Shown here: in pieces, positions 1 through 64,000 of the stretch | Layout of the letters: each line of letters begins with the position of its first letter | How positions within the stretch are numbered: the first letter of the stretch is position 1 | NCBI GenBank assembly: GCA_902595825.1 | Contig: CACJRP010000004.1 | Coordinates: 23,659-87,658, forward strand | From: an uncultured Bacteroidota bacterium | Lineage (GTDB): Bacteria; Bacteroidota; Bacteroidia; Flavobacteriales; Flavobacteriaceae | DNA: 64,000 nucleotides | Direction: 5' to 3' | Made by a program: the position numbers and the translations under genes | The notes under the pieces: model-generated | The model's input: the letters and a program-made list of their open reading frames with translations, nothing else | The model's database searches: none | Told to the model about the DNA's origin: nothing

Positions 1-849
1 GTTTGACTTGATTCCTAAAACTCTTTTTAACTTATGTTTGTATTGAGTTTTTGAAACAATACCATCTACTATATTGTTTCTATAAGCGTTTTCTGGAAAG
101 GTAGCATCTAAATTATCCACAACTTCATTAAAATTTTCTGGTGAGATTTTTCTGGATGATTTAATTTGATTAGCTATACCGTCCCAGATAGAATTCAAAA
201 GAGACTTTATTTGATTTCTGTTTGCTTCACTCATTTTATCGTCTAGATATGGTTCCACCGCACTTTTGTATTTGCCGTGTCTGACAACTTCCATTTTAAA
301 TCCATATTTTTCCTGTAGCTGTTTGTAGTAAAGGACCTCTGCACCAAGGCCTTTTAATTCAATATTTCCCATGGGATTTAAAAAAATTGAATCTGAAACA
401 GATGCTAGGTAGTATCCTTTTTGAGAAAAAAAATCACCATAACTATAAATAAATTTTCCTTTATCCCTAAAATTTTGAAGTGATTTCCTTATTGTTAAAG
501 CTTGGGACCACCCCATTTTTGGAGATTGACTTTTTAAATTAATTCCTTTAATATCATTATTGTTACTGGCAAATTCTATCGCATTAATTAAATCTAGGAA
601 TTTTATAATCTCTGGAGAAACTCCTAAAATTTCCTCAAATTCTTGAGTGATAGGTATATTGTCATATATATCCTTATCCAAATCTAGATTTAAAACACTG
701 TTTGAAGAAATTTTATCTTGGAGTATGTTTTTGTCAAAGGTGGCAACTGATGCAATACCCGCCAATAAAAAAAATCCCAAAGATATTATCAGAATTAAAG
801 CGGTTATTGATCCAAGAAAGGAAGCTAAAAAATTTCTAAAAAAATTCAT
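1..849 (-). CDS. sppA: Signal peptide peptidase SppA / S49 family protease, N-terminal part (C-terminus off left edge)
   Basis: Reverse-strand open frame from ATG at 849 to the window edge (283 codons, absent from ORF track because it has no stop): MNFFRNFLASFLGSITALILIISLGFFLLAG...GKFIYSYGDFFSQKGYYLASVSDSIFLNPMGNIELKGLGAEVLYYKQLQEKYGFKMEVVRHGKYKSAVEPYLDDKMSEANR; the NPxGxIxxxGxxxE...G.YKSAxEP pattern is typical of SppA. Confidence 0.9.
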   Translation of the reverse strand, partial: MNFFRNFLASFLGSITALILIISLGFFLLAGIASVATFDKNILQDKISSNSVLNLDLDKDIYDNIPITQEFEEILGVSPEIIKFLDLINAIEFASNNNDIKGINLKSQSPKMGWSQALTIRKSLQNFRDKGKFIYSYGDFFSQKGYYLASVSDSIFLNPMGNIELKGLGAEVLYYKQLQEKYGFKMEVVRHGKYKSAVEPYLDDKMSEANRNQIKSLLNSIWDGIANQIKSSRKISPENFNEVVDNLDATFPENAYRNNIVDGIVSKTQYKHKLKRVLGIKSN

Positions 850-967
850 TAATTAACTGAAATTAATATTGCTTATGGTAATAAATTTATGCAAAGATTA
901 AGTTTTTTATTTAATATCAAATAAAACTCAGTTTAAAATATTTGTTTTTTAAAATTAATTTCAAGAA

Positions 968-2050
968 ATGATTTATTTATCTATAGGAAGTAATCTTGGG
1001 GATAGATTGAAATTCTTACAACTAGCTGTAGGGTTGATATCTTACAGAATATCGAAAGTTACTAATGTTTCAAGAATTTATGAGACTCCTGCTATGGGTT
1101 TCAAAGGAAATCCATTTTATAATATATGTGTTAAAATGAATACCGATTTACAACCAAAATCTCTGCTTGAAAAACTTTTAGATATTGAAAAATATCTTGG
1201 CAGAGTAAGATCATCTGACAGTAAACCAAAATCAAGAAAAGTTGATATTGATATAATTTATTTTAAAGAATTGATAATAAATGATAAAGCACTGTTTGTT
1301 CCTCATAAAAATATGCACGAGAGAAACTTTGTGCTGTATCCTTTGCTTGATGTGTGTTCCAACTTTAAAGATCCCAGAAATGGAAAGTCCATCCAAGCAT
1401 TGTTAGATATTTCTAATGATTCTTTCATTCCAAAAAAAGTAGAAGAAAAAGTATATATCCCAGAAATCAAAAAAGTAATTGCAGTAGAAGGATTAATAGG
1501 CATAGGAAAAACAGAGTTTTCGAGAAAATTATCGGATGCATTATTTGGAGAATTAGTGTTGGAAGAATTTGATGAAGTACTTCTAGAAAAATTTTATACA
1601 AACCCTACTGAAAGAGCCTTTGAAACAGAAATATCTTTTTTAGAACTTAGATTGGAGCAGCATAAAGAATATAAAAACAGAAAAAGATATCCGCAAATTT
1701 TTGATTATTTGGCCCATAAATCTATAATTTTTGCTAAAAAAACTATGACAAAATCAGAGTTTAATAAATTTCAAAGGGATTTTAATCATTGTTCAGATTT
1801 ATTTATCAAGCCTGAAGTTGTAATTATTTTAACTCAAGAAATAAATCATATTTTAGATAAGATTAAGAGAAGAGGAAGAAAGTTTGAAAAGCAAATTGAC
1901 AGGGAATATTTAGATTTGATTCAATCAGAATATAATGATTGGAAAACCAAAACTAAATTTACGATATGTAATTTAGACTTGCATGATGGAGATTTTAAAA
2001 ATAATCATTCAGTATTTTTAAATATTTTAAATTTATTTTTTAGGCATTAA
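968..2050 (+). CDS. folK: Bifunctional HPPK (FolK) - deoxynucleoside kinase fusion
   Basis: N-terminal MIYLSIGSNLGDR...SKPKSRKVDIDIIYF...PHKNMHERNFVLYPL (HPPK), then IAVEGLIGIGKTEFSRKL P-loop and DRxYL-type dNK sequence. Confidence 0.92.
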   Translation: MIYLSIGSNLGDRLKFLQLAVGLISYRISKVTNVSRIYETPAMGFKGNPFYNICVKMNTDLQPKSLLEKLLDIEKYLGRVRSSDSKPKSRKVDIDIIYFKELIINDKALFVPHKNMHERNFVLYPLLDVCSNFKDPRNGKSIQALLDISNDSFIPKKVEEKVYIPEIKKVIAVEGLIGIGKTEFSRKLSDALFGELVLEEFDEVLLEKFYTNPTERAFETEISFLELRLEQHKEYKNRKRYPQIFDYLAHKSIIFAKKTMTKSEFNKFQRDFNHCSDLFIKPEVVIILTQEINHILDKIKRRGRKFEKQIDREYLDLIQSEYNDWKTKTKFTICNLDLHDGDFKNNHSVFLNILNLFFRH

Positions 2051-2576
2051 TTTTCAAATAAAAATCCCAACACAAAATCCCTGAAACTACAGAAACATTT
2101 ATTGAATGCTTAGTACCCTGTTGTGGTATTTCTATAACTTGGCCTGCTATATCGATAATTTCTTGTTTAACCCCAAAAACCTCGTTGCCAAGAACAAATC
2201 CAGTCAATTTATTTTTATCCGGGCTGTAACTTTTTAAATCTATGGATTTTTCGGTTTGCTCAATTGACCAAATATCACAATCATTTTTTTTAAGTTCAGT
2301 GATTAAATCATAAATATTCTCCTTGTATTCCCAATCTACAGACTCATTAGAACCTAAAGCAGTTTTCATTACCTCTTTGTGAGGGGGAGCAGGAGATATA
2401 CCACATATATAAACTTTAGATAACAAAAATGCATCCGCTGTTCTTAAAATGGAACCCACATTGTGACCACTTCTAATATCATCGAGTATTAATATCAATG
2501 GTGTTTTCTTTGATTTTAAATATTCTTTTCTAGATTTTCTGTTCAATTCCTGATTTTTTAATTTCCTATTTTTCAT
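2040..2576 (-). CDS. TrmH/SpoU family RNA methyltransferase
   Basis: ILDDIRSGHNVGSILRTADAF, TGFVLGNEVFGV, IEIPQQGTKHSINVSVVSGILCWDFY (SpoU motifs 1-3). Confidence 0.9.
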   Translation of the reverse strand: MKNRKLKNQELNRKSRKEYLKSKKTPLILILDDIRSGHNVGSILRTADAFLLSKVYICGISPAPPHKEVMKTALGSNESVDWEYKENIYDLITELKKNDCDIWSIEQTEKSIDLKSYSPDKNKLTGFVLGNEVFGVKQEIIDIAGQVIEIPQQGTKHSINVSVVSGILCWDFYLKINA

Positions 2577-2640
2577 TTTGAATAAGAATAAGTTTTTTAA
2601 ACTTAAATATGAATTATATTAGTGTCTATTTGATTTTTTA

Positions 2641-5247
2641 ATGAGTTTGGATAAAAAGGTAAAATTAACACCACTGATGAAACAATACAACCAAATCAAG
2701 GTTAAATACCCTGATGCATTGCTTTTATTTAGAGTTGGAGATTTTTATGAGACTTTTGGAAAAGATGCAATAAAGGCATCGAAAATTCTTGGTATCATTT
2801 TAACTAAAAAAGGTGCAGGAAGCATGAGTGAAATTGAACTTGCTGGATTCCCATATCATTCCATTAATAATTACTTACCAAAACTAGTCAAAGCTGGTTG
2901 CAGAGTAGCGATTTGTGACCAATTGGAAAATCCAAAACTCACAAAAAAACTTGTCAAAAGAGGTGTTACGGAATTAGTAACTCCAGGAGTAGCGATAAAT
3001 GATGATATATTAGAGCATAATAAAAATAATTACTTATCAGCAATAACTTTTGGTAAAAATAAATCTGGGATTTCATTTATGGACATTTCAACCGGAGATT
3101 TTTCTTTTTTTTCTGGATCAATTAATCAAATTAAATTAATTATTGAAAAGTATGAACCTGCAGAAATTATTATTTCAAAACTTTCCAAAACAGAATTCCT
3201 TTCAAATTTTGGGGAAGATTTCACGACATTTTTTCAAGAAGATTGGGTGTTTGATTATGAAAATAGTTATGATTCATTAATAGAACTTTTTGAAACAAAG
3301 TCTCTAAAAGGCTTTGGAGTTGAAGATGATAATAAAGAGGGAATCATAGCCGCCGGAGTTGTTTTACATTATCTCTCAGAGACACAACACAACAGATTGG
3401 CACACATCAAGTCACTGAAAAGAATTAATACTGAAAACTATCTTTCCTTAGATAAATTTACAACTAGAAATTTAGAGTTAAATTATTCGACTAATGGAGG
3501 AGTATCACTTATTCAAGTTATTGACTTCACATCAACCTCAATTGGAAGCAGAGTACTTAAAAAATGGTTAAACTTTCCGTTAAAATCTATACAAAAATTA
3601 AAGCTAAGGCACAATCTTGTTGAAATTTTATTAAACGAAAAATATTTAACTGAAAATCTAATTAAACATTTAAAAGAAATTGTTGACATCGAGAGAATTG
3701 CCTCTAAAATTGCTACAGGAAAAGTCAATCCAAGAGAATTGGTTTCATTAAAGAGAAGTATAGCTGAAATTCAAAAAATAAAAACAACGTTCGAAAAAAA
3801 CAGCAATGATTTAATTGTTAAAACTGGAAAAAAATTAGTTACATGTAAAACAATTTTCTCTAAGATTGATAAAACAATTAAGGAAGATGTTCCTGTTTCA
3901 ATTTCAAAAGGAAATTTTATTGCAGAAGGCTTTTCTAAAGAACTCGATGAACTAAGAGGAATCCTAAAAGACGGGAAGTCAATGCTTGATAAAATCCTCA
4001 AAAAGGAGCTACTCAAAAATGATATCCCATCATTAAAAATCGGTTTCAACAACATATTTGGATATTATTTTGAGGTGAGAAATACTCATAAAGAAAAAGT
4101 TCCAAATGAATGGATCAGGAAGCAAACACTTGTGAATGCAGAAAGATACATAAATGAAGATTTAAAAAATTACGAAACAAAAATATTAGGTGCCGAAGAG
4201 AAAATACAGGAATTGGAATTGAGTTATTACTCTCAATTATTAAATTCTCTCCAAGAAAATCTTGATGGTATTATGGTAAATTCAACCTTAATTGGGGAAA
4301 TTGATTGTTTTTTAAGCTTTGCCATCGCTGCTTCAAAATTTAATTTCTGTAAACCTGTTTTCAATGAGTCAAATAATATTCAAATAATTCAAGGAAGGCA
4401 CCCAGTTATAGAACAAAATCTAAAAGATGGTGAAATATTTATCCCTAATGACATCGAACTTGACCAAGAAAATCAGCAGATAATGATGATAAGTGGCCCT
4501 AATATGTCTGGTAAGTCTGCAATTTTAAGACAAACTGCTTTAATAGTTATTATGGCTCAAATTGGCAGCTATGTGCCTGCAAAAGAAGTAAATATTGGAA
4601 TTACTGATAAAATTTTTACGCGTGTAGGCGCTAGCGATAATATCTCTCAGGGGGAGTCTACATTTATGGTTGAGATGAATGAAGCTGCTGCAATACTGAA
4701 TAATTTAACTTCTAAAAGTTTAATTTTATTAGACGAAATTGGAAGAGGTACAAGCACCTATGATGGTATATCAATAGCATGGGCTATCACAGAATATCTT
4801 CACGAACATTCATTTAAACCAAAAACATTATTTGCCACCCACTATCATGAATTAAATGTGATGAAGGATAAGTTTAAACGAATTAAAAATTTTAATGTTT
4901 CTGTAATGGAAGGTGACAATAAAATTCTTTTTTTAAGAAAACTTGAACCTGAGGGAAGTGAACATAGTTTTGGAATCCATGTAGCTAAAATGGCTGGACT
5001 TCCAAAGCAAGTGATTGATATAGCAAATCAAAAATTAAAGTTTTTAGAAAAAAGCCGTGATATTTCAAACAGAAAAAAATCTTTGTCAAATAAAAACAAA
5101 GAAATGCAGCTAAGTTTCATTTCATTGGATGACCCTTTAGTTGAAGAATTAAAACAAGAAATTTTAGAAATTGATATTGACAATTTAAAACCCTTAGAGG
5201 CTCTTCTCGTTCTAAATAAGTTGAAAAAAAAGATGGACAAAGGATAA
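2641..5247 (+). CDS. mutS: DNA mismatch repair protein MutS
   Basis: TPLMKQYNQIKVKYPDALLLFRVGDFYETF, MISGPNMSGKSAILRQTALI, LLDEIGRGTSTYDGISIAWAITEYLH. Confidence 0.98.
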   Translation: MSLDKKVKLTPLMKQYNQIKVKYPDALLLFRVGDFYETFGKDAIKASKILGIILTKKGAGSMSEIELAGFPYHSINNYLPKLVKAGCRVAICDQLENPKLTKKLVKRGVTELVTPGVAINDDILEHNKNNYLSAITFGKNKSGISFMDISTGDFSFFSGSINQIKLIIEKYEPAEIIISKLSKTEFLSNFGEDFTTFFQEDWVFDYENSYDSLIELFETKSLKGFGVEDDNKEGIIAAGVVLHYLSETQHNRLAHIKSLKRINTENYLSLDKFTTRNLELNYSTNGGVSLIQVIDFTSTSIGSRVLKKWLNFPLKSIQKLKLRHNLVEILLNEKYLTENLIKHLKEIVDIERIASKIATGKVNPRELVSLKRSIAEIQKIKTTFEKNSNDLIVKTGKKLVTCKTIFSKIDKTIKEDVPVSISKGNFIAEGFSKELDELRGILKDGKSMLDKILKKELLKNDIPSLKIGFNNIFGYYFEVRNTHKEKVPNEWIRKQTLVNAERYINEDLKNYETKILGAEEKIQELELSYYSQLLNSLQENLDGIMVNSTLIGEIDCFLSFAIAASKFNFCKPVFNESNNIQIIQGRHPVIEQNLKDGEIFIPNDIELDQENQQIMMISGPNMSGKSAILRQTALIVIMAQIGSYVPAKEVNIGITDKIFTRVGASDNISQGESTFMVEMNEAAAILNNLTSKSLILLDEIGRGTSTYDGISIAWAITEYLHEHSFKPKTLFATHYHELNVMKDKFKRIKNFNVSVMEGDNKILFLRKLEPEGSEHSFGIHVAKMAGLPKQVIDIANQKLKFLEKSRDISNRKKSLSNKNKEMQLSFISLDDPLVEELKQEILEIDIDNLKPLEALLVLNKLKKKMDKG

Positions 5248-5296
5248 AAACATATTGTCTTATAATTAAAAATTAATTTTAACTTTGTTTGCTTTT

Positions 5297-5368
5297 GCGA
5301 AAGTAGCTCAGTGGTAGAGCGTCACCTTGCCAAGGTGAGGGTCGCGGGTTCAAATCCCGTCTTTCGCT
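5297..5368 (+). tRNA. tRNA-Gly (GCC)
   Basis: Acceptor GCGAAAG/CTTTCGC, D-arm AGCTCAGTGGTAGAGC, anticodon stem-loop CACCTTGCCAAGGTG, T-arm GCGGGTTCAAATCCCGT. Confidence 0.97.
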
Positions 5369-5377
5369 CTCAGTCCA

Positions 5378-5462
5378 GCTCGGATGGTGGAATTGGTAGA
5401 CACGTTGGACTTAAAATCCAATGGCCATTGTGGCCGTGCGGGTTCAAGTCCCGCTCCGAGTA
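5378..5462 (+). tRNA. tRNA-Leu (TAA)
   Basis: Class II tRNA with long variable arm: GCTCGGATGGTGGAATTGGTAGACACGTTGGACTTAAAATCCAATGGCCATTGTGGCCGTGCGGGTTCAAGTCCCGCTCCGAGTA. Confidence 0.97.
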
Positions 5463-5468
5463 CTTTTA

Positions 5469-6506
5469 TTAACTAGTTAATAGGCTTCGACAAATTTTTT
5501 CTACTCCGTAACGAACTGGATCTGTAACTGGTAATCCTGTAATTTTTGTTGTTTCATTAATTACCATCTGTGCTTCTTTTTCATTTAATTTTGATGTATT
5601 AAGTGAAACACCTATACATTTTGAAATTGGGAATGCACCAAAAACGTGAGCGAGATTTTGATTTAATTCAATGAACTTTTTGAGGTTAGGAATCCGGATA
5701 TTTTCAGGATATCTTAAGTTTTGTTTTTCAGCCCTGTGACACAATACTAAATGAGTTGGACAAGACCCTCTTATTAAGGGTAATGTTGCAGTACTGCCAG
5801 GATGAAGTAATGAGCCTTGGCCTTCTATAATTATTAAATCTTTTTTACCATATTCTAGCACTTTCCTTTCTACCGCTCCACAAGCATGATCAACTTTAAA
5901 GGCATCGAGGGGAATTCCGTCTCCAGTTATTGTTATACCAATTTGACCGGTTGCAATAAATCCACTTTTTAATTTATTTTGTTTTGACCACGTTAAAACT
6001 TCTAAGGCAGTAGTCATTTTACCACATGCCATGTCGGTTCCAACCATCAGAAGCCTTTTGTTATTTAATTGTGCTGCTTTTCCAGTCGCAATTTCAGGAA
6101 CAAAATTCGGGACCCTAACATCCCAAATCCACTGATTTTTTTTAGAAATAAGATTACTAAAGCGATCTTGTAAAAGATCATGTAAACCATTAATTATTGA
6201 TAATCCTTTTGATAATGCCATTTTAATCACAGGATACCAATCAGAAGGAACTTTCCCTCCACTTGGGGCTATACCAAGAATCAAAACTTCAGCTTTTAAT
6301 TGAATAGCAGAATCTAAATTATTAACAATAGGGACTGGTTTTAAATTGGAATAATGGTCGCTTATATCTGTTTTCGAGTATTTTGAATCAATGACACAAA
6401 CTATTTTGTTTTCTAAATACCTCAGGACTCCCATTCCCATTTTTCCATACTCACTGTAAATATGACCTTCCATGTAAATAGCTACATTTTGTTTTTTTTT
6501 AAGCAT
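5469..6506 (-). CDS. DUF1611 family protein (DgcN-like; possible D-glutamate N-acetyltransferase)
   Basis: P-loop-like RLLMVGTDMACGKMTTALEV, TGQIGITITGDGIPLDAFKVDHACGAVE, IIEGQGSLLHPGSTATLPLIRGSCPTHLVLCH; overlaps and follows a dipeptide-epimerase gene. Confidence 0.82.
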   Translation of the reverse strand: MLKKKQNVAIYMEGHIYSEYGKMGMGVLRYLENKIVCVIDSKYSKTDISDHYSNLKPVPIVNNLDSAIQLKAEVLILGIAPSGGKVPSDWYPVIKMALSKGLSIINGLHDLLQDRFSNLISKKNQWIWDVRVPNFVPEIATGKAAQLNNKRLLMVGTDMACGKMTTALEVLTWSKQNKLKSGFIATGQIGITITGDGIPLDAFKVDHACGAVERKVLEYGKKDLIIIEGQGSLLHPGSTATLPLIRGSCPTHLVLCHRAEKQNLRYPENIRIPNLKKFIELNQNLAHVFGAFPISKCIGVSLNTSKLNEKEAQMVINETTKITGLPVTDPVRYGVEKICRSLLTS

Positions 6507-7548
6507 AGTACATTTTTTTTAGTTCTCCACCATGACCAGGATTTTCTGATACGGAAGTTATTCCGTTTATTAAATTGGTTCCGGTTGAAGGGTCCGGATT
6601 TAGATTATAATGAGAATCTAAATCTATGTGGTCGATGATACCACTTATCGAAGCAGAGGCAGCAATCGAAAGGGAAGATTCGGACATACACCCTATCATG
6701 GTTTTTAGTCCGTGAGCCCGAGCGGTATTAATAATTTTTAATCCTTCTGTGATGCCACCACACTTCATTAATTTTAGATTTATTCCATCTACATAATTAG
6801 CCCATAAAGGTATTTGCTTTGCATATCTACAGGACTCGTCAAGATAAATAGGCATTTTTCTATTTTCAAAAATATATTTTAAATCAGATTCACATCCTTC
6901 TTTTAGTGGCTGTTCTATGTAGTCTACTTCACGCTTGCTTAGCCAATTCATCATTTCAAGTGTTTGATTTACATCCCATCCTCCATTTGCATCGACTCGA
7001 ACTTTTACATTGTAGTTTTTGGAAATTTGATATACCTCATTAAACATTTCCTTATCTGCGTCTAAGCCCAAAGGGTTCCCTAACTTTACTTTTAGAGATT
7101 TAAATTTATTACCTTTTAAAATTGTTGGAATTCTTTCTCTAATTACTTCTACTGGATTTATACCAATCGTAACAGATGTTGGTTTACCAGGTTTTGGTAA
7201 ATCTAAATACTTGTATAAGGGTTTGCCCGCTTTTTTTGCCTTCAAGTCCCAAAAAGCCATATCTAAAGATGCATACGCACATGGTGCAATTTTCATTTCC
7301 ATAGCCCGATTGTAAAGTTTGTCAATGGATTCGTTTTTGATATTTGTTGAGATAAAATACTCAAGTTGCTCTTTAACAATTTCAGCTGTTTCAGCATTTT
7401 CACTTTTACCCGGTGCTGATTCACCCCAAGCAGTGTAGTTTTCATCTTTAATTTTTAAAAATACATTCACAGATTGATCTTTTATTCCTCTACTTATCTG
7501 TAAAGGATATTTTTTTTTCAAAGGAACCGTATAAATCGAAAACTCCAT
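6499..7548 (-). CDS. Dipeptide epimerase / enolase-superfamily (L-Ala-D/L-Glu epimerase or DgcA-like N-acyl-Glu racemase)
   Basis: KSLKVKLG, RVDANGGW, YIEQPL, YLDESCR, GINLKLMKCGGITEGL enolase-superfamily motifs; C-terminal IDLDSH (DxD). Confidence 0.85.
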   Translation of the reverse strand: MEFSIYTVPLKKKYPLQISRGIKDQSVNVFLKIKDENYTAWGESAPGKSENAETAEIVKEQLEYFISTNIKNESIDKLYNRAMEMKIAPCAYASLDMAFWDLKAKKAGKPLYKYLDLPKPGKPTSVTIGINPVEVIRERIPTILKGNKFKSLKVKLGNPLGLDADKEMFNEVYQISKNYNVKVRVDANGGWDVNQTLEMMNWLSKREVDYIEQPLKEGCESDLKYIFENRKMPIYLDESCRYAKQIPLWANYVDGINLKLMKCGGITEGLKIINTARAHGLKTMIGCMSESSLSIAASASISGIIDHIDLDSHYNLNPDPSTGTNLINGITSVSENPGHGGELKKMYYA

Positions 7549-7629
7549 GATAGCAATATAATTGTTTATTATATATTTATTGTTTTTAAATATTCATATT
7601 ATTACATTTAGTAATCATACTTTTCAATT

Positions 7630-8715
7630 ATGAAAATAAATCTTTTTAATTTATTTATAGCTTCATTTATTGTAATAATTTCTTGTTCCGATTCCGATGC
7701 AGAATTGAGTGAAAAGGAAAAGGAAGCGGACAATTTAGTTAATACCTTTATTGAAGAAAATAAAATTCCAGGGTTGTCAATTACAATATTAGATGGAGAC
7801 GGCCATATAGAATACTCTAAAGGTTTTGGATATGCTGATCTAGAGAAAAAAATTAATATAAACCCTAAAAATTCAATATTCAGAATAGGGAGTTTTTCTA
7901 AAACTTTAGCTGGTACTGCGTTGATGAAAATGTATGAAGAAAATAAAATTGAGATTGATAGTTCAGTAAGTTTTTATATTAAAGGACTACCGGCTGATAA
8001 AAAAAAAATTATCCTAAGACAAATTGCTGGACACCTATCAGGTATAAGACATTACGGAGATGGAGATGATATGAAGCTCAATTTAAATTATGAGAATACC
8101 TCTGAGGCATTGAACATATTTATTAATGACAGCCTGCTATTTGATCCAGGAACTAAATATAGTTATTCTACTCATGCTTGGACTTTGCTAAGTCTAGCAA
8201 TGGAAAAAGCATACGGTGAAAATTTCATTGAACTGATGAAAAACGAAATATTAAGTCCGCTTCAACTTAACAAAACCTTTGCTGAAGAAATTGATTTAGT
8301 TTTGAATGACAAGGTTACATTTTATGAAAAAAATGAATCCGGAGATATTGTTCTTTGTCCAGATGTAAACAATAGTTGGAAGTGGGCTGGAGGTGGTTAC
8401 GTATCAACTACACAGGATATGGCCGACTTTACTTGGAAAGTTCTTTACACTGATTTCCTTTTGCCTGAAACTGTTAAGGAAATGACAGAATCTCAAAAAA
8501 TTCCAAATGATAAAAAAACCAATTATGGCATTGGTTGGAGAATTAGATACGATGATGAAAATAACTCTTATTTAGGACATACGGGGGGGTCAGTTGGAGG
8601 TACTACTTTTGTGTTTTCTTCCAACGATAAATCGGTAGTTTCAATAATGGCTAATATTTCGAATGCCTCTTTTGGCACTCTGCCTTATGAATTATTTAAA
8701 ATTTTTAAAAATTAA
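7630..8715 (+). CDS. Serine hydrolase (beta-lactamase/DD-peptidase fold), predicted lipoprotein
   Basis: Lipobox-like FIVIISC; SxxK in GSFSKTLAG; YSYSTHAW; GHTGGSVGGTTFVFS. Confidence 0.88.
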   Translation: MKINLFNLFIASFIVIISCSDSDAELSEKEKEADNLVNTFIEENKIPGLSITILDGDGHIEYSKGFGYADLEKKININPKNSIFRIGSFSKTLAGTALMKMYEENKIEIDSSVSFYIKGLPADKKKIILRQIAGHLSGIRHYGDGDDMKLNLNYENTSEALNIFINDSLLFDPGTKYSYSTHAWTLLSLAMEKAYGENFIELMKNEILSPLQLNKTFAEEIDLVLNDKVTFYEKNESGDIVLCPDVNNSWKWAGGGYVSTTQDMADFTWKVLYTDFLLPETVKEMTESQKIPNDKKTNYGIGWRIRYDDENNSYLGHTGGSVGGTTFVFSSNDKSVVSIMANISNASFGTLPYELFKIFKN

Positions 8716-8719
8716 TCTC

Positions 8720-10750
8720 ATGAAAAAAATTCAAATTTTAAAAGCAATTTTATTAATATTTATATCTAACCAAATAATTTTCTCTCAAAAGAAAGATATG
8801 TCTATAATAGACTTTTTAAATATTCCAGGTATATCTAGTGTTTCTTTATCTCCAAATGGTAACAAAATTGTTTATATTTTATCTGAAAGCGATTGGAAGG
8901 AAAATAAACAAATTCCAAATTTATGGTTGACTGACTTAAATAGTGGCATATCCCAAAAAATTACATTTGAGAAAAAAGGGCTTAGCAATCCCGAGTGGTC
9001 ACCTGATTCCAAGTGGATAAGCTTTACCTCTTCAAAAGAGGGTTACATTGATGATGAGGACGATGAATTTGATTCAGGAAATAGTCAAATTTATTTACTA
9101 CCAACCAAAATTGGTTCACCAAAAAAACTTTCAAATCATAGGACTGGAGTTAGTAATATTAAGTGGTCCAGTGACTCAAAGTATCTTTATTTCATTGCAA
9201 GTGACCCAAAAACTAAAGAACAAATTTTAGCTGAAAGAGATGGCTATGACGTTTACAGTTTTGATAATAACCGTGAGCAGAAACATTTATGGAGGTTGGA
9301 TCTAAACGGAAATGAAGAAAAAATTACAGATGGAGATTTTTCAGTTTTAAACTATGATTTATCTAATGATAATAAAAAAATTCTTCTTCAAAAGGGACCT
9401 AATCCATTTCTTGAATTTAGATCTCTAAGTGAGTTATGGATTATGGATTTGGATTTATCAAGAGAAATTCAACTAACAAACAATTCAATTAGTGAATCGT
9501 CAGCAAAAATTTCTCCCAATGGAGACAAAGTGTATTTTATTTCTGCAAGTAACGGGAATTTAGAAGAGTATTACAATAGAAATCTTTTTGAAGTTTCAAC
9601 GGATGGAATAAATCAACCCAAAATAATTTCAAATGACTTTGACCACGAAATTTATTCTTTTGATTTTTCTAGAAAAAGGGGAGAGTTTTTTATTCTAGTA
9701 AACATGGGTGCAAGTACTCAGCTTTGGAAAATGGATATTTCAAAAAGAATTTTTTCACAAATAACAAATGGAAAGCATAGTCTGACTAATTGGGATTACA
9801 ACTTAAAATCGAATTTACATGTATTTGGGATTAATACAATTGAAAATCCTGGGGATTTATATTTATATGGAAAAACACAAAAAAAAGTAACATCTCACTA
9901 CGATTACTTAAAAAAAGAATTCAATTTACCAACTCAACAGGCTATTACTTGGACTGGAGAAGATGGTGTTCAAGTTGAAGGGATTTTATATTTACCACAT
10001 GATTACAAGGAATCAAAAAGATATCCTTTAGTAGTTCAAACACATGGTGGCCCAAGGTCATCAGACAAATATGGTTTTTCTAGAGGATCAACGAGGTACA
10101 ACGCAGTTCTAACAGGTAAAGATTACGTCGTCTTACAACCAAATTATCGAGGCAGCACTGGTTATGGTGACGCTTTTCTTAGGGATATGGTTGGTAGTTA
10201 TTTTAATCAATCACACCTAGATGTAATGACTGGAGTAGATCATTTAATTGATGAAGGAATTGCCGATCCAGATAAATTAATCAAAATGGGGTGGAGTGCT
10301 GGAGGCCATATGACAAATAAAATTATTACCCATACAGACAGGTTCAAAGCCGCCTCATCAGGTGCTGGCGCAGTCAATTGGATTGGCATGTATGCTCAAA
10401 GTGATGTAAGACTAAATAGAACTGCCTGGTTTGGTGGGGATCCTTGGCAAAAAAACGCTCCTATAGACGTGTTCTGGAATAATTCACCCTTAAAAGATAT
10501 CCACAAAGTAAAAACTCCAACATTAGTTCTAGTTGGTGGAAATGACAAAAGAGTCCCTCCACCACAATCAGTTGAATTATTCAGGGCTTTAAGAAGTTTA
10601 GGCGTTGAAACCAAACTATTAATTGCTCCTGGAGAACCACATGGATGGAGAAAACTAAGCCATAGACTAACCAAAATTAATTCTGAGTTAGAATGGTTCG
10701 CTAAATATGCACTAAACAAAAAATATGAGTATGAAAAATATGACCAATAA
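8720..10750 (+). CDS. S9 family peptidase (prolyl oligopeptidase/dipeptidyl peptidase-like), secreted
   Basis: ORF track begins at 8663, but signal peptide MKKIQILKAILLIFISNQIIFSQ starts at ATG 8720; WSPDSKW beta-propeller repeats; GWSAGGHM nucleophile motif; GGNDKRVP; GEPHGW. Confidence 0.9.
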   Translation: MKKIQILKAILLIFISNQIIFSQKKDMSIIDFLNIPGISSVSLSPNGNKIVYILSESDWKENKQIPNLWLTDLNSGISQKITFEKKGLSNPEWSPDSKWISFTSSKEGYIDDEDDEFDSGNSQIYLLPTKIGSPKKLSNHRTGVSNIKWSSDSKYLYFIASDPKTKEQILAERDGYDVYSFDNNREQKHLWRLDLNGNEEKITDGDFSVLNYDLSNDNKKILLQKGPNPFLEFRSLSELWIMDLDLSREIQLTNNSISESSAKISPNGDKVYFISASNGNLEEYYNRNLFEVSTDGINQPKIISNDFDHEIYSFDFSRKRGEFFILVNMGASTQLWKMDISKRIFSQITNGKHSLTNWDYNLKSNLHVFGINTIENPGDLYLYGKTQKKVTSHYDYLKKEFNLPTQQAITWTGEDGVQVEGILYLPHDYKESKRYPLVVQTHGGPRSSDKYGFSRGSTRYNAVLTGKDYVVLQPNYRGSTGYGDAFLRDMVGSYFNQSHLDVMTGVDHLIDEGIADPDKLIKMGWSAGGHMTNKIITHTDRFKAASSGAGAVNWIGMYAQSDVRLNRTAWFGGDPWQKNAPIDVFWNNSPLKDIHKVKTPTLVLVGGNDKRVPPPQSVELFRALRSLGVETKLLIAPGEPHGWRKLSHRLTKINSELEWFAKYALNKKYEYEKYDQ

Positions 10751-12281
10751 AATATTTATAACTAATTTTTTTATTTTTCTTTTAATTGCTGCAACGATTT
10801 ATTCTTGTAATGATGGACAAAAATTCAAGTTTGCTATAATTCAATTTTCACATGAAACATGTACGTTTTGTCCTGGTGGCGACACAACCATAGAAGATTG
10901 GACTAAAAGAGTACCTTTCGTGACGGGTGAGCAACTTCTAAAATTCGGTGGTTATACTGGAGGATTTGTTCATCAGGCTGGTTTATTTAAGGATGTTGAG
11001 TTAATTGGAATTAATTCTCCTGACCGAGTGTTTGGAGGGTCTTCAAGGAGTTGGAATACCAAAAAAAGTTTTGAGCATTTTATGAAAATAATTCTTGATG
11101 ATCTAAAATCAAAATTGCCTGTCGATGCAGTCCAACTTTCTTTGCACGGTGCTATGGCAACTAGAGATGTTCCAAGACCAGAGGCTGAAATTGCAAAAAG
11201 GGTTAGAAAATTAGTTGGCCCTGATGTTCCTATATCTGGCACTTTTGATTTACATGGTAATGAAGACGGCGAGTTTTTAAGATGGGCTAATGCTGCATTT
11301 GTAACAAAACGTTTTCCTCATTATGACGCACCATTGCAAGGAGAAAGATCGGCGAATTTTTTGTACAGATCTGTTAAAAATAAATTTAACTCAACAACTG
11401 CAACAAGAAAGCCTGGTATATTAACTGCAACCGTCCTTCAATGGACTGGAGCCGAACCTGCTTCTACAATCATGGAAAGGGCTAGAAGATGGGAAAATAG
11501 AAATAAAGATGTTTTTGTTAGCGTTTTTTTTGGTTTTCCATGGTCTGACGTGCCAGATATCGGTGCAACCATACATGTGGTTACCAATAATAATCAACAA
11601 CTTGCTGACTCAATTGCAGATGATATGAATGATTATTTTCTAAGAGTGAAAAAGGAATTTGCGGGCGGTTCATTTTTAAAACCCAAACAAGCTGTAAAAA
11701 AAACTAAAATGGCGTTACAAAACGATAAAGGTCCCGTTGCGTTAGGAGATTATTCTGACCGTCAAGGAGACGCAACATGGATAACAAAAGAATTAATTGA
11801 GCAAGATGTTGAAAAATTTCTAATAGCAACTTTACGAGATGAAAATGTCCTAAAGGACTTGTCTAAAAAGGGTGCCGAAAAGGGTGATAAATTTGACTAT
11901 AAAGTTGGGGGCTATACTGGAATTCAAGCTGGTGTTCCTGTAAGAATTTCTGGAGAGATACTTTTCTTTGGCTCACACTTTGGATATGATAAAATAGCTG
12001 TTGTAAAATTCGGTAAGGGAAATGCTGTAGTTATAGTTCCAACCTATGAGCAGGTTATAAGGCCATCTGAAATTAGATTTGGAGATTTAAATCCTGACGA
12101 TTTTGATGTTGTTGTAGTAAAATCTAGAGTCCATTTCCGAAGAGGTTTTGATGAAACAGGTTACTCGAAGACGGTTATGGTTGTTGACGCATTAGGGGAT
12201 TTTGTTGGTACCACTAGATTGGACGCGTTAGATTACAAATTTGGGCCAATCGATGAACTGTATCCTTTTAACAAAAATTAA
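10725..12281 (+). CDS. M81 family metallopeptidase (MlrC-like), predicted lipoprotein
   Basis: FAIIQFSHETCTFCPGG, LSLHGAMATRDVPRPEAEIAKRVRKLVGPDVPISGTFDLHGN, AFVTKRFPHYD; N-terminal MTNKIFITNFFIFLLIAATIYSC lipobox (start may be 10740). Confidence 0.87.
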   Translation: MSMKNMTNKIFITNFFIFLLIAATIYSCNDGQKFKFAIIQFSHETCTFCPGGDTTIEDWTKRVPFVTGEQLLKFGGYTGGFVHQAGLFKDVELIGINSPDRVFGGSSRSWNTKKSFEHFMKIILDDLKSKLPVDAVQLSLHGAMATRDVPRPEAEIAKRVRKLVGPDVPISGTFDLHGNEDGEFLRWANAAFVTKRFPHYDAPLQGERSANFLYRSVKNKFNSTTATRKPGILTATVLQWTGAEPASTIMERARRWENRNKDVFVSVFFGFPWSDVPDIGATIHVVTNNNQQLADSIADDMNDYFLRVKKEFAGGSFLKPKQAVKKTKMALQNDKGPVALGDYSDRQGDATWITKELIEQDVEKFLIATLRDENVLKDLSKKGAEKGDKFDYKVGGYTGIQAGVPVRISGEILFFGSHFGYDKIAVVKFGKGNAVVIVPTYEQVIRPSEIRFGDLNPDDFDVVVVKSRVHFRRGFDETGYSKTVMVVDALGDFVGTTRLDALDYKFGPIDELYPFNKN

Positions 12282-12285
12282 ACTA

Positions 12286-13359
12286 ATGAGACTAACAAGT
12301 TATTTGATAATTATTTTTTTGCTATCCATTAAGTGCGAGACGGAAAATAAATTGAATTATGGTCAGCCATGGGAAGAATATTTATCATATGAAGAGTCAG
12401 GGTTTGATGCAAATAAGCTAGACAAACTAACTGAATTTATTGAGAAAAAATCAAATACCACTGGTCTAATTGCGATCTATAAGGGGAAAAAATTTTTTGA
12501 ATACGGAGACTTGGAGCATATTAGTTACATTGCCTCAAACAGAAAAAGTATCCTCGCAATGCTAATGGGAAAGTATGTAGAAAATGGAATAATTGATTTA
12601 AACCAAACGCTCGAGGATCTTGAAATGGATGATCTTGAAGGTTTAATGGATATTGAAAAAAAAGCTACTATTGACCATTTGGCCACTGCAAGATCTGGAA
12701 TTTTTCATGATCCTTCCTATGGAGGCGACGATAGGAAAAATGTACTAGAGAGAGGTAGTGTTGAACCAGGAACTTACTATTTGTATAATAACTGGGACTT
12801 TAATGCGGTCGGATATATTTTCGAAAAGCTTGTAGGAAAAACAATTTATGAAGAACTTGAAGAGCAAATAGCTATTCCTACTGGATTTGAGAATTGGGAC
12901 TTATCAATTCAAAAAAAAGCGGGTGATAAAACAAAATCAAAGTATTTAGCTTATCCCATTAATCTTTCAACAAAGGATATGGCAAAAGTGGGGCAACTAA
13001 TGTTGAATAAGGGAAAGTGGAATGGAAATCAATTGATTTCTGAAAATTGGTTGAAGAAAATTGTTACAATTATAACTCCTAAGGACACTGTTTCCAAAAG
13101 GAGAGGTTTGTCTAAATTTAAAAGTCCAGATTTTGGTTATTCTTACATGTGGTGGACTTTTGATGATTTTAATGAAAACAATATATACGAGGGGTCTTAC
13201 TCTGCGCATGGAAGTGGTGGTCAATTTATTACCGTTATCCCAAAATTAGAATTAGTGATTGCGCATAAAACTGATTTTATCAAGAAGACAAATGGGAAAA
13301 AAACACCAAGACACATTTACTACCAAATTGTTGATTTTATAGTTAATGCAAAAATCTAG
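12286..13359 (+). CDS. Serine hydrolase (beta-lactamase fold), predicted lipoprotein
   Basis: Likely start ATG 12286 (MRLTSYLIIIFLLSIKCE); SxxK in ASNRKSILAML; YLYNNWDFNAVG; AHGSGGQFITVIP. Confidence 0.87.
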   Translation: MRLTSYLIIIFLLSIKCETENKLNYGQPWEEYLSYEESGFDANKLDKLTEFIEKKSNTTGLIAIYKGKKFFEYGDLEHISYIASNRKSILAMLMGKYVENGIIDLNQTLEDLEMDDLEGLMDIEKKATIDHLATARSGIFHDPSYGGDDRKNVLERGSVEPGTYYLYNNWDFNAVGYIFEKLVGKTIYEELEEQIAIPTGFENWDLSIQKKAGDKTKSKYLAYPINLSTKDMAKVGQLMLNKGKWNGNQLISENWLKKIVTIITPKDTVSKRRGLSKFKSPDFGYSYMWWTFDDFNENNIYEGSYSAHGSGGQFITVIPKLELVIAHKTDFIKKTNGKKTPRHIYYQIVDFIVNAKI

Positions 13360-13379
13360 AAAAAAAACTACTTTTTTTT
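13360..13379 (+). terminator. Possible AT-only hairpin A8-CTAC-T8 directly after stop codon
   Basis: aaaaaaaactactttttttt directly after the TAG of the serine hydrolase; weak, no GC stem. Confidence 0.3.
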
Positions 13380-13522
13380 AAAATTATACACTGTAAATTA
13401 TAAAATTGACAAAACTTTTTAATAAAAAAAAAATCTTTGAAATTCTACCTACTACGTATTGAGAAATTTGAAAATTTATTACTACATTCACTATATAATC
13501 AATTTAAAAATTATCGTTATTT

Positions 13523-16500
13523 ATGAAAAATATTTACTTACTATTAATTTCTTTGATGACAACCTTTTACGGGTTTTCTCAAAAGACAATCAATGGTACT
13601 GTTTCAGACGATCAAGGACCCCTACCTGGTGCAACCATAATTATTCAAGGTTCATCAACTGGTGTAACTACTGATTTCGATGGAAACTATTCCATAGAAG
13701 CCTCTGAGGGTGACGTTCTTGAGTTCTCATATATTGGGATGGAAGGTCAAACAGTTACTGTTGGAAGTCAAGACACAATTGACGTCATTATGACGTCATC
13801 TACCGAGCTTCAGGAAGTTATCGTAACAGGTTATGGAACCAGTAGCCGTGAGAAGTTTACTGGTGCTGTTGCGGTTATTAGTGCTGAAACTCTTGAAATG
13901 CAACCATCTGCCACATTCCAAAGTGCACTACAAGGAGCCGCGCCTGGTCTTCAGGTTGTTTCTAATGACGGTGCTCCTGGTGCTGGAATTTCAATTCGAG
14001 TCCGTGGTATTGGATCTATTAGTTCGAGTAATGAGCCCCTGTATGTAATCGATGGGATGCCAATTACTTCAGGATCTCTTTCAACAACCGACTTCTCTAA
14101 CGGAGGAAGAAGTTCTAATGTTTTGGGTTCAATAAATCCTAATGATATTGAAAGTTTGGTAGTTTTAAAAGATGCTGCCTCAACAGCCATTTATGGATCT
14201 AGAGGTGCAAATGGTGTAGTTCTAATTACTACAAAAAGTGGTAAAGCTGGCGACCCAAAATTTACTTTAAGAGCTAGATATGGAACTCAAGAATTTGCTT
14301 ACGATGGCATTTTAAGGGGGCTTAACTCTACACAATACAAACAACTTCATTATGAAGGTTATATAGCGCGAGGAACTTCTCCTGATGCAGCAAGAGAACT
14401 TTTTGCTAATCAGTTCCCATTAAATGATGCGGGACAAAATTATAACACAATTTGGCTAGATGAGATGACACAAACAGGAATTGTACAAGAATATGATTTT
14501 AGTTTTAGTGGTGGCTCAGAAAAAGTAACCTACTTTGGTTCTGCTAACTATTTTGATAATGATGGAATGGTAAAAAATAACAAATTTGAAAGGTTTTCCT
14601 CTCGTTTAAATATTGATGCTCAACTAACTGATAGGTTTAAAGTTAGTAACAACGTTAATATTTCAACTTTTGATCAAAGAGGTATTACTGACGGTACCAG
14701 ATGGCAGGCCCCATTTTACTTAGCTTATTTAATGGCACCAACTGTTCCAGTTTATGATGAGTTTGGAAGATTCTATGGTGATCATAAAAACTTCTTTATG
14801 GGGGGGAATAACCCAGTTGGTCACCTCTATGATGACAAAAGAGAGCTGTCTCAAATGAGATTAACGGATGTTTTTGAAGTTTCATATGAAATCATGGATG
14901 GTTTAACTATAAAGTCTGACTGGAGTTTTGATCTTTTAAAAGTGGATGAATATTTATTTCAAAATGGTAGATATGGAGATGGTCGAAGAATTGGTGGTTA
15001 TGCCAATGAAGGAGGAATATCACAGACAAATTGGTTGGGTACTCAAAGTTTACAATTTACACCCCAAAATACAGGAAATCATAATATGAATTTCTTCGCT
15101 GCTTACGAAGCCCAAAAAGTTATGACTAGAACTATAGAATTAAGAGGTGAAGGGTTCTCGCATCCAGATTTAAAATTTGCTGCGAGTGCTGCTAATCCAA
15201 CTCAGGCTTACAGTGCAAGGTCAGATTATGCTTTCCAATCCTATTTCGCAAGAGCAAATTATGATTACAACAGCGAATATTTTCTTTCAATGTCTTTCCG
15301 TAGAGATGGTTCATCAAGATTTGGTCCAGACCAAAGATGGGGAACATTCGGATCAATCGGTGTTGGTTGGAATATGACAAGATTAATTGAAAGTGTTGGT
15401 TTTGTTGACTTCTTAAAATTAAGAGGAAGTTTTGGAACTACAGGTAATGCTGGTATTGGAAACTTTGATTGGGCAGGTTTATGGGGCTTTACCAGAGATT
15501 ATGACGGTAACCCTGGAGCTGCTCCTTCTCAAGTCTCTAATAATTTGCTTACTTGGGAATCGCAAGAGAATTTTAACATTGGTATTGATGCTACTTTCCT
15601 TGACAATAAAATCACATTAAATGCTGAATACTTTGAAAGAGTTTCTTCAGATCTTCTATTAGATCGACCATTATCATTGACAACTGGATTTACATCAGTA
15701 GCTCAAAATATTGGTGATATGAAAAACTCAGGTATAGAGATTGATTTAGGAATTGACATTATTCAAACTTCTGAAGCATTTCTTGGTGTTAATTTCAATA
15801 CCACTACACTTAAAAATGAAATTACCTACCTTCCTGAGCCTATAGTCGTTTCAACTAAGAAGAGAGAACAGGGTAGAGATTTCCAAGAATATTTCCTTTT
15901 CCCTTGGGCTGGAGTAGATCCAGCCAACGGTGACCCTCTTTGGTATCTCGTTAACTCGGATGGGACAATTAATTATAATTCAACCACAAACCGTGTTGGT
16001 GAAACCGAAAGGGTTTATATGGAAGGAAAATCTGCGACACCAGATTTTTATGGTGGATTTAACTTGAATGCTTCATATAAAGAATTTTCTCTTGGTATGA
16101 CCTTCAATTATTCTTTCGGTAACTATCTGTATTTTAATCCTGGATGGGTTATCCATGGTGATGGAAGGTTTACACCAAGAAGTACAACTACCTATGCTTT
16201 CAACAATAGGTGGACAACTCCAGGTCAAGCGGCAGAATTTCCAAAACACAGATGGGGAGGTAATCAGTCTTCAAATCAAAGACCTAACAGTAGATACCTT
16301 TATGAAGGGGATTATGTAAGATTAAAATCATTGAATTTGTCTTACAATGTTCCAACAGATTTATTTGGTAATATTGGTATAAATCAATTTAAAGTTTATT
16401 TAGATATGAATAATATTTGGACTTGGACCAAAGCTGATAATCTTCCGTTTGATCCAGATCAAGCGATTGATGGAATCTATAACACAATGACACCACTTTC

Positions 16501-16537
16501 CAGAACAACAAGTTTGGGAGTAACCATTGGATTTTAA
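13523..16537 (+). CDS. SusC/RagA family TonB-linked outer membrane protein
   Basis: Signal peptide; carboxypeptidase-like GTVSDDQGPLPGATIIIQGSSTGVTTDFDGNYSI; EVIVTGYGT; plug SIRVRGIGSISSSNEPLYVIDGMPI; NDIESLVVLKDAASTAIYGSRGANGVVLITTK. Confidence 0.97.
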   Translation: MKNIYLLLISLMTTFYGFSQKTINGTVSDDQGPLPGATIIIQGSSTGVTTDFDGNYSIEASEGDVLEFSYIGMEGQTVTVGSQDTIDVIMTSSTELQEVIVTGYGTSSREKFTGAVAVISAETLEMQPSATFQSALQGAAPGLQVVSNDGAPGAGISIRVRGIGSISSSNEPLYVIDGMPITSGSLSTTDFSNGGRSSNVLGSINPNDIESLVVLKDAASTAIYGSRGANGVVLITTKSGKAGDPKFTLRARYGTQEFAYDGILRGLNSTQYKQLHYEGYIARGTSPDAARELFANQFPLNDAGQNYNTIWLDEMTQTGIVQEYDFSFSGGSEKVTYFGSANYFDNDGMVKNNKFERFSSRLNIDAQLTDRFKVSNNVNISTFDQRGITDGTRWQAPFYLAYLMAPTVPVYDEFGRFYGDHKNFFMGGNNPVGHLYDDKRELSQMRLTDVFEVSYEIMDGLTIKSDWSFDLLKVDEYLFQNGRYGDGRRIGGYANEGGISQTNWLGTQSLQFTPQNTGNHNMNFFAAYEAQKVMTRTIELRGEGFSHPDLKFAASAANPTQAYSARSDYAFQSYFARANYDYNSEYFLSMSFRRDGSSRFGPDQRWGTFGSIGVGWNMTRLIESVGFVDFLKLRGSFGTTGNAGIGNFDWAGLWGFTRDYDGNPGAAPSQVSNNLLTWESQENFNIGIDATFLDNKITLNAEYFERVSSDLLLDRPLSLTTGFTSVAQNIGDMKNSGIEIDLGIDIIQTSEAFLGVNFNTTTLKNEITYLPEPIVVSTKKREQGRDFQEYFLFPWAGVDPANGDPLWYLVNSDGTINYNSTTNRVGETERVYMEGKSATPDFYGGFNLNASYKEFSLGMTFNYSFGNYLYFNPGWVIHGDGRFTPRSTTTYAFNNRWTTPGQAAEFPKHRWGGNQSSNQRPNSRYLYEGDYVRLKSLNLSYNVPTDLFGNIGINQFKVYLDMNNIWTWTKADNLPFDPDQAIDGIYNTMTPLSRTTSLGVTIGF

Positions 16538-16546
16538 TTTTTAAAA

Positions 16547-17995
16547 ATGAATAAAATGAAAAATATTTTACAACGTAGTTTTTTGTTAGTGCTGTCAATA
16601 TCATTGATTTCATGTGCAGACGATTTTCTTGATCTTCAGCCACAACAGAATATATCAAATGAATCTTTCTTACAGACATTTGATGATTTTAACACTGCTG
16701 TTTTAGGTCTTCATGACCAATTACAAGGAGGTGGAAATGCTGCACTTTACGGCAGATATACTCTTTTAGTTCCTGATGTTATGGGTGATGATGTAAAACA
16801 GAATGCAAGTGCAAACAGAGCAAAAGAATGGGCAGAGTACAATGGAAGTGAAACAGATTTTATCCCAGAGGATATTTGGCGAGAGTTCTATGAAGCAATA
16901 AATATTGCAAATTCTGTCATAAATTCAGAATTTGAACCCTCTGCTTCATTAACGGCAGATTTTAATACTCTTAAAGGTCAAGCATTCGGGATTAGAGGAC
17001 TTGCTTATTTTATGCTGTGTAATTTTTACGCTCAACCTTATTCTTTCTCCGCTGGAGCGGGACATCCCGGTGTTCCTATAGTTCTGGAATTTGATTTTCA
17101 AAACAAGCCTGCAAGGAGTACTGTAGCAGAGGTTTATACACAGGTTATTTCTGATTTAAATCAGGCAGTGACTTTGATTACGACTTCTCAGAAAAATGCT
17201 GGTTACTTTTCAAAAGCAGCTGCTGAAGCACTTTTATCAAGGGTTTATTTATATATGGAGGATTGGTCTAATGCTGAAGCAAAGGCAACAAGTGTAATCA
17301 ACAATTATGGTTACTCACTTGTCAGCAGAGATTTATACCCTACTCAATTTATCGATGGTTTGTCCTCGGAAGCAATCTTTGAGATGATCTATAATACAAC
17401 TGACAATACTGGCTCAAACCATATTGGAGGTATGTATAAAGTGACTGGATATGGTGACTACCTTCCCTCAAATGATTGGTACGCTCTAATGGAGGATGGT
17501 GACATCAGAAGAACTATGATTACTTATGATAGTAACTTAATTGGAGATTTTGCTAAAGCACCTCTCGGTCCGGCTAGGGTCGACAAATGGCCTAGTGAAG
17601 GTCCACTAAATGGTACAGATAATGTTTCTGTTATAAGACTTTCAGAGGTTTATTTAAATAGAGCTGAGGCTAGAGCAAACCTTGGAAACGAAGCTGGCGC
17701 TCAAGCTGATGTTGATATAATTAGACAGAGGGCAAATCCAGGAGTCGCAAATGTTACTGCTACTGGTGCTGCACTTAAAACAGAAGTTTATAATGAAAGG
17801 AGAGCGGAATTAGCTTTTGAAGGTCACAGAATATTTGACATTAATAGAAGAAAACAAGGCTTAGCTAGGATTTTAGATTGTACTTCAGTACCTGAAGCGT
17901 GTAATTTAAGCTACCCTAACAATCTTTTTATTCTTCCAATTCCTGACGGGGAGGTTAATTCCAATGAAGAAATTGCCCAAAACCCAGGATATTAA
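16547..17995 (+). CDS. SusD/RagB family nutrient-binding outer membrane lipoprotein
   Basis: SISLISCADDFLDLQPQQNISNESF lipobox; RGLAYFMLCNFYAQPY; RLSEVYLNRAEARANLG; YNERRAELAFEGHRIFDINRR. Confidence 0.96.
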   Translation: MNKMKNILQRSFLLVLSISLISCADDFLDLQPQQNISNESFLQTFDDFNTAVLGLHDQLQGGGNAALYGRYTLLVPDVMGDDVKQNASANRAKEWAEYNGSETDFIPEDIWREFYEAINIANSVINSEFEPSASLTADFNTLKGQAFGIRGLAYFMLCNFYAQPYSFSAGAGHPGVPIVLEFDFQNKPARSTVAEVYTQVISDLNQAVTLITTSQKNAGYFSKAAAEALLSRVYLYMEDWSNAEAKATSVINNYGYSLVSRDLYPTQFIDGLSSEAIFEMIYNTTDNTGSNHIGGMYKVTGYGDYLPSNDWYALMEDGDIRRTMITYDSNLIGDFAKAPLGPARVDKWPSEGPLNGTDNVSVIRLSEVYLNRAEARANLGNEAGAQADVDIIRQRANPGVANVTATGAALKTEVYNERRAELAFEGHRIFDINRRKQGLARILDCTSVPEACNLSYPNNLFILPIPDGEVNSNEEIAQNPGY

Positions 17996-18015
17996 TAATT
18001 AAATAGATATTTTTT

Positions 18016-18047
18016 AAAAAGGAGATCTTTATGATCTCCTTTTTTTT
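18016..18047 (+). terminator. Intrinsic terminator after susD-like gene
   Basis: aaaaaGGAGATCtttatGATCTCCtttttttt: 7-bp stem, 5-nt loop, T-tract. Confidence 0.88.
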
Positions 18048-18069
18048 CCTTAAAAATTAAAATTTTAAA

Positions 18070-20514
18070 ATGAAAAAAAAACTTATTACTTCGATACTAA
18101 CTTTAACATCTTTGCTATTATCATCACAAGAAAAAACTTCTTATCAAATTCCGAAGAAAGAATTATTGGAATTAATTGAAGTTGAACTTGCTCCATCAGT
18201 TATTAAAGACAGTAAAAACGAAAATTTTATTCTTTTATACAGAGACGCCTACAAAAGTATTTCAGAACTATCCCAAGAAGAACTCCGAATAGCGGGGTTG
18301 AGAGTTAACCCGTCTAAACATATTGGGAGTAGAACAACTTACTATAAAAATATTAAAATTTTAAAATTATCAAAAAGTAAGGAACCGTCACAATTACAGG
18401 GCTTACCCTCAAATCCAAAGCTTTCAAACTTTAGTATTTCTCCAGATGAGTCTAAAATCGCATTAACAAATACCACAAATAAAGGAGTGGAATTATGGAT
18501 AGCAGATCTAAAGACTCTTATGACTAAGAGGATATACGGTCCGAACATAAATGCAACACTTGGGAATCCTATTACATGGCTTAAAAACAATAGTGAACTT
18601 TTAATAAAAACTATTCCAAACAATAGAAAAGCTTTGATCGATAGAAATAGCATTGTCCCAACGGGACCTACAATAACTGAAAATGAAGGGCAAAAGGCTC
18701 AAAACAGAACATATCAGGATTTAATCAAAAATCCAGATGATGCATTTAATTTCACCCAGCTAAGTTTATCAGATATTATTAAAATCAATCTTGAGGGAAG
18801 AGAAAAAAGATTTTTGCAATCTAAAATGTATCGTTCAGTTTCAGTTTCTCCAAACGGTGACTTGGTTATGGTTAGTTTTATAAAAAAGCCTTTCTCATAT
18901 TTAGTTCCCTACTATAGATTTCCAACTGAGTACAGAGTTTATAATGTAAATGGTGATGTAGTTAAAGTTATTCAAGACTCTCCACTGTCAGAGGAACTTC
19001 CAAAAGGAAGAATGTCCACCACAACAGAACCTAGAAATATTGGATGGAGAAATGACCTGGGGGCATCATTATACTTCTTTAAGGCCTTAGATAAAGGAGA
19101 TCCAGAAAACAAAGTTGAATATAGAGATGCTCTTTACCAGTGGGATTATCCATTTAAAGGTTACCCCAAATTACTACTTAAGGTAAATAATCGTTTATCA
19201 AATGTTATTTGGGGGAACAAAAATATAGCTATAGTTAACGACATTTGGTGGAACAATAGAAATGTAAAAACTTATCTGTTTAATCCCTCCAATACATCTA
19301 AGAAGGCTTTGATTATTGAAGATCGAAATTATCAAGATATTTATTCTGATCCTGGTAACTTTTTAATGAAAAATGGTAAATATAATACCAAAGTACTGGA
19401 TATAAAAAATAATAATGCTTTCCTTATAGGTTCTGGATTCACTGAGAAGGGCCAGTTCCCCTTTATTGACAAATTAAACTTAGAAAAAATTTCTAAGGAA
19501 AGACAATACCAATCCTCTTTCACAAAAAAATATGAAAATATAATCGATTATGATCCAGAAAAAAAAGTGGCTTTCGTAAGAATCGAGTCACCAAAAGAAT
19601 ATCCAAATTATTACTTTAGGGATGTTAGCTTAAACAAACTAAAACGAATCACATCTTTTAAAAATCCCTTCAAAGCACTTGAAAAAGTTGAAAAAGAGAT
19701 CATAACTTATAAAAGAGACGACGGCCTTGATTTAAGCGGAGTTTTGTATTTGCCAGAGGATGTATCTGTAGGAGATAAAAAACCAATGATTTTGTGGGCA
19801 TATCCAAGAGAATATAAAGATAAGTCTACTGCCTCTCAGAAGAGAAGTAATCCAAATACCTTTACTTACCCATCTATGAGAAATCCAGTTTATTGGGCGA
19901 CACAAGGATATGTTGTTTTAGACAGAGCTGAGTTTCCAATTGTAGGAGAAGGAGATGAAGAGCCAAATGATTCATTTAGAAAGCAACTAGTTGCAAATGG
20001 AAAAGCTGCTATAGATGCCGTCGATAAATTGGGTTTTATTGATAGAGAAAGAGTTGGAGTTGGTGGACATAGTTATGGAGCATTCATGGTCGCTAACTTA
20101 TTAAGTCATAGTAATCTATTTGCTGCGGGAATTGCTAGAAGTGGAGCATATAACAGAACCTTAACTCCTTTTGGATTCCAAAGCGAAGAAAGGAGCTATT
20201 GGGAAGCACCTAATGTATATTATTCAATGTCACCTTTCATGCACGCTAATAAAATGAAAACACCGCTCTTGTTAGTTCATGGCGAGGAAGATAACAACTC
20301 AGGAACCTATCCACTACAAAGCGTGAGATATTTTAATGCACTCAAAGGACTCGGTGCAACTACAAGACTCGTTATGTTTCCAAAAGAAAGTCACGGTTAC
20401 AGAGCTAAAGAATCCATATTGCATCTTATTTGGGAACAAGATCGTTGGCTAGACATGCATGTAAAAAACAAAAAGAAAAAATTAGTTAAAGAAGAAAATA
20501 AACCAAAGGGATAA
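18070..20514 (+). CDS. S9 family peptidase (prolyl oligopeptidase type, glutamyl-endopeptidase-like architecture), secreted
   Basis: Signal MKKKLITSILTLTSLLLSSQ; VGVGGHSYGAFMVANLL; LLLVHGEEDNNSGTYPLQS; PKESHGYRAKES. Confidence 0.9.
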   Translation: MKKKLITSILTLTSLLLSSQEKTSYQIPKKELLELIEVELAPSVIKDSKNENFILLYRDAYKSISELSQEELRIAGLRVNPSKHIGSRTTYYKNIKILKLSKSKEPSQLQGLPSNPKLSNFSISPDESKIALTNTTNKGVELWIADLKTLMTKRIYGPNINATLGNPITWLKNNSELLIKTIPNNRKALIDRNSIVPTGPTITENEGQKAQNRTYQDLIKNPDDAFNFTQLSLSDIIKINLEGREKRFLQSKMYRSVSVSPNGDLVMVSFIKKPFSYLVPYYRFPTEYRVYNVNGDVVKVIQDSPLSEELPKGRMSTTTEPRNIGWRNDLGASLYFFKALDKGDPENKVEYRDALYQWDYPFKGYPKLLLKVNNRLSNVIWGNKNIAIVNDIWWNNRNVKTYLFNPSNTSKKALIIEDRNYQDIYSDPGNFLMKNGKYNTKVLDIKNNNAFLIGSGFTEKGQFPFIDKLNLEKISKERQYQSSFTKKYENIIDYDPEKKVAFVRIESPKEYPNYYFRDVSLNKLKRITSFKNPFKALEKVEKEIITYKRDDGLDLSGVLYLPEDVSVGDKKPMILWAYPREYKDKSTASQKRSNPNTFTYPSMRNPVYWATQGYVVLDRAEFPIVGEGDEEPNDSFRKQLVANGKAAIDAVDKLGFIDRERVGVGGHSYGAFMVANLLSHSNLFAAGIARSGAYNRTLTPFGFQSEERSYWEAPNVYYSMSPFMHANKMKTPLLLVHGEEDNNSGTYPLQSVRYFNALKGLGATTRLVMFPKESHGYRAKESILHLIWEQDRWLDMHVKNKKKKLVKEENKPKG

Positions 20515-20546
20515 AAAAATTGTATATTTAAAGTAAACAAACAGTT

Positions 20547-20747
20547 ATGAATGAGATAGTTGCCGTATTTATAGCAATTTTTGTTCTTATAGGAGGCATT
20601 GTCGCATATGGGGTCATAAGCACCTCTATGGGTTATGAAGAGGATGAAAACCAAAATTATATACCTGACCGTCTAGAACGTATGTTTGGTAAAGACCCAC
20701 GCGCAAAAAAAGGAAAAGAACAAAATAAAAAACAAAAAAAAATATAA
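20547..20747 (+). CDS. Small single-TM hypothetical protein (66 aa)
   Basis: MNEIVAVFIAIFVLIGGIVAYGV TM helix, then EEDENQNYIPDRLERMFG and a Lys-rich tail. Confidence 0.65.
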   Translation: MNEIVAVFIAIFVLIGGIVAYGVISTSMGYEEDENQNYIPDRLERMFGKDPRAKKGKEQNKKQKKI

Positions 20748-20847
20748 AAATAAATTTAAATAATTTTATAATTTATAAGCCGGTTTTTAAGCCAAATTCA
20801 ATCTCATTATTGTAAATTGTTATAGATCATTAAATCACCTAATTTCT

Positions 20848-22050
20848 ATGGAAGCATTTATTTATGACGCGATAAGAACAGTTAGAGGTAAGGGAAATAA
20901 TAAGGGTGCCTTGTTAGGTATTACTCCTACTGAGCTTGTAAAACAAACCATGGTAAGTTTAAAAGAGAAACACAATATCGACACATCTTTGGTGGAAGAT
21001 ATTATACTTGGCTGTGTTACACAAGTTATGGACCAAGCCGCAAATATTGCAAAATCCGCAGCACAAGCTGCTGAGTATGGTGATCACATGTGCGGTGTGA
21101 CATTGAATAGATTTTGCGGTTCTGGACTTGAATCAATCAATCAGGCGTCGGCCTACATAAAATCTGGTTACAAAGATTTAATTATTGCGGGGGGTGTTGA
21201 GTGCATGTCTCGTGTGAAAATGGGTTCAGATGGTGGAGGTATGTTTATAGATCCAAACCTTGCAATACCGGGAAACATAATTCCGCAAGGAATTTCTGCA
21301 GATTTGATTGCTTCTAAGTATGGTTATACTAGAGAAGATACCGATAAATATGCTGTTGAATCTCAAAAAAGAGCTGCCTTAGCCGATGAGAACAATTATT
21401 TCAAATCTAGAATATCTGTTAAGGACAATAATGGAATTGAAATACTAACCACGGACGAAAATATTCGTCCTGAAACAGATCTCAATGGGTTATCTAGTTT
21501 AATGCCCGCATTTGAAATGATCGGAGGAATGGGAGGGTTTAACGATGTTGCGTTAGATAAGTACCCAGAGGTTGAAAAAATTAACCATGTTCATCACGCA
21601 GGTAACTCTTCTGCAATAGTTGATGGAGCTGCCATTACTTTAATTGGTAATAAAGATGCTGGCGAGAAATTAAATCTTAAACCAAGATTTAAAATTTTAA
21701 CTGCTGCCGTTCAAGGTGTTGATCCAACAATTATGCTAACAGGTCCAGCTCCCGCTTCAAAGAGAGCACTGAATAACTTAGGTATGGAATTAAGCGATAT
21801 CGATCTTTTTGAAGTTAATGAGGCTTTTTCTGCAATTCCAATGCTGTTTATGGAGAAGACAGGGGTAGACCCTAGCATAGTTAACGTCAACGGTGGTTCA
21901 ATCGCCATGGGGCATCCATTAGGAGCTACAGGGTGTATATTAACTGGAACAATAATGGACGAAATTGAACGCAGAGATTTGAATACTGGTTTGGTAACAC
22001 TCTGTATAGGTGGGGGAATGGGTATTGCGACTATTATAGAACGTGTATAA
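20848..22050 (+). CDS. Acetyl-CoA C-acyltransferase (thiolase; FadA/FadI-like)
   Basis: GVTLNRFCGSGLESINQA, NVNGGSIAMGHPLGATGCILTGT, TLCIGGGMGIATIIER. Confidence 0.95.
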   Translation: MEAFIYDAIRTVRGKGNNKGALLGITPTELVKQTMVSLKEKHNIDTSLVEDIILGCVTQVMDQAANIAKSAAQAAEYGDHMCGVTLNRFCGSGLESINQASAYIKSGYKDLIIAGGVECMSRVKMGSDGGGMFIDPNLAIPGNIIPQGISADLIASKYGYTREDTDKYAVESQKRAALADENNYFKSRISVKDNNGIEILTTDENIRPETDLNGLSSLMPAFEMIGGMGGFNDVALDKYPEVEKINHVHHAGNSSAIVDGAAITLIGNKDAGEKLNLKPRFKILTAAVQGVDPTIMLTGPAPASKRALNNLGMELSDIDLFEVNEAFSAIPMLFMEKTGVDPSIVNVNGGSIAMGHPLGATGCILTGTIMDEIERRDLNTGLVTLCIGGGMGIATIIERV

Positions 22051-22055
22051 GCTTA

Positions 22056-24206
22056 ATGAAAAATATTAAAGACAAATTTTTAAGTTATTCTGTTGATAAA
22101 GAAGGGGTTGCTTTGATTGAAATTAATCAAAAAGAGGAACCAGCTAATCTTCTCACACTTGATTTTGTTACAAGATATTTTGAAGTAGCAAAAATTGCTA
22201 TAGAAGATAAGGATGTAAAAGGAGTAATTATTACATCAGGTAGACCCATTTTTATGGCAGGTGGAGATTTGAGAATGCTCGCAAAACCAATAGCAGACAA
22301 AAAAGAGTTTTTTGGAGGTATTATGTTTTTTCATAAAGGACTTAGAGAAATTGAAACTTCTGGAAAACCATTTGTAGCTGCAATCAATGGAACTGCACTA
22401 GGTGGTGGCCTTGAGTTAAGTTTGTCTTGTCACTACAGAATTTCCTTAAGTTCAACAAAAATTAAAATAGGCTTTCCAGAAATAAAAGCTGGAATATTTC
22501 CAGGGGCTGGAGGCACTTCTAAGAGTCCCTATATCCTAGGATTACAAAACTCTCTAATGTATATTCTTCAAGGGATTGAGGCAAGACCCCAAAAAGCCTT
22601 AAATGATGGACTAATAGATTTAGTAGTTGATTCTCAAGAAGAGATGCTTACCAAAGCTAAAGAATACATTCTAAATACGAAAAATCCACTTCAGCCGTGG
22701 GATAATAAAAAACATAAAATTCCAGGAGGTGGCATTTGGACACCAAACGGTGTACAAACCTTAGCTGGAGCGTCTGGAAATGTTGGTAAACTCACACATG
22801 GAAATTATCCTTCTGCCCAAAAAGTTTTAAAAGTTATACACGATGGGATACAAATACCAATTGATAGAGCACTAGAAATTGAAGCCCGTTATTTTATAGA
22901 GGCCGTTACTAGTAAAGAGGCAAAAAATATGATTCGAACTGGGTTCTTCGGAATTCAGGGTGCTGCAAAAGGAAAAGCAAGACCTAAAAACGAGGACAAG
23001 TACGAGATTAATAAAGTTGGAGTTTTAGGAGCTGGAATGATGGGTTCTGGAATTGCGTATGTTTCAGCTAGAGCTGGAATGGAAGTGGTTTTAAAAGATG
23101 TTACGATCGATGGAGCAAAAAAAGGTAAATCATACTCTGAAGAACTGCTTAACAAAGCTATTTCAAAAGGTAGATCAACAGAAGAAAAAAAACAAGCTAC
23201 CTTATCAAGGATTATCCCAACTGACAACCCAAAAGATGTCGAAGGAAGCGATTTAATTATTGAGGCTGTTTTTGAAAATGTAGATTTAAAAGATAAAGTT
23301 ACCAAAGAAACTGAGGCTGTTTTAGGAGACGATAAAATTTATGGTTCAAATACTTCAACCATCCCGATTAGTTTGTTGGCTAAGTCTTCCAAAAGACCTC
23401 AAAATTTTATCGGAATTCACTTTTTTTCTCCAGTTGACAAAATGCCGCTAGTCGAAATCATTGTTGGAGACAAAACTTCAGATAGAGCAATTGCAGCAGC
23501 TATTGATTACACAGTTTCTATTAGAAAAGTACCTATAGTAGTTAATGATAGTAGAGGTTTTTTTACATCTAGATGCTTTGGAACCTATCTTAGCGAAGGA
23601 ATGTTTCTTCTAGAAGAAGGAGTCGCTCCTCAAATAGTTGAAAGAATAGCAATTAAAAAAGGAATGCCTGTCGGACCGCTTGCTGTCCATGATGAGGTTT
23701 CATTAACACTTAGCGCTCACGTATTTGAAAGTGACCCATCTGAAAAGAAGGAATCAGAAAAAAGGACTTACGATTTAGTTAAAAAATTAATAAATAAACA
23801 TAGTAGAACAGGTAAAAGAGATGGGGCTGGTTTCTATGATTATCCAAAGGGGAAACAAAAGAGGCTGTGGAAAGGACTGAAAGAAGTATTTAACCAAAAA
23901 AAAGATGCTTTTGCTGAAAATATGATATCAAAACGTTTATTACATAGACAATCACTCGAAAGCTTTAGATGTCTTAATGAGGGAGTACTTCGTTCTACAA
24001 CTGATGGAGACATTGGTTCAGTTCTTGGCTGGGGTTTCCCAATTTATACAGGTGGAGCTTTATCCTATATAGATTATGTCGGAATGGGGAATTTTATAGA
24101 AGATTGTGATAAATTTAAATCTGAATTTGGTGACCATTGGGAAGTACCTTTAGAACTTAGAGAATTATTAAAAAAAGATAAATCTGTTCATGATTTTAAA
24201 ATCTAA
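22056..24206 (+). CDS. 3-hydroxyacyl-CoA dehydrogenase/enoyl-CoA hydratase (FadJ/FadB-like)
   Basis: Enoyl-CoA hydratase motif FVAAINGTALGGGLELSLSCHYRI...GFPEIKAGIFPGAGGT; NAD-binding KVGVLGAGMMGSGIAYVSARAGMEVVLKD; HFFSPVDKMPLVEII. Confidence 0.96.
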   Translation: MKNIKDKFLSYSVDKEGVALIEINQKEEPANLLTLDFVTRYFEVAKIAIEDKDVKGVIITSGRPIFMAGGDLRMLAKPIADKKEFFGGIMFFHKGLREIETSGKPFVAAINGTALGGGLELSLSCHYRISLSSTKIKIGFPEIKAGIFPGAGGTSKSPYILGLQNSLMYILQGIEARPQKALNDGLIDLVVDSQEEMLTKAKEYILNTKNPLQPWDNKKHKIPGGGIWTPNGVQTLAGASGNVGKLTHGNYPSAQKVLKVIHDGIQIPIDRALEIEARYFIEAVTSKEAKNMIRTGFFGIQGAAKGKARPKNEDKYEINKVGVLGAGMMGSGIAYVSARAGMEVVLKDVTIDGAKKGKSYSEELLNKAISKGRSTEEKKQATLSRIIPTDNPKDVEGSDLIIEAVFENVDLKDKVTKETEAVLGDDKIYGSNTSTIPISLLAKSSKRPQNFIGIHFFSPVDKMPLVEIIVGDKTSDRAIAAAIDYTVSIRKVPIVVNDSRGFFTSRCFGTYLSEGMFLLEEGVAPQIVERIAIKKGMPVGPLAVHDEVSLTLSAHVFESDPSEKKESEKRTYDLVKKLINKHSRTGKRDGAGFYDYPKGKQKRLWKGLKEVFNQKKDAFAENMISKRLLHRQSLESFRCLNEGVLRSTTDGDIGSVLGWGFPIYTGGALSYIDYVGMGNFIEDCDKFKSEFGDHWEVPLELRELLKKDKSVHDFKI

Positions 24207-24300
24207 TTATTATTCTCATTCAATTATTGCTTAAAATATTTAACTAAGATTTTTATTTATTATTTTTTTTTCTTCGGCGGAGTTTGAAATAATAGAAAAA

Positions 24301-24885
24301 CTACCAAAATTTGTTTTCTAACATTGAAATAAAAGAAATTCCAGCAGCAGCACCTGAAATAAAAAGTTTCCATTCACGATCTTTCGCTTTAATTATATTT
24401 AAAAACAAAAATGAGATTGAAATAATAAAAAAAACAACCATTAGTTGTCCAAATTCAATTCCTAAATTAAACCCAAACAATGGTTTAATTATTGATGATT
24501 TATCTAAAATTAGAGCTTTAAAATAATTAGAGAAATCCATCCCATGAATAAGTCCAAAGAAAAGTGCCATAAAATAATTTTTACTCATATTAAGAGTCTT
24601 CTCTTTTGAGTTTGATCCTATTATATTATTTATTGCTGTGATAAATATAGTCGCAGGAATAAGAAATTTTATAATACTTGAGGGGATATTAAATAAATCA
24701 AATGAAACTAAAGCTAGAGTAACACTATGCCCAATGGTAAATGCGGTAACCAGAATAAGAATTTTCTTCCATTGTTGTATTCTGTAAACAGCACACAGAA
24801 CTATTAAAAAAAGGATGTGATCATATCCATTAAGATTAGATATATGATCAAAACCCAACTTAAGGTAAAATTTAAATGGATTCAC
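24301..24885 (-). CDS. HupE/UreJ family membrane protein
   Basis: GFDHISNLNGYDHILFLIVLC, TAFTIGHSVTLALVSF, FGLIHGMDFS, GFNLGIEFGQL. Confidence 0.88.
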   Translation of the reverse strand: MNPFKFYLKLGFDHISNLNGYDHILFLIVLCAVYRIQQWKKILILVTAFTIGHSVTLALVSFDLFNIPSSIIKFLIPATIFITAINNIIGSNSKEKTLNMSKNYFMALFFGLIHGMDFSNYFKALILDKSSIIKPLFGFNLGIEFGQLMVVFFIISISFLFLNIIKAKDREWKLFISGAAAGISFISMLENKFW

Positions 24886-24886
24886 G

Positions 24887-25402
24887 TCAAAAATTTAATT
24901 TATAGGTTGATGTTTCTTTATTTAGCATTATACTTTTAGATTCTTCATTTATATGGATATAAACTATATTGTTTTGATCGTAAAATAAGTCTGTAAAGAC
25001 AGCATTTTTTACTTCCATGGAATTAAATTTTCCCTCCACAGATTTTTCAAGATACACCCAAAGGGCCGTATTCTCTCCTTCCCCATTCAGTTTTTTTTTC
25101 TTAATTTCAAAATTGATTTTTTTTCTATTAAATTTTACATAAAAAAATCTGTTTAAATATTCCATCAACATCTTGTCTGCATCAGAATGTTCATTTGGTT
25201 GACAAAAAGCCAATTCATTGCTGTAAGGATTAAAAACTAGGGCTTCGTTAACATCGGTTAAGAAAAGTTTCAAATTAACTGATATTAGGTTCTCTTTTGA
25301 GTAAAATTCAATTTCACATAAGGACAATCTTAAAGGGTGAGCGAAAGTAACACCGGATGAAAGTAATAAAACAATAAACCATTTATACACGCTACCTTTC
25401 AA
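24887..25402 (-). CDS. DUF6702-like exported protein
   Basis: Signal peptide, AHPLRLSLCEIEF...LFLTDVNEAL; adjacent to HupE-like gene. Confidence 0.65.
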   Translation of the reverse strand: MKGSVYKWFIVLLLSSGVTFAHPLRLSLCEIEFYSKENLISVNLKLFLTDVNEALVFNPYSNELAFCQPNEHSDADKMLMEYLNRFFYVKFNRKKINFEIKKKKLNGEGENTALWVYLEKSVEGKFNSMEVKNAVFTDLFYDQNNIVYIHINEESKSIMLNKETSTYKLNF

Positions 25403-25409
25403 TTAAATA

Positions 25410-26660
25410 CTAGATTGAATTGTTTCCGGCTTTTTTCGCGTATGCTTGAACCTCTCTGAAGACACGTAATAAGTTTCCACCCCAAATTTTCTCAATTTGG
25501 GCTTCATTGTAACCTCTTCTAACCAGCTCCACTGTAATATTCTTTATTTCACTGACATCAAAAACCCCATCGATACCACCACCACCGTCAAAATCACATC
25601 CAATACCAACATGATCGATTCCAGCAATTTTAACTATATGATCGATATGATCAACCACATGACCTACATTTGCAGATGGGTCAGGGTATCGTTTGTTAAT
25701 TAGATTTATTTTTTCTCTGTAATCATCTCGCTCATCTGTATTCATTTCTGAAACTTCCTTCATATTTGTCCTAAATATTGCTAATACTGAGTCACGCATA
25801 ACATTAGGCTTAGCTTCACGTAAATAATTACTTAACATGGTTAATTGAACTACTCCCCTGTTTTTTGCAATTAATTTTAACATCTCGTCTGTAAAATTAC
25901 GTTTGTGATTAGTTACCGCCCTTGCATTTGAATGACTTGCAATTATCGGTGCTTTGGACATTTTTATCGCATCATAAAAAACACTATCATTTCCATGTGA
26001 AACGTCGACCATTATTCCTAACCTATTCATTTCACCAATAACCTTTGCTCCCAAATCGCTGATACCATTATGTTCCGTTCCGTGAGGATCAGTCGCTGAA
26101 TCAGCGAGATCATTATTTGAAGAATGAACCAAAGTGATATAACGGACACCCTTATTGTAATAAAGTTCTACATTTGAAATGTCGCTACCTATTGGATATC
26201 CATTCTCAATACCTATGTAAATAGCGTGTTTTCCTTCCTTTTCTAATGTGTAAGCATCTTCAGGATTTAGCGCCAATCCTACTTTGTCAGAATTTCTATC
26301 AATAGATGTCGTTATCGAATCTATCATTTGTAAGCACAGCGATTTAGCTCTCCCATTACCATCATCATCTCTTATGTCTTGGGCAACGAAAGCAGCAAAA
26401 AAGATAGCATCTAAACCACCTTCTTTCATTCTGGGATAATCTACTTTAGATCCTGTTTTTTTTGGATCATGTCTAACCGACATATCAAAACCTGGTTCGA
26501 TCATTCTAAGTGGTGTGTCTGCGTGGGTATCTAGAGTAAGAACCTTATCGTGAATTGCGTATGCTCTTTTAATTAAATCCTCTTTCGACTGATTTTTATC
26601 ATTCTTGCATCCAACTGCGAATAAAAATGATGCTGTTATAATTAGAAGTTTGTTTTTCAA
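25410..26660 (-). CDS. Membrane dipeptidase (M19, renal dipeptidase family), lipoprotein
   Basis: FLFAVGC lipobox; LTLDTHADTPLRM; IGIENGYPIG; GIMVDVSHGND; APIIASHSNARAV; DHVGIGCDFDGGGG; IWGGNLLRV. Confidence 0.93.
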   Translation of the reverse strand: MKNKLLIITASFLFAVGCKNDKNQSKEDLIKRAYAIHDKVLTLDTHADTPLRMIEPGFDMSVRHDPKKTGSKVDYPRMKEGGLDAIFFAAFVAQDIRDDDGNGRAKSLCLQMIDSITTSIDRNSDKVGLALNPEDAYTLEKEGKHAIYIGIENGYPIGSDISNVELYYNKGVRYITLVHSSNNDLADSATDPHGTEHNGISDLGAKVIGEMNRLGIMVDVSHGNDSVFYDAIKMSKAPIIASHSNARAVTNHKRNFTDEMLKLIAKNRGVVQLTMLSNYLREAKPNVMRDSVLAIFRTNMKEVSEMNTDERDDYREKINLINKRYPDPSANVGHVVDHIDHIVKIAGIDHVGIGCDFDGGGGIDGVFDVSEIKNITVELVRRGYNEAQIEKIWGGNLLRVFREVQAYAKKAGNNSI

Positions 26661-26723
26661 TTTTTTATTATTTCTAACTAATTTACAAATAAATCATTTG
26701 ACCGTACCTTTACAATATATAAT

Positions 26724-28046
26724 ATGAATAAAATCAAAAGAAGACTAAGGTATTCATACACGGCTGCTTTCGCAGGATTTATATTTGGATTTGACACCAT
26801 TGTTATTTCTGGAGTAGACCAAAAGCTCCAAAATTTATGGCATTCCACGGATTTATTTCATGGGCTAGTGGTTGTTGGTATGGCTTTGTGGGGAACTGTA
26901 ATTGGTGCTATTTTTGGTGGTTTACCAACGAATTATTTCGGCAGAAAAAAAACTTTACTTTGGATAGGTTATCTTTACTCAATATCTGCGATAGGTTCTT
27001 CAATTTCGACAGACCCAATAACATTTGCATTTTTTAGATTTATAGGAGGAGTAGGAATTGGAATTTCTACTATTGCTGCACCAGCGTATATCTCAGAAAT
27101 TTCCGCTCCGAACGAAAGAGGAAACCTTGTTGGGTACTATCAGCTTAACATTGTTGTAGGAATTCTCTTTGCTTTTGTGTCAAACTTTTTCTTAAAAGAA
27201 TTCGGAGAAAGCAGTTGGAGAATTATGGTTGGAATTGAAGCAATTCCAGCGATACTTTACACAGTTATGATAATGTATATTTCTCAAAGTCCAAGATGGA
27301 TTTACCTAAACGGTAATATTTCAAAATCTAAACATATTTATGAAAAATTATTTTCAAGTTCAGAAAAGGAGATTTTTTTAAACGAAATCTCTGAAACTAA
27401 AAATGAATTCCAAAAAGATGACAGTATTTTTAAAATTAAATATAGATTTATTTTATATCTAGCTTTTATGATTGCTTTTTTTAATCAATTTTCTGGTATA
27501 AACGCCTTTTTATATTACTCACCAAGAATTTTTCAGGAAGGCGGGCTGGGAGAAAATTCTGCCTTTCTTAGCAGTATTGGAATCGGAGTTATAAATTTAA
27601 TATTTACTATCATAGGTATTTCACTAATTGATAAAATAGGGAGAAAAGTACTAATGATTATTGGATCCATAGGGTATATAATTTCACTTACTTTTATTTT
27701 TTTATCCTTTTTGTTATCATGGAAAGGTATTATTCTACCCTTAGCACTTTTTTTGTTCATTGCCGCTCACGCTGTTGGACAAGGGAGTGTTATCTGGGTT
27801 TATATTTCGGAAATATTCCCTAATCATATTAGAAGTAGTGGACAATCTTTTGGAACCTCTACACATTGGTTGCTAGCAGCTCTTATTCCTTCTATGATTC
27901 CATTTTTATTTAGTAATATAGGTGCATCTTATGTTTTTCTTATTTTCCTATTAATGATGATTTTTCAGTTAATCTTTGTTGTTTTTTCAATGCCAGAAAC
28001 AAAAGGGAAGTCTTTAGAAACACTATCAAATGAACTTCTAAAATAA
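26724..28046 (+). CDS. Sugar porter family MFS transporter
   Basis: FAGFIFGFDTIVISG, GRKKTLLWIGY, ISEISAPNERGNLVGYYQL, IFPNHIRSSGQS, PETKGKSLE. Confidence 0.93.
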   Translation: MNKIKRRLRYSYTAAFAGFIFGFDTIVISGVDQKLQNLWHSTDLFHGLVVVGMALWGTVIGAIFGGLPTNYFGRKKTLLWIGYLYSISAIGSSISTDPITFAFFRFIGGVGIGISTIAAPAYISEISAPNERGNLVGYYQLNIVVGILFAFVSNFFLKEFGESSWRIMVGIEAIPAILYTVMIMYISQSPRWIYLNGNISKSKHIYEKLFSSSEKEIFLNEISETKNEFQKDDSIFKIKYRFILYLAFMIAFFNQFSGINAFLYYSPRIFQEGGLGENSAFLSSIGIGVINLIFTIIGISLIDKIGRKVLMIIGSIGYIISLTFIFLSFLLSWKGIILPLALFLFIAAHAVGQGSVIWVYISEIFPNHIRSSGQSFGTSTHWLLAALIPSMIPFLFSNIGASYVFLIFLLMMIFQLIFVVFSMPETKGKSLETLSNELLK

Positions 28047-28051
28047 AATAG

Positions 28052-28936
28052 ATGTCAAGAGTTGTTAGTTTCGGTGAGATTTTATGGGATAAATTACCAT
28101 CAGGAAGAGTACCCGGGGGTGCTCCTTTAAATTTTGCATATAGATTAAATTCTTTTCAAAATTCATCAACAATTATAAGTATGGTTGGAGATGATTCATT
28201 AGGAAAGCAGCTTATAGAATTTTTGAAAGTAAGCAGTTTAAATACGGAACATATACAAATCTCAAAAATATATGAAACGGCCGAGGTGAATGTTTCAATT
28301 GATGAAAACGGGATCGCAGATTATGATATATTAAATCCTGTTGCTTGGGACAATATATTGTTAAATTCAAAAAATATAGCCTTGACTAAAAACTCTTCAA
28401 TATTTGTTTTCGGCAGTTTAATATGCAGAAATACAACTTCTAGAAAAACCCTTAAGGAACTGCTAAAAATTGCACCATTTAAGTTATTCGATGTTAATTT
28501 AAGATCTCCGCATTACAACTTGAACTTAATAGAAGAATTGATGGTATCAGCAGATTTTATAAAATTCAACTATGAGGAAATTCAGGAAATATGTACAATA
28601 TATACTCAGAAAAAGGCAACCTTGGAAAATATGATCGAGACAATTTCAAAGAGAACTAAGACCAATAACATTTGTGTTACTATGGGGGAAAAAGGTGCAT
28701 GTTACTATACCAATAACTTATTTTACTACCAAGACGGATTTAAAATAAATGTATTAGATACTGTTGGCGCTGGAGATTCATTTCTAGCAACTCTAGTTGA
28801 AGGAATTTTGAATAAAACGAAACCCCAGGAAATTTTAAAAAAAGCATGCGGAGTCGCCGCACTTGTTGCCTCTAAAAAAGGTGCAACACCAATTGTTTCT
28901 ACGGCAGAAATAAATGATTTAATAGGAAAGAAATAA
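28052..28936 (+). CDS. PfkB family carbohydrate kinase (fructokinase-like)
   Basis: VVSFGEILWDKLPSGRVPGGAPLNFAYRL; VLDTVGAGDSFLATLVEGIL. Confidence 0.92.
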   Translation: MSRVVSFGEILWDKLPSGRVPGGAPLNFAYRLNSFQNSSTIISMVGDDSLGKQLIEFLKVSSLNTEHIQISKIYETAEVNVSIDENGIADYDILNPVAWDNILLNSKNIALTKNSSIFVFGSLICRNTTSRKTLKELLKIAPFKLFDVNLRSPHYNLNLIEELMVSADFIKFNYEEIQEICTIYTQKKATLENMIETISKRTKTNNICVTMGEKGACYYTNNLFYYQDGFKINVLDTVGAGDSFLATLVEGILNKTKPQEILKKACGVAALVASKKGATPIVSTAEINDLIGKK

Positions 28937-28980
28937 ATTTTTAATGGGTTAAGTAAATTTTATAATTTTAAGTGATTTTT

Positions 28981-30027
28981 ATGAAAAGTAACGTTTTAGA
29001 ATATATAATCTCCCTTTCAATACCAATTAAAACCGTGAGGACCTTATATTTTGCAATATTCTCAATTTTAATTTTAAGTTGCTCCAAGGATTCCGAAGAA
29101 AAAACTGTTGTAGTCCCTGAAATAACCTATAATTATTTTTTTGAAAGGGTTCAATCAAAATATCAATTCACTTTGAATGATAGAAAGTTAATCATAAATT
29201 TTAATCTAAATGACTTGTCATTAAGTATACAGGAAAATAAATATAGTAAGATAAATTGCTGGCAAACAGAAATAATAAACCTAAGAGAAGATTTTAGATT
29301 ATTACAAAATAACGGAGAGGGATATTCCTTTAAAACAGATTGGATTGAAAATTACAAAAAAAAGGGAGTTATCGAATATTCGCTTTTTTTTGAAAAAAAT
29401 AATTTATATCTAACCAAAAAAAATATTTACACTGATCCTGATTTAGATGAAATCGAATCTACTTCTCTTGGTTATATCTTTAACTCCTCAAAAATTGAAT
29501 CTTGTCCTGAGGATGTAGACTACAGAATTGATCCTAACTATGAAGACCTTGATTTACTGGACCCAAATGATTATGCAACAGCATTTTTTAGAGATGCGTC
29601 TGATTTAGAAGTGGAAATTGATTATAAAGAAATGATAATTTCTGTTATTAATGATGAAGTTTGGGAAAGAGGCAGTTCAATTGGCGTTGCAAAAAGAGTC
29701 TGCAATGAAGACATAATTATAGAATTAAAAGAGAGTTACTGGAAACAAGAATCCGTTATGAGAAGGTTTGATTTAATGTATCATGAGTTAGGTCACGATG
29801 CATTAAATTTGAGACATGTTTGTAACAGATACGACATTATGTATACCTCCAATAGTGAGTTTAACGAAAGCTGTAGAGAAAATCTAAATTTAGTTGTTCC
29901 AGACTCATTAGATCCGCAAAAATATTATGGATTTAAAAAAGCATCCAGTAGGATGTTTTTAGGTGTTAACCAAGTGAATTTTGACTGTGGTGCGGATAAG
30001 ACAAGATCCAGCGTAATAGTTGACTAG
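28981..30027 (+). CDS. Putative zinc-metalloprotease-like lipoprotein (HExxHx6H)
   Basis: ORF track starts 28972; lipobox-like ILILSC; MYHELGHDALNLRHVCNRYDIMY. Confidence 0.65.
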   Translation: MKSNVLEYIISLSIPIKTVRTLYFAIFSILILSCSKDSEEKTVVVPEITYNYFFERVQSKYQFTLNDRKLIINFNLNDLSLSIQENKYSKINCWQTEIINLREDFRLLQNNGEGYSFKTDWIENYKKKGVIEYSLFFEKNNLYLTKKNIYTDPDLDEIESTSLGYIFNSSKIESCPEDVDYRIDPNYEDLDLLDPNDYATAFFRDASDLEVEIDYKEMIISVINDEVWERGSSIGVAKRVCNEDIIIELKESYWKQESVMRRFDLMYHELGHDALNLRHVCNRYDIMYTSNSEFNESCRENLNLVVPDSLDPQKYYGFKKASSRMFLGVNQVNFDCGADKTRSSVIVD

Positions 30028-30106
30028 AAATATTTTATTTTTAATTAATCTAAATATAAATTATTGATTAACAGTTATTTATATTTATTCTAAACGTTAT
30101 TAAACT

Positions 30107-30114
30107 TAGATTTG
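30107..30114 (+). promoter_or_regulatory. Candidate Bacteroidota -7 element TAGATTTG upstream of the Cys-rich small ORF
   Basis: Exact match to TAnnTTTG, 15 bp before ATG 30129; no clear -33 element. Confidence 0.3.
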
Positions 30115-30128
30115 TTGAAAATTTATTT

Positions 30129-30359
30129 ATGGAAGTTAAATCAATAACATCTTGTTTAAATTGTGAAAATATAACATCAACATTTGATTGTTCGAAACAT
30201 AACATAGAAGTAGATGTTGATAAAGTATGTTCAGATCATGTTTTTAAACAAGCTTTAACAAAAAATTCAAATTGTTCTAATTGCAAAAACTTTAACACCC
30301 AAAGTTGCCCTAATCCTAATTTAGCTGCAGAGGGAATGTTGTGTTTTTCCTGGGCATAA
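30129..30359 (+). CDS. Small 8-Cys protein, two tandem C-x2-C-x7/8-C-x11/12-C modules
   Basis: CLNCENITSTFDCSKHNIEVDVDKVC and CSNCKNFNTQSCPNPNLAAEGMLC have nearly matching Cys spacing. Confidence 0.7.
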   Translation: MEVKSITSCLNCENITSTFDCSKHNIEVDVDKVCSDHVFKQALTKNSNCSNCKNFNTQSCPNPNLAAEGMLCFSWA

Positions 30360-30507
30360 ATTTTCTTTTATCTAAATGTGGTTAGGTAAATAAACCTTTA
30401 TAAGGGTATTCCTGTTTTTTCTATTTTTTATAATTGGTCAAATAAATTCAAAATAGTTTGGGGGAATACCCCCTTGATTATTGTTTCCTATATAGCATAG
30501 TTATTTA

Positions 30508-30530
30508 TTATTTAGAATTATTCTAAATAA
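30508..30530. promoter_or_regulatory. Perfect 11-1-11 palindrome, candidate Fur- or DtxR-type operator for the TonB receptor
   Basis: TTATTTAGAAT-T-ATTCTAAATAA, ~65 bp upstream of the receptor ATG and ~25 bp upstream of a TATATTTG -7-like element. Confidence 0.6.
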
Positions 30531-30554
30531 ATTTTTTTCTTTTGCGTTTTATTT

Positions 30555-30562
30555 TATATTTG
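30555..30562 (+). promoter_or_regulatory. Candidate -7 element TATATTTG for TonB receptor gene
   Basis: Match to TAnnTTTG, 33 bp before the ATG; no clear -33 element, palindrome lies just upstream. Confidence 0.4.
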
Positions 30563-30594
30563 CTTTAAATTTATTTAGACCAATTATAAATAAC

Positions 30595-32805
30595 ATGAGA
30601 AAAAAAATTTTAATATTTTTTATTTTAAGTTGTTCATACTTAAAATGCCAAGACTCAATAGATCAAATAAAAAAGGATTCAATAACATCTCTTGATGAAG
30701 TAATCATAAAATCCAACACCATTTTGGGTAGTAAATTTGTAGCTAAAAATAGAACTGGCGCTGCTTATTATCTATCCATTGAAGAGCTTGCAAAATTTAA
30801 TTACACCGATATCAATCGTGCTCTTAATAAAATATCTGGAATTAATGTTTACGAAGAAGATGGTTTTGGTTTACGACCTAATATAAGTATCAGAGGCACT
30901 TCGCCTGAGAGAAGTTCTAAAATAGCAATAATGGAAGACGGTGTATTAATTTCTCCCGCTCCATATAGTGCATCATCTGCTTATTATTTTCCTTCTGTGG
31001 CAAGAATGCATGCCGTAGAAGTACTTAAAGGGAGTAGTCAGATTCAGTATGGACCCTACACAACTGGCGGTGCTATTAATTTTGTTTCGACTGAAATCCC
31101 AGATTCATTCAAAGGTAAAGTTGTAAGTAGCTACGGAAGCTTTAACACGGGACAGTTACATTCAACTTTTGGAAATCAGACTAAAAATTTTGGATATATG
31201 TTAGAGTATCTAAATTATAATTCAAATGGATTTAAATCACTTGGAAATAACATGAACACAGGTTTTGACATCAACGAAATTACCTCTAAAATAAGATTTA
31301 AATCATCTGAAAAAGCCAAAAATAAACAGAGTTTAGAGTTCAAATTTCATACTTATGACGAAGTTTCAAACGAAACATATTTAGGATTAACCGAATCTGA
31401 TTTTAATAATAATCCGTACCTAAGATATTCAGCCTCTGAAAAAGATAAAATGAATGCTGAACACAATCAATATATGTTAACTCACGAATTTGATTTTTCA
31501 GAAAAATTTAAAATTTCGTCAAACCTTTATTACAATGGATTTAAAAGAAATTGGTACAAACTTGATGATGTAGTTTTTGAAGGAAATTCACAGAAAATAT
31601 CAAAAGTTATTGAAAATCCCTCTCAATATCCTGCTCACCTTTCAATTATAAAAGGAACATTAAATGGAAGTAATAATTCTTTAAAAGTTAAAGCTAATAA
31701 TAGAGAATATATTTCAAGAGGAGTACAAACAAAAATTGATTATCATTGGTATGGAAAAAATAAATCCTTTAATGATTTAGAAATTGGATTCAGGTTACAT
31801 TATGATGAAGAGGATAGATTTCAATGGGAAGATATTTACAATATCAATAATGGTTTTATGTCACTTGCAGATTACGGTAGCCCAGGAGCTCAAGGTAACA
31901 GGGTTAGTTATGCAAAATCTTTTGCAACCTATTTGATGTATAAATATAAATTTAAAGGTTTGACTATTACTCCTGGAATTAGATATGAGTCAATAGAGCT
32001 TTCGAGAAATGATTATGGAAAGTCTAATCCACTTAGAAAACTAAACGAGGTTTCATATAGAAACAACAGTGTGTCAGTGTTTATTCCAGGAATTGGATTT
32101 AATTATACTTTCAATAATAAGTTTTCAATTTTTAGTGGAATTCACAAGGGATATTCACCTCCTGGCAATTCAGAGGGTCAAAAAGCTGAAGAAAGTGTTA
32201 ATCTTGAGCTTGGAGGTAGGTTTTCAATAAATAATATTAATGCAGAAATAATTGCCTATCAAAATAATTATAGTAATCTACTCGGAAATGATTTAGCAGC
32301 GACCGGTGGTTTTGGTGAACTTGATCCCTTTAACGCAGGAAAGGCGCTAGTAAACGGCATTGAATTTTTATTGAAATCTGAATTATTTAATAACAATAAA
32401 ATTAATTTTCCGTTTTCTGTATCTTACACCCATACAAATGCTAGATTTTTAAGTGACTTTGGAAGTACTCAAGATATATGGGGTGAAGTTAGTGATGGAG
32501 ATAGAATACCATATATTCCTCAACATCAATTTAATTCAACATTTAGCATACAAACAAGTAAGTACGAAATAAACTTTAGCAATAATTACAATGGAAAATT
32601 TTCAACAGTAGCAGACGGAACGAGAGAAATTCCATCATATTTTGTATTTGACATTTCTTTTAGAATGAACATTGCCTCTAATTTAATTTTCACCTCTAAA
32701 ATGTTAAATCTGTTTAATGAAAAGTATGCTGTTTCGATGGCTCCTGCTGGTTTAAGACCTGGTCACCCATTTGGAATATATGCAGGTATGGAATATAAAT
32801 TTTAA
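30595..32805 (+). CDS. TonB-dependent receptor (FecA-like siderophore/ferric-citrate type)
   Basis: Plug NISIRGTSPERSSKIAIMEDGVLISPAPYSA...VEVLKGSSQIQYGPYTTGGAINFVS; C-terminal MLNLFNEKYAVS...GMEYKF. Confidence 0.93.
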   Translation: MRKKILIFFILSCSYLKCQDSIDQIKKDSITSLDEVIIKSNTILGSKFVAKNRTGAAYYLSIEELAKFNYTDINRALNKISGINVYEEDGFGLRPNISIRGTSPERSSKIAIMEDGVLISPAPYSASSAYYFPSVARMHAVEVLKGSSQIQYGPYTTGGAINFVSTEIPDSFKGKVVSSYGSFNTGQLHSTFGNQTKNFGYMLEYLNYNSNGFKSLGNNMNTGFDINEITSKIRFKSSEKAKNKQSLEFKFHTYDEVSNETYLGLTESDFNNNPYLRYSASEKDKMNAEHNQYMLTHEFDFSEKFKISSNLYYNGFKRNWYKLDDVVFEGNSQKISKVIENPSQYPAHLSIIKGTLNGSNNSLKVKANNREYISRGVQTKIDYHWYGKNKSFNDLEIGFRLHYDEEDRFQWEDIYNINNGFMSLADYGSPGAQGNRVSYAKSFATYLMYKYKFKGLTITPGIRYESIELSRNDYGKSNPLRKLNEVSYRNNSVSVFIPGIGFNYTFNNKFSIFSGIHKGYSPPGNSEGQKAEESVNLELGGRFSINNINAEIIAYQNNYSNLLGNDLAATGGFGELDPFNAGKALVNGIEFLLKSELFNNNKINFPFSVSYTHTNARFLSDFGSTQDIWGEVSDGDRIPYIPQHQFNSTFSIQTSKYEINFSNNYNGKFSTVADGTREIPSYFVFDISFRMNIASNLIFTSKMLNLFNEKYAVSMAPAGLRPGHPFGIYAGMEYKF

Positions 32806-32808
32806 CAT

Positions 32809-33288
32809 ATGAAAAGAAAGATTTTTTTGGTATTTGTATTCATATTAGTTCTAATCCAGTTTATAAGACCAAAGCTAAATAATAAAGAGGATTACGATTT
32901 AGCTTATTTTATTGAAGAAACAAACTTAAATAAACATTTATTAGTAATTATGAAAAACTCTTGTTTTGATTGTCACTCAAATAAAACAAATTACCCTTGG
33001 TACTCGCATATTTCGCCTGTTTCCATGTGGATACAAAATCATATTGATGAAGGAAAAAAACATTTAAACTTTTCTAAATGGGATAAATACTCTTTGAAAA
33101 AGAAAGAACATAAGCTTGAGGAGTTTATTGAAGAGATTGAAGAAGGTGAAATGCCTTTAAAATCCTATAAACTTATTCATACCTCATCCAGATTGGATAA
33201 CAAACAAAAGGACTCACTTTTAAATTGGGCCATGAAAACAAAGATAATTTACCAAGAACTTTTATCCGAAAATAAAAACAAAGATTAA
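32809..33288 (+). CDS. Haem-binding domain-containing protein (CxxCH)
   Basis: N-terminal TM; MKNSCFDCHSNKTNYPWYSHISPVSMWIQNHIDEGKKHLNFSKW; ends EMPLKSYKLIH. Confidence 0.87.
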   Translation: MKRKIFLVFVFILVLIQFIRPKLNNKEDYDLAYFIEETNLNKHLLVIMKNSCFDCHSNKTNYPWYSHISPVSMWIQNHIDEGKKHLNFSKWDKYSLKKKEHKLEEFIEEIEEGEMPLKSYKLIHTSSRLDNKQKDSLLNWAMKTKIIYQELLSENKNKD

Positions 33289-33297
33289 AATCGTTTG

Positions 33298-33379
33298 TAC
33301 CTTGGGTGGGAATCGAACCCACACTCCCGAAAGAACTGGATTTTGAATCCAGCGCGTCTACCAATTCCGCCACCAAGGC
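33298..33379 (-). tRNA. tRNA-Leu (CAA)
   Basis: Reverse complement GCCTTGGTGGCGGAATTGGTAGACGCGCTGGATTCAAAATCCAGTTCTTTCGGGAGTGTGGGTTCGATTCCCACCCAAGGTA. Confidence 0.96.
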
Positions 33380-33453
33380 AATTCTTAAATGTAAACAAAT
33401 AATCGCAACATTTAAAAATGTTGCCTTCTAAGTTCCATTACGAAATAAATTTT

Positions 33454-33461
33454 TAAATTTG
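33454..33461 (+). promoter_or_regulatory. Candidate -7 element TAAATTTG for prs operon
   Basis: Match to TAnnTTTG, 29 bp upstream of prs ATG; -33 not clear. Confidence 0.35.
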
Positions 33462-33489
33462 CAATCCACTCAATTTTAACCTAATAAGC

Positions 33490-34419
33490 ATGACAGAGGC
33501 AAAAATTTTTAGCTGTTCCCAAAGCCATGAATTAGCTACGAGTATAGCTAAAAATTTTGGTGCTAAATTAGGTAAAATTAAGTTTTCCAGTTTTAGTGAT
33601 GGGGAATTTCAACCTTCTTTTGAGGAATCTGTTCGTGGTTCTAGAGTATTCATTATTGGATCTACCCATCCAAATTCAGATCATCTTATGGAAATGCTCT
33701 TAATGCTTGATGCTGCAAAACGGTCGTCTGCAAGACATGTGACAGCTGTTCTCCCTTACTTTGGATGGGCGAGACAAGACCGAAAGGACAAACCAAGAGT
33801 CCCAATAGGAGCAAAATTAATTGCAAATCTTTTAGAGGCTGCAGGAGCTACAAGAATTATTACTATGGATCTACACGCTGACCAGATTCAAGGTTTTTTT
33901 GAAAAGCCTGTAGATCATCTATATGCCTCTACCATTTTTGTTCCTCATATAAAAAATTTAAAATTAAAGAATCTCACCATAGCCTCTCCTGACATGGGAG
34001 GATCAAAGAGAGCATATGCGTACTCTAAGTTTTTAGAGTCAGATGTTGTTGTTTGCTATAAACAACGAAAAAAAGCAAATGTTATTGATAGTATGGAGCT
34101 TATTGGTAACGTTGAAGGAAAAAATGTTGTTTTAGTTGACGACATGGTCGACACTGCAGGTACATTAACAAAAGCGTCTGATTTAATGATTCAAAGAGGA
34201 GCTTTATCAGTAAGAGCAGTCTGTACGCATGGTATATTGTCTGGTGACGCATACAAAAGAATTGAAAAATCTAGTTTAGCAGAGTTAATAATTACTGACA
34301 CTATATCAGTTGAGTCCAAATCTAGAAAGGTTAAAATTTTAAGTTGCGCTCAACTTTTTTCATCTACAATGAAGAACGTTCATTTAAACAAATCAATAGA
34401 TAAAAACTTTTTAAATTAA
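33490..34419 (+). CDS. prs: Ribose-phosphate pyrophosphokinase
   Basis: [74 protein letters not shown]. Confidence 0.98.
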
Positions 34420-34423
34420 AAAA

Positions 34424-35086
34424 ATGAAATCAATAACAATTAACGGGAGCACCAGAGAAGTTCTCGGGAAAAAGTCAACTAAGCAATTAAGAAAAAACGG
34501 CATGGTCCCTTGTGTCTTATATGGTGAAGGTCAAACTACTCATTTTAGTGCTAAAGAAATTGATTTTTCTAAACTCGTTTACACCCCTAATGCTCACACT
34601 GTGAAGATTATTCTAGAAAAAAAAGAATTAGATGCTATTTTGCAAGATATACAGTTCCATCCTCTTTCAGATAAAATTTTACATGTTGATTTCTATCAAC
34701 TCAACGAAAATAAAGAAGTTTCAATGGAAATACCAGTTAAAACTGAGGGTTCCGCACCAGGTGTTTTAATAAGTGGAGGTGTTTTAATACTTAACCAAAG
34801 GAAGCTGAGAGTAAAGGCTCTTCCTGAAAATTTACCAGACTTTATTAGGGTTGACATCTCAAACTTAGAATTAGGAAACAAACTTTACTCTTCAGATTTA
34901 AAGACCGAAAAGTATGAATTTCTTCATCCAGATAACACAGTGGTTTGTCAGGTTAAAATTGCAAGGACTTCATTAAAAGAAATTGATGAAACAGAAGCAG
35001 AAGTGAGTGAAGAAACAGCTAACGATTCCACCGAAGAGAAAAAGGAATCCGCTGAATCGACAGAAGAAACTCAATCAAAGGAATAA
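34424..35086 (+). CDS. rplY: 50S ribosomal protein L25 / general stress protein Ctc
   Basis: [35 protein letters not shown], acidic C-terminal tail; located prs-rplY-pth. Confidence 0.95.
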
Positions 35087-35114
35087 TTTATTCCTAAAAT
35101 TTAAATGCCATTAA

Positions 35115-35726
35115 ATGTCCTGGTGGAATCCTTTTAAAAATAAAAAGTCTCAACCAAAAGACATTTCTAAAAAATTTTTGATTGTTGGTCTTGGTAACAT
35201 TGGAATAGATTATGCTTTTACAAGACACAATCTGGGTTTTGATGTATTGAATTACGTCGCTCAACGGAAAAAATTAAAATTTAGTGAATTAAGATATGGA
35301 GCAATTACAAAGTTCAAATATAAAGGTCGAGTTTTTATTTTTTTAAAACCTTCAACCTACGTAAATAAGAGTGGTGACGCTGTTAAATACTGGATGACTA
35401 AAGAAAAGGTAAATTTGATAAACCTACTAGTTATCTGTGATGATTTAAATATTCCTTTTGGGACTATTAGAATCAAAACAAAAGGAAGTGATGGAGGTCA
35501 TAATGGGCTCAAGAATATTGAATCTAAACTCGGTACTATTAATTATACAAGACTAAGATTTGGAATTAAAAATGAAACTAAAAAAAACACAACTCAGTTT
35601 GTTTTGGATAAATGGAATCAAAAAGAACTAGATATCTTAGAAACTTATTTCAAAAAAATAGAAGATGCTGTTTTTTCTTATGCATTGCTTGGCCCTTCTA
35701 TTGCGATGAATGATTTCAATAATTAA
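35115..35726 (+). CDS. pth: Peptidyl-tRNA hydrolase
   Basis: FLIVGLGNIGIDYAFTRHNLGFDVLN, LKPSTYVNKSGDAV, VICDDLNIPFGTIRIKTKGSDGGHNGLKNIE. Confidence 0.97.
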   Translation: MSWWNPFKNKKSQPKDISKKFLIVGLGNIGIDYAFTRHNLGFDVLNYVAQRKKLKFSELRYGAITKFKYKGRVFIFLKPSTYVNKSGDAVKYWMTKEKVNLINLLVICDDLNIPFGTIRIKTKGSDGGHNGLKNIESKLGTINYTRLRFGIKNETKKNTTQFVLDKWNQKELDILETYFKKIEDAVFSYALLGPSIAMNDFNN

Positions 35727-35731
35727 AACTC

Positions 35732-36403
35732 CTAATTAGCTAACTCAAAAGTCGAATTAAAAGATGATGAAAGATTATTTCCTTTATCTCTAGTAGTAAT
35801 TTTCCATGAATAAATATTTCCTATTTGGAGTTCTACTTCAAAATTTTGACTTTCAATTTTTTCATATTTAATTTCCTCTCCATTTGAAGTATTCTCGATT
35901 ATTAAATCGTAATTATCAATATCGCCGTCTAAATCATAACCTTCCCATTGAAATGCAACTATAACACCTGAATTTATAATTGACTCATTTAAAGGAGAAA
36001 TTAGTTTTGCAGGAAATGGGATGTGAGTCAACTGAGAGGGACCTTCCAAATAAAAGTTTCTAGTTTCACTTAAAGCAATATTTTCAGTTGATTCAGATTT
36101 GCTTACCACATACCAGCTATATGGTGCACCTCTCTCTAATGTCACCCTGGCAAATGTCTGGTTAATTGTTCTTGAGTTTTTTAAATTAGATAATTGATTT
36201 TCAATAATTAAATCATAATTATCCGTGTGCTTTGCTTCTGTCCAACTAAATTCTACATCTCCAAAATTTGCATTTGAATTTGAAAATAAACAAGTATTAT
36301 TATTTTCGGGATTAATTAATGTTACCTGCTCTGGTTCAGGGATGGACTCTTTGCAAGAAAAAATTAAAATAGAAGCAAAAAGGATTTTACATTTTTTTAT
36401 CAT
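35732..36403 (-). CDS. Hypothetical lipoprotein with two FnIII-like repeats
   Basis: Lipobox SILIFSC; DNYDLIIEN occurs twice, with W-containing beta-sandwich-like repeats; 4-bp overlap with the upstream metallopeptidase gene. Confidence 0.75.
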   Translation of the reverse strand: MIKKCKILFASILIFSCKESIPEPEQVTLINPENNNTCLFSNSNANFGDVEFSWTEAKHTDNYDLIIENQLSNLKNSRTINQTFARVTLERGAPYSWYVVSKSESTENIALSETRNFYLEGPSQLTHIPFPAKLISPLNESIINSGVIVAFQWEGYDLDGDIDNYDLIIENTSNGEEIKYEKIESQNFEVELQIGNIYSWKITTRDKGNNLSSSFNSTFELAN

Positions 36404-39400
36404 CTCTTTATAAACTTTATTGTTTCAAATCCTGATTTGGCATGAATCTTCAAAATGTAATTTCCAACTGTTAACTTAGAAATGTCCAATTTAAAATATC
36501 TAGACATAGGATCTAATTTAATTTTGTTTGAATAAATAATGTTCCCAAAAATATCAATGATTTCAATTTCCGAATACAATGAATCTCCTCCTATTAAAAT
36601 ATTTAATACATCGGTTGATGGATTAGGATATATTTGTGACTTTTTACCAATATATATATACTCTTGGTGCATGCCTTGGCACTCTTCGGTCGTTACAACC
36701 TTTATTACATTAAGTCCATTTTTTAAATTATAATCTTTTTCATTTTCATAGGTTGTGAATATTTTGCCATTAATATTAACAATGTATTTTTTACCACCTT
36801 CAAATTTTAAACTTATAGTTTTGTCCGACTTGTTAATTTTACTTGTAACATTTAGAGGTAAAGGTTCTTTAATCTCAGCGGTGAAACAGGTTTGAAAACC
36901 ACTGATTTTTTCGGTTACGCATATCTGATATGTCCCAGGTGATAGGTTTTGTATTAACAGTTCTTGATTAAACATTGTAAATGATTGGTAATAGGCATTA
37001 CTTCCAGAAATTTCAACTTCATAATCAAAGATTGCTATTGCGGAGATTTGTATTTCTCCATTTTGTTTCTCGCTACATGTCGCATTCTTTTTAGAAATCG
37101 TGATATTTCTTTGATCATTTAAATCACATAAATCCCCTACTCCATTATTATTAAAGTCAGCCTGGTCAGGATTCGTTACAAATGGGCAATTGTCCTCATC
37201 ATTTGGAATTAAATCTCCGTCTGTGTTGGATTTTATTTCACCACTTAAACAAAATTTTAATGCTAAAAATTTTAAAGTGCCAGTATCAACCGGGTACTGA
37301 TCAATAATTCTTAAAATCCACACTCCTCCAGAATTTAAATTGTATAAATCTTTAAGATTTCCAATTGGTTTATATGTACCTGTAAATGGAGGTGTACCAT
37401 TTTGTATTGGAATTTGCGACTCTGAATCAAAAGTGGTATTGGTATAATTAACCCCTGTTCCACCCAAATTTTGCGTTAAAATTACCTCATCTCCTTCAGG
37501 GGATACTAAAATTATTGTTAAATCTTGAACATAACTATGATCAATGCTTAATTCTAAATCTAAGTCTACAATTTTTAGATTATCTAAAACATTTATTTTT
37601 ATCTCCGTTATTCCATCCAGTGCGGATGTTGCATCATTTAAATTGACTGGGATATTATCTGATGTATAATTATTGCAGCTAATTACAGTTGTAGAAAATT
37701 TTCTTGAATTTGATGGCGGGCTGTTGCCACAAGTATTTAAAGCTGAAGTTCTCCAATAGTAAGTCTCCTCCGGATCTAAATTTGTAATTGAAATTTTATT
37801 TTCAATCGTTTTTTCATCTTTTACAAGAGAAGAAAAATCCTCAACTGTGCTTAATTCAAATCTATAATAGTCAGCATAATTTACACTTGACCACTCAAAA
37901 TTTTGATTCACATTAGCATCGGTTAGATTATCTTCTGGGGAAACTAAATTTGGTGAAGAGATGCTTTCGGGGTAGAAACTCGCAATAAAACTTTCTTCTT
38001 CGACTATATTGTCGTAGGTGCCGCTTAAAAGCATGTTATAGGTTCCATAGGGTAATTCATTTCGATTTATAGTAATACTTCCCAATGTTCCAGATGAGTT
38101 TAAACTAGTTGGAGATATATTATATGAAACTTGGTTAGGAAACTCTAAAAGTTCAAATTCAACATCGCCGTTGAAATTATTATATGCCTTTAAATTAAAC
38201 TCAAAAGTTAATTCTTCGTCCCCACAACTAATTTTTTCTGGCTCAATAAAGGGAAATGCGAAGTCTCTTTCTTCAATTTTAAATGATGAATTGTTTACCG
38301 CAAAATAAATGTTATTATCAGCTGAAATTTTAATTCTAGCCCTTTCAGTTGAAATATTACCAGGTACAATTATGTATGCCTCTCCGATGTTTGGTATGTT
38401 TTCCGCTAGAGGTATAGAAAAGTTTTCGCCACCATCAATTGATAAAAATATAGAAATTCTTTCCGTGTTAATTGGTACCCTATCAGTGTTTGCTACATCC
38501 CAAATTATTTTTTGATTAGATCCAGATTTCCAAACAATATCATTTGAGTCATTTGATATAATTCTAAATGGCCCTGCAGATGCAGTAACAAAAATTTTTT
38601 TTGCATCTTGTGAAATCTGTCCCATTCCGTTGGGATTCGATTCGCTTCTGTCCCTTACTGTAACTCCCCACGTTAAGGTTCTCTCAACATTTGATACTGT
38701 TTCCCAGGATGAAAAAAGAGTTGGGTTTAATGACACTAAATTTCCATTTAAAACTTCAGAGATATTTGGTATGTGCCTGATTTTATTTTCAGATGGAGGG
38801 ATTGATCTATTCACACTTCCCGTTAGAAGTTCAGGTCCAAAGTTTGATGCATCTACTTTTCCCGAATCGAGTTGTTCCCAACAATAAGTCAAATTATCAT
38901 TGTCAGAGTCAAACCCATTTGCTTCAAGATAATATGCTGTCCCTTTAGGGATATAAAAGTCTTCACCTGCACTTACTGTAGGCTTTTGATTTGAAGAATT
39001 AACATTTGAATGACAAGAAACATTATCTACATATGATTCAACATCTTGTATGCTATGATAATGAAAATAGGGATCACTGTGGCGCTGCATATTTTCTCCA
39101 GAAACAAATCCCGCATATGACATAATAGTTGAACCACTTCCTGGCTCTGAAGAAACACCAAAAGGTTCTGGATCATATGCATAAGTATGAGTAGCTCCAA
39201 ATTGATGCCCAACTTCATGCAAAACAAAATCAAGATCAAAATAATCATTTAAAAAAATTCCACTACTACCATTGGTGGCTGTGAATGGATGAGCTGAATA
39301 TGCTCTGTCTTTACTGTCATTAATACATACATTCCCAACAGAACCAGCATCACCACTCGCTTGACCACGATGAAACAAATGTCCCAAGTCATAATTTTCT

Positions 39401-40230
39401 TCTCCTACTAATGATGATAGAGTTGAATGAATTTCACGTGCAAAATTTGAGTTGAATGGATCACTAGATTTATCTGCATACATAAGAGATGCATCAGATA
39501 CAATGATTAGTCGTATTCCTAAATCGACTTCCATTATTTCATTTAGCCTATTAATTGTTGAAACTACTGCTGCAAAAGCATCTTCAGAATTAGTTCCGTT
39601 TAGATCATTGTTATCTCCCCAAAATTCGGTGTATTCCCCAGAAGCTGCAATTGCAATTTTAAATGATTTGGCCTCTCTATTTATGACTTTTTTTGATTTT
39701 CTTTGATTTATTTTTTTTATCGAAGAACTAATTTTTATAGAATTCGTCTTGCAAAATAATTTTTCTTCGATATAATTATACTTGTTAGATCTGTAAAAAA
39801 TGTGCTCTGTATTACTATCCTTTAGTGGTTGTAAAAAAACAAAACCTCTTGGTGTTCTAAGCGTTCCTGAAATACCTTGTGGGGAGGAAGTAATTCTTAA
39901 AATGACTTTTTTTCTTGTGTCGCTGTAGCCTCTAAAAGTTCTTATGTTAGGGTATTTCATCTGAATCTTTTTGGACAAAGTTTTTGTTTCTTTCAAGGAA
40001 AAAAATTCAAGTTCCCCTTTTTCATTTGGAAAATCTATTTTTAAAATTTCATTATCCTTTATGCTTAGAATTTTTTTGGTAAAACTTTTATTTTTTAAAG
40101 ATATATATTTAATATCCTTTGCTATATCAATTTTATTTTCATGTTTTGATGAACTTTTAATTTTCCAGTAATCTTGACAAAAGGAAAATTGAAATGTTAA
40201 TGCAAAAAAAACTAAAATTAACTTTCTCAA
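36400..40230 (-). CDS. Secreted reprolysin-like (M12B-type metzincin) metallopeptidase with P-domain, thrombospondin type-3 repeat and T9SS type A sorting domain
   Basis: Signal peptide; VLHEVGHQFGATHTY (HExxHxxGxxH); P-domain-like IVDLDLELSIDHSYVQDLTIILVSPEGDEVIL; DTDGDLIPNDEDNCPFVTNPDQADFNNNGVGDLCD; C-terminal YPNPSTDVLNI...GNYILKIHAKSGFETIKFIKR. Confidence 0.94.
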   Translation of the reverse strand: MRKLILVFFALTFQFSFCQDYWKIKSSSKHENKIDIAKDIKYISLKNKSFTKKILSIKDNEILKIDFPNEKGELEFFSLKETKTLSKKIQMKYPNIRTFRGYSDTRKKVILRITSSPQGISGTLRTPRGFVFLQPLKDSNTEHIFYRSNKYNYIEEKLFCKTNSIKISSSIKKINQRKSKKVINREAKSFKIAIAASGEYTEFWGDNNDLNGTNSEDAFAAVVSTINRLNEIMEVDLGIRLIIVSDASLMYADKSSDPFNSNFAREIHSTLSSLVGEENYDLGHLFHRGQASGDAGSVGNVCINDSKDRAYSAHPFTATNGSSGIFLNDYFDLDFVLHEVGHQFGATHTYAYDPEPFGVSSEPGSGSTIMSYAGFVSGENMQRHSDPYFHYHSIQDVESYVDNVSCHSNVNSSNQKPTVSAGEDFYIPKGTAYYLEANGFDSDNDNLTYCWEQLDSGKVDASNFGPELLTGSVNRSIPPSENKIRHIPNISEVLNGNLVSLNPTLFSSWETVSNVERTLTWGVTVRDRSESNPNGMGQISQDAKKIFVTASAGPFRIISNDSNDIVWKSGSNQKIIWDVANTDRVPINTERISIFLSIDGGENFSIPLAENIPNIGEAYIIVPGNISTERARIKISADNNIYFAVNNSSFKIEERDFAFPFIEPEKISCGDEELTFEFNLKAYNNFNGDVEFELLEFPNQVSYNISPTSLNSSGTLGSITINRNELPYGTYNMLLSGTYDNIVEEESFIASFYPESISSPNLVSPEDNLTDANVNQNFEWSSVNYADYYRFELSTVEDFSSLVKDEKTIENKISITNLDPEETYYWRTSALNTCGNSPPSNSRKFSTTVISCNNYTSDNIPVNLNDATSALDGITEIKINVLDNLKIVDLDLELSIDHSYVQDLTIILVSPEGDEVILTQNLGGTGVNYTNTTFDSESQIPIQNGTPPFTGTYKPIGNLKDLYNLNSGGVWILRIIDQYPVDTGTLKFLALKFCLSGEIKSNTDGDLIPNDEDNCPFVTNPDQADFNNNGVGDLCDLNDQRNITISKKNATCSEKQNGEIQISAIAIFDYEVEISGSNAYYQSFTMFNQELLIQNLSPGTYQICVTEKISGFQTCFTAEIKEPLPLNVTSKINKSDKTISLKFEGGKKYIVNINGKIFTTYENEKDYNLKNGLNVIKVVTTEECQGMHQEYIYIGKKSQIYPNPSTDVLNILIGGDSLYSEIEIIDIFGNIIYSNKIKLDPMSRYFKLDISKLTVGNYILKIHAKSGFETIKFIKR

Positions 40231-40314
40231 AATCTAACCATTTAACACATAGGTTTCGTATCTTTCGAATAGAAAATACATTCAATACTTTTCAACTAAA
40301 GATAAACTTTTTTC

Positions 40315-41238
40315 GTGAAGGTAATTTATGGTATCGAAAATTATAAACCCTTAAAATCTTGTGCTTTAACTATTGGCACTTTCGATGGTGTACATGTGGG
40401 TCATCAAAAAATAATTAGGCGTTTGGTATCCGTGTCTAAAAGTAAAAATATTCATCCAGTTGTTTTAACTTTTTTCCCTCACCCAAGAATGATTTTACAA
40501 AGTGACACATCTATAAAACTAATCGATACCCTTGATGAAAAAATTGATTTACTTAAACAATTAAATATTGGTACTTTAATTATCCATCCTTTTTCTAAAT
40601 CTTTCTCTAGGACTACCGCAAATGAATTTGTTAGAGATATAATTGTAAAATCTCTTTCGGTTAAATATTTAATTATTGGATATGACCATCGTTTTGGACG
40701 GAATAGGGAGGCAACGGTAGATAACTTGATTAATTGTGGTTTTACTTATGGCTTTGAAGTAGAGAAAATAGAAGCTAAGGAAATAGAATCGGTGAATGTA
40801 AGTTCAACTAAAATTAGAAATGCAATAACAACTGGAGATATTCGTAAAGCAAACAAATACCTCAATCGTCCCTTTAGAATAACAGGTAGAGTTGTGACTG
40901 GAAATGGGATTGGTAGGAAAATTGATTTCCCAACGGCAAACATATCTGTTACTGAAGATTTTAAATTACTTCCAAAAGACGGTGTTTACTTTGTGAAATC
41001 TTCAATTAAAGGTCATTATTTCTTCGGGATGATGAACATCGGATTTAGACCTACTGTAAACGGTAAAGTAAGAACAATTGAAGTTCATTATTTTAAGTTT
41101 AATGAAAATTTATACGACAAGAAAATAAAAATTGAAATTCTAGATTTGATTCGAAATGAAAAAAAATTTAATTCTTTAAAAGATCTAGAAAAGCAATTGT
41201 TAATTGATAAAAAACTTTGTGAAGATTTGATTAAATAA
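40315..41238 (+). CDS. ribF: Bifunctional riboflavin kinase / FAD synthetase (GTG start)
   Basis: ALTIGTFDGVHVGHQKIIRRL, TFFPHPRMIL, YDHRFGRNREA, VVTGNGIGRKIDFPTANI, MMNIGFRPTV. Confidence 0.96.
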   Translation: MKVIYGIENYKPLKSCALTIGTFDGVHVGHQKIIRRLVSVSKSKNIHPVVLTFFPHPRMILQSDTSIKLIDTLDEKIDLLKQLNIGTLIIHPFSKSFSRTTANEFVRDIIVKSLSVKYLIIGYDHRFGRNREATVDNLINCGFTYGFEVEKIEAKEIESVNVSSTKIRNAITTGDIRKANKYLNRPFRITGRVVTGNGIGRKIDFPTANISVTEDFKLLPKDGVYFVKSSIKGHYFFGMMNIGFRPTVNGKVRTIEVHYFKFNENLYDKKIKIEILDLIRNEKKFNSLKDLEKQLLIDKKLCEDLIK

Positions 41239-41272
41239 TTGTAAAATCATTAGTTTATCTTTGAATTAGAAA

Positions 41273-42544
41273 ATGGTACCGTTACAATTATTAAGAGAAA
41301 ACAAAAAAACAATAATTGAAAGCTTAAAGAAAAGGGGCTTTGATTACAAACCAGCTATTGATAGAGTTCTTCAATTAGATATTCAAAGAAGACAGATACA
41401 AACTGATATGGATTCTAGTCTCTCTGAGGCAAATAAATTGTCAAAATTAATTGGAGAAAAAATTAAATTAGGAGACTTATCCGAAGTTGAATCTTTGAAA
41501 CAAAAGAATTTTGATTTAAAAAACAAAAATAAAATCTACCAAAATGATTTAAATAAAATAAAAAAATCATTATTTGAGGAAAGATGTAATATACCCAACC
41601 CGCCTTTAAACAAGGTAGTAAAAGGTAAAAGCGCGGACGATAATGAAATTATCAAAGAAGTTCTAAAAAAAGATAAAAATAGACAGAAATTACTTTCCCA
41701 CTGGGATTTGGGTAAAAAATACGATATAATAGATTTTGAATTAGGTGTCAAAATTACAGCTGCAGGATTTCCAGTTTATAAAGGAAAAGGTGCCAGGCTT
41801 CAAAGAGCGCTCATAAACTTTTTTTTGGATAAAAACACCCATGAAGGTTATCAAGAGGTACAAGTCCCCCATCTTGTTAATTACCAGTCAGCATTTTCTA
41901 CAGGACAGCTGCCAGACAAAGAGGGTCAAATGTATTTCTTAGAAAAAGAAAATCTATATTTAATTCCAACTGCGGAGGTCCCTATAACTAATATTTACAG
42001 AGGCGTTACTTTGGATGAATCGCGTTTGCCAGTTACTCTCACAGGTTACACTCCTTGTTTTAGAAGGGAAGCTGGAAGCTATGGTAAAGAAGTTAGAGGA
42101 CTTAACAGGCTTCATCAATTTGATAAAGTAGAAATAGTAAGAATAGAAAAGGAAGATAGGTCTTTAAAAGCCCTTACAGAAATGGTAGATCATGTTGAAA
42201 AAATTGTCAATGAACTTGGCCTTCCATACCGTATTCTAAGATTATGTGGGGGTGACTTGGGTTTTACATCCGCATGCACTTATGATTTTGAACTATTTTC
42301 AGCAGCACAAAACAAATGGTTAGAAATTAGTTCGGTTTCCACTTTTGAAAATTTTCAGTCAGAAAGGTTGAAAATTAAATACAAATCCAAAGATGGAGTG
42401 AAAAAAAATGTTCACACTTTAAATGGAAGTGCACTAGCTATACCCAGAGTTATGGCAACACTGCTAGAAAATTGTCAAACTGAAAATGGAATCGATATAC
42501 CTAAGTGTCTTGTCCCGTATACTGGATTTAAAATCATAAATTAA
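41273..42544 (+). CDS. serS: Serine--tRNA ligase
   Basis: YLIPTAEVPITNIYRG, CFRREAGSYGKEVRGLNRLHQFDKVEIV, LNGSALAIPRVMATLLENCQ. Confidence 0.98.
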   Translation: MVPLQLLRENKKTIIESLKKRGFDYKPAIDRVLQLDIQRRQIQTDMDSSLSEANKLSKLIGEKIKLGDLSEVESLKQKNFDLKNKNKIYQNDLNKIKKSLFEERCNIPNPPLNKVVKGKSADDNEIIKEVLKKDKNRQKLLSHWDLGKKYDIIDFELGVKITAAGFPVYKGKGARLQRALINFFLDKNTHEGYQEVQVPHLVNYQSAFSTGQLPDKEGQMYFLEKENLYLIPTAEVPITNIYRGVTLDESRLPVTLTGYTPCFRREAGSYGKEVRGLNRLHQFDKVEIVRIEKEDRSLKALTEMVDHVEKIVNELGLPYRILRLCGGDLGFTSACTYDFELFSAAQNKWLEISSVSTFENFQSERLKIKYKSKDGVKKNVHTLNGSALAIPRVMATLLENCQTENGIDIPKCLVPYTGFKIIN

Positions 42545-42554
42545 ATTTTTCTAG

Positions 42555-43343
42555 ATGGATTATTTTAATCCCAAAAAAACTTTAGGTCAGCATTTTCTAA
42601 AAGACTTAAAAATTGCTGACAAAATAGTCAATTCTCTTAATAGAGATAAAAAAGACTTGATAATTGAAATAGGACCTGGAAAAGGAATTCTCACACAGTA
42701 TTTAGTTAAAAAATATTCAAATTTATATTTAATTGAGATTGATAAAGATTTATTACCCCTTTTAAAACTGAAGTTTCCCAAACTTAAAAAGAAAATATTG
42801 AACATAGATTTTTTAAAATTCTCTTTCGATGACTTTATAAAGAAAAAGAATATCTCAATAATAGGTAATTTCCCATACAACGTATCTTCCCAAATAATTT
42901 TTAAAATTATTGATAACATAGATCATATAGATTGCTTGGTAGGAATGTTTCAAAAAGAAGTAGCAAAAAGAATTTGTGAAAAACCTGGTTCAAAGACGTA
43001 CGGGATAATATCTGTTTTGACTCAGTTATATTTTGATGTAAAGTACTTATTTACTGTATCTCCAGAAGTTTTCACACCTAAACCAAAAGTGTTTTCAGGA
43101 GTTATATATTTAAAGAAAAAAAAGAAAATATTAATTAATTGTAATAAAAAATTATTACATAAAATTATAAAGACCAGCTTTCAACAACGAAGAAAGACCT
43201 TAAGAAATAGCCTTAAATCATTTAAGATTCCTAAAAGTATCACAGAAGATAGTATATTTGATTTAAGACCCGAGAAAATTTCAGGTGAAGATTTTATAGC
43301 ATTAACAGAACTTATTGAAAATGGAAAAGCTACATGTGAATGA
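42555..43343 (+). CDS. rsmA: 16S rRNA dimethyladenosine transferase RsmA/KsgA
   Basis: KKTLGQHFLKDLKIADKIV, IEIGPGKGILTQYLV, IIGNFPYNVSSQI, FQQRRKTLRNSLK. Confidence 0.97.
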   Translation: MDYFNPKKTLGQHFLKDLKIADKIVNSLNRDKKDLIIEIGPGKGILTQYLVKKYSNLYLIEIDKDLLPLLKLKFPKLKKKILNIDFLKFSFDDFIKKKNISIIGNFPYNVSSQIIFKIIDNIDHIDCLVGMFQKEVAKRICEKPGSKTYGIISVLTQLYFDVKYLFTVSPEVFTPKPKVFSGVIYLKKKKKILINCNKKLLHKIIKTSFQQRRKTLRNSLKSFKIPKSITEDSIFDLRPEKISGEDFIALTELIENGKATCE

Positions 43344-44679
43344 TATCTTTTTAAACAGGATTAAATTCCTTATCTACGAGAATAAAAATGAAGTTCTAAA
43401 AAAAGAGTTATCTAACTTTCATTATGCTGATATAGCAGAAATTATAAAGCAAATTTCTTTAGAAGAAGCAATTCACATTGTAAAATTATTAGAAAGTGAT
43501 ATAACTGCTGAAGCTCTCGCTGAAGTTGACGAAAGCTTTAGAGAAAAAATTTTAAGTAAACTTTCAGCAAAAGAAATCGCAGAGGAAATAGAAGAATTAG
43601 ATACTGATGATGCAGCTGATATTGTTGGTGAACTACCAGAAAATTTGCAAGAAAAGGTATTATCAAAAATTGAGGATGCAGAGCACTCACAAGATATAAG
43701 GGAACTTCTTAATTATGAGGAAGGTACAGCCGGTGCCATTATGGCTAAAGAACTAGTTAGTGTTAATGAAAACCTAAGTGTAATAAACTGTGTTAGAGAA
43801 ATGCGAAAGCAAGCTAAAGAAGTTACTAGGGTTCATTCAATTTATGTTATCAATTCAAAAAAAAAATTACTTGGTAGATTATCTCTAAAAGACCTACTAA
43901 CAGCAAACACAAAGGCTAAAGTTAAAGACATATATATTCCTAATGTAGATTTTGTAAATATAAATGAAGACGTTAATGAAGTCGCCAATATAATGTCTAA
44001 GTATGATTTGGAAGCTATTCCGGTAGTTAATGAAAAAAAACAACTACTTGGAAGGATTACCATAGATGATGCCCTAGATATTATAAAAGAGGAAGCTGAC
44101 AAAGATTATCAACTGGCTGCAGGAATCTCAAAAGAGGTCGAAGCTAATGATAATATATTTCAACTCACTCGTGCCAGACTTCCTTGGCTTTTTCTTGGAC
44201 TTGTAGGAGGGTTAGGAAGTGTATTTATTTTAAAAGATTTTGAAGAAATAATGATAAAGTCTGAACTTAGAAGTCTTTTTTTCTACACCCCATTGATTGC
44301 CGCAATGGCTGGTAATGTTGGTGTCCAATCTTCTGCAATTATTGTACAAGGTATTGCTAATCAAGTTATTAAAGGTTCTCTTATTAAAAGATTATTTAAA
44401 GAAATAGGTCTAGGGTTAATTAATGGCTTAATCCTTTCAGTTGTTTTGATAATTTTTGGTGAAATTATTAATCAAGAAATACTTTTAAGTATGACTGTGG
44501 CTGGTTCAATGATGAGTGTTATTGTTATTTCTGCTTTAATTGGAACGTTCGTGCCAATAATTTTACACAAACAAGGAATCGATCCAGCTATCGCAACAGG
44601 TCCTTTTATAACAACAGCTAATGATATTTTTGGAATATTCATTTTCTTTTACATTGCAAAGTTAATTCTAGGATTTTAA
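43315..44679 (+). CDS. mgtE: Magnesium transporter MgtE
   Basis: MgtE N domain, CBS pair, VGGLGSVFIL...PLIAAMAGNVGVQSSAIIVQGIA, GIDPAIATGPFITTANDIFGIFIFF. Start may be ATG 43321. Confidence 0.96.
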   Translation: MKMEKLHVNDIFLNRIKFLIYENKNEVLKKELSNFHYADIAEIIKQISLEEAIHIVKLLESDITAEALAEVDESFREKILSKLSAKEIAEEIEELDTDDAADIVGELPENLQEKVLSKIEDAEHSQDIRELLNYEEGTAGAIMAKELVSVNENLSVINCVREMRKQAKEVTRVHSIYVINSKKKLLGRLSLKDLLTANTKAKVKDIYIPNVDFVNINEDVNEVANIMSKYDLEAIPVVNEKKQLLGRITIDDALDIIKEEADKDYQLAAGISKEVEANDNIFQLTRARLPWLFLGLVGGLGSVFILKDFEEIMIKSELRSLFFYTPLIAAMAGNVGVQSSAIIVQGIANQVIKGSLIKRLFKEIGLGLINGLILSVVLIIFGEIINQEILLSMTVAGSMMSVIVISALIGTFVPIILHKQGIDPAIATGPFITTANDIFGIFIFFYIAKLILGF

Positions 44680-44687
44680 CTATTGAA

Positions 44688-45629
44688 ATGAAAATTTTAC
44701 ATTTAGACAAAAACCATAATTCACTCATTAATAATTTGACAAATAGTGGGTATGCTAATGTAGAAGCATACAAAATGACATTAACTGAAATAAAATCAAT
44801 AATTAGTCAATTTGACGGAATAGTAATTAGAAGTCGTTTTAAAATCGATTCTGATTTTCTGAAAAATGCGAAAAAAATCAAATTTATTGCTAGGGTCGGT
44901 TCAGGTCTAGAAAATATTGACATCCATTTCCTTAGAAAAAGGGGAATAAAATTAATTTCATCTCCAGAAGGAAACAGTAATGCAGTAGGAGAGCATGCTC
45001 TTGGATTAATTTTGAGTTTATTTAACAAACTGAATCTAGCAAATGATTCTGTAAAAAAGAAACTTTGGAATAGAGAAAAATTCAGAGGATACGAAATTGA
45101 AAATAAAACAGTTGGAATTATTGGTTACGGAAATACAGGAAAAAGCCTAGCAAGAAAATTAATGGGATTTAATGTAAGGGAAATTATTTTTTATGATATT
45201 GTGAAAAAAACTAGAGATTCATTTGCAAGACAAGTGTCAATTGAAGAGTTGCAAAATAAATGCAATATTTTAAGTATACATACTTCCCAAAACGAGTCAA
45301 GCATTGGTTTAATTAACAAAACTTTTATTGAAAAAATGAAGAATCCATTTTGGCTTATTAATACTGCAAGAGGAAGTGCGGTCAAAACTAAAGATCTAAT
45401 TGATGGGATTAAAAATAAAAAAGTTTTAGGAGCTGCTTTAGATGTGTTGGAATACGAAAATTATTCATTTGAAGATACATTTGACAACAAGCTTGATCGA
45501 GATTTTCTTGATCTAACTAGAAATGAAAAAATTATTTTAACACCTCACGTAGCCGGATGGACACATGAGAGCCATTTAAAATTGGCAAAAATTATTTTTG
45601 AAAAAATCCTAAAAAACTTTCCTGTTTAA
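44688..45629 (+). CDS. D-2-hydroxyacid dehydrogenase (SerA/PdxB-like family)
   Basis: VGIIGYGNTGKSLARKLMGF, INTARGSAVKTKDLIDGIKNKKVLGAALDVLEYE, ILTPHVAGWT. Confidence 0.9.
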   Translation: MKILHLDKNHNSLINNLTNSGYANVEAYKMTLTEIKSIISQFDGIVIRSRFKIDSDFLKNAKKIKFIARVGSGLENIDIHFLRKRGIKLISSPEGNSNAVGEHALGLILSLFNKLNLANDSVKKKLWNREKFRGYEIENKTVGIIGYGNTGKSLARKLMGFNVREIIFYDIVKKTRDSFARQVSIEELQNKCNILSIHTSQNESSIGLINKTFIEKMKNPFWLINTARGSAVKTKDLIDGIKNKKVLGAALDVLEYENYSFEDTFDNKLDRDFLDLTRNEKIILTPHVAGWTHESHLKLAKIIFEKILKNFPV

Positions 45630-46887
45630 AATTTTTTGATAAAACCAATTGAAGGGTTTTAAAAGTTCTCTGTTCTAAAAGTATATTTTGATTTAGTTTT
45701 TTAATATGCTTTAATGAATTTAGATTAAAGTGTCTGATAGTGAATAACGAAACTTCTTTATCAATTGAAACTTTAAAAGTTTTTCTTAATTCATATAGAA
45801 GTTCATCCAGTTTCTCGTATTTATTATTAAGTACGACTGAAAAACTTATTGCAGAGTTTTGAATTAGTTCTACCTTCATTTTATGCTTGGATAACATCGA
45901 AAAAATCAGTGAAATTTTTTTTTCTACTATAAATGAAAAATCTTTAGACGATATTTTCAATAAAACTCTATTAAATTTAACTATATGTGAAGGAATATTT
46001 ATTATTCTACTGTCTTTTTTATAAATTATGGTTCCTTTACTAAAAGGACTTAAGAAGGACTTAACAAAAAGTGGTATTTCCTTTTTCTTTAATGGCTGCA
46101 GAGTCTTTGGGTGAATAATTGAGGCTCCATAGAAAGCCAATTCAATCGCCTCTTCGTATGAAATTTTACTTAATAATCTAGTTTTATTGAAAAATCTTGG
46201 ATCCGCATTTAATACCCCTCTAACATCTTTCCAAATTGTTAGGCTTTTTGCATTTAAAGCATGTGCAAAAATTGCGGCTGAATAATCTGAACCTTCTCTA
46301 CCTAAAGTGGTGGTAAGTGATTTTGTATTACTCCCAATAAAACCCTGTGATACGAATAGACCTTTATCTTTAAACTTTCTTTTAATTAATTTAGATGTTT
46401 TTTCAAAGTCAACATTAGCGTCTCGATAGTATTCATCAGTTATAATACATGATCTTGCATCAATCCATTTTGTATTCAATCCAATCGAATTTAAATATTT
46501 AGAAATAATAATTGAAGACAAAATTTCTCCGTATGAAACTATTTGGTCATATACAATATTGTAGTCATTTTCTTTGTTGTTTTTTAAAAATTGATTTATT
46601 TCATCAAAAACTGACTGAACAATTTTTATAATTGAGGAACTATTTTTTTTAAATAAATCTTTAATTAAATCATAATGAAAGTTTTTTACTGATTCTAACT
46701 TGTCTGCTAAGTTTTTATATGAATTCATGTAAGATAAAACAATTTTTTCCATTGAGTTTGTGGTTTTACCCATGGCTGAAACAATAAGAATCATTTTGTC
46801 ATGATTTTGTTTTCTTATTATCTTAGATAATCTTATTATACTCTTGTAGTCTTTAATTGAGGCCCCGCCAAACTTATAAACTTTCAT
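45592..46887 (-). CDS. lysC: Aspartate kinase (monofunctional)
   Basis: MKVYKFGGASIKD, TLGREGSDYSAAIFAHAL, IWKDVRGVLNADPRFF, IHPKTLQPLKKKEIPLFVKSF. Confidence 0.93.
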   Translation of the reverse strand: MKVYKFGGASIKDYKSIIRLSKIIRKQNHDKMILIVSAMGKTTNSMEKIVLSYMNSYKNLADKLESVKNFHYDLIKDLFKKNSSSIIKIVQSVFDEINQFLKNNKENDYNIVYDQIVSYGEILSSIIISKYLNSIGLNTKWIDARSCIITDEYYRDANVDFEKTSKLIKRKFKDKGLFVSQGFIGSNTKSLTTTLGREGSDYSAAIFAHALNAKSLTIWKDVRGVLNADPRFFNKTRLLSKISYEEAIELAFYGASIIHPKTLQPLKKKEIPLFVKSFLSPFSKGTIIYKKDSRIINIPSHIVKFNRVLLKISSKDFSFIVEKKISLIFSMLSKHKMKVELIQNSAISFSVVLNNKYEKLDELLYELRKTFKVSIDKEVSLFTIRHFNLNSLKHIKKLNQNILLEQRTFKTLQLVLSKNFKQESFLGFFQK

Positions 46888-47366
46888 TTTTTTACAAGGT
46901 AGTTGTTGATAGCTTTTTTATCAATTTGGATAGTTTTCCAATCGCTTAAAACTTTGGCTCCCGAATTTTTATAAAATTTAATCGCATTAATATTCCAATC
47001 TAAAGCTACCCATTCTGCTCTTCTTACATTCTCCACTTTTGCAATTTGAATAAATTTCCTGTATAACTTTTTCCCTATTCCCTTACCTCTGAATGCTTTT
47101 TTAACAATTAAGTCTTCAAGATGTAATGTCCTACCCTTCCAAGTTGAGTATCTACCATAAAAGAGCGCCATCCCGACAACACTGTTGTTTATATCAGCAA
47201 CTAAACATGTGAATTTTGGATTATCAGAAAATCCATCTTTAATTAAATCATTAACATTTATACTAACTGATTTAGCTTCTTTCTCAAATTCTGCTAATTC
47301 CTTGATTAAATCTAAAACTGTAGCCATATCACTAATTTTGGCTTTTCTAATCAATATTTCGTTCAT
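46884..47366 (-). CDS. GNAT family N-acetyltransferase
   Basis: Likely start at internal ATG 47366 (MNEILIRKAKISDM); LHLEDLIVKKAFRGKGIGKKLYRKFIQIA, WNINAIKFYKNSGA. Confidence 0.92.
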   Translation of the reverse strand: MNEILIRKAKISDMATVLDLIKELAEFEKEAKSVSINVNDLIKDGFSDNPKFTCLVADINNSVVGMALFYGRYSTWKGRTLHLEDLIVKKAFRGKGIGKKLYRKFIQIAKVENVRRAEWVALDWNINAIKFYKNSGAKVLSDWKTIQIDKKAINNYLVKK

Positions 47367-47444
47367 AAGTGCAAAATTATAATTAAAATCAATTATTAGC
47401 ACAATGGATAAATTATCTAACAATTAAATTCTATAATGTTAAAA

Positions 47445-48212
47445 TTATATAATACTCTTGATTATTTTTTCAAAAATTTCAGGGCAATCATATTGAACCC
47501 AATGACCAGCATTATGGATCTCATGTAGAGTATATTTGGGAAAAATTTTTTTCATTAAATATTGGTCACTATTTAGTATGTACTCAGATTTAGACCCTTT
47601 GATAAAAAAAGTTGGTTTGTCAAAAATTAGGCCTTTATGATCAAAAGATCCTATTTCCAATATTTTTTTTTCTAAAACTTTTAGATTTATGCGTAGCCTA
47701 AATTTTCTGTCTTTATCTCGGTAAATATTCTTCATCAAGAATGATCTAAGAAAATTTTCTTTGACAAAGGTTTTATAAAGATTATCGATTTCTGATCTGT
47801 TTTTAAAAGAATCCAAATTAAGATGGTTGTATCCTTCCATTATATGGTCAAAATCAGGTAAATACACTTTTGGAGCTATGTCAACAACAATTAATTTTTC
47901 GACCCTCTCTGGAAATAATAATGAAAACTTCATTGCAGTTTTGCCTCCCATTGAATGTCCGATTAAGATAAGCTTATCAATATTTTGTGAGTTGCAAAAT
48001 AAAAATAAATCTTCCGCCATTTCCTCATAACTCATGCTTTCATGCCAAAAACTTTTACCATGATTTCTTTGATCTACCAAATTAATTTTAAATTTGACTC
48101 CATCAAGTTTTTTAGCAAAACTTCTCCAATTGTCACCCATTCCTAAAAATCCATGTAAAATGATGATATTACTATTACCATTTCCTATTTTTTGAGAGTT
48201 TAAAATTTTCAT
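47445..48212 (-). CDS. Alpha/beta hydrolase (YbfF-like)
   Basis: IILHGFLGMGDNWRSF, LVDQRNHGKS, LIGHSMGGKTAM, HNAGHWVQYDCPE. Confidence 0.93.
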   Translation of the reverse strand: MKILNSQKIGNGNSNIIILHGFLGMGDNWRSFAKKLDGVKFKINLVDQRNHGKSFWHESMSYEEMAEDLFLFCNSQNIDKLILIGHSMGGKTAMKFSLLFPERVEKLIVVDIAPKVYLPDFDHIMEGYNHLNLDSFKNRSEIDNLYKTFVKENFLRSFLMKNIYRDKDRKFRLRINLKVLEKKILEIGSFDHKGLIFDKPTFFIKGSKSEYILNSDQYLMKKIFPKYTLHEIHNAGHWVQYDCPEIFEKIIKSII

Positions 48213-48943
48213 TTAAGGATTGCTTTGTATTTAGAAATTATATTCTCAAACCCATTATATAATGACTCGGTAATTAGCGCATGACCTATTGACACCTCCA
48301 AAAGATTCGATATTTTTTCTTTGAAAAAACCAATATTTTCAAGATTTAGATCATGACCAGCGTTAATTCCAATTCCAAGTTTGTTTGCTTCTTTGGCAGA
48401 TTGATAATATTCTGAAATTGCTTTTTCTTTATCTGTTCTAAAATAATGAGCATAACTATAAGTATATAATTCTATTCTGTCAGCTCCTATTTCAAATGCT
48501 CTTTTAATCATTTTCGGGTCAGGATTTACAAAGATTGAAGTTCTAATACCGCTAGACTTTAATTCTTGTATTTTTTTATACAAAAAATCAGAGTGTCTAA
48601 TTGTGTCCCACCCAGAGTTTGAAGTTATATTGTTGACACCGTCTGGTACTAAGGTTACTTGAGTGGGGTTAATTTCTAATACCAATTTCATAAACCTTTC
48701 GATTGGATTACCCTCAATGTTAAACTCACTTTTAACTATTTTTGATAAATCTAAAGCATCTGAGTATTTTATATGCCTTTCATCTGGTCTTGGGTGTATC
48801 GTGATACCATCAGAACCAAACTTCTCAATGTCTTGAACAACCTTTGAAAGATTAGGCATATTTTGCCCTCTAGAATTTCTTAAAGTGGCAATTTTATTTA
48901 CGTTGACACTGAGTTTTGTTTTCACTATAAATAATTTTGACAA
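48209..48943 (-). CDS. pdxJ: Pyridoxine 5'-phosphate synthase
   Basis: KLSVNVNKIATLRNSRG, GITIHPRPDERHI, VTLVPDGVN, RIELYTYSYA, GINAGHDLNLENI, EVSIGHALI. Exact start uncertain. Confidence 0.96.
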   Translation of the reverse strand: MSKLFIVKTKLSVNVNKIATLRNSRGQNMPNLSKVVQDIEKFGSDGITIHPRPDERHIKYSDALDLSKIVKSEFNIEGNPIERFMKLVLEINPTQVTLVPDGVNNITSNSGWDTIRHSDFLYKKIQELKSSGIRTSIFVNPDPKMIKRAFEIGADRIELYTYSYAHYFRTDKEKAISEYYQSAKEANKLGIGINAGHDLNLENIGFFKEKISNLLEVSIGHALITESLYNGFENIISKYKAILK

Positions 48944-49014
48944 ATTTAATTAGTAAAAAAATAAATACCTTCAACTTTGGTTATTAAATTTGTTTATAAA
49001 TATTTGTTATTACA

Positions 49015-49887
49015 ATGGAAATTATTCTTATATGTCCATTCAAGAACGAGGTCTCAATTAAAACTAGTTTTGATATTTTAAAACTGTTATTAAAAGATAA
49101 GATATCTGTAAGCGTAGACGACAACTTGTATACTGAATTTAAAAAAATCCAACAAAATATTGAAATAAATCTTTATAAAGATTTGAAATCATCCGCTGAC
49201 TTTCTTTTCTGCATTGGGGGAGATGGGTCAATGCTAAAAGCAGTTTCATTTTTAAAACAGGATCAAATTCCAATTCTTGGAATCAATATTGGAAGATTAG
49301 GATTTTTAACAGGTATTCAGAAAGATAAATTAAACAAAGGGATTCATTATCTTAAAACAAAAAATTATAGTTTAGTAAAAAGAGATCTTTTAAAACTTAA
49401 AATTAAAGGAAAAGTTGATTTAGAATTTCCGTACGCACTAAATGAAATTACAGTTTCTAGGAAAAATACTGCTTCTCTAATTAGTATAGAAACTTCTATC
49501 GACAAAATAAAATTATCAAAATATTGGGCTGACGGATTAATAATTGCTACTCCTACAGGGTCAACCGGATATAATCTTAGCAGTGGCGGGCCTATTATGC
49601 TACCTGAAACACCAAGTATTTTAATAACTCCAATAGCTGCTCATAATTTAAATGTTAGACCTCTCGTAATCCCAAATGAATCAATCATAGAATTAGAGGT
49701 TGATGGGCAGGGCACAGGTTCAGAACATTTTTTATCTCTTGATTCAAAACTAATAAGTATACCGTATAAAACTAAAATATTTGTTTCAAAGGCTTCTTTT
49801 AGTGTACATACTATTAAATTTAAAAAAAATGAATTTTACAATGATTTGAGCGAAAAGTTATTCTGGGGATTAGATAAAAGAAATTAA
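49015..49887 (+). CDS. nadK: NAD kinase
   Basis: FLFCIGGDGSMLKAV, LGINIGRLGFLTGI, ALNEITVSR, WADGLIIATPTGSTGYNLSSGGPI. Confidence 0.96.
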   Translation: MEIILICPFKNEVSIKTSFDILKLLLKDKISVSVDDNLYTEFKKIQQNIEINLYKDLKSSADFLFCIGGDGSMLKAVSFLKQDQIPILGINIGRLGFLTGIQKDKLNKGIHYLKTKNYSLVKRDLLKLKIKGKVDLEFPYALNEITVSRKNTASLISIETSIDKIKLSKYWADGLIIATPTGSTGYNLSSGGPIMLPETPSILITPIAAHNLNVRPLVIPNESIIELEVDGQGTGSEHFLSLDSKLISIPYKTKIFVSKASFSVHTIKFKKNEFYNDLSEKLFWGLDKRN

Positions 49888-49949
49888 ACAATAAATCTCT
49901 TCCAATTCAGTTTTAATACTATAATATTCTTTTCATGATTAGAACATAA

Positions 49950-50654
49950 ATGAGAAAGTTTATTGCATTATTTTTTTTATTAATTACTCATTTAATAGGA
50001 TTTTCTCAAATTCATGAAATGGGAATGTTTTTAGGTGGAAGTAACACAATATCAGATTTAGGTAGTACCCATTTTATTTACTCAAATTCACCGGCTTTTG
50101 GAATGATTTATAAATGGAACCTCACCACTAGATATGCTCTAAGAGCAAGTTTTATTACTTCAAAATTAAAGAGCTCAGATTATTATGCTAACGATTTAAG
50201 CAGATTTAATAGGTTTTTTGAAGTAAATAATAAAGTTTTTGAATTTTCAGCTGGCATGGAAGTGAACTTTTTTGATTTTAACCTACATGATCAAGATAGA
50301 GAATTTTCACCTTATTTCTTCACTGGAATAAATTACTTTCAATACCAATTATTTACTATACGTGAGGGGATTTCGTCAATTGATGTTAGTAAATATGATA
50401 GTGCTCTAGAATTTTCAATTCCTGCAATTGTTGGAATTAAATTTAGTATGAATAATAGTTTAGTGTTAAGTTTTGAGACTGGTATTAGGTATTCGCTAAC
50501 TGACAATATAGACGGTTCTAACCCGATTGGCCAATTTGAAAATGACATTCAGGTCAAGCATGGAGAATTATATAATAATGATTGGTATGTATTTACTGGT
50601 TTAGCATTAAGTTATACCTTTGGCAGACAACCGTGTTATTGTAAGGAAAGATGA
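49950..50654 (+). CDS. DUF6089-type outer membrane beta-barrel protein
   Basis: Signal peptide; EMGMFLGGSNTISDLG; beta-barrel pattern; located between nadK and uppS. Confidence 0.8.
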   Translation: MRKFIALFFLLITHLIGFSQIHEMGMFLGGSNTISDLGSTHFIYSNSPAFGMIYKWNLTTRYALRASFITSKLKSSDYYANDLSRFNRFFEVNNKVFEFSAGMEVNFFDFNLHDQDREFSPYFFTGINYFQYQLFTIREGISSIDVSKYDSALEFSIPAIVGIKFSMNNSLVLSFETGIRYSLTDNIDGSNPIGQFENDIQVKHGELYNNDWYVFTGLALSYTFGRQPCYCKER

Positions 50655-51382
50655 ACAAAAGTTTAGATAATACTCCTAATCATGTTGCCATCATTATGGA
50701 TGGTAACGGAAGATGGGCTAAACTAAAGGGCAAAAATCGACTTTTTGGTCACAAAAACGGAATTAAATCGGTACAAAAAATCGTAGAGTATGCAAAGAAA
50801 ATTGAAATAAAAAATTTAACATTATATGCTTTTTCAACTGAAAATTGGAATCGTCCAAAGAAGGAGATAGAAACTCTAATGAACATTTTAATTGACACTT
50901 TAAAAAAAGAAATTAATAAAATGGTTGAAAATAATGTTCGATTTAAATGTATAGGGGATATTACTAAATTACCTGATAATGTGGTGAAAGTGTTAGAAGA
51001 AACAATTAAAAAAACAAGTAAAAATGATGGTTTAGTTTTAACTTTGGCTTTAAATTATGGGTTTAAAAAAGAATTAATCTATGCTATAAAAAATTTAGCA
51101 ACAAAGGTTAAAAAAAACTTAATCAGCATTGAAAATATTGATGAAAAAATTATAAATAATCACCTTTACAGTGGAGATTTGCCTTCAGTTGATTTACTAA
51201 TTAGAACAAGTGGGGAACAAAGAATTAGTAATTTTCTACTGTGGCAGATATCTTATGCAGAATTATTTTTTTCAGAAGTTTTTTGGCCAGACTTTGATGA
51301 AAATCATTTTGAAAAAGCTATTAAAAATTATAAAAAAAGAGAAAGAAGATTTGGAAAAACAAGCGATCAAATTAAAAATTAA
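50651..51382 (+). CDS. uppS: Isoprenyl transferase (undecaprenyl diphosphate synthase)
   Basis: HVAIIMDGNGRWAKLKGKNRLFGHKNG, LYAFSTENWNRPKKEI, LIRTSGEQRISNFLLWQISYAELFFSEVFWPDF. Confidence 0.97.
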   Translation: MNKSLDNTPNHVAIIMDGNGRWAKLKGKNRLFGHKNGIKSVQKIVEYAKKIEIKNLTLYAFSTENWNRPKKEIETLMNILIDTLKKEINKMVENNVRFKCIGDITKLPDNVVKVLEETIKKTSKNDGLVLTLALNYGFKKELIYAIKNLATKVKKNLISIENIDEKIINNHLYSGDLPSVDLLIRTSGEQRISNFLLWQISYAELFFSEVFWPDFDENHFEKAIKNYKKRERRFGKTSDQIKN

Positions 51383-51390
51383 GATTTAAA

Positions 51391-53931
51391 ATGCGATTTT
51401 TAAAAATTACTTTTTTTTTATTTTTTATTTTTACTTCAAAAGTTGTTTCGCAAACTTTGCCCCTACAAAAAAGGCAAATATATTTAATTGACTCGATTGA
51501 AGTTATAGGACTTAAAAGTTTTAATCCACAAACAGTAATTTCTTATAGTGGCCTTAGAAAAGGACAAACAATACAATTCCCTGGAGACCAAGTTAGTTCA
51601 GTGATTAATAAACTTTGGAATTTAGATTTATTTAGTGATATTAATTTTTATGCTAAAAACATAAAGGAAAAAAGTATTACACTTCAAATTGAAATTGAAG
51701 AGCTTCCGACACTTAACCAGGTAAAAATAAGTGGACTAAAAAAAAATAAGATTCAAAATATTCTTAAAGAAACTGAACTCGATAAGGGCAAAAAGCTATC
51801 TGAAAGCTTTTTGACCAATACCAAAAATTACATTGTTAATAAATTTAAGAAGGAAGGATATTTGAACACAAAAGTAAATATCAGAAACATTGAAGATTCA
51901 ACTCAAGTAAATACTCTTAATTTATTAATAAATGTTGATATAGGAGAGAGAGTAAAAATTAGTGAAATAAATTTTAAAGGTAACGAAAAGTTCAAAGAAA
52001 AAAGTCTCGTGTCCAAATTGAAAAATGTTAAAGAAAAAAAATTCTATAGATTTTGGAAAAAATCAAAATATATACCTGATGAATTTATTGAAGATAAAGA
52101 TAACTTAATTGATTTTTTTAAAGAAAAAGGATACAGAGATGCTAGGATATTAAATGATACCATAATAATAAATAACGATAACACATTAACTATAAATTTT
52201 GAAGTTGAAGAAGGTAACAGATATTATTTTGGAAATATTGATTTCATTGGCAATGCTGCCTATACAGATAGACAACTTGCAACTGTTTTAGGGATAAAAA
52301 AGGGGGATACCTACAATGGAGTCCTTTTAAAAGAAAGGATAGCTGACGAAACAAAACCGGATGGAGAAGATCTCACAAATTTGTATCAAAATAGTGGATA
52401 TCTTTTTTCAAATATAAATGCAGTAGAGGTAAGCGCCGAAAATGACACAATTAACTTTGAAATACGTGTAACTGAAGGAAAATTGGCTTCATTTAATAAA
52501 ATTTCTGTTGTTGGAAATGATAAAACGAATGATCACGTAATTTTTAGAGAGCTTCGAACGAAACCAGGGGAGCTTTATAGTAAAGATAAAGTAGTTAGGA
52601 CAGTAAGAGAACTTGGGCAACTTGGCTTTTTTGATGCAGAACAAATTACGCCTGATTTTAAAAATGTTGATCCAAATGCAGGAACAGTTGATATTGAATT
52701 TGGATTAGTTGAGGCTGGAGCTAGCCAAATAGAATTACAAGGAGGTTATGGAGGGGGTGGATTTATCGGTACACTGGGATTTTCTTTTAATAATTTTTCT
52801 ATGAGGAACATTTTCAATAAGGAATCCTACAAGCCAGTCCCATCAGGGGACGGACAAAGACTAAGTCTTAGATTACAATCTAGTCAATTTTACAATACTT
52901 ATAGTTTTACCTTTGTTGAACCATGGCTCGGGGGAAGACAACCGGTACAATTTTCAACATCATTGTCAAAAACCAACCAGTTTAGGTATGACTTTTTTAC
53001 AGGTAGGGCGGATAAATCCCAATCTTTTGAAATAAGCAGTATATCAGTTGGACTTGCAAAAAGGTTAACTGTTCCCGATGATTATTTTTTGTTGTCACAA
53101 GCCATTACTTATCAGTATTTTAATTTAAATAATTATTTTACAGGTTTATTTACTTTTGGCAACGGCGTCTCAAATAATATTAATTACACAGTTACATTGT
53201 CGAGAAATAATACATATACAAACCCAATATTCCCTCTAGGCGGATCAAATTTTAGTGTTAGTGCCAAATTTTCTCCACCCTACTCATTATTTAATAAAGT
53301 TAATTATTCTTTACTTGGAAATGAATCTGAGTTCCAAACAATAAATAATCAAGGTCAAAGGGTTCCTGATCAGAGCAAAATAGATCAAGAAAAGTTTAAA
53401 TTTTTGGAATTTTACAAAATTAAATTTAGTGGAAGCTGGTTCACGAGAATAGTTGACAAATTAGTTCTTAGGACTCAAGTTGATTTTGGTTTTTTGGGAA
53501 CATATAACAATGAGAAGGGAGATATACCATTTGAAAGATTTTATGTAGGAGGTGATGGAATGAATAATACTTTCGCTCTTGATGGGAGAGAAGTAATATC
53601 ACTTAGAGGTTATCCGAATTTCTCCTTATCAAGTAGGGAGGGGTCTACGGTTTACAATAAGTTTACAGTTGAACTGAGATATCCTATAACACTAAAGCCA
53701 AGCGCATCAATTTATGGAACAAGTTATATGGAATCAGGTAGGGGATATCAAGGTTTTAGAAACTTTAATCCATTCAATGCTCAAAGGTCTGCCGGATTTG
53801 GGGTTAGGATATTTATGCCTGCTTTTGGACTCTTAGGAATTGATTTCGCCTATGGATTTGACAATGCTGATCCCTCAAACAGAACTCCCAACGGGTGGGA
53901 AACTCATTTTACAATCGGTCAACAATTTTAA
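51391..53931 (+). CDS. bamA: Outer membrane protein assembly factor BamA
   Basis: Repeated POTRA domains, C-terminal Omp85 barrel: FTFVEPWLGGRQPVQFSTS, ERFYVGGDGMNN, LRGYPN. Confidence 0.96.
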   Translation: MRFLKITFFLFFIFTSKVVSQTLPLQKRQIYLIDSIEVIGLKSFNPQTVISYSGLRKGQTIQFPGDQVSSVINKLWNLDLFSDINFYAKNIKEKSITLQIEIEELPTLNQVKISGLKKNKIQNILKETELDKGKKLSESFLTNTKNYIVNKFKKEGYLNTKVNIRNIEDSTQVNTLNLLINVDIGERVKISEINFKGNEKFKEKSLVSKLKNVKEKKFYRFWKKSKYIPDEFIEDKDNLIDFFKEKGYRDARILNDTIIINNDNTLTINFEVEEGNRYYFGNIDFIGNAAYTDRQLATVLGIKKGDTYNGVLLKERIADETKPDGEDLTNLYQNSGYLFSNINAVEVSAENDTINFEIRVTEGKLASFNKISVVGNDKTNDHVIFRELRTKPGELYSKDKVVRTVRELGQLGFFDAEQITPDFKNVDPNAGTVDIEFGLVEAGASQIELQGGYGGGGFIGTLGFSFNNFSMRNIFNKESYKPVPSGDGQRLSLRLQSSQFYNTYSFTFVEPWLGGRQPVQFSTSLSKTNQFRYDFFTGRADKSQSFEISSISVGLAKRLTVPDDYFLLSQAITYQYFNLNNYFTGLFTFGNGVSNNINYTVTLSRNNTYTNPIFPLGGSNFSVSAKFSPPYSLFNKVNYSLLGNESEFQTINNQGQRVPDQSKIDQEKFKFLEFYKIKFSGSWFTRIVDKLVLRTQVDFGFLGTYNNEKGDIPFERFYVGGDGMNNTFALDGREVISLRGYPNFSLSSREGSTVYNKFTVELRYPITLKPSASIYGTSYMESGRGYQGFRNFNPFNAQRSAGFGVRIFMPAFGLLGIDFAYGFDNADPSNRTPNGWETHFTIGQQF

Positions 53932-53940
53932 GAGTTAAAC

Positions 53941-54525
53941 ATGAATTTCAAATTAACATTTACTTTACTTTGTTTTATCATTTCAACACAATCGTTTGCA
54001 CAAAAAGGGGTTAGAATTGCTTACATAGATTTTAATAAAATTATAGAGGAAATTGGAGATTATAAAGAGGCAATTAAAAACTTAGAAGCTAAGGCAGAAA
54101 ATTGGAATAAGGAGATTGGAATTAAAAAAATGGAATTAAAAAGTATGGAAGATCAGTTAAATTCAGAAAAATTTCTTCTTACCTCCGAGTTAATTAAAGA
54201 CAGACAGGAAGAATTGGATATATACAGGGAAGATGTATTTAATCTTCAAAATAAGTATTTTGGGATTAACGGAAACTACATAAATCAAAAAAATAAGTTG
54301 ATTAAACCAATACAAGACAGAATACTATCAGTTGTTAGAGAAATTGCCATTGAAAAAAAATTTGACTTTGTATTTGATAGATCCTCAGACCTAATTATGT
54401 TATATTCCCAAAAAAATTACGATATTAGCGAACTGGTTTTAAGAAAAATTAATAATCAGGAAAAAATTAAAAATAGAAAAGAAGAAATTGAACGAAGAAA
54501 ACAAATTAGAAATAAGAAATCTTAA
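53941..54525 (+). CDS. OmpH/Skp family periplasmic chaperone (copy 1)
   Basis: Signal peptide; RIAYIDFNKIIEEI; coiled coil; FDFVFDRSSDLIMLY; basic C-terminal extension. Confidence 0.9.
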   Translation: MNFKLTFTLLCFIISTQSFAQKGVRIAYIDFNKIIEEIGDYKEAIKNLEAKAENWNKEIGIKKMELKSMEDQLNSEKFLLTSELIKDRQEELDIYREDVFNLQNKYFGINGNYINQKNKLIKPIQDRILSVVREIAIEKKFDFVFDRSSDLIMLYSQKNYDISELVLRKINNQEKIKNRKEEIERRKQIRNKKS

Positions 54526-54550
54526 TTTAACCTCTAAATAAATTTATTAT

Positions 54551-55057
54551 ATGAAAAAGACTAAATACCTCGTAGTGATAATTTTCTTTTTAGTATCTCA
54601 AATTTCAATTTATGCTCAAAGTAAAGTTGCTCACATTGACACACAAAAATTAATTAGCGAGATGCCTGAGGTTATTGCTGCTCAAAAACAATTGGAACAA
54701 CTAGAGAAGACCTATTCTACAGAGATAGAAAATACATATAAAGAGTTTCAGACAAAGGCACAGACTTATTCGGCCGATGCATCTAATCAAACAGACGTTA
54801 CAAATCAAGCACGTCAAAAAGAATTGGAAACTATGCAGCAAAATATAAATCAATATAGAGAAACTGCCGCACAAGATTTACAGAAAAAACAAATGGAAAT
54901 GATGAAACCTCTATATGACAAAGCGCGAGTGGCTATTGAAAAAGTGGCTGCAGCTCAAGGTTTTGATTACGTATTGGATTCTTCAACTGGTGGTAGTGTA
55001 ATCATGGCCAAAGGAAGAGATTTGATGGTAGATGTTAAGTCCGAATTAGGGTTTTAA
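54551..55057 (+). CDS. OmpH/Skp family periplasmic chaperone (copy 2)
   Basis: Signal peptide; KVAHIDTQKLISEMPEV; coiled coil; AQGFDYVLDSSTGGSVIMAKG. Confidence 0.93.
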   Translation: MKKTKYLVVIIFFLVSQISIYAQSKVAHIDTQKLISEMPEVIAAQKQLEQLEKTYSTEIENTYKEFQTKAQTYSADASNQTDVTNQARQKELETMQQNINQYRETAAQDLQKKQMEMMKPLYDKARVAIEKVAAAQGFDYVLDSSTGGSVIMAKGRDLMVDVKSELGF

Positions 55058-55058
55058 C

Positions 55059-55568
55059 CTACTTATACCAACTGGAGTAAGTAAGATAATTTTTCGCGAT
55101 TCTTTCTATTTCTTTTTTTGATTCAGATTGCTTTATGCTTTTGACCTTTTTGGCTGGAATCCCAGCATATACAGAATTAGATTCAACAATAGTGTTTTCT
55201 AGAACTACACTTCCAGCTGCTATTATCGTGTTTGAGTTTATTAAAGCGTTATCCATCACAATACTCCCCATTCCAATCAAAACTAAATCATCTATTGTGC
55301 ATCCATGAATGATTGCATTATGACCAATTGAAACAAAATTTCCAATTGATGTAGAAGACTTTTTGTAGGTAGCATGGATTACTGAACCATCTTGGACATT
55401 TACATTATTTCCAATTCGTATTTTATTTACATCTCCTCGGATGATGGTATTAAACCAAATTGAACAATAATCTCCAATGACAATATCTCCAATTACAGTA
55501 GCATTTTCAGCAAAAAAGCAATCTTTACCCCATAATGGTTTTTTACCTAATACAGATTTTATAAGCAT
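55059..55568 (-). CDS. Gamma carbonic anhydrase family protein
   Basis: Left-handed beta-helix: NATVIGDIVIGDYCSIWFNTIIRGDVNKIRIGNNVNVQDGSVIHA, SIGHNAIIHGC. Confidence 0.93.
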   Translation of the reverse strand: MLIKSVLGKKPLWGKDCFFAENATVIGDIVIGDYCSIWFNTIIRGDVNKIRIGNNVNVQDGSVIHATYKKSSTSIGNFVSIGHNAIIHGCTIDDLVLIGMGSIVMDNALINSNTIIAAGSVVLENTIVESNSVYAGIPAKKVKSIKQSESKKEIERIAKNYLTYSSWYK

Positions 55569-55608
55569 AATATTGATAAATGTAAATTAAACTTTTTAAT
55601 TTCGCACT

Positions 55609-56490
55609 ATGGATGAACTTGATATTAAATCTAAGATTGTTAGTAAAGACTTACTGTCATTACAATGGAATTTGGATTTAAAAACTGAAAATAGAAAATT
55701 TAATACAGTGGAAGAGGCAAATGACTTTCCTTTAGCTAAAGAAATGTTTTATTTGCCATTTATAAAATCTGTTTCCATCTCAAAAAATGAAATGGTACTT
55801 GAGAGATTTGATATAGTGTCTTGGGAGGATGTCATAGATGAAGTTGAAAAATATATTGAAAAAAAATTACAGTCATTTTTTTTAAACAAATTTCAAAAGG
55901 ATGAAAAAATGCAAAATATCGTTACGCTATATGCTGAAAGCACACCAAATCCAAAAGTGATGAAGTTTGTTTGCAATAAACTTTTGACTAAAAAAATACA
56001 TGAAGTCAAAAGAGGTCATTCAAGTAATGAGTCAAAATTTATAAATTCAATTTTTTTATTTGATTTTGTTGAACAAGTTTTTCTAAATAATAATTATATA
56101 TCCGTCACTTTAAGTGAAAATTACAATTGGGATTCACACTTAAGTGATTTTAGAGATTTTTTAAAAGAGAAATTAGAAAAAGAATTTGATTTTGACATTG
56201 TTGAGAAGAATGAAGCTGCTAATATCAATTATAATAACCAATTATTAGACAAAGTTTCACAGCAGATTATAAAAATAATTGATGAGTATATTAAACCCTC
56301 AGTAGCTATGGATGGCGGAAATATCTTATTTAAAAAATATCATCCCAAAGAAAAGCTAGTAGAGGTAGTTTTACAAGGAGCTTGTAGCGGTTGCCCTTCT
56401 TCAACAGTTACTTTAAAAAATGGTATTGAAAATATGTTAAAAGAGATGATTCCGGGGAAAGTCGAGAACGTATCAGCAATTAACGGATAG
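55609..56490 (+). CDS. NifU-like Fe-S scaffold protein with two Nfu N-terminal domains
   Basis: LYAESTPNPKVMKFVCNK (Nfu_N) preceded by a diverged copy; C-terminal VAMDGGNILFKKY...GACSGCPSSTVTLKNGIENML. Confidence 0.92.
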   Translation: MDELDIKSKIVSKDLLSLQWNLDLKTENRKFNTVEEANDFPLAKEMFYLPFIKSVSISKNEMVLERFDIVSWEDVIDEVEKYIEKKLQSFFLNKFQKDEKMQNIVTLYAESTPNPKVMKFVCNKLLTKKIHEVKRGHSSNESKFINSIFLFDFVEQVFLNNNYISVTLSENYNWDSHLSDFRDFLKEKLEKEFDFDIVEKNEAANINYNNQLLDKVSQQIIKIIDEYIKPSVAMDGGNILFKKYHPKEKLVEVVLQGACSGCPSSTVTLKNGIENMLKEMIPGKVENVSAING

Positions 56491-56500
56491 AGAGCTCATT

Positions 56501-57169
56501 TTAAATTTTGAGGTAATTGTTTTTAAGATACAGAGGTTCACAATAAGCCAGGTTTGCAAAATCTTTTATTAAAAATTTAGTGTAAGAAATTTCACCCATT
56601 TCTTTTGAAGAAGGGTTCTTTATATCAACTATATATTTAAATTCTTTTGAATTGAATACACCTTTACATTTTTCAGCTGCATTCCCAAAAATAACTTTCT
56701 TTTTTTTTGGGAAATCTTGAAAAAAATCTCTTGAAATAATTCTTGAAGTTGGGGGTTTTAATATTTTGTGATTTTTATCAAAAATAGAAAAGTAGACTTC
56801 CATTCTTCTAGCATCAAACATTGGAACTAAAATTTCTTCATTTTTTGTTTTATACTTTTGTGCAAGAATTTCAAGACTATTAATTGTGATTAGTGGTATA
56901 TCATTAGAATAGCATATGCCTTTCGCTGATGATAAACCAATCCTAAGCCCAGTAAACGAACCTGGTCCAATACCAACTGAAACAGCCATTAGTTCGTCAT
57001 ATTTAAGGTTTGAATTATTCATAGACTCTTCTATAAACGAATGTAAAAACTCACTGTGCTTGTACCCCTCACCGTCTGACTCTTTTGTGTATATTATTTT
57101 ATTTTCTTTTGATATGGATACTGAGCAATTTGTTGACGAAGTTTCTAAACAAAGAATATAACTTTTCAT
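56501..57169 (-). CDS. tsaB: tRNA threonylcarbamoyladenosine biosynthesis protein TsaB
   Basis: ILCLETSSTNCSVSI, VSVGIGPGSFTGLRIGLSSAKGICYS, VPMFDARRMEVYF. Confidence 0.95.
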   Translation of the reverse strand: MKSYILCLETSSTNCSVSISKENKIIYTKESDGEGYKHSEFLHSFIEESMNNSNLKYDELMAVSVGIGPGSFTGLRIGLSSAKGICYSNDIPLITINSLEILAQKYKTKNEEILVPMFDARRMEVYFSIFDKNHKILKPPTSRIISRDFFQDFPKKKKVIFGNAAEKCKGVFNSKEFKYIVDIKNPSSKEMGEISYTKFLIKDFANLAYCEPLYLKNNYLKI

Positions 57170-57178
57170 GAAATAAAA

Positions 57179-58627
57179 TTACATACTAATTGGTATTCCA
57201 AAATAAAACTCCAATACTTTTAATTTAAATATATAATCATATTTGGAACGGATTTCGTCGGAAACGGATGAGTCATATGACTGTTTAATTTGGAGGTAGT
57301 TAAAACTGTCAATTATTCCTTCATTAAATCTGTCCTTGGAATTGTTAAACGAGGCTAGTCTAGCATCTTTAGTTTTTTTTGCTGCTTCAAATAGAGTATA
57401 AGCTCCTTTTGTGTCATTAAAAGCTTGATTAATTGTAGTTTCCAGGTCTAATTTTTGTTGCTCCATTAAATTTTTTGATCTTTGAAGATTAATTTTTGAT
57501 TGTCTAAAATTATTTCTATTTCTAAACCCATTAAATATTGGGATGTTCAACTGAATTCCAAAATTATGCCCATCGTTAATTCCAAGCTGATCAAAAACTG
57601 GCAGAGGCCCAATAATTTCTGGTATTTCAGTTTTGGTATTAACAATTTCTCCACTGCTTCGAACGAATCCTATCGGGATTTCTTGAAACTCCCCAGAACC
57701 TCTAATTCTATCTGCATATGATAATCTAGTACTAAAGCTATAAAAACCTAAAAGTGAGGGTAAAAGATTACCTTTTGCCAATTTAATATCCGCCTCTGCT
57801 ATTTCAACATTTGCAATTGCGAGTTTTATATCATTTCTAAATGATAAAGCTTTTTCAAAAATTTTCTTTGGTCCTTCTTCCATTATTTGGGAAAAGGGTA
57901 CATCCAAATCTTCGTTTAAAATATCAAAGTTTTCGTAGTCCGTAATAAGTAGCAATTGGGCTAAGTTTATTTTAGAGAGTCTTAAATTATTATTAGATAA
58001 AACTAGATTTTGTTCTTGGGATGCAACTTCCGCGATTAGATCTATTCGGTCATTTTCAATTAAAATTCCAGCTTCAACTAAATTGGTTGTTCTTTCCAAT
58101 TGTGTTTTTACTAAATCTAGTTGTGTCTTCTGTACACTTACAATCTCTTTATTGAACATTATCTGCAGATATGCATTTGCGACAAGTAGCTTGGTATCAT
58201 CCATTATGTCTTCAATCTGATATTGTCTGGCCAGCAAAGCTAAATTTGCTCTGTAAAGTTGAATAAAATTTTGTTTACCTCTGTATATGTCTACTCCCAA
58301 ATTTAAATTGCCTGATGAAAATTGTGTTGTCATATTCTCAAATAAACCAGTAGTGATATTTTGATTCAAACCAATATTCCATGAATGGTTTGCATTAAAG
58401 TTTACTGATGGTAAAAAATTTGCTCTTGCGGTATTTTTTTCAATTAATGCATCCTCATAGTTTAACTGACCTTGTTTAATTGAAATATTTTTTTCAATCG
58501 CTAGTTCAATACATTCTTCAAGGGTCCATGCTTTTGGTTGGCCAATCAATTTTTGGTAGGTTAGAGCAACCACTAAAACAATAAATATTTTGTCAGTTCT
58601 CATCTTTATCGTCGATATCATTTTCAA
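57179..58627 (-). CDS. TolC family outer membrane efflux protein
   Basis: KAWTLEECIELAIEKNISIKQGQLNYEDALIEK; NFGIQLNIPIFNGFRNRNNFRQSKINL. Start may be internal ATG 58603. Confidence 0.93.
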   Translation of the reverse strand: MKMISTIKMRTDKIFIVLVVALTYQKLIGQPKAWTLEECIELAIEKNISIKQGQLNYEDALIEKNTARANFLPSVNFNANHSWNIGLNQNITTGLFENMTTQFSSGNLNLGVDIYRGKQNFIQLYRANLALLARQYQIEDIMDDTKLLVANAYLQIMFNKEIVSVQKTQLDLVKTQLERTTNLVEAGILIENDRIDLIAEVASQEQNLVLSNNNLRLSKINLAQLLLITDYENFDILNEDLDVPFSQIMEEGPKKIFEKALSFRNDIKLAIANVEIAEADIKLAKGNLLPSLLGFYSFSTRLSYADRIRGSGEFQEIPIGFVRSSGEIVNTKTEIPEIIGPLPVFDQLGINDGHNFGIQLNIPIFNGFRNRNNFRQSKINLQRSKNLMEQQKLDLETTINQAFNDTKGAYTLFEAAKKTKDARLASFNNSKDRFNEGIIDSFNYLQIKQSYDSSVSDEIRSKYDYIFKLKVLEFYFGIPISM

Positions 58628-59717
58628 TTTGTGTTCTGTTCCAAACCTTTATTCTATCATTTAAATTAATTCCTGATATTATTTCTACATTTATTCCATC
58701 AGAAATTCCAATTTCAATATTTTTCCTTTTAAACTTTTGATCGGAATTTTCAATCTCAACGTAAGGCTTGTCCGAGTCTTTATCAAACTGGAGTAAAGCT
58801 TCAGAAATACTCAAAACACTATCTTTTCGTTCAAGAATGAAAGAAGCATTGGCACTATAACCTGCCCTAATGGTAAATTCCTTCTCTAACTTTAAATCCC
58901 CTTCTATCTTAAATTGAACAATACCCTCTTCTTCATTTCCTTTGGGAGCAATAAATTTTAATTTAGCATCAAAAAACTTGTCATCTATTGCTCCTAAACT
59001 TACCTTCAGCGGCATACCTAAAAACATTTTGTCTACATCTGTTTCATCTACTTTCCCTTCGAAAATCATTTTGTTTAAATCAGCAATAATAGCAATTGTA
59101 GTTCCATTGTTAAAAGAATTACTCTCAATTACCTGATCTCCTTCCTTAACAGGTATCTCTAGAACTGTTCCAGGTACTGTAGCTCGAACATCTGTGTTTG
59201 CAGTAGTCAGTCCTCCAGCAGAACCAGATTTTATAATTTTAAAATCATTTTCGGCATTAAGTAAATCTTGTTTTGACCTGTTGAAGTTCAATTTTGTATC
59301 CTGAAATTCCTTTATAGATATAATTCCCTTTTTCATCAAATTTTGATTTCTTTTAAAATCGATTTCAGAGTTTTTAAAAATCAGTTTTGCATTTGCTAAA
59401 CGACCTTTAGCACTGTTAAGTTGTCCTTCGTCAGGAACAATTTTTATTTTAGCGATAATATCTCCCTGATTAACAAAGTCACCTTCTTCAACAAAAATTT
59501 GACTCAAAATCCCTTGCACTTGAGGTTTTATTTCAACTTCATCTTCAGGAATGACTTTGCCAGTTGCTACTGTTTTTCTTTCGATGTCTGTTATGAAAGG
59601 GGTATTTGTTTCATAGGTTATGTTCCCCTTACTATTAGATTTTATAAAATAGGCAATAGAAAATAAACCAGAAAAAATAACAGTAAATAATAATAAATAG
59701 CGGATAATTTTTTTCAT
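58593..59717 (-). CDS. HlyD/MacA-type periplasmic adaptor subunit
   Basis: VATGKVIPEDEVEIKPQVQGILSQIFVEEGDFVNQGDIIAKI; VRATVPGTVLEIPVKEGDQVI. Confidence 0.94.
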   Translation of the reverse strand: MKKIIRYLLLFTVIFSGLFSIAYFIKSNSKGNITYETNTPFITDIERKTVATGKVIPEDEVEIKPQVQGILSQIFVEEGDFVNQGDIIAKIKIVPDEGQLNSAKGRLANAKLIFKNSEIDFKRNQNLMKKGIISIKEFQDTKLNFNRSKQDLLNAENDFKIIKSGSAGGLTTANTDVRATVPGTVLEIPVKEGDQVIESNSFNNGTTIAIIADLNKMIFEGKVDETDVDKMFLGMPLKVSLGAIDDKFFDAKLKFIAPKGNEEEGIVQFKIEGDLKLEKEFTIRAGYSANASFILERKDSVLSISEALLQFDKDSDKPYVEIENSDQKFKRKNIEIGISDGINVEIISGINLNDRIKVWNRTQIENDIDDKDEN

Positions 59718-59726
59718 AATTTAAAT

Positions 59727-61004
59727 TTATTCTTCTCTTAACGCATCAATTGGTTTTATACTTACAGCTCTTTGTGCTGGGATTAAACCAATTAGAGTTC
59801 CAAGTGAAATAATGATTATTAATGCGGCCAAAATGAATGAGACCGGAACAGTTGGATTAGTGTATGGAAAACTATCTATATCCGTTGTGGCTAAGTTAAT
59901 ACCGTAAAGCACTAACCCACCTAAAATAATTCCAAAAATTCCTGACACCAGAGTTAAAAATACGGACTCTAATATTATTTGAGTTTTTACCTCAGATGGA
60001 GTAGCTCCTATTGCTCTTCTTACACCTAATTCTTTGGTTCTTTCTTTAACTGATATCAATAAGATATTTCCAATTCCAATAACGCCTGCAAGTATTGTAG
60101 CTATTCCAACAATAATTGAGAGAAGTGTCATTCCTTTAGAAAATCCTTTAATTTTATTGAATATTTCTCCTAAGTTGAAACCACTAATTGCTCTTTCATC
60201 TAAAGGGTTTACGTTATGAATTCTTTTTAGCGTACTTTTTATTTGTTTTTCAACATCTACTACATTTGAATCATCATAGGCTGCAATTGTAAACCAACCA
60301 ACTTTTTCACCTGTATTATAAATATTTTTAAATGTTGTAAACGGTATGAATATATCACCATCTGTCTCAAAACCACCACCTTGAATATACTTGTGGACGC
60401 CTATTACCTGAAAAAAAACATCATCTAATTTTACATATTCTCCAATTACTTTTTCTCCTTCAACAAACAATTCTTTTTTCGTTCTTTCTCCAATCACGCA
60501 GACTTTTCTAGACAGATCAATATCTATTTGATTTATAAACCTACCCCCTTTAAAAATTTTTTTTGTTGCAATTTTTGTGTATTCAGGAAAGTCACCATAA
60601 ATATTGTAATTACCAGATTTAGATTTTCTGACAATGGTGGCAGGCGGTGAACCACCAAAAACCCCCCTTGCATTTCTCGGGGCTATATATTGTATATCTG
60701 GCACACTATTTAACAATACTTTTGCGTCACTAATTTTGAGTCTAGGTCTCCTACCTGTTTTAAATCCTTTGTAAGGCATACTTGTCTGCTGAGTCCAAAT
60801 AAACATGGAGTTCATCGCAATATTTTCAAACTCCTTATCAAATCCGTTATCCAAACCATTTGATGAACCAGATAATGTAATATATATAAAAATACCCCAA
60901 AGTACTCCTATAACAGTAATAATAGTCCGAATTTTGTTTTTCTTAATGGAACTAAATATTTCCTGCCAAGTATCGAAATCAAAAATAACTTTTAAACTAT
61001 TCAT
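59727..61004 (-). CDS. MacB-like ABC transporter permease
   Basis: N-terminal TM plus MacB_PCD; VGIGNILLISVKERTKELGVRRAIGATPSEVKTQIILESVFLTLVSGIFGI; PAQRAVSIKPIDALREE. Confidence 0.94.
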   Translation of the reverse strand: MNSLKVIFDFDTWQEIFSSIKKNKIRTIITVIGVLWGIFIYITLSGSSNGLDNGFDKEFENIAMNSMFIWTQQTSMPYKGFKTGRRPRLKISDAKVLLNSVPDIQYIAPRNARGVFGGSPPATIVRKSKSGNYNIYGDFPEYTKIATKKIFKGGRFINQIDIDLSRKVCVIGERTKKELFVEGEKVIGEYVKLDDVFFQVIGVHKYIQGGGFETDGDIFIPFTTFKNIYNTGEKVGWFTIAAYDDSNVVDVEKQIKSTLKRIHNVNPLDERAISGFNLGEIFNKIKGFSKGMTLLSIIVGIATILAGVIGIGNILLISVKERTKELGVRRAIGATPSEVKTQIILESVFLTLVSGIFGIILGGLVLYGINLATTDIDSFPYTNPTVPVSFILAALIIIISLGTLIGLIPAQRAVSIKPIDALREE

Positions 61005-62226
61005 CTCTTAATGCTACTATTGGTTTTATACTAGCCGCTCTTTTGGCTGGAACATATCCAGCAATAGCCCCAAAAAGAATAAGTACTATAGTGGCGAAAA
61101 ATGCTGTACTTAGATTTATATATGGATTTTTAATAAAATAATCTTCTAATCTATTACCTGTATTTTTTAGGATTAATACCGCAAAAAACATTCCGACATA
61201 ACCTGAAACAGTTGTGATAAAAATAGACTCTTGCAAAACCATATTTATAACTGACTTTGGTGATGCTCCCAGCGCTTTTCTAATTCCAAGTTCCTTAGTT
61301 CTCTCTTTGACAACAAAAACCATAATATTTGAAATTCCGATTATCCCCGCAATCAGAGTTCCTATCCCGACAAGGGTTACAATTACTTGCAATGCAGATG
61401 CAAATTGCTGATTGCGTTTAAGATCATCAGATACATTTCTAATGAAAACACCTTTTGAGTCTGAAGGGGCAATAAATTTTTTTTGCTTTATATATTCACG
61501 AAGTTGTTTCTCGAAAGCTAGTGCGCCAGAATTTCCAATTTCAGGTTTGAAAGCTACGATAATTGAACCAATTTTTTTTGTTGCCTTTTCCATTTTTTGT
61601 CTTGTAGTATAGGGAATGTAAACAAAACGTTCCTCATTATCACCTCCGGAATCTTTAAAAATTCCTACTACTTTAAAAACAGTTTTTCCAATATCAATAA
61701 ATTTTCCGATTGGGTCTTCTTCACCAAATAAATCCCTTGAGACCAAACGACCAATCACAGCAACCTTTTTCTTTTGTTTGATATCAATATCATTTAAATA
61801 TCTGCCATTGGTAACAATTGTTTTTTCGGCAAATTGGTGAGACGGAGCAACTCCTCTTGTTGTGTAATTTCCATATTCGTTTTTGAATTTTATTTTAGCT
61901 CCTCTCGTTATCCTCGGGGTAATATACTCTAAATAAAAACTGAAAAACTTTTGGATATCATATAAATCTTCATTTTCAAATTCTATTCTTCTGCTTGCTT
62001 TATATCCTTTAAATGGTTTAGATGTTTTACCCGATTCAACATAAAGTATGTTCGTAGCGTCATCCAAAAAAAATTCTTTAAATGAGTTTTTAAGTCCATT
62101 CCCAAGTCCAAATAATATTATGAAAATAAAAATACCCAGTGCAACTGTAAAACCAGATAAAAAAGTCCTCAACTTGTTCTTTTTAATTGTTTCAAATATT
62201 TCCTGCCAACGATCTTTATTAAACAT
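60997..62226 (-). CDS. MacB-like ABC transporter permease (tandem paralogue)
   Basis: IGISNIMVFVVKERTKELGIRKALGASPKSVINMVLQESIFITTVSGY; PAKRAASIKPIVALRDE. Confidence 0.94.
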   Translation of the reverse strand: MFNKDRWQEIFETIKKNKLRTFLSGFTVALGIFIFIILFGLGNGLKNSFKEFFLDDATNILYVESGKTSKPFKGYKASRRIEFENEDLYDIQKFFSFYLEYITPRITRGAKIKFKNEYGNYTTRGVAPSHQFAEKTIVTNGRYLNDIDIKQKKKVAVIGRLVSRDLFGEEDPIGKFIDIGKTVFKVVGIFKDSGGDNEERFVYIPYTTRQKMEKATKKIGSIIVAFKPEIGNSGALAFEKQLREYIKQKKFIAPSDSKGVFIRNVSDDLKRNQQFASALQVIVTLVGIGTLIAGIIGISNIMVFVVKERTKELGIRKALGASPKSVINMVLQESIFITTVSGYVGMFFAVLILKNTGNRLEDYFIKNPYINLSTAFFATIVLILFGAIAGYVPAKRAASIKPIVALRDE

Positions 62227-62920
62227 TTAATTTTACTAAATTTTGTTTAATTTTTTTATCCTCTACTATGATTCCATCTTTAAGTCTAACAATCCTTTTA
62301 CACATTTTTGCAATATCTTCCTCATGGGTAACTACAAGAATTGTTTTACCTGAATTATTTATTTCTTGGATCAAATTCATCACTTCGTGTGAAGTTTTAC
62401 TATCAAGTGCTCCCGTGGGTTCGTCAGCGAGCAACACCTTGGGCTCTGTTACCATCGCTCTTGCAATCGCTACTCTTTGCTTTTGACCTCCAGAGAGTTC
62501 GCTAGGTAAATGTTTTGACCAATCACCTAATCCAAACTTTTGTAAATATTTCATTGCTTTCTGTTGTCTCTCTTGCCTTCCAATTCCTTGATAATATAGA
62601 GGTAACGAAACATTTTCAACTGCATTTTTATAATTTATTAAATTGAAAGACTGAAATACAAATCCTAAAAATTTATTTCTATACTTAGCTGCTTTAGTCT
62701 CATTTAAATTTTTAATTTCTACATTATCAAGTCTATAGATACCGTTATCTAACAAATCTAACATACCAATAATATTTAGTAAAGTGGATTTCCCAGAACC
62801 CGAGGAGCCCATAATAGCAATTAATTCCCCCTCTTCAATATTTAAATTTATTCCCTTTAATACATGAAGTAAGGAATTTCCAATTTTATATGATTTATGT
62901 AAATCTTCTAGTTGTATCAT
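62219..62920 (-). CDS. ABC transporter ATP-binding protein (MacB/LolD-like)
   Basis: IMGSSGSGKSTLLNIIGMLD, LPSELSGGQKQRVAIARAMVTEPKVLLADEPTGALDSKTSHEVM. Confidence 0.97.
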   Translation of the reverse strand: MIQLEDLHKSYKIGNSLLHVLKGINLNIEEGELIAIMGSSGSGKSTLLNIIGMLDLLDNGIYRLDNVEIKNLNETKAAKYRNKFLGFVFQSFNLINYKNAVENVSLPLYYQGIGRQERQQKAMKYLQKFGLGDWSKHLPSELSGGQKQRVAIARAMVTEPKVLLADEPTGALDSKTSHEVMNLIQEINNSGKTILVVTHEEDIAKMCKRIVRLKDGIIVEDKKIKQNLVKLNV

Positions 62921-62959
62921 TTTTAAACTAGTTTGTAATGTAAACTTAATTTAAAAAAA

Positions 62960-63166
62960 TTATTTTTTGTATATTTTATAAAACATGTATCCTACAATAA
63001 AAACCAGTATATAAGGAATACTCATAAGATATAAAATACCGTCATTAATACCTTTCGCTGTTGACATACCTTTTTCTGACTCAAGAACTGCACGGCACAT
63101 AGAACATTGAGCATTTAAAATCTTTGGGCTGTAAATAACAAAAATGGATAATAAGTATTTTTTCAT
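62960..63166 (-). CDS. Small CxxC membrane protein (68 aa)
   Basis: Signal-like N-terminus, AQCSMCRAVLESEKGMSTAKGINDGILYLMSIPYILVFIVGYMFY; abuts DUF420 gene. Confidence 0.75.
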   Translation of the reverse strand: MKKYLLSIFVIYSPKILNAQCSMCRAVLESEKGMSTAKGINDGILYLMSIPYILVFIVGYMFYKIYKK

Positions 63167-63708
63167 TATTTATAATAAGGAGAAATCATCAGGTATACAA
63201 TTACACCAGTAGTAGTTATATATAGCCAAATTGGCAATGTGATACGAGCAATTTTTTTATGATTTGAAAAATGTTTGGATATTGCCCTCACATAAGATAT
63301 TAAAACAAGAGGAATTATTCCAATGGAGAGAGTAATGTGAGTAATCAAAATGAAAAAATAAAGTGGTTTTAATAAACCTTCTCCCCCATAAGGTGTTGGG
63401 TCGGATGTCATGTGATAAAGAACATACATCACAAGAAATACTAAAGAAAGAAAAATTGAAGATTTCATCAGTTTCCTATGTAAATTTATTTTTTTTGATC
63501 TGATGGCAAAAAATGCAAGAATTAAAAAAATAGTGGTTACACCATTGATCGTAGCATAAATTTTGGGGAGAAAATCAAAACTATAAGTGACATCAATTTT
63601 AACTCTAAAAAGTATAGCAACCACAATTGGAATTAATAGAGAAACCGCAATAATTAATTTTTTGTATTTGAGTTTCTCACCTGTAATTTCTGCCTTATTA
63701 TTTTTCAT
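63166..63708 (-). CDS. DUF420 domain-containing membrane protein
   Basis: LPKIYATINGVTTIFLILAFFAIRSKKINLHRKLMKSSIFLSLVFLVMYVLYHMTSDPTPYGGEG; HITLSIGIIPLVLISYVRA. Confidence 0.9.
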   Translation of the reverse strand: MKNNKAEITGEKLKYKKLIIAVSLLIPIVVAILFRVKIDVTYSFDFLPKIYATINGVTTIFLILAFFAIRSKKINLHRKLMKSSIFLSLVFLVMYVLYHMTSDPTPYGGEGLLKPLYFFILITHITLSIGIIPLVLISYVRAISKHFSNHKKIARITLPIWLYITTTGVIVYLMISPYYK

Positions 63709-64000
63709 TTCTGTTCATTTAAGAGTTTTTCTATATCAATAATTAAATTTTCGGTTCCATCATAAGAATTACTTTTTTCTATTCCGTTATAATAGACAAT
63801 CGGATTCCCAAAATTATCTCTTCTCGACCTTATAAAACCTTTTTTGTCAATCAAAGCAAAATAACCTTGATGTTCAAACCCTCCAGCAACTTTGGGATTT
63901 ACTGATGCAAATATATTAAATCCTTCATTCGCAAGTTTATAAGTAGCTTCTTTATCTAGGGTTAAAAAATTCCATGAAGAGGAATTAACAACATACATTT
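63705..64000 (-). CDS. SCO1/SenC family copper chaperone, C-terminal part (N-terminus off right edge)
   Basis: WNFLTLDKEATYKLANEGFNIFA...GGFEHQGYFALIDKKGFIRSRRDNFGNPIVYYNG. Confidence 0.8.
   Translation of the reverse strand, partial: MYVVNSSSWNFLTLDKEATYKLANEGFNIFASVNPKVAGGFEHQGYFALIDKKGFIRSRRDNFGNPIVYYNGIEKSNSYDGTENLIIDIEKLLNEQK

Follow-up and report, generated by a model that had tools for sequence, protein, structure and literature searches.

Several described systems resemble parts of the locus analysed here. In the DgcN/DgcA pathway, N-acetyl-D-Glu is formed and then racemised, and Bacteroidia are among the reported dgcN carriers (PMC12363236); the chemistry used below was taken from that source, NCBIfam names and general knowledge. 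The locus likewise carries adjacent DUF1611 and enolase-superfamily (EPIM) genes with the common catalytic motifs, but its pair scores far below the DgcN/DgcA cut-offs, EPIM is 27% identical to a true DgcA, no LysR regulator is adjacent and the pair is linked to SusCD and peptidases. The L-Ala-D/L-Glu epimerases of Bacteroides and E. coli share the fold, KxK, metal ligands and DxD with EPIM, which differs in falling under their cut-offs, in having DUF1611 as partner and in lacking a recognised murein endopeptidase nearby. RagAB of Porphyromonas gingivalis also employs the SusCD architecture for peptides instead of glycans, although the locus SusD is only weakly similar to RagB (29 bits) and the locus adds a D-Glu-type pair as well as dedicated hydrolases of the S12, M81 and S9D types. 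The chloroplast glutamyl endopeptidase has a full-length homologue in S9b, with the S9D motif and W-x-Y-P, which is in contrast exported, devoid of the plant C-terminal prosequence and placed in a SusCD locus. Finally, the Mlr cluster similarly combines an S12-fold hydrolase with an M81 enzyme sharing its active-centre residues, whereas the M81 of the locus is exported and remote in sequence and neither MlrA nor MlrD is found in the cluster. The locus is a peptide-type SusCD locus in which M81, S12 and S9D enzymes and a D-Glu-type pair are brought together.

Gene content and transcription units of the locus

The window, that is, the whole stretch of 64,000 nucleotides that was analysed, belongs to the bin of an uncultured ocean flavobacterium (1.34 Mb, 67% complete) whose nearest named relatives are environmental assemblies including TMED96 and AG-453-G16. 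The sequence-only reading had described exported hydrolases on both sides of a SusC/SusD pair that has no glycoside hydrolase with it, and a DUF1611 and enolase-superfamily pair divergent from the plus-strand genes. Pfam searches and coordinates bore out both descriptions, with all nine genes of the locus in place (Table 1). None of the nine was a glycoside hydrolase according to Pfam, and the CAZymes beside SusCD that characterise a PUL are absent among them. The adjacent SusC and SusD genes matched the SusC/RagA model and the SusD domains, respectively.

Table 1. Features of the locus at window positions 5469-20514 (scores in bits)
Feature	Position	Strand	Evidence
DUF1611 protein, DgcN-like	5469..6506	-	P-loop GTDMACGKMTT; Pfam 224 + 79 bits
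EPIM, enolase-superfamily dipeptide epimerase / N-acyl-D-Glu racemase type	6499..7548	-	MR_MLE_C 103 bits
81-bp spacer between divergent units	7549..7629		kept within genus
BLA1, exported S12-fold serine hydrolase	7630..8715	+	PF00144 155 bits; lipobox; SxxK at 88
S9a, exported S9 peptidase, acylpeptide hydrolase / Dpp5-like	8720..10750	+	Pfam 162 bits; GWSAGG
M81, exported MlrC-like metallopeptidase	10725..12281	+	Pfam 191 + 54 bits; lipobox
BLA2, exported serine hydrolase	12286..13359	+	PF00144 62 bits; lipobox; SxxK at 84
SusC, TonB-dependent outer-membrane transporter	13523..16537	+	TIGR04056 787 bits, cut-off 368
SusD lipoprotein	16547..17995	+	PF07980 and PF14322, 96 and 91 bits; tree
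Intrinsic terminator after SusD	18016..18044	+	kept in four genomes
S9b, exported S9D peptidase, glutamyl-endopeptidase homologue	18070..20514	+	Pfam S9 88 bits; 555 bits to 10eq

DUF1611 and EPIM overlap by 8 bp on the minus strand, and the plus strand starts 81 bp away with BLA1, S9a, M81 and BLA2, which are nearly gapless and are followed by SusC/SusD and S9b. M81 and S9a share 26 bp; the probable starts are 8720 for S9a and about 12286 for BLA2. Chance frames were excluded because the frames are long, tightly packed and kept in other species of the genus. Export was called by eye, from a lipobox Cys in BLA1, M81, BLA2 and SusD and from Sec-type N-termini in S9a and S9b. The terminator between SusD and S9b is strong, and its loop varies among the four genomes keeping it, while SusC has its own upstream region of 163 bp. 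Since the SusD terminator is conserved and the 163-bp gap precedes SusC, the locus probably comprises several transcription units; a single operon of all plus-strand genes was ruled out by this terminator. Matches to Bacteroidetes-type promoters were rarer than expected by chance, and the locus had none.

Elsewhere in the window, HPPK (folK) and a deoxynucleoside kinase domain are joined in one frame (968-2050), HupE-like and DUF6702 genes accompany an exported M19 dipeptidase some 5 kb past S9b (25410-26660, minus strand), and a reprolysin-like metallopeptidase of 1276 aa has a P-domain together with a sorting tail for type IX secretion (36400-40230, minus strand).

The DUF1611-EPIM pair and the exported hydrolases

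The pair had been proposed to represent DgcN/DgcA, with an L-Ala-D/L-Glu epimerase as the other possible identity of EPIM. The first proposal stood in that the two genes are adjacent on one strand, as in DgcN/DgcA, with intact motifs, but both equivalog cut-offs were missed: DUF1611 reached 223 bits with the NCBIfam DgcN model (cut-off 480; 507 for true DgcN) and EPIM 181 bits with the DgcA model (cut-off 400; 414 for true DgcA). Similarly, EPIM kept the catalytic motifs of L-Ala-D/L-Glu epimerases but scored 132 and 96 bits with their models, under the cut-offs of 500 and 343. The best solved relatives were 2obn (278 bits) and 7xrj (165 bits) for DUF1611 and the Bacteroides enzyme 3iji (148 bits) for EPIM. 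KVK, VDAN, EQP, LDES, KLMK and DLD are kept in EPIM, and its alignment with YcjG and DgcA revealed the catalytic KxK, the D-E-D metal ligands, the second Lys and DxD. EPIM is 26-27% identical to E. coli YcjG and Vibrio DgcA, which are 48% identical to each other. Assigning EPIM to either enzyme by motifs gave no discrimination, as those of YcjG and DgcA are identical. Because the motifs are common to both and both models were missed, the sequence is compatible with either N-acetyl-D-Glu or a dipeptide as the EPIM substrate. Separately, distant DUF1611 proteins (L044, L045, L112) adjoin an alanine/ornithine-racemase-like PLP protein, not an enolase-superfamily racemase; such a neighbour is annotated so on a Vibrio plasmid.

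Regarding the exported hydrolases, the closest solved relatives of BLA1 were LACTB (153 bits) and the R61 DD-peptidase (93 bits), and also included the alkaline D-peptidase, while that of BLA2 was 4gb7 (54 bits), a 6-aminohexanoate-dimer hydrolase. S9a matched 8wt1 with 180 bits. M81 matched the MlrC structure 7ylq with 85 bits and presents the motifs HETCTF, LHGA, DLHGN and PHYD; the Zn and active-centre residues of MlrC (Glu56, His150, Asp184, His186 and His208) are kept, LHGA, DLH and PHYD having been aligned to 7ylq and the Glu of HETCTF placed by motif only. S9b aligned over nearly its full length (residues 23-797) with the chloroplast glutamyl endopeptidase (S9D) 10eq. Its GGHSYGAFM at 665 is followed by Val, so that GGHSYGAFMV differs from the S9D motif GGHSYGAFMT in the last residue. 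In glutamyl endopeptidase, the Glu pocket has been proposed to be formed by a hinge loop (PMC12871690), whose W-x-Y-P is present in S9b as WAYP at 576. The identification of S9b as an S9D glutamyl-endopeptidase homologue goes beyond the sequence-only reading.

Conservation of the block, its modules and the SusD clade

The co-occurrence of dgcN/dgcA, M81 and SusCD across Flavobacteriia, by which the proposal was to be judged, held within the genus but, apart from an M81-BLA1-EPIM-DUF1611 core, not outside it. The genomes compared were incomplete bins. A DUF1611 orthologue (50-100% identity) was found in 11 out of 151 genomes of the family sample and in 6 out of 7 of the genus, and a contig search with the single DUF1611 protein gave six close loci, a number that an alignment query would extend. 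Six genomes of the genus, that of the window among them, keep the block in synteny as far as their contigs reach. Outside the genus, 12 neighbourhoods were examined (L032, L035-L043, L154 and L155): EPIM adjoined DUF1611 in all 12, SusCD was found within about 10 kb of the pair in none, and M81 and BLA1 of the locus type lay beside the pair only in the more distant L032, where M81-BLA1 is divergent from EPIM-DUF1611 as in the window and the other flanks differ. One other genus (L041) has an S9b orthologue close to the pair. M81-BLA1 and the pair occupy separate contigs in G096. AGCS/SSS symporters and M20 genes near the pair in other genera were discarded as partners, because synteny that related genera have in common would account for them just as well. 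Within the genus, BLA2 is 63-69% identical among several genomes and its neighbours 83-98%; G542 (90%) agrees with the window in BLA2 as well as in the BLA2-SusC spacer, while G541 differs in the two. This looks like an allelic replacement of the segment at 12286-13522, comprising BLA2 and the spacer.

The exported M81 subfamily (46-95% identity) is rare, being present in 3 out of 151 family genomes and in four further genomes of a 396-genome phylum sample. A PF00144 hydrolase accompanied it in 6/6 lineages (the window genus, L032, L064, L080, L081/L082 and L083) and none of four distant M81s (Fisher p 0.005), an association that extends across families. M81-BLA of L081 and L082 has SusCD and an S9 peptidase as further neighbours; as their SusDs fall outside the window SusD clade, this constitutes a separate pairing. 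An N-formylglutamate-amidohydrolase-like protein (L081) and an S51-M20 fusion (L082) are also found near M81. In G096 (L064:4926-18000), M81-BLA1 adjoins genes reading as histidine-utilisation, leading to glutamate.

In a tree of 58 SusDs, the locus SusD fell in a nine-member clade (100/100) covering several families. Within this core clade, an M20 peptidase and a BLA1-like gene occur in L102 and L104, a PF00144 gene in L100 and, directly beside SusCD, an M19 dipeptidase gene in L066; the other members had no recognisable partner among their neighbours. The sister group (98/88 jointly with the core clade) holds L067-L069, three genera with SusC-SusD-dipeptide epimerase-S12-DUF819 clusters, a combination of SusD and dipeptide epimerase for which our literature search returned no paper. 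DUF819 may be the inner-membrane partner of such loci. At L067:11196-13793, a beta-lactamase-fold hydrolase is fused to the DUF819 membrane domain in one protein of 865 aa, the two being separate genes in L068 and L069. Also, the closest SusD relative has, at a distance of about 1.4 kb, a CAAX-protease (Rce1-like) membrane protein of the MlrA superfamily (L065:3326-4180, minus strand). Neighbour tallies rest on the first 25 Pfam families listed, so that glycoside hydrolase absence around clade members is not exhaustive; they were preferred to a custom beta-lactamase profile trained partly on the loci on which it was tested. Among these families, PF00144 accounted for 6 of 67 neighbouring proteins of SusD relatives and for 0 of 68 neighbours of SusDs drawn at random from these genomes, the latter 68 including no MR_MLE protein either. 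Per locus, this was 6/17 versus 0/20 (p 0.005) and, collapsed to lineages, about 2/12 versus 0/20 (p 0.13, not significant). The serine hydrolases, dipeptide epimerase and M19 and M20 peptidases adjoining the SusD relatives support the earlier suggestion of peptide rather than glycan use.

Competing readings of the locus

A D-Glu link of the locus is plausible from the gene content, which suggests feeding on glutamate-rich or D-glutamate-containing peptide debris. The explanation that we prefer, while giving it somewhat less than an even chance, is peptide import by SusCD, trimming by exported enzymes and cytosolic D-Glu conversion by DUF1611 and EPIM. SusC/SusD would import oligopeptides across the outer membrane. 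Either on the cell surface or in the periplasm, the exported S9D, the second S9, M81 and the two S12-fold hydrolases would shorten peptides rich in Glu, among them some that contain D-Glu or isoGlu. A transporter whose gene lies elsewhere would then carry D-Glu, or a small derivative of it, into the cytosol, where DUF1611 and EPIM would turn it into the L-form. The likeliest route is that of DgcN/DgcA from N-acetyl-D-Glu to N-acetyl-L-Glu, which could then flow into an arginine operon elsewhere in the genome. We infer the D-Glu specificity of the exported enzymes, the order of the steps and that the pair serves the locus. This D-Glu peptide route is favoured by the five exported hydrolases without a CAZyme, the relationship of BLA1 to DD-peptidase and alkaline D-peptidase, the S9D hinge-loop residues of S9b, the synteny in six genomes of the genus and the L032 arrangement, the constant M81-PF00144 association (with SusCD and S9 in L081/L082) and the epimerase-containing clusters of the sister SusD clade. 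In addition, the genome encodes elsewhere a PTR2 transporter (L153) and, with genes identified by eye, an arginine operon that has an M20 deacetylase-type gene and works through N-acetylated intermediates (L152). Against it count the pair standing without SusCD in all outside neighbourhoods and without M81/BLA1 of the locus type in 11 of the 12, the separate contigs of G096, the missed DgcN/DgcA cut-offs, the lineage-level loss of significance for PF00144 and the terminator and divergent orientation, which give no evidence of co-transcription. S9D enzymes, moreover, prefer L-Glu. The original one-pathway proposal thus survived in peptide use, gene content and genus-level conservation, but not in the association of the pair with SusCD in other genera.

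That L-Glu preference of the S9b family would fit the general scavenging of acidic peptides, in which SusCD and the exported peptidases act on ordinary L-Glu-rich fragments and DUF1611 and EPIM form an independent D-Glu module next door. This is a serious possibility, though short of a probable one: most genera keep the pair in different surroundings, SusCD is bounded by a terminator and an upstream region of its own, and L081 and L082 are examples of M81-BLA and SusCD-S9 loci that lack the pair. However, M81-BLA1 persists beside EPIM-DUF1611 in L032 without SusCD or S9, a same-superfamily epimerase is built into the SusCD clusters of the sister SusD clade, and S12-fold and M81 enzymes are, as general knowledge, unusual tools for plain L-peptides. 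It is quite unlikely that the locus serves murein stem-peptide use, with EPIM as L-Ala-D/L-Glu epimerase on the peptidoglycan dipeptide and DUF1611 in a side role; EPIM has every catalytic motif of YcjG, including DxD, and 3iji as closest solved relative, but it missed the epimerase models, its constant partner is DUF1611, and no NlpC/P60- or MpaA-type gamma-D-Glu-diaminopimelate endopeptidase was recognised on reading through the ORF lists of the window. Mlr-like breakdown of non-ribosomal cyanobacterial peptides is highly improbable and Mlr membership was rejected on score and localisation: M81 keeps the MlrC active centre and adjoins S12-fold hydrolases, as MlrC does MlrB, but it reached 84 bits with the MlrC model (cut-off 999) and looks exported where MlrC is cytosolic, no MlrA-type protease was recognised at the locus and members of the M81 subfamily are scattered over Bacteroidota in different surroundings.

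Returning to the D-Glu peptide route, it could extend, as a somewhat doubtful generalisation, to a Bacteroidota class of SusCD loci for D-Glu-containing peptides from cell-wall debris, in which SusCD, S12-fold hydrolases, exported M81 and either an enolase-superfamily epimerase or a DgcN/DgcA-like pair serve as interchangeable modules. Two such assemblies would then have arisen independently, one in the window and the other in the SusC-SusD-epimerase-S12-DUF819 clusters. D-Glu from peptidoglycan is a large, slowly used share of marine organic nitrogen, and the searchable literature yielded no description of how D-Glu peptides pass the Bacteroidota outer membrane. If true, the D-Glu peptide route would extend SusCD substrates to D-amino-acid peptides and provide marker genes with which to trace how uncultured ocean flavobacteria turn over cell-wall peptides.
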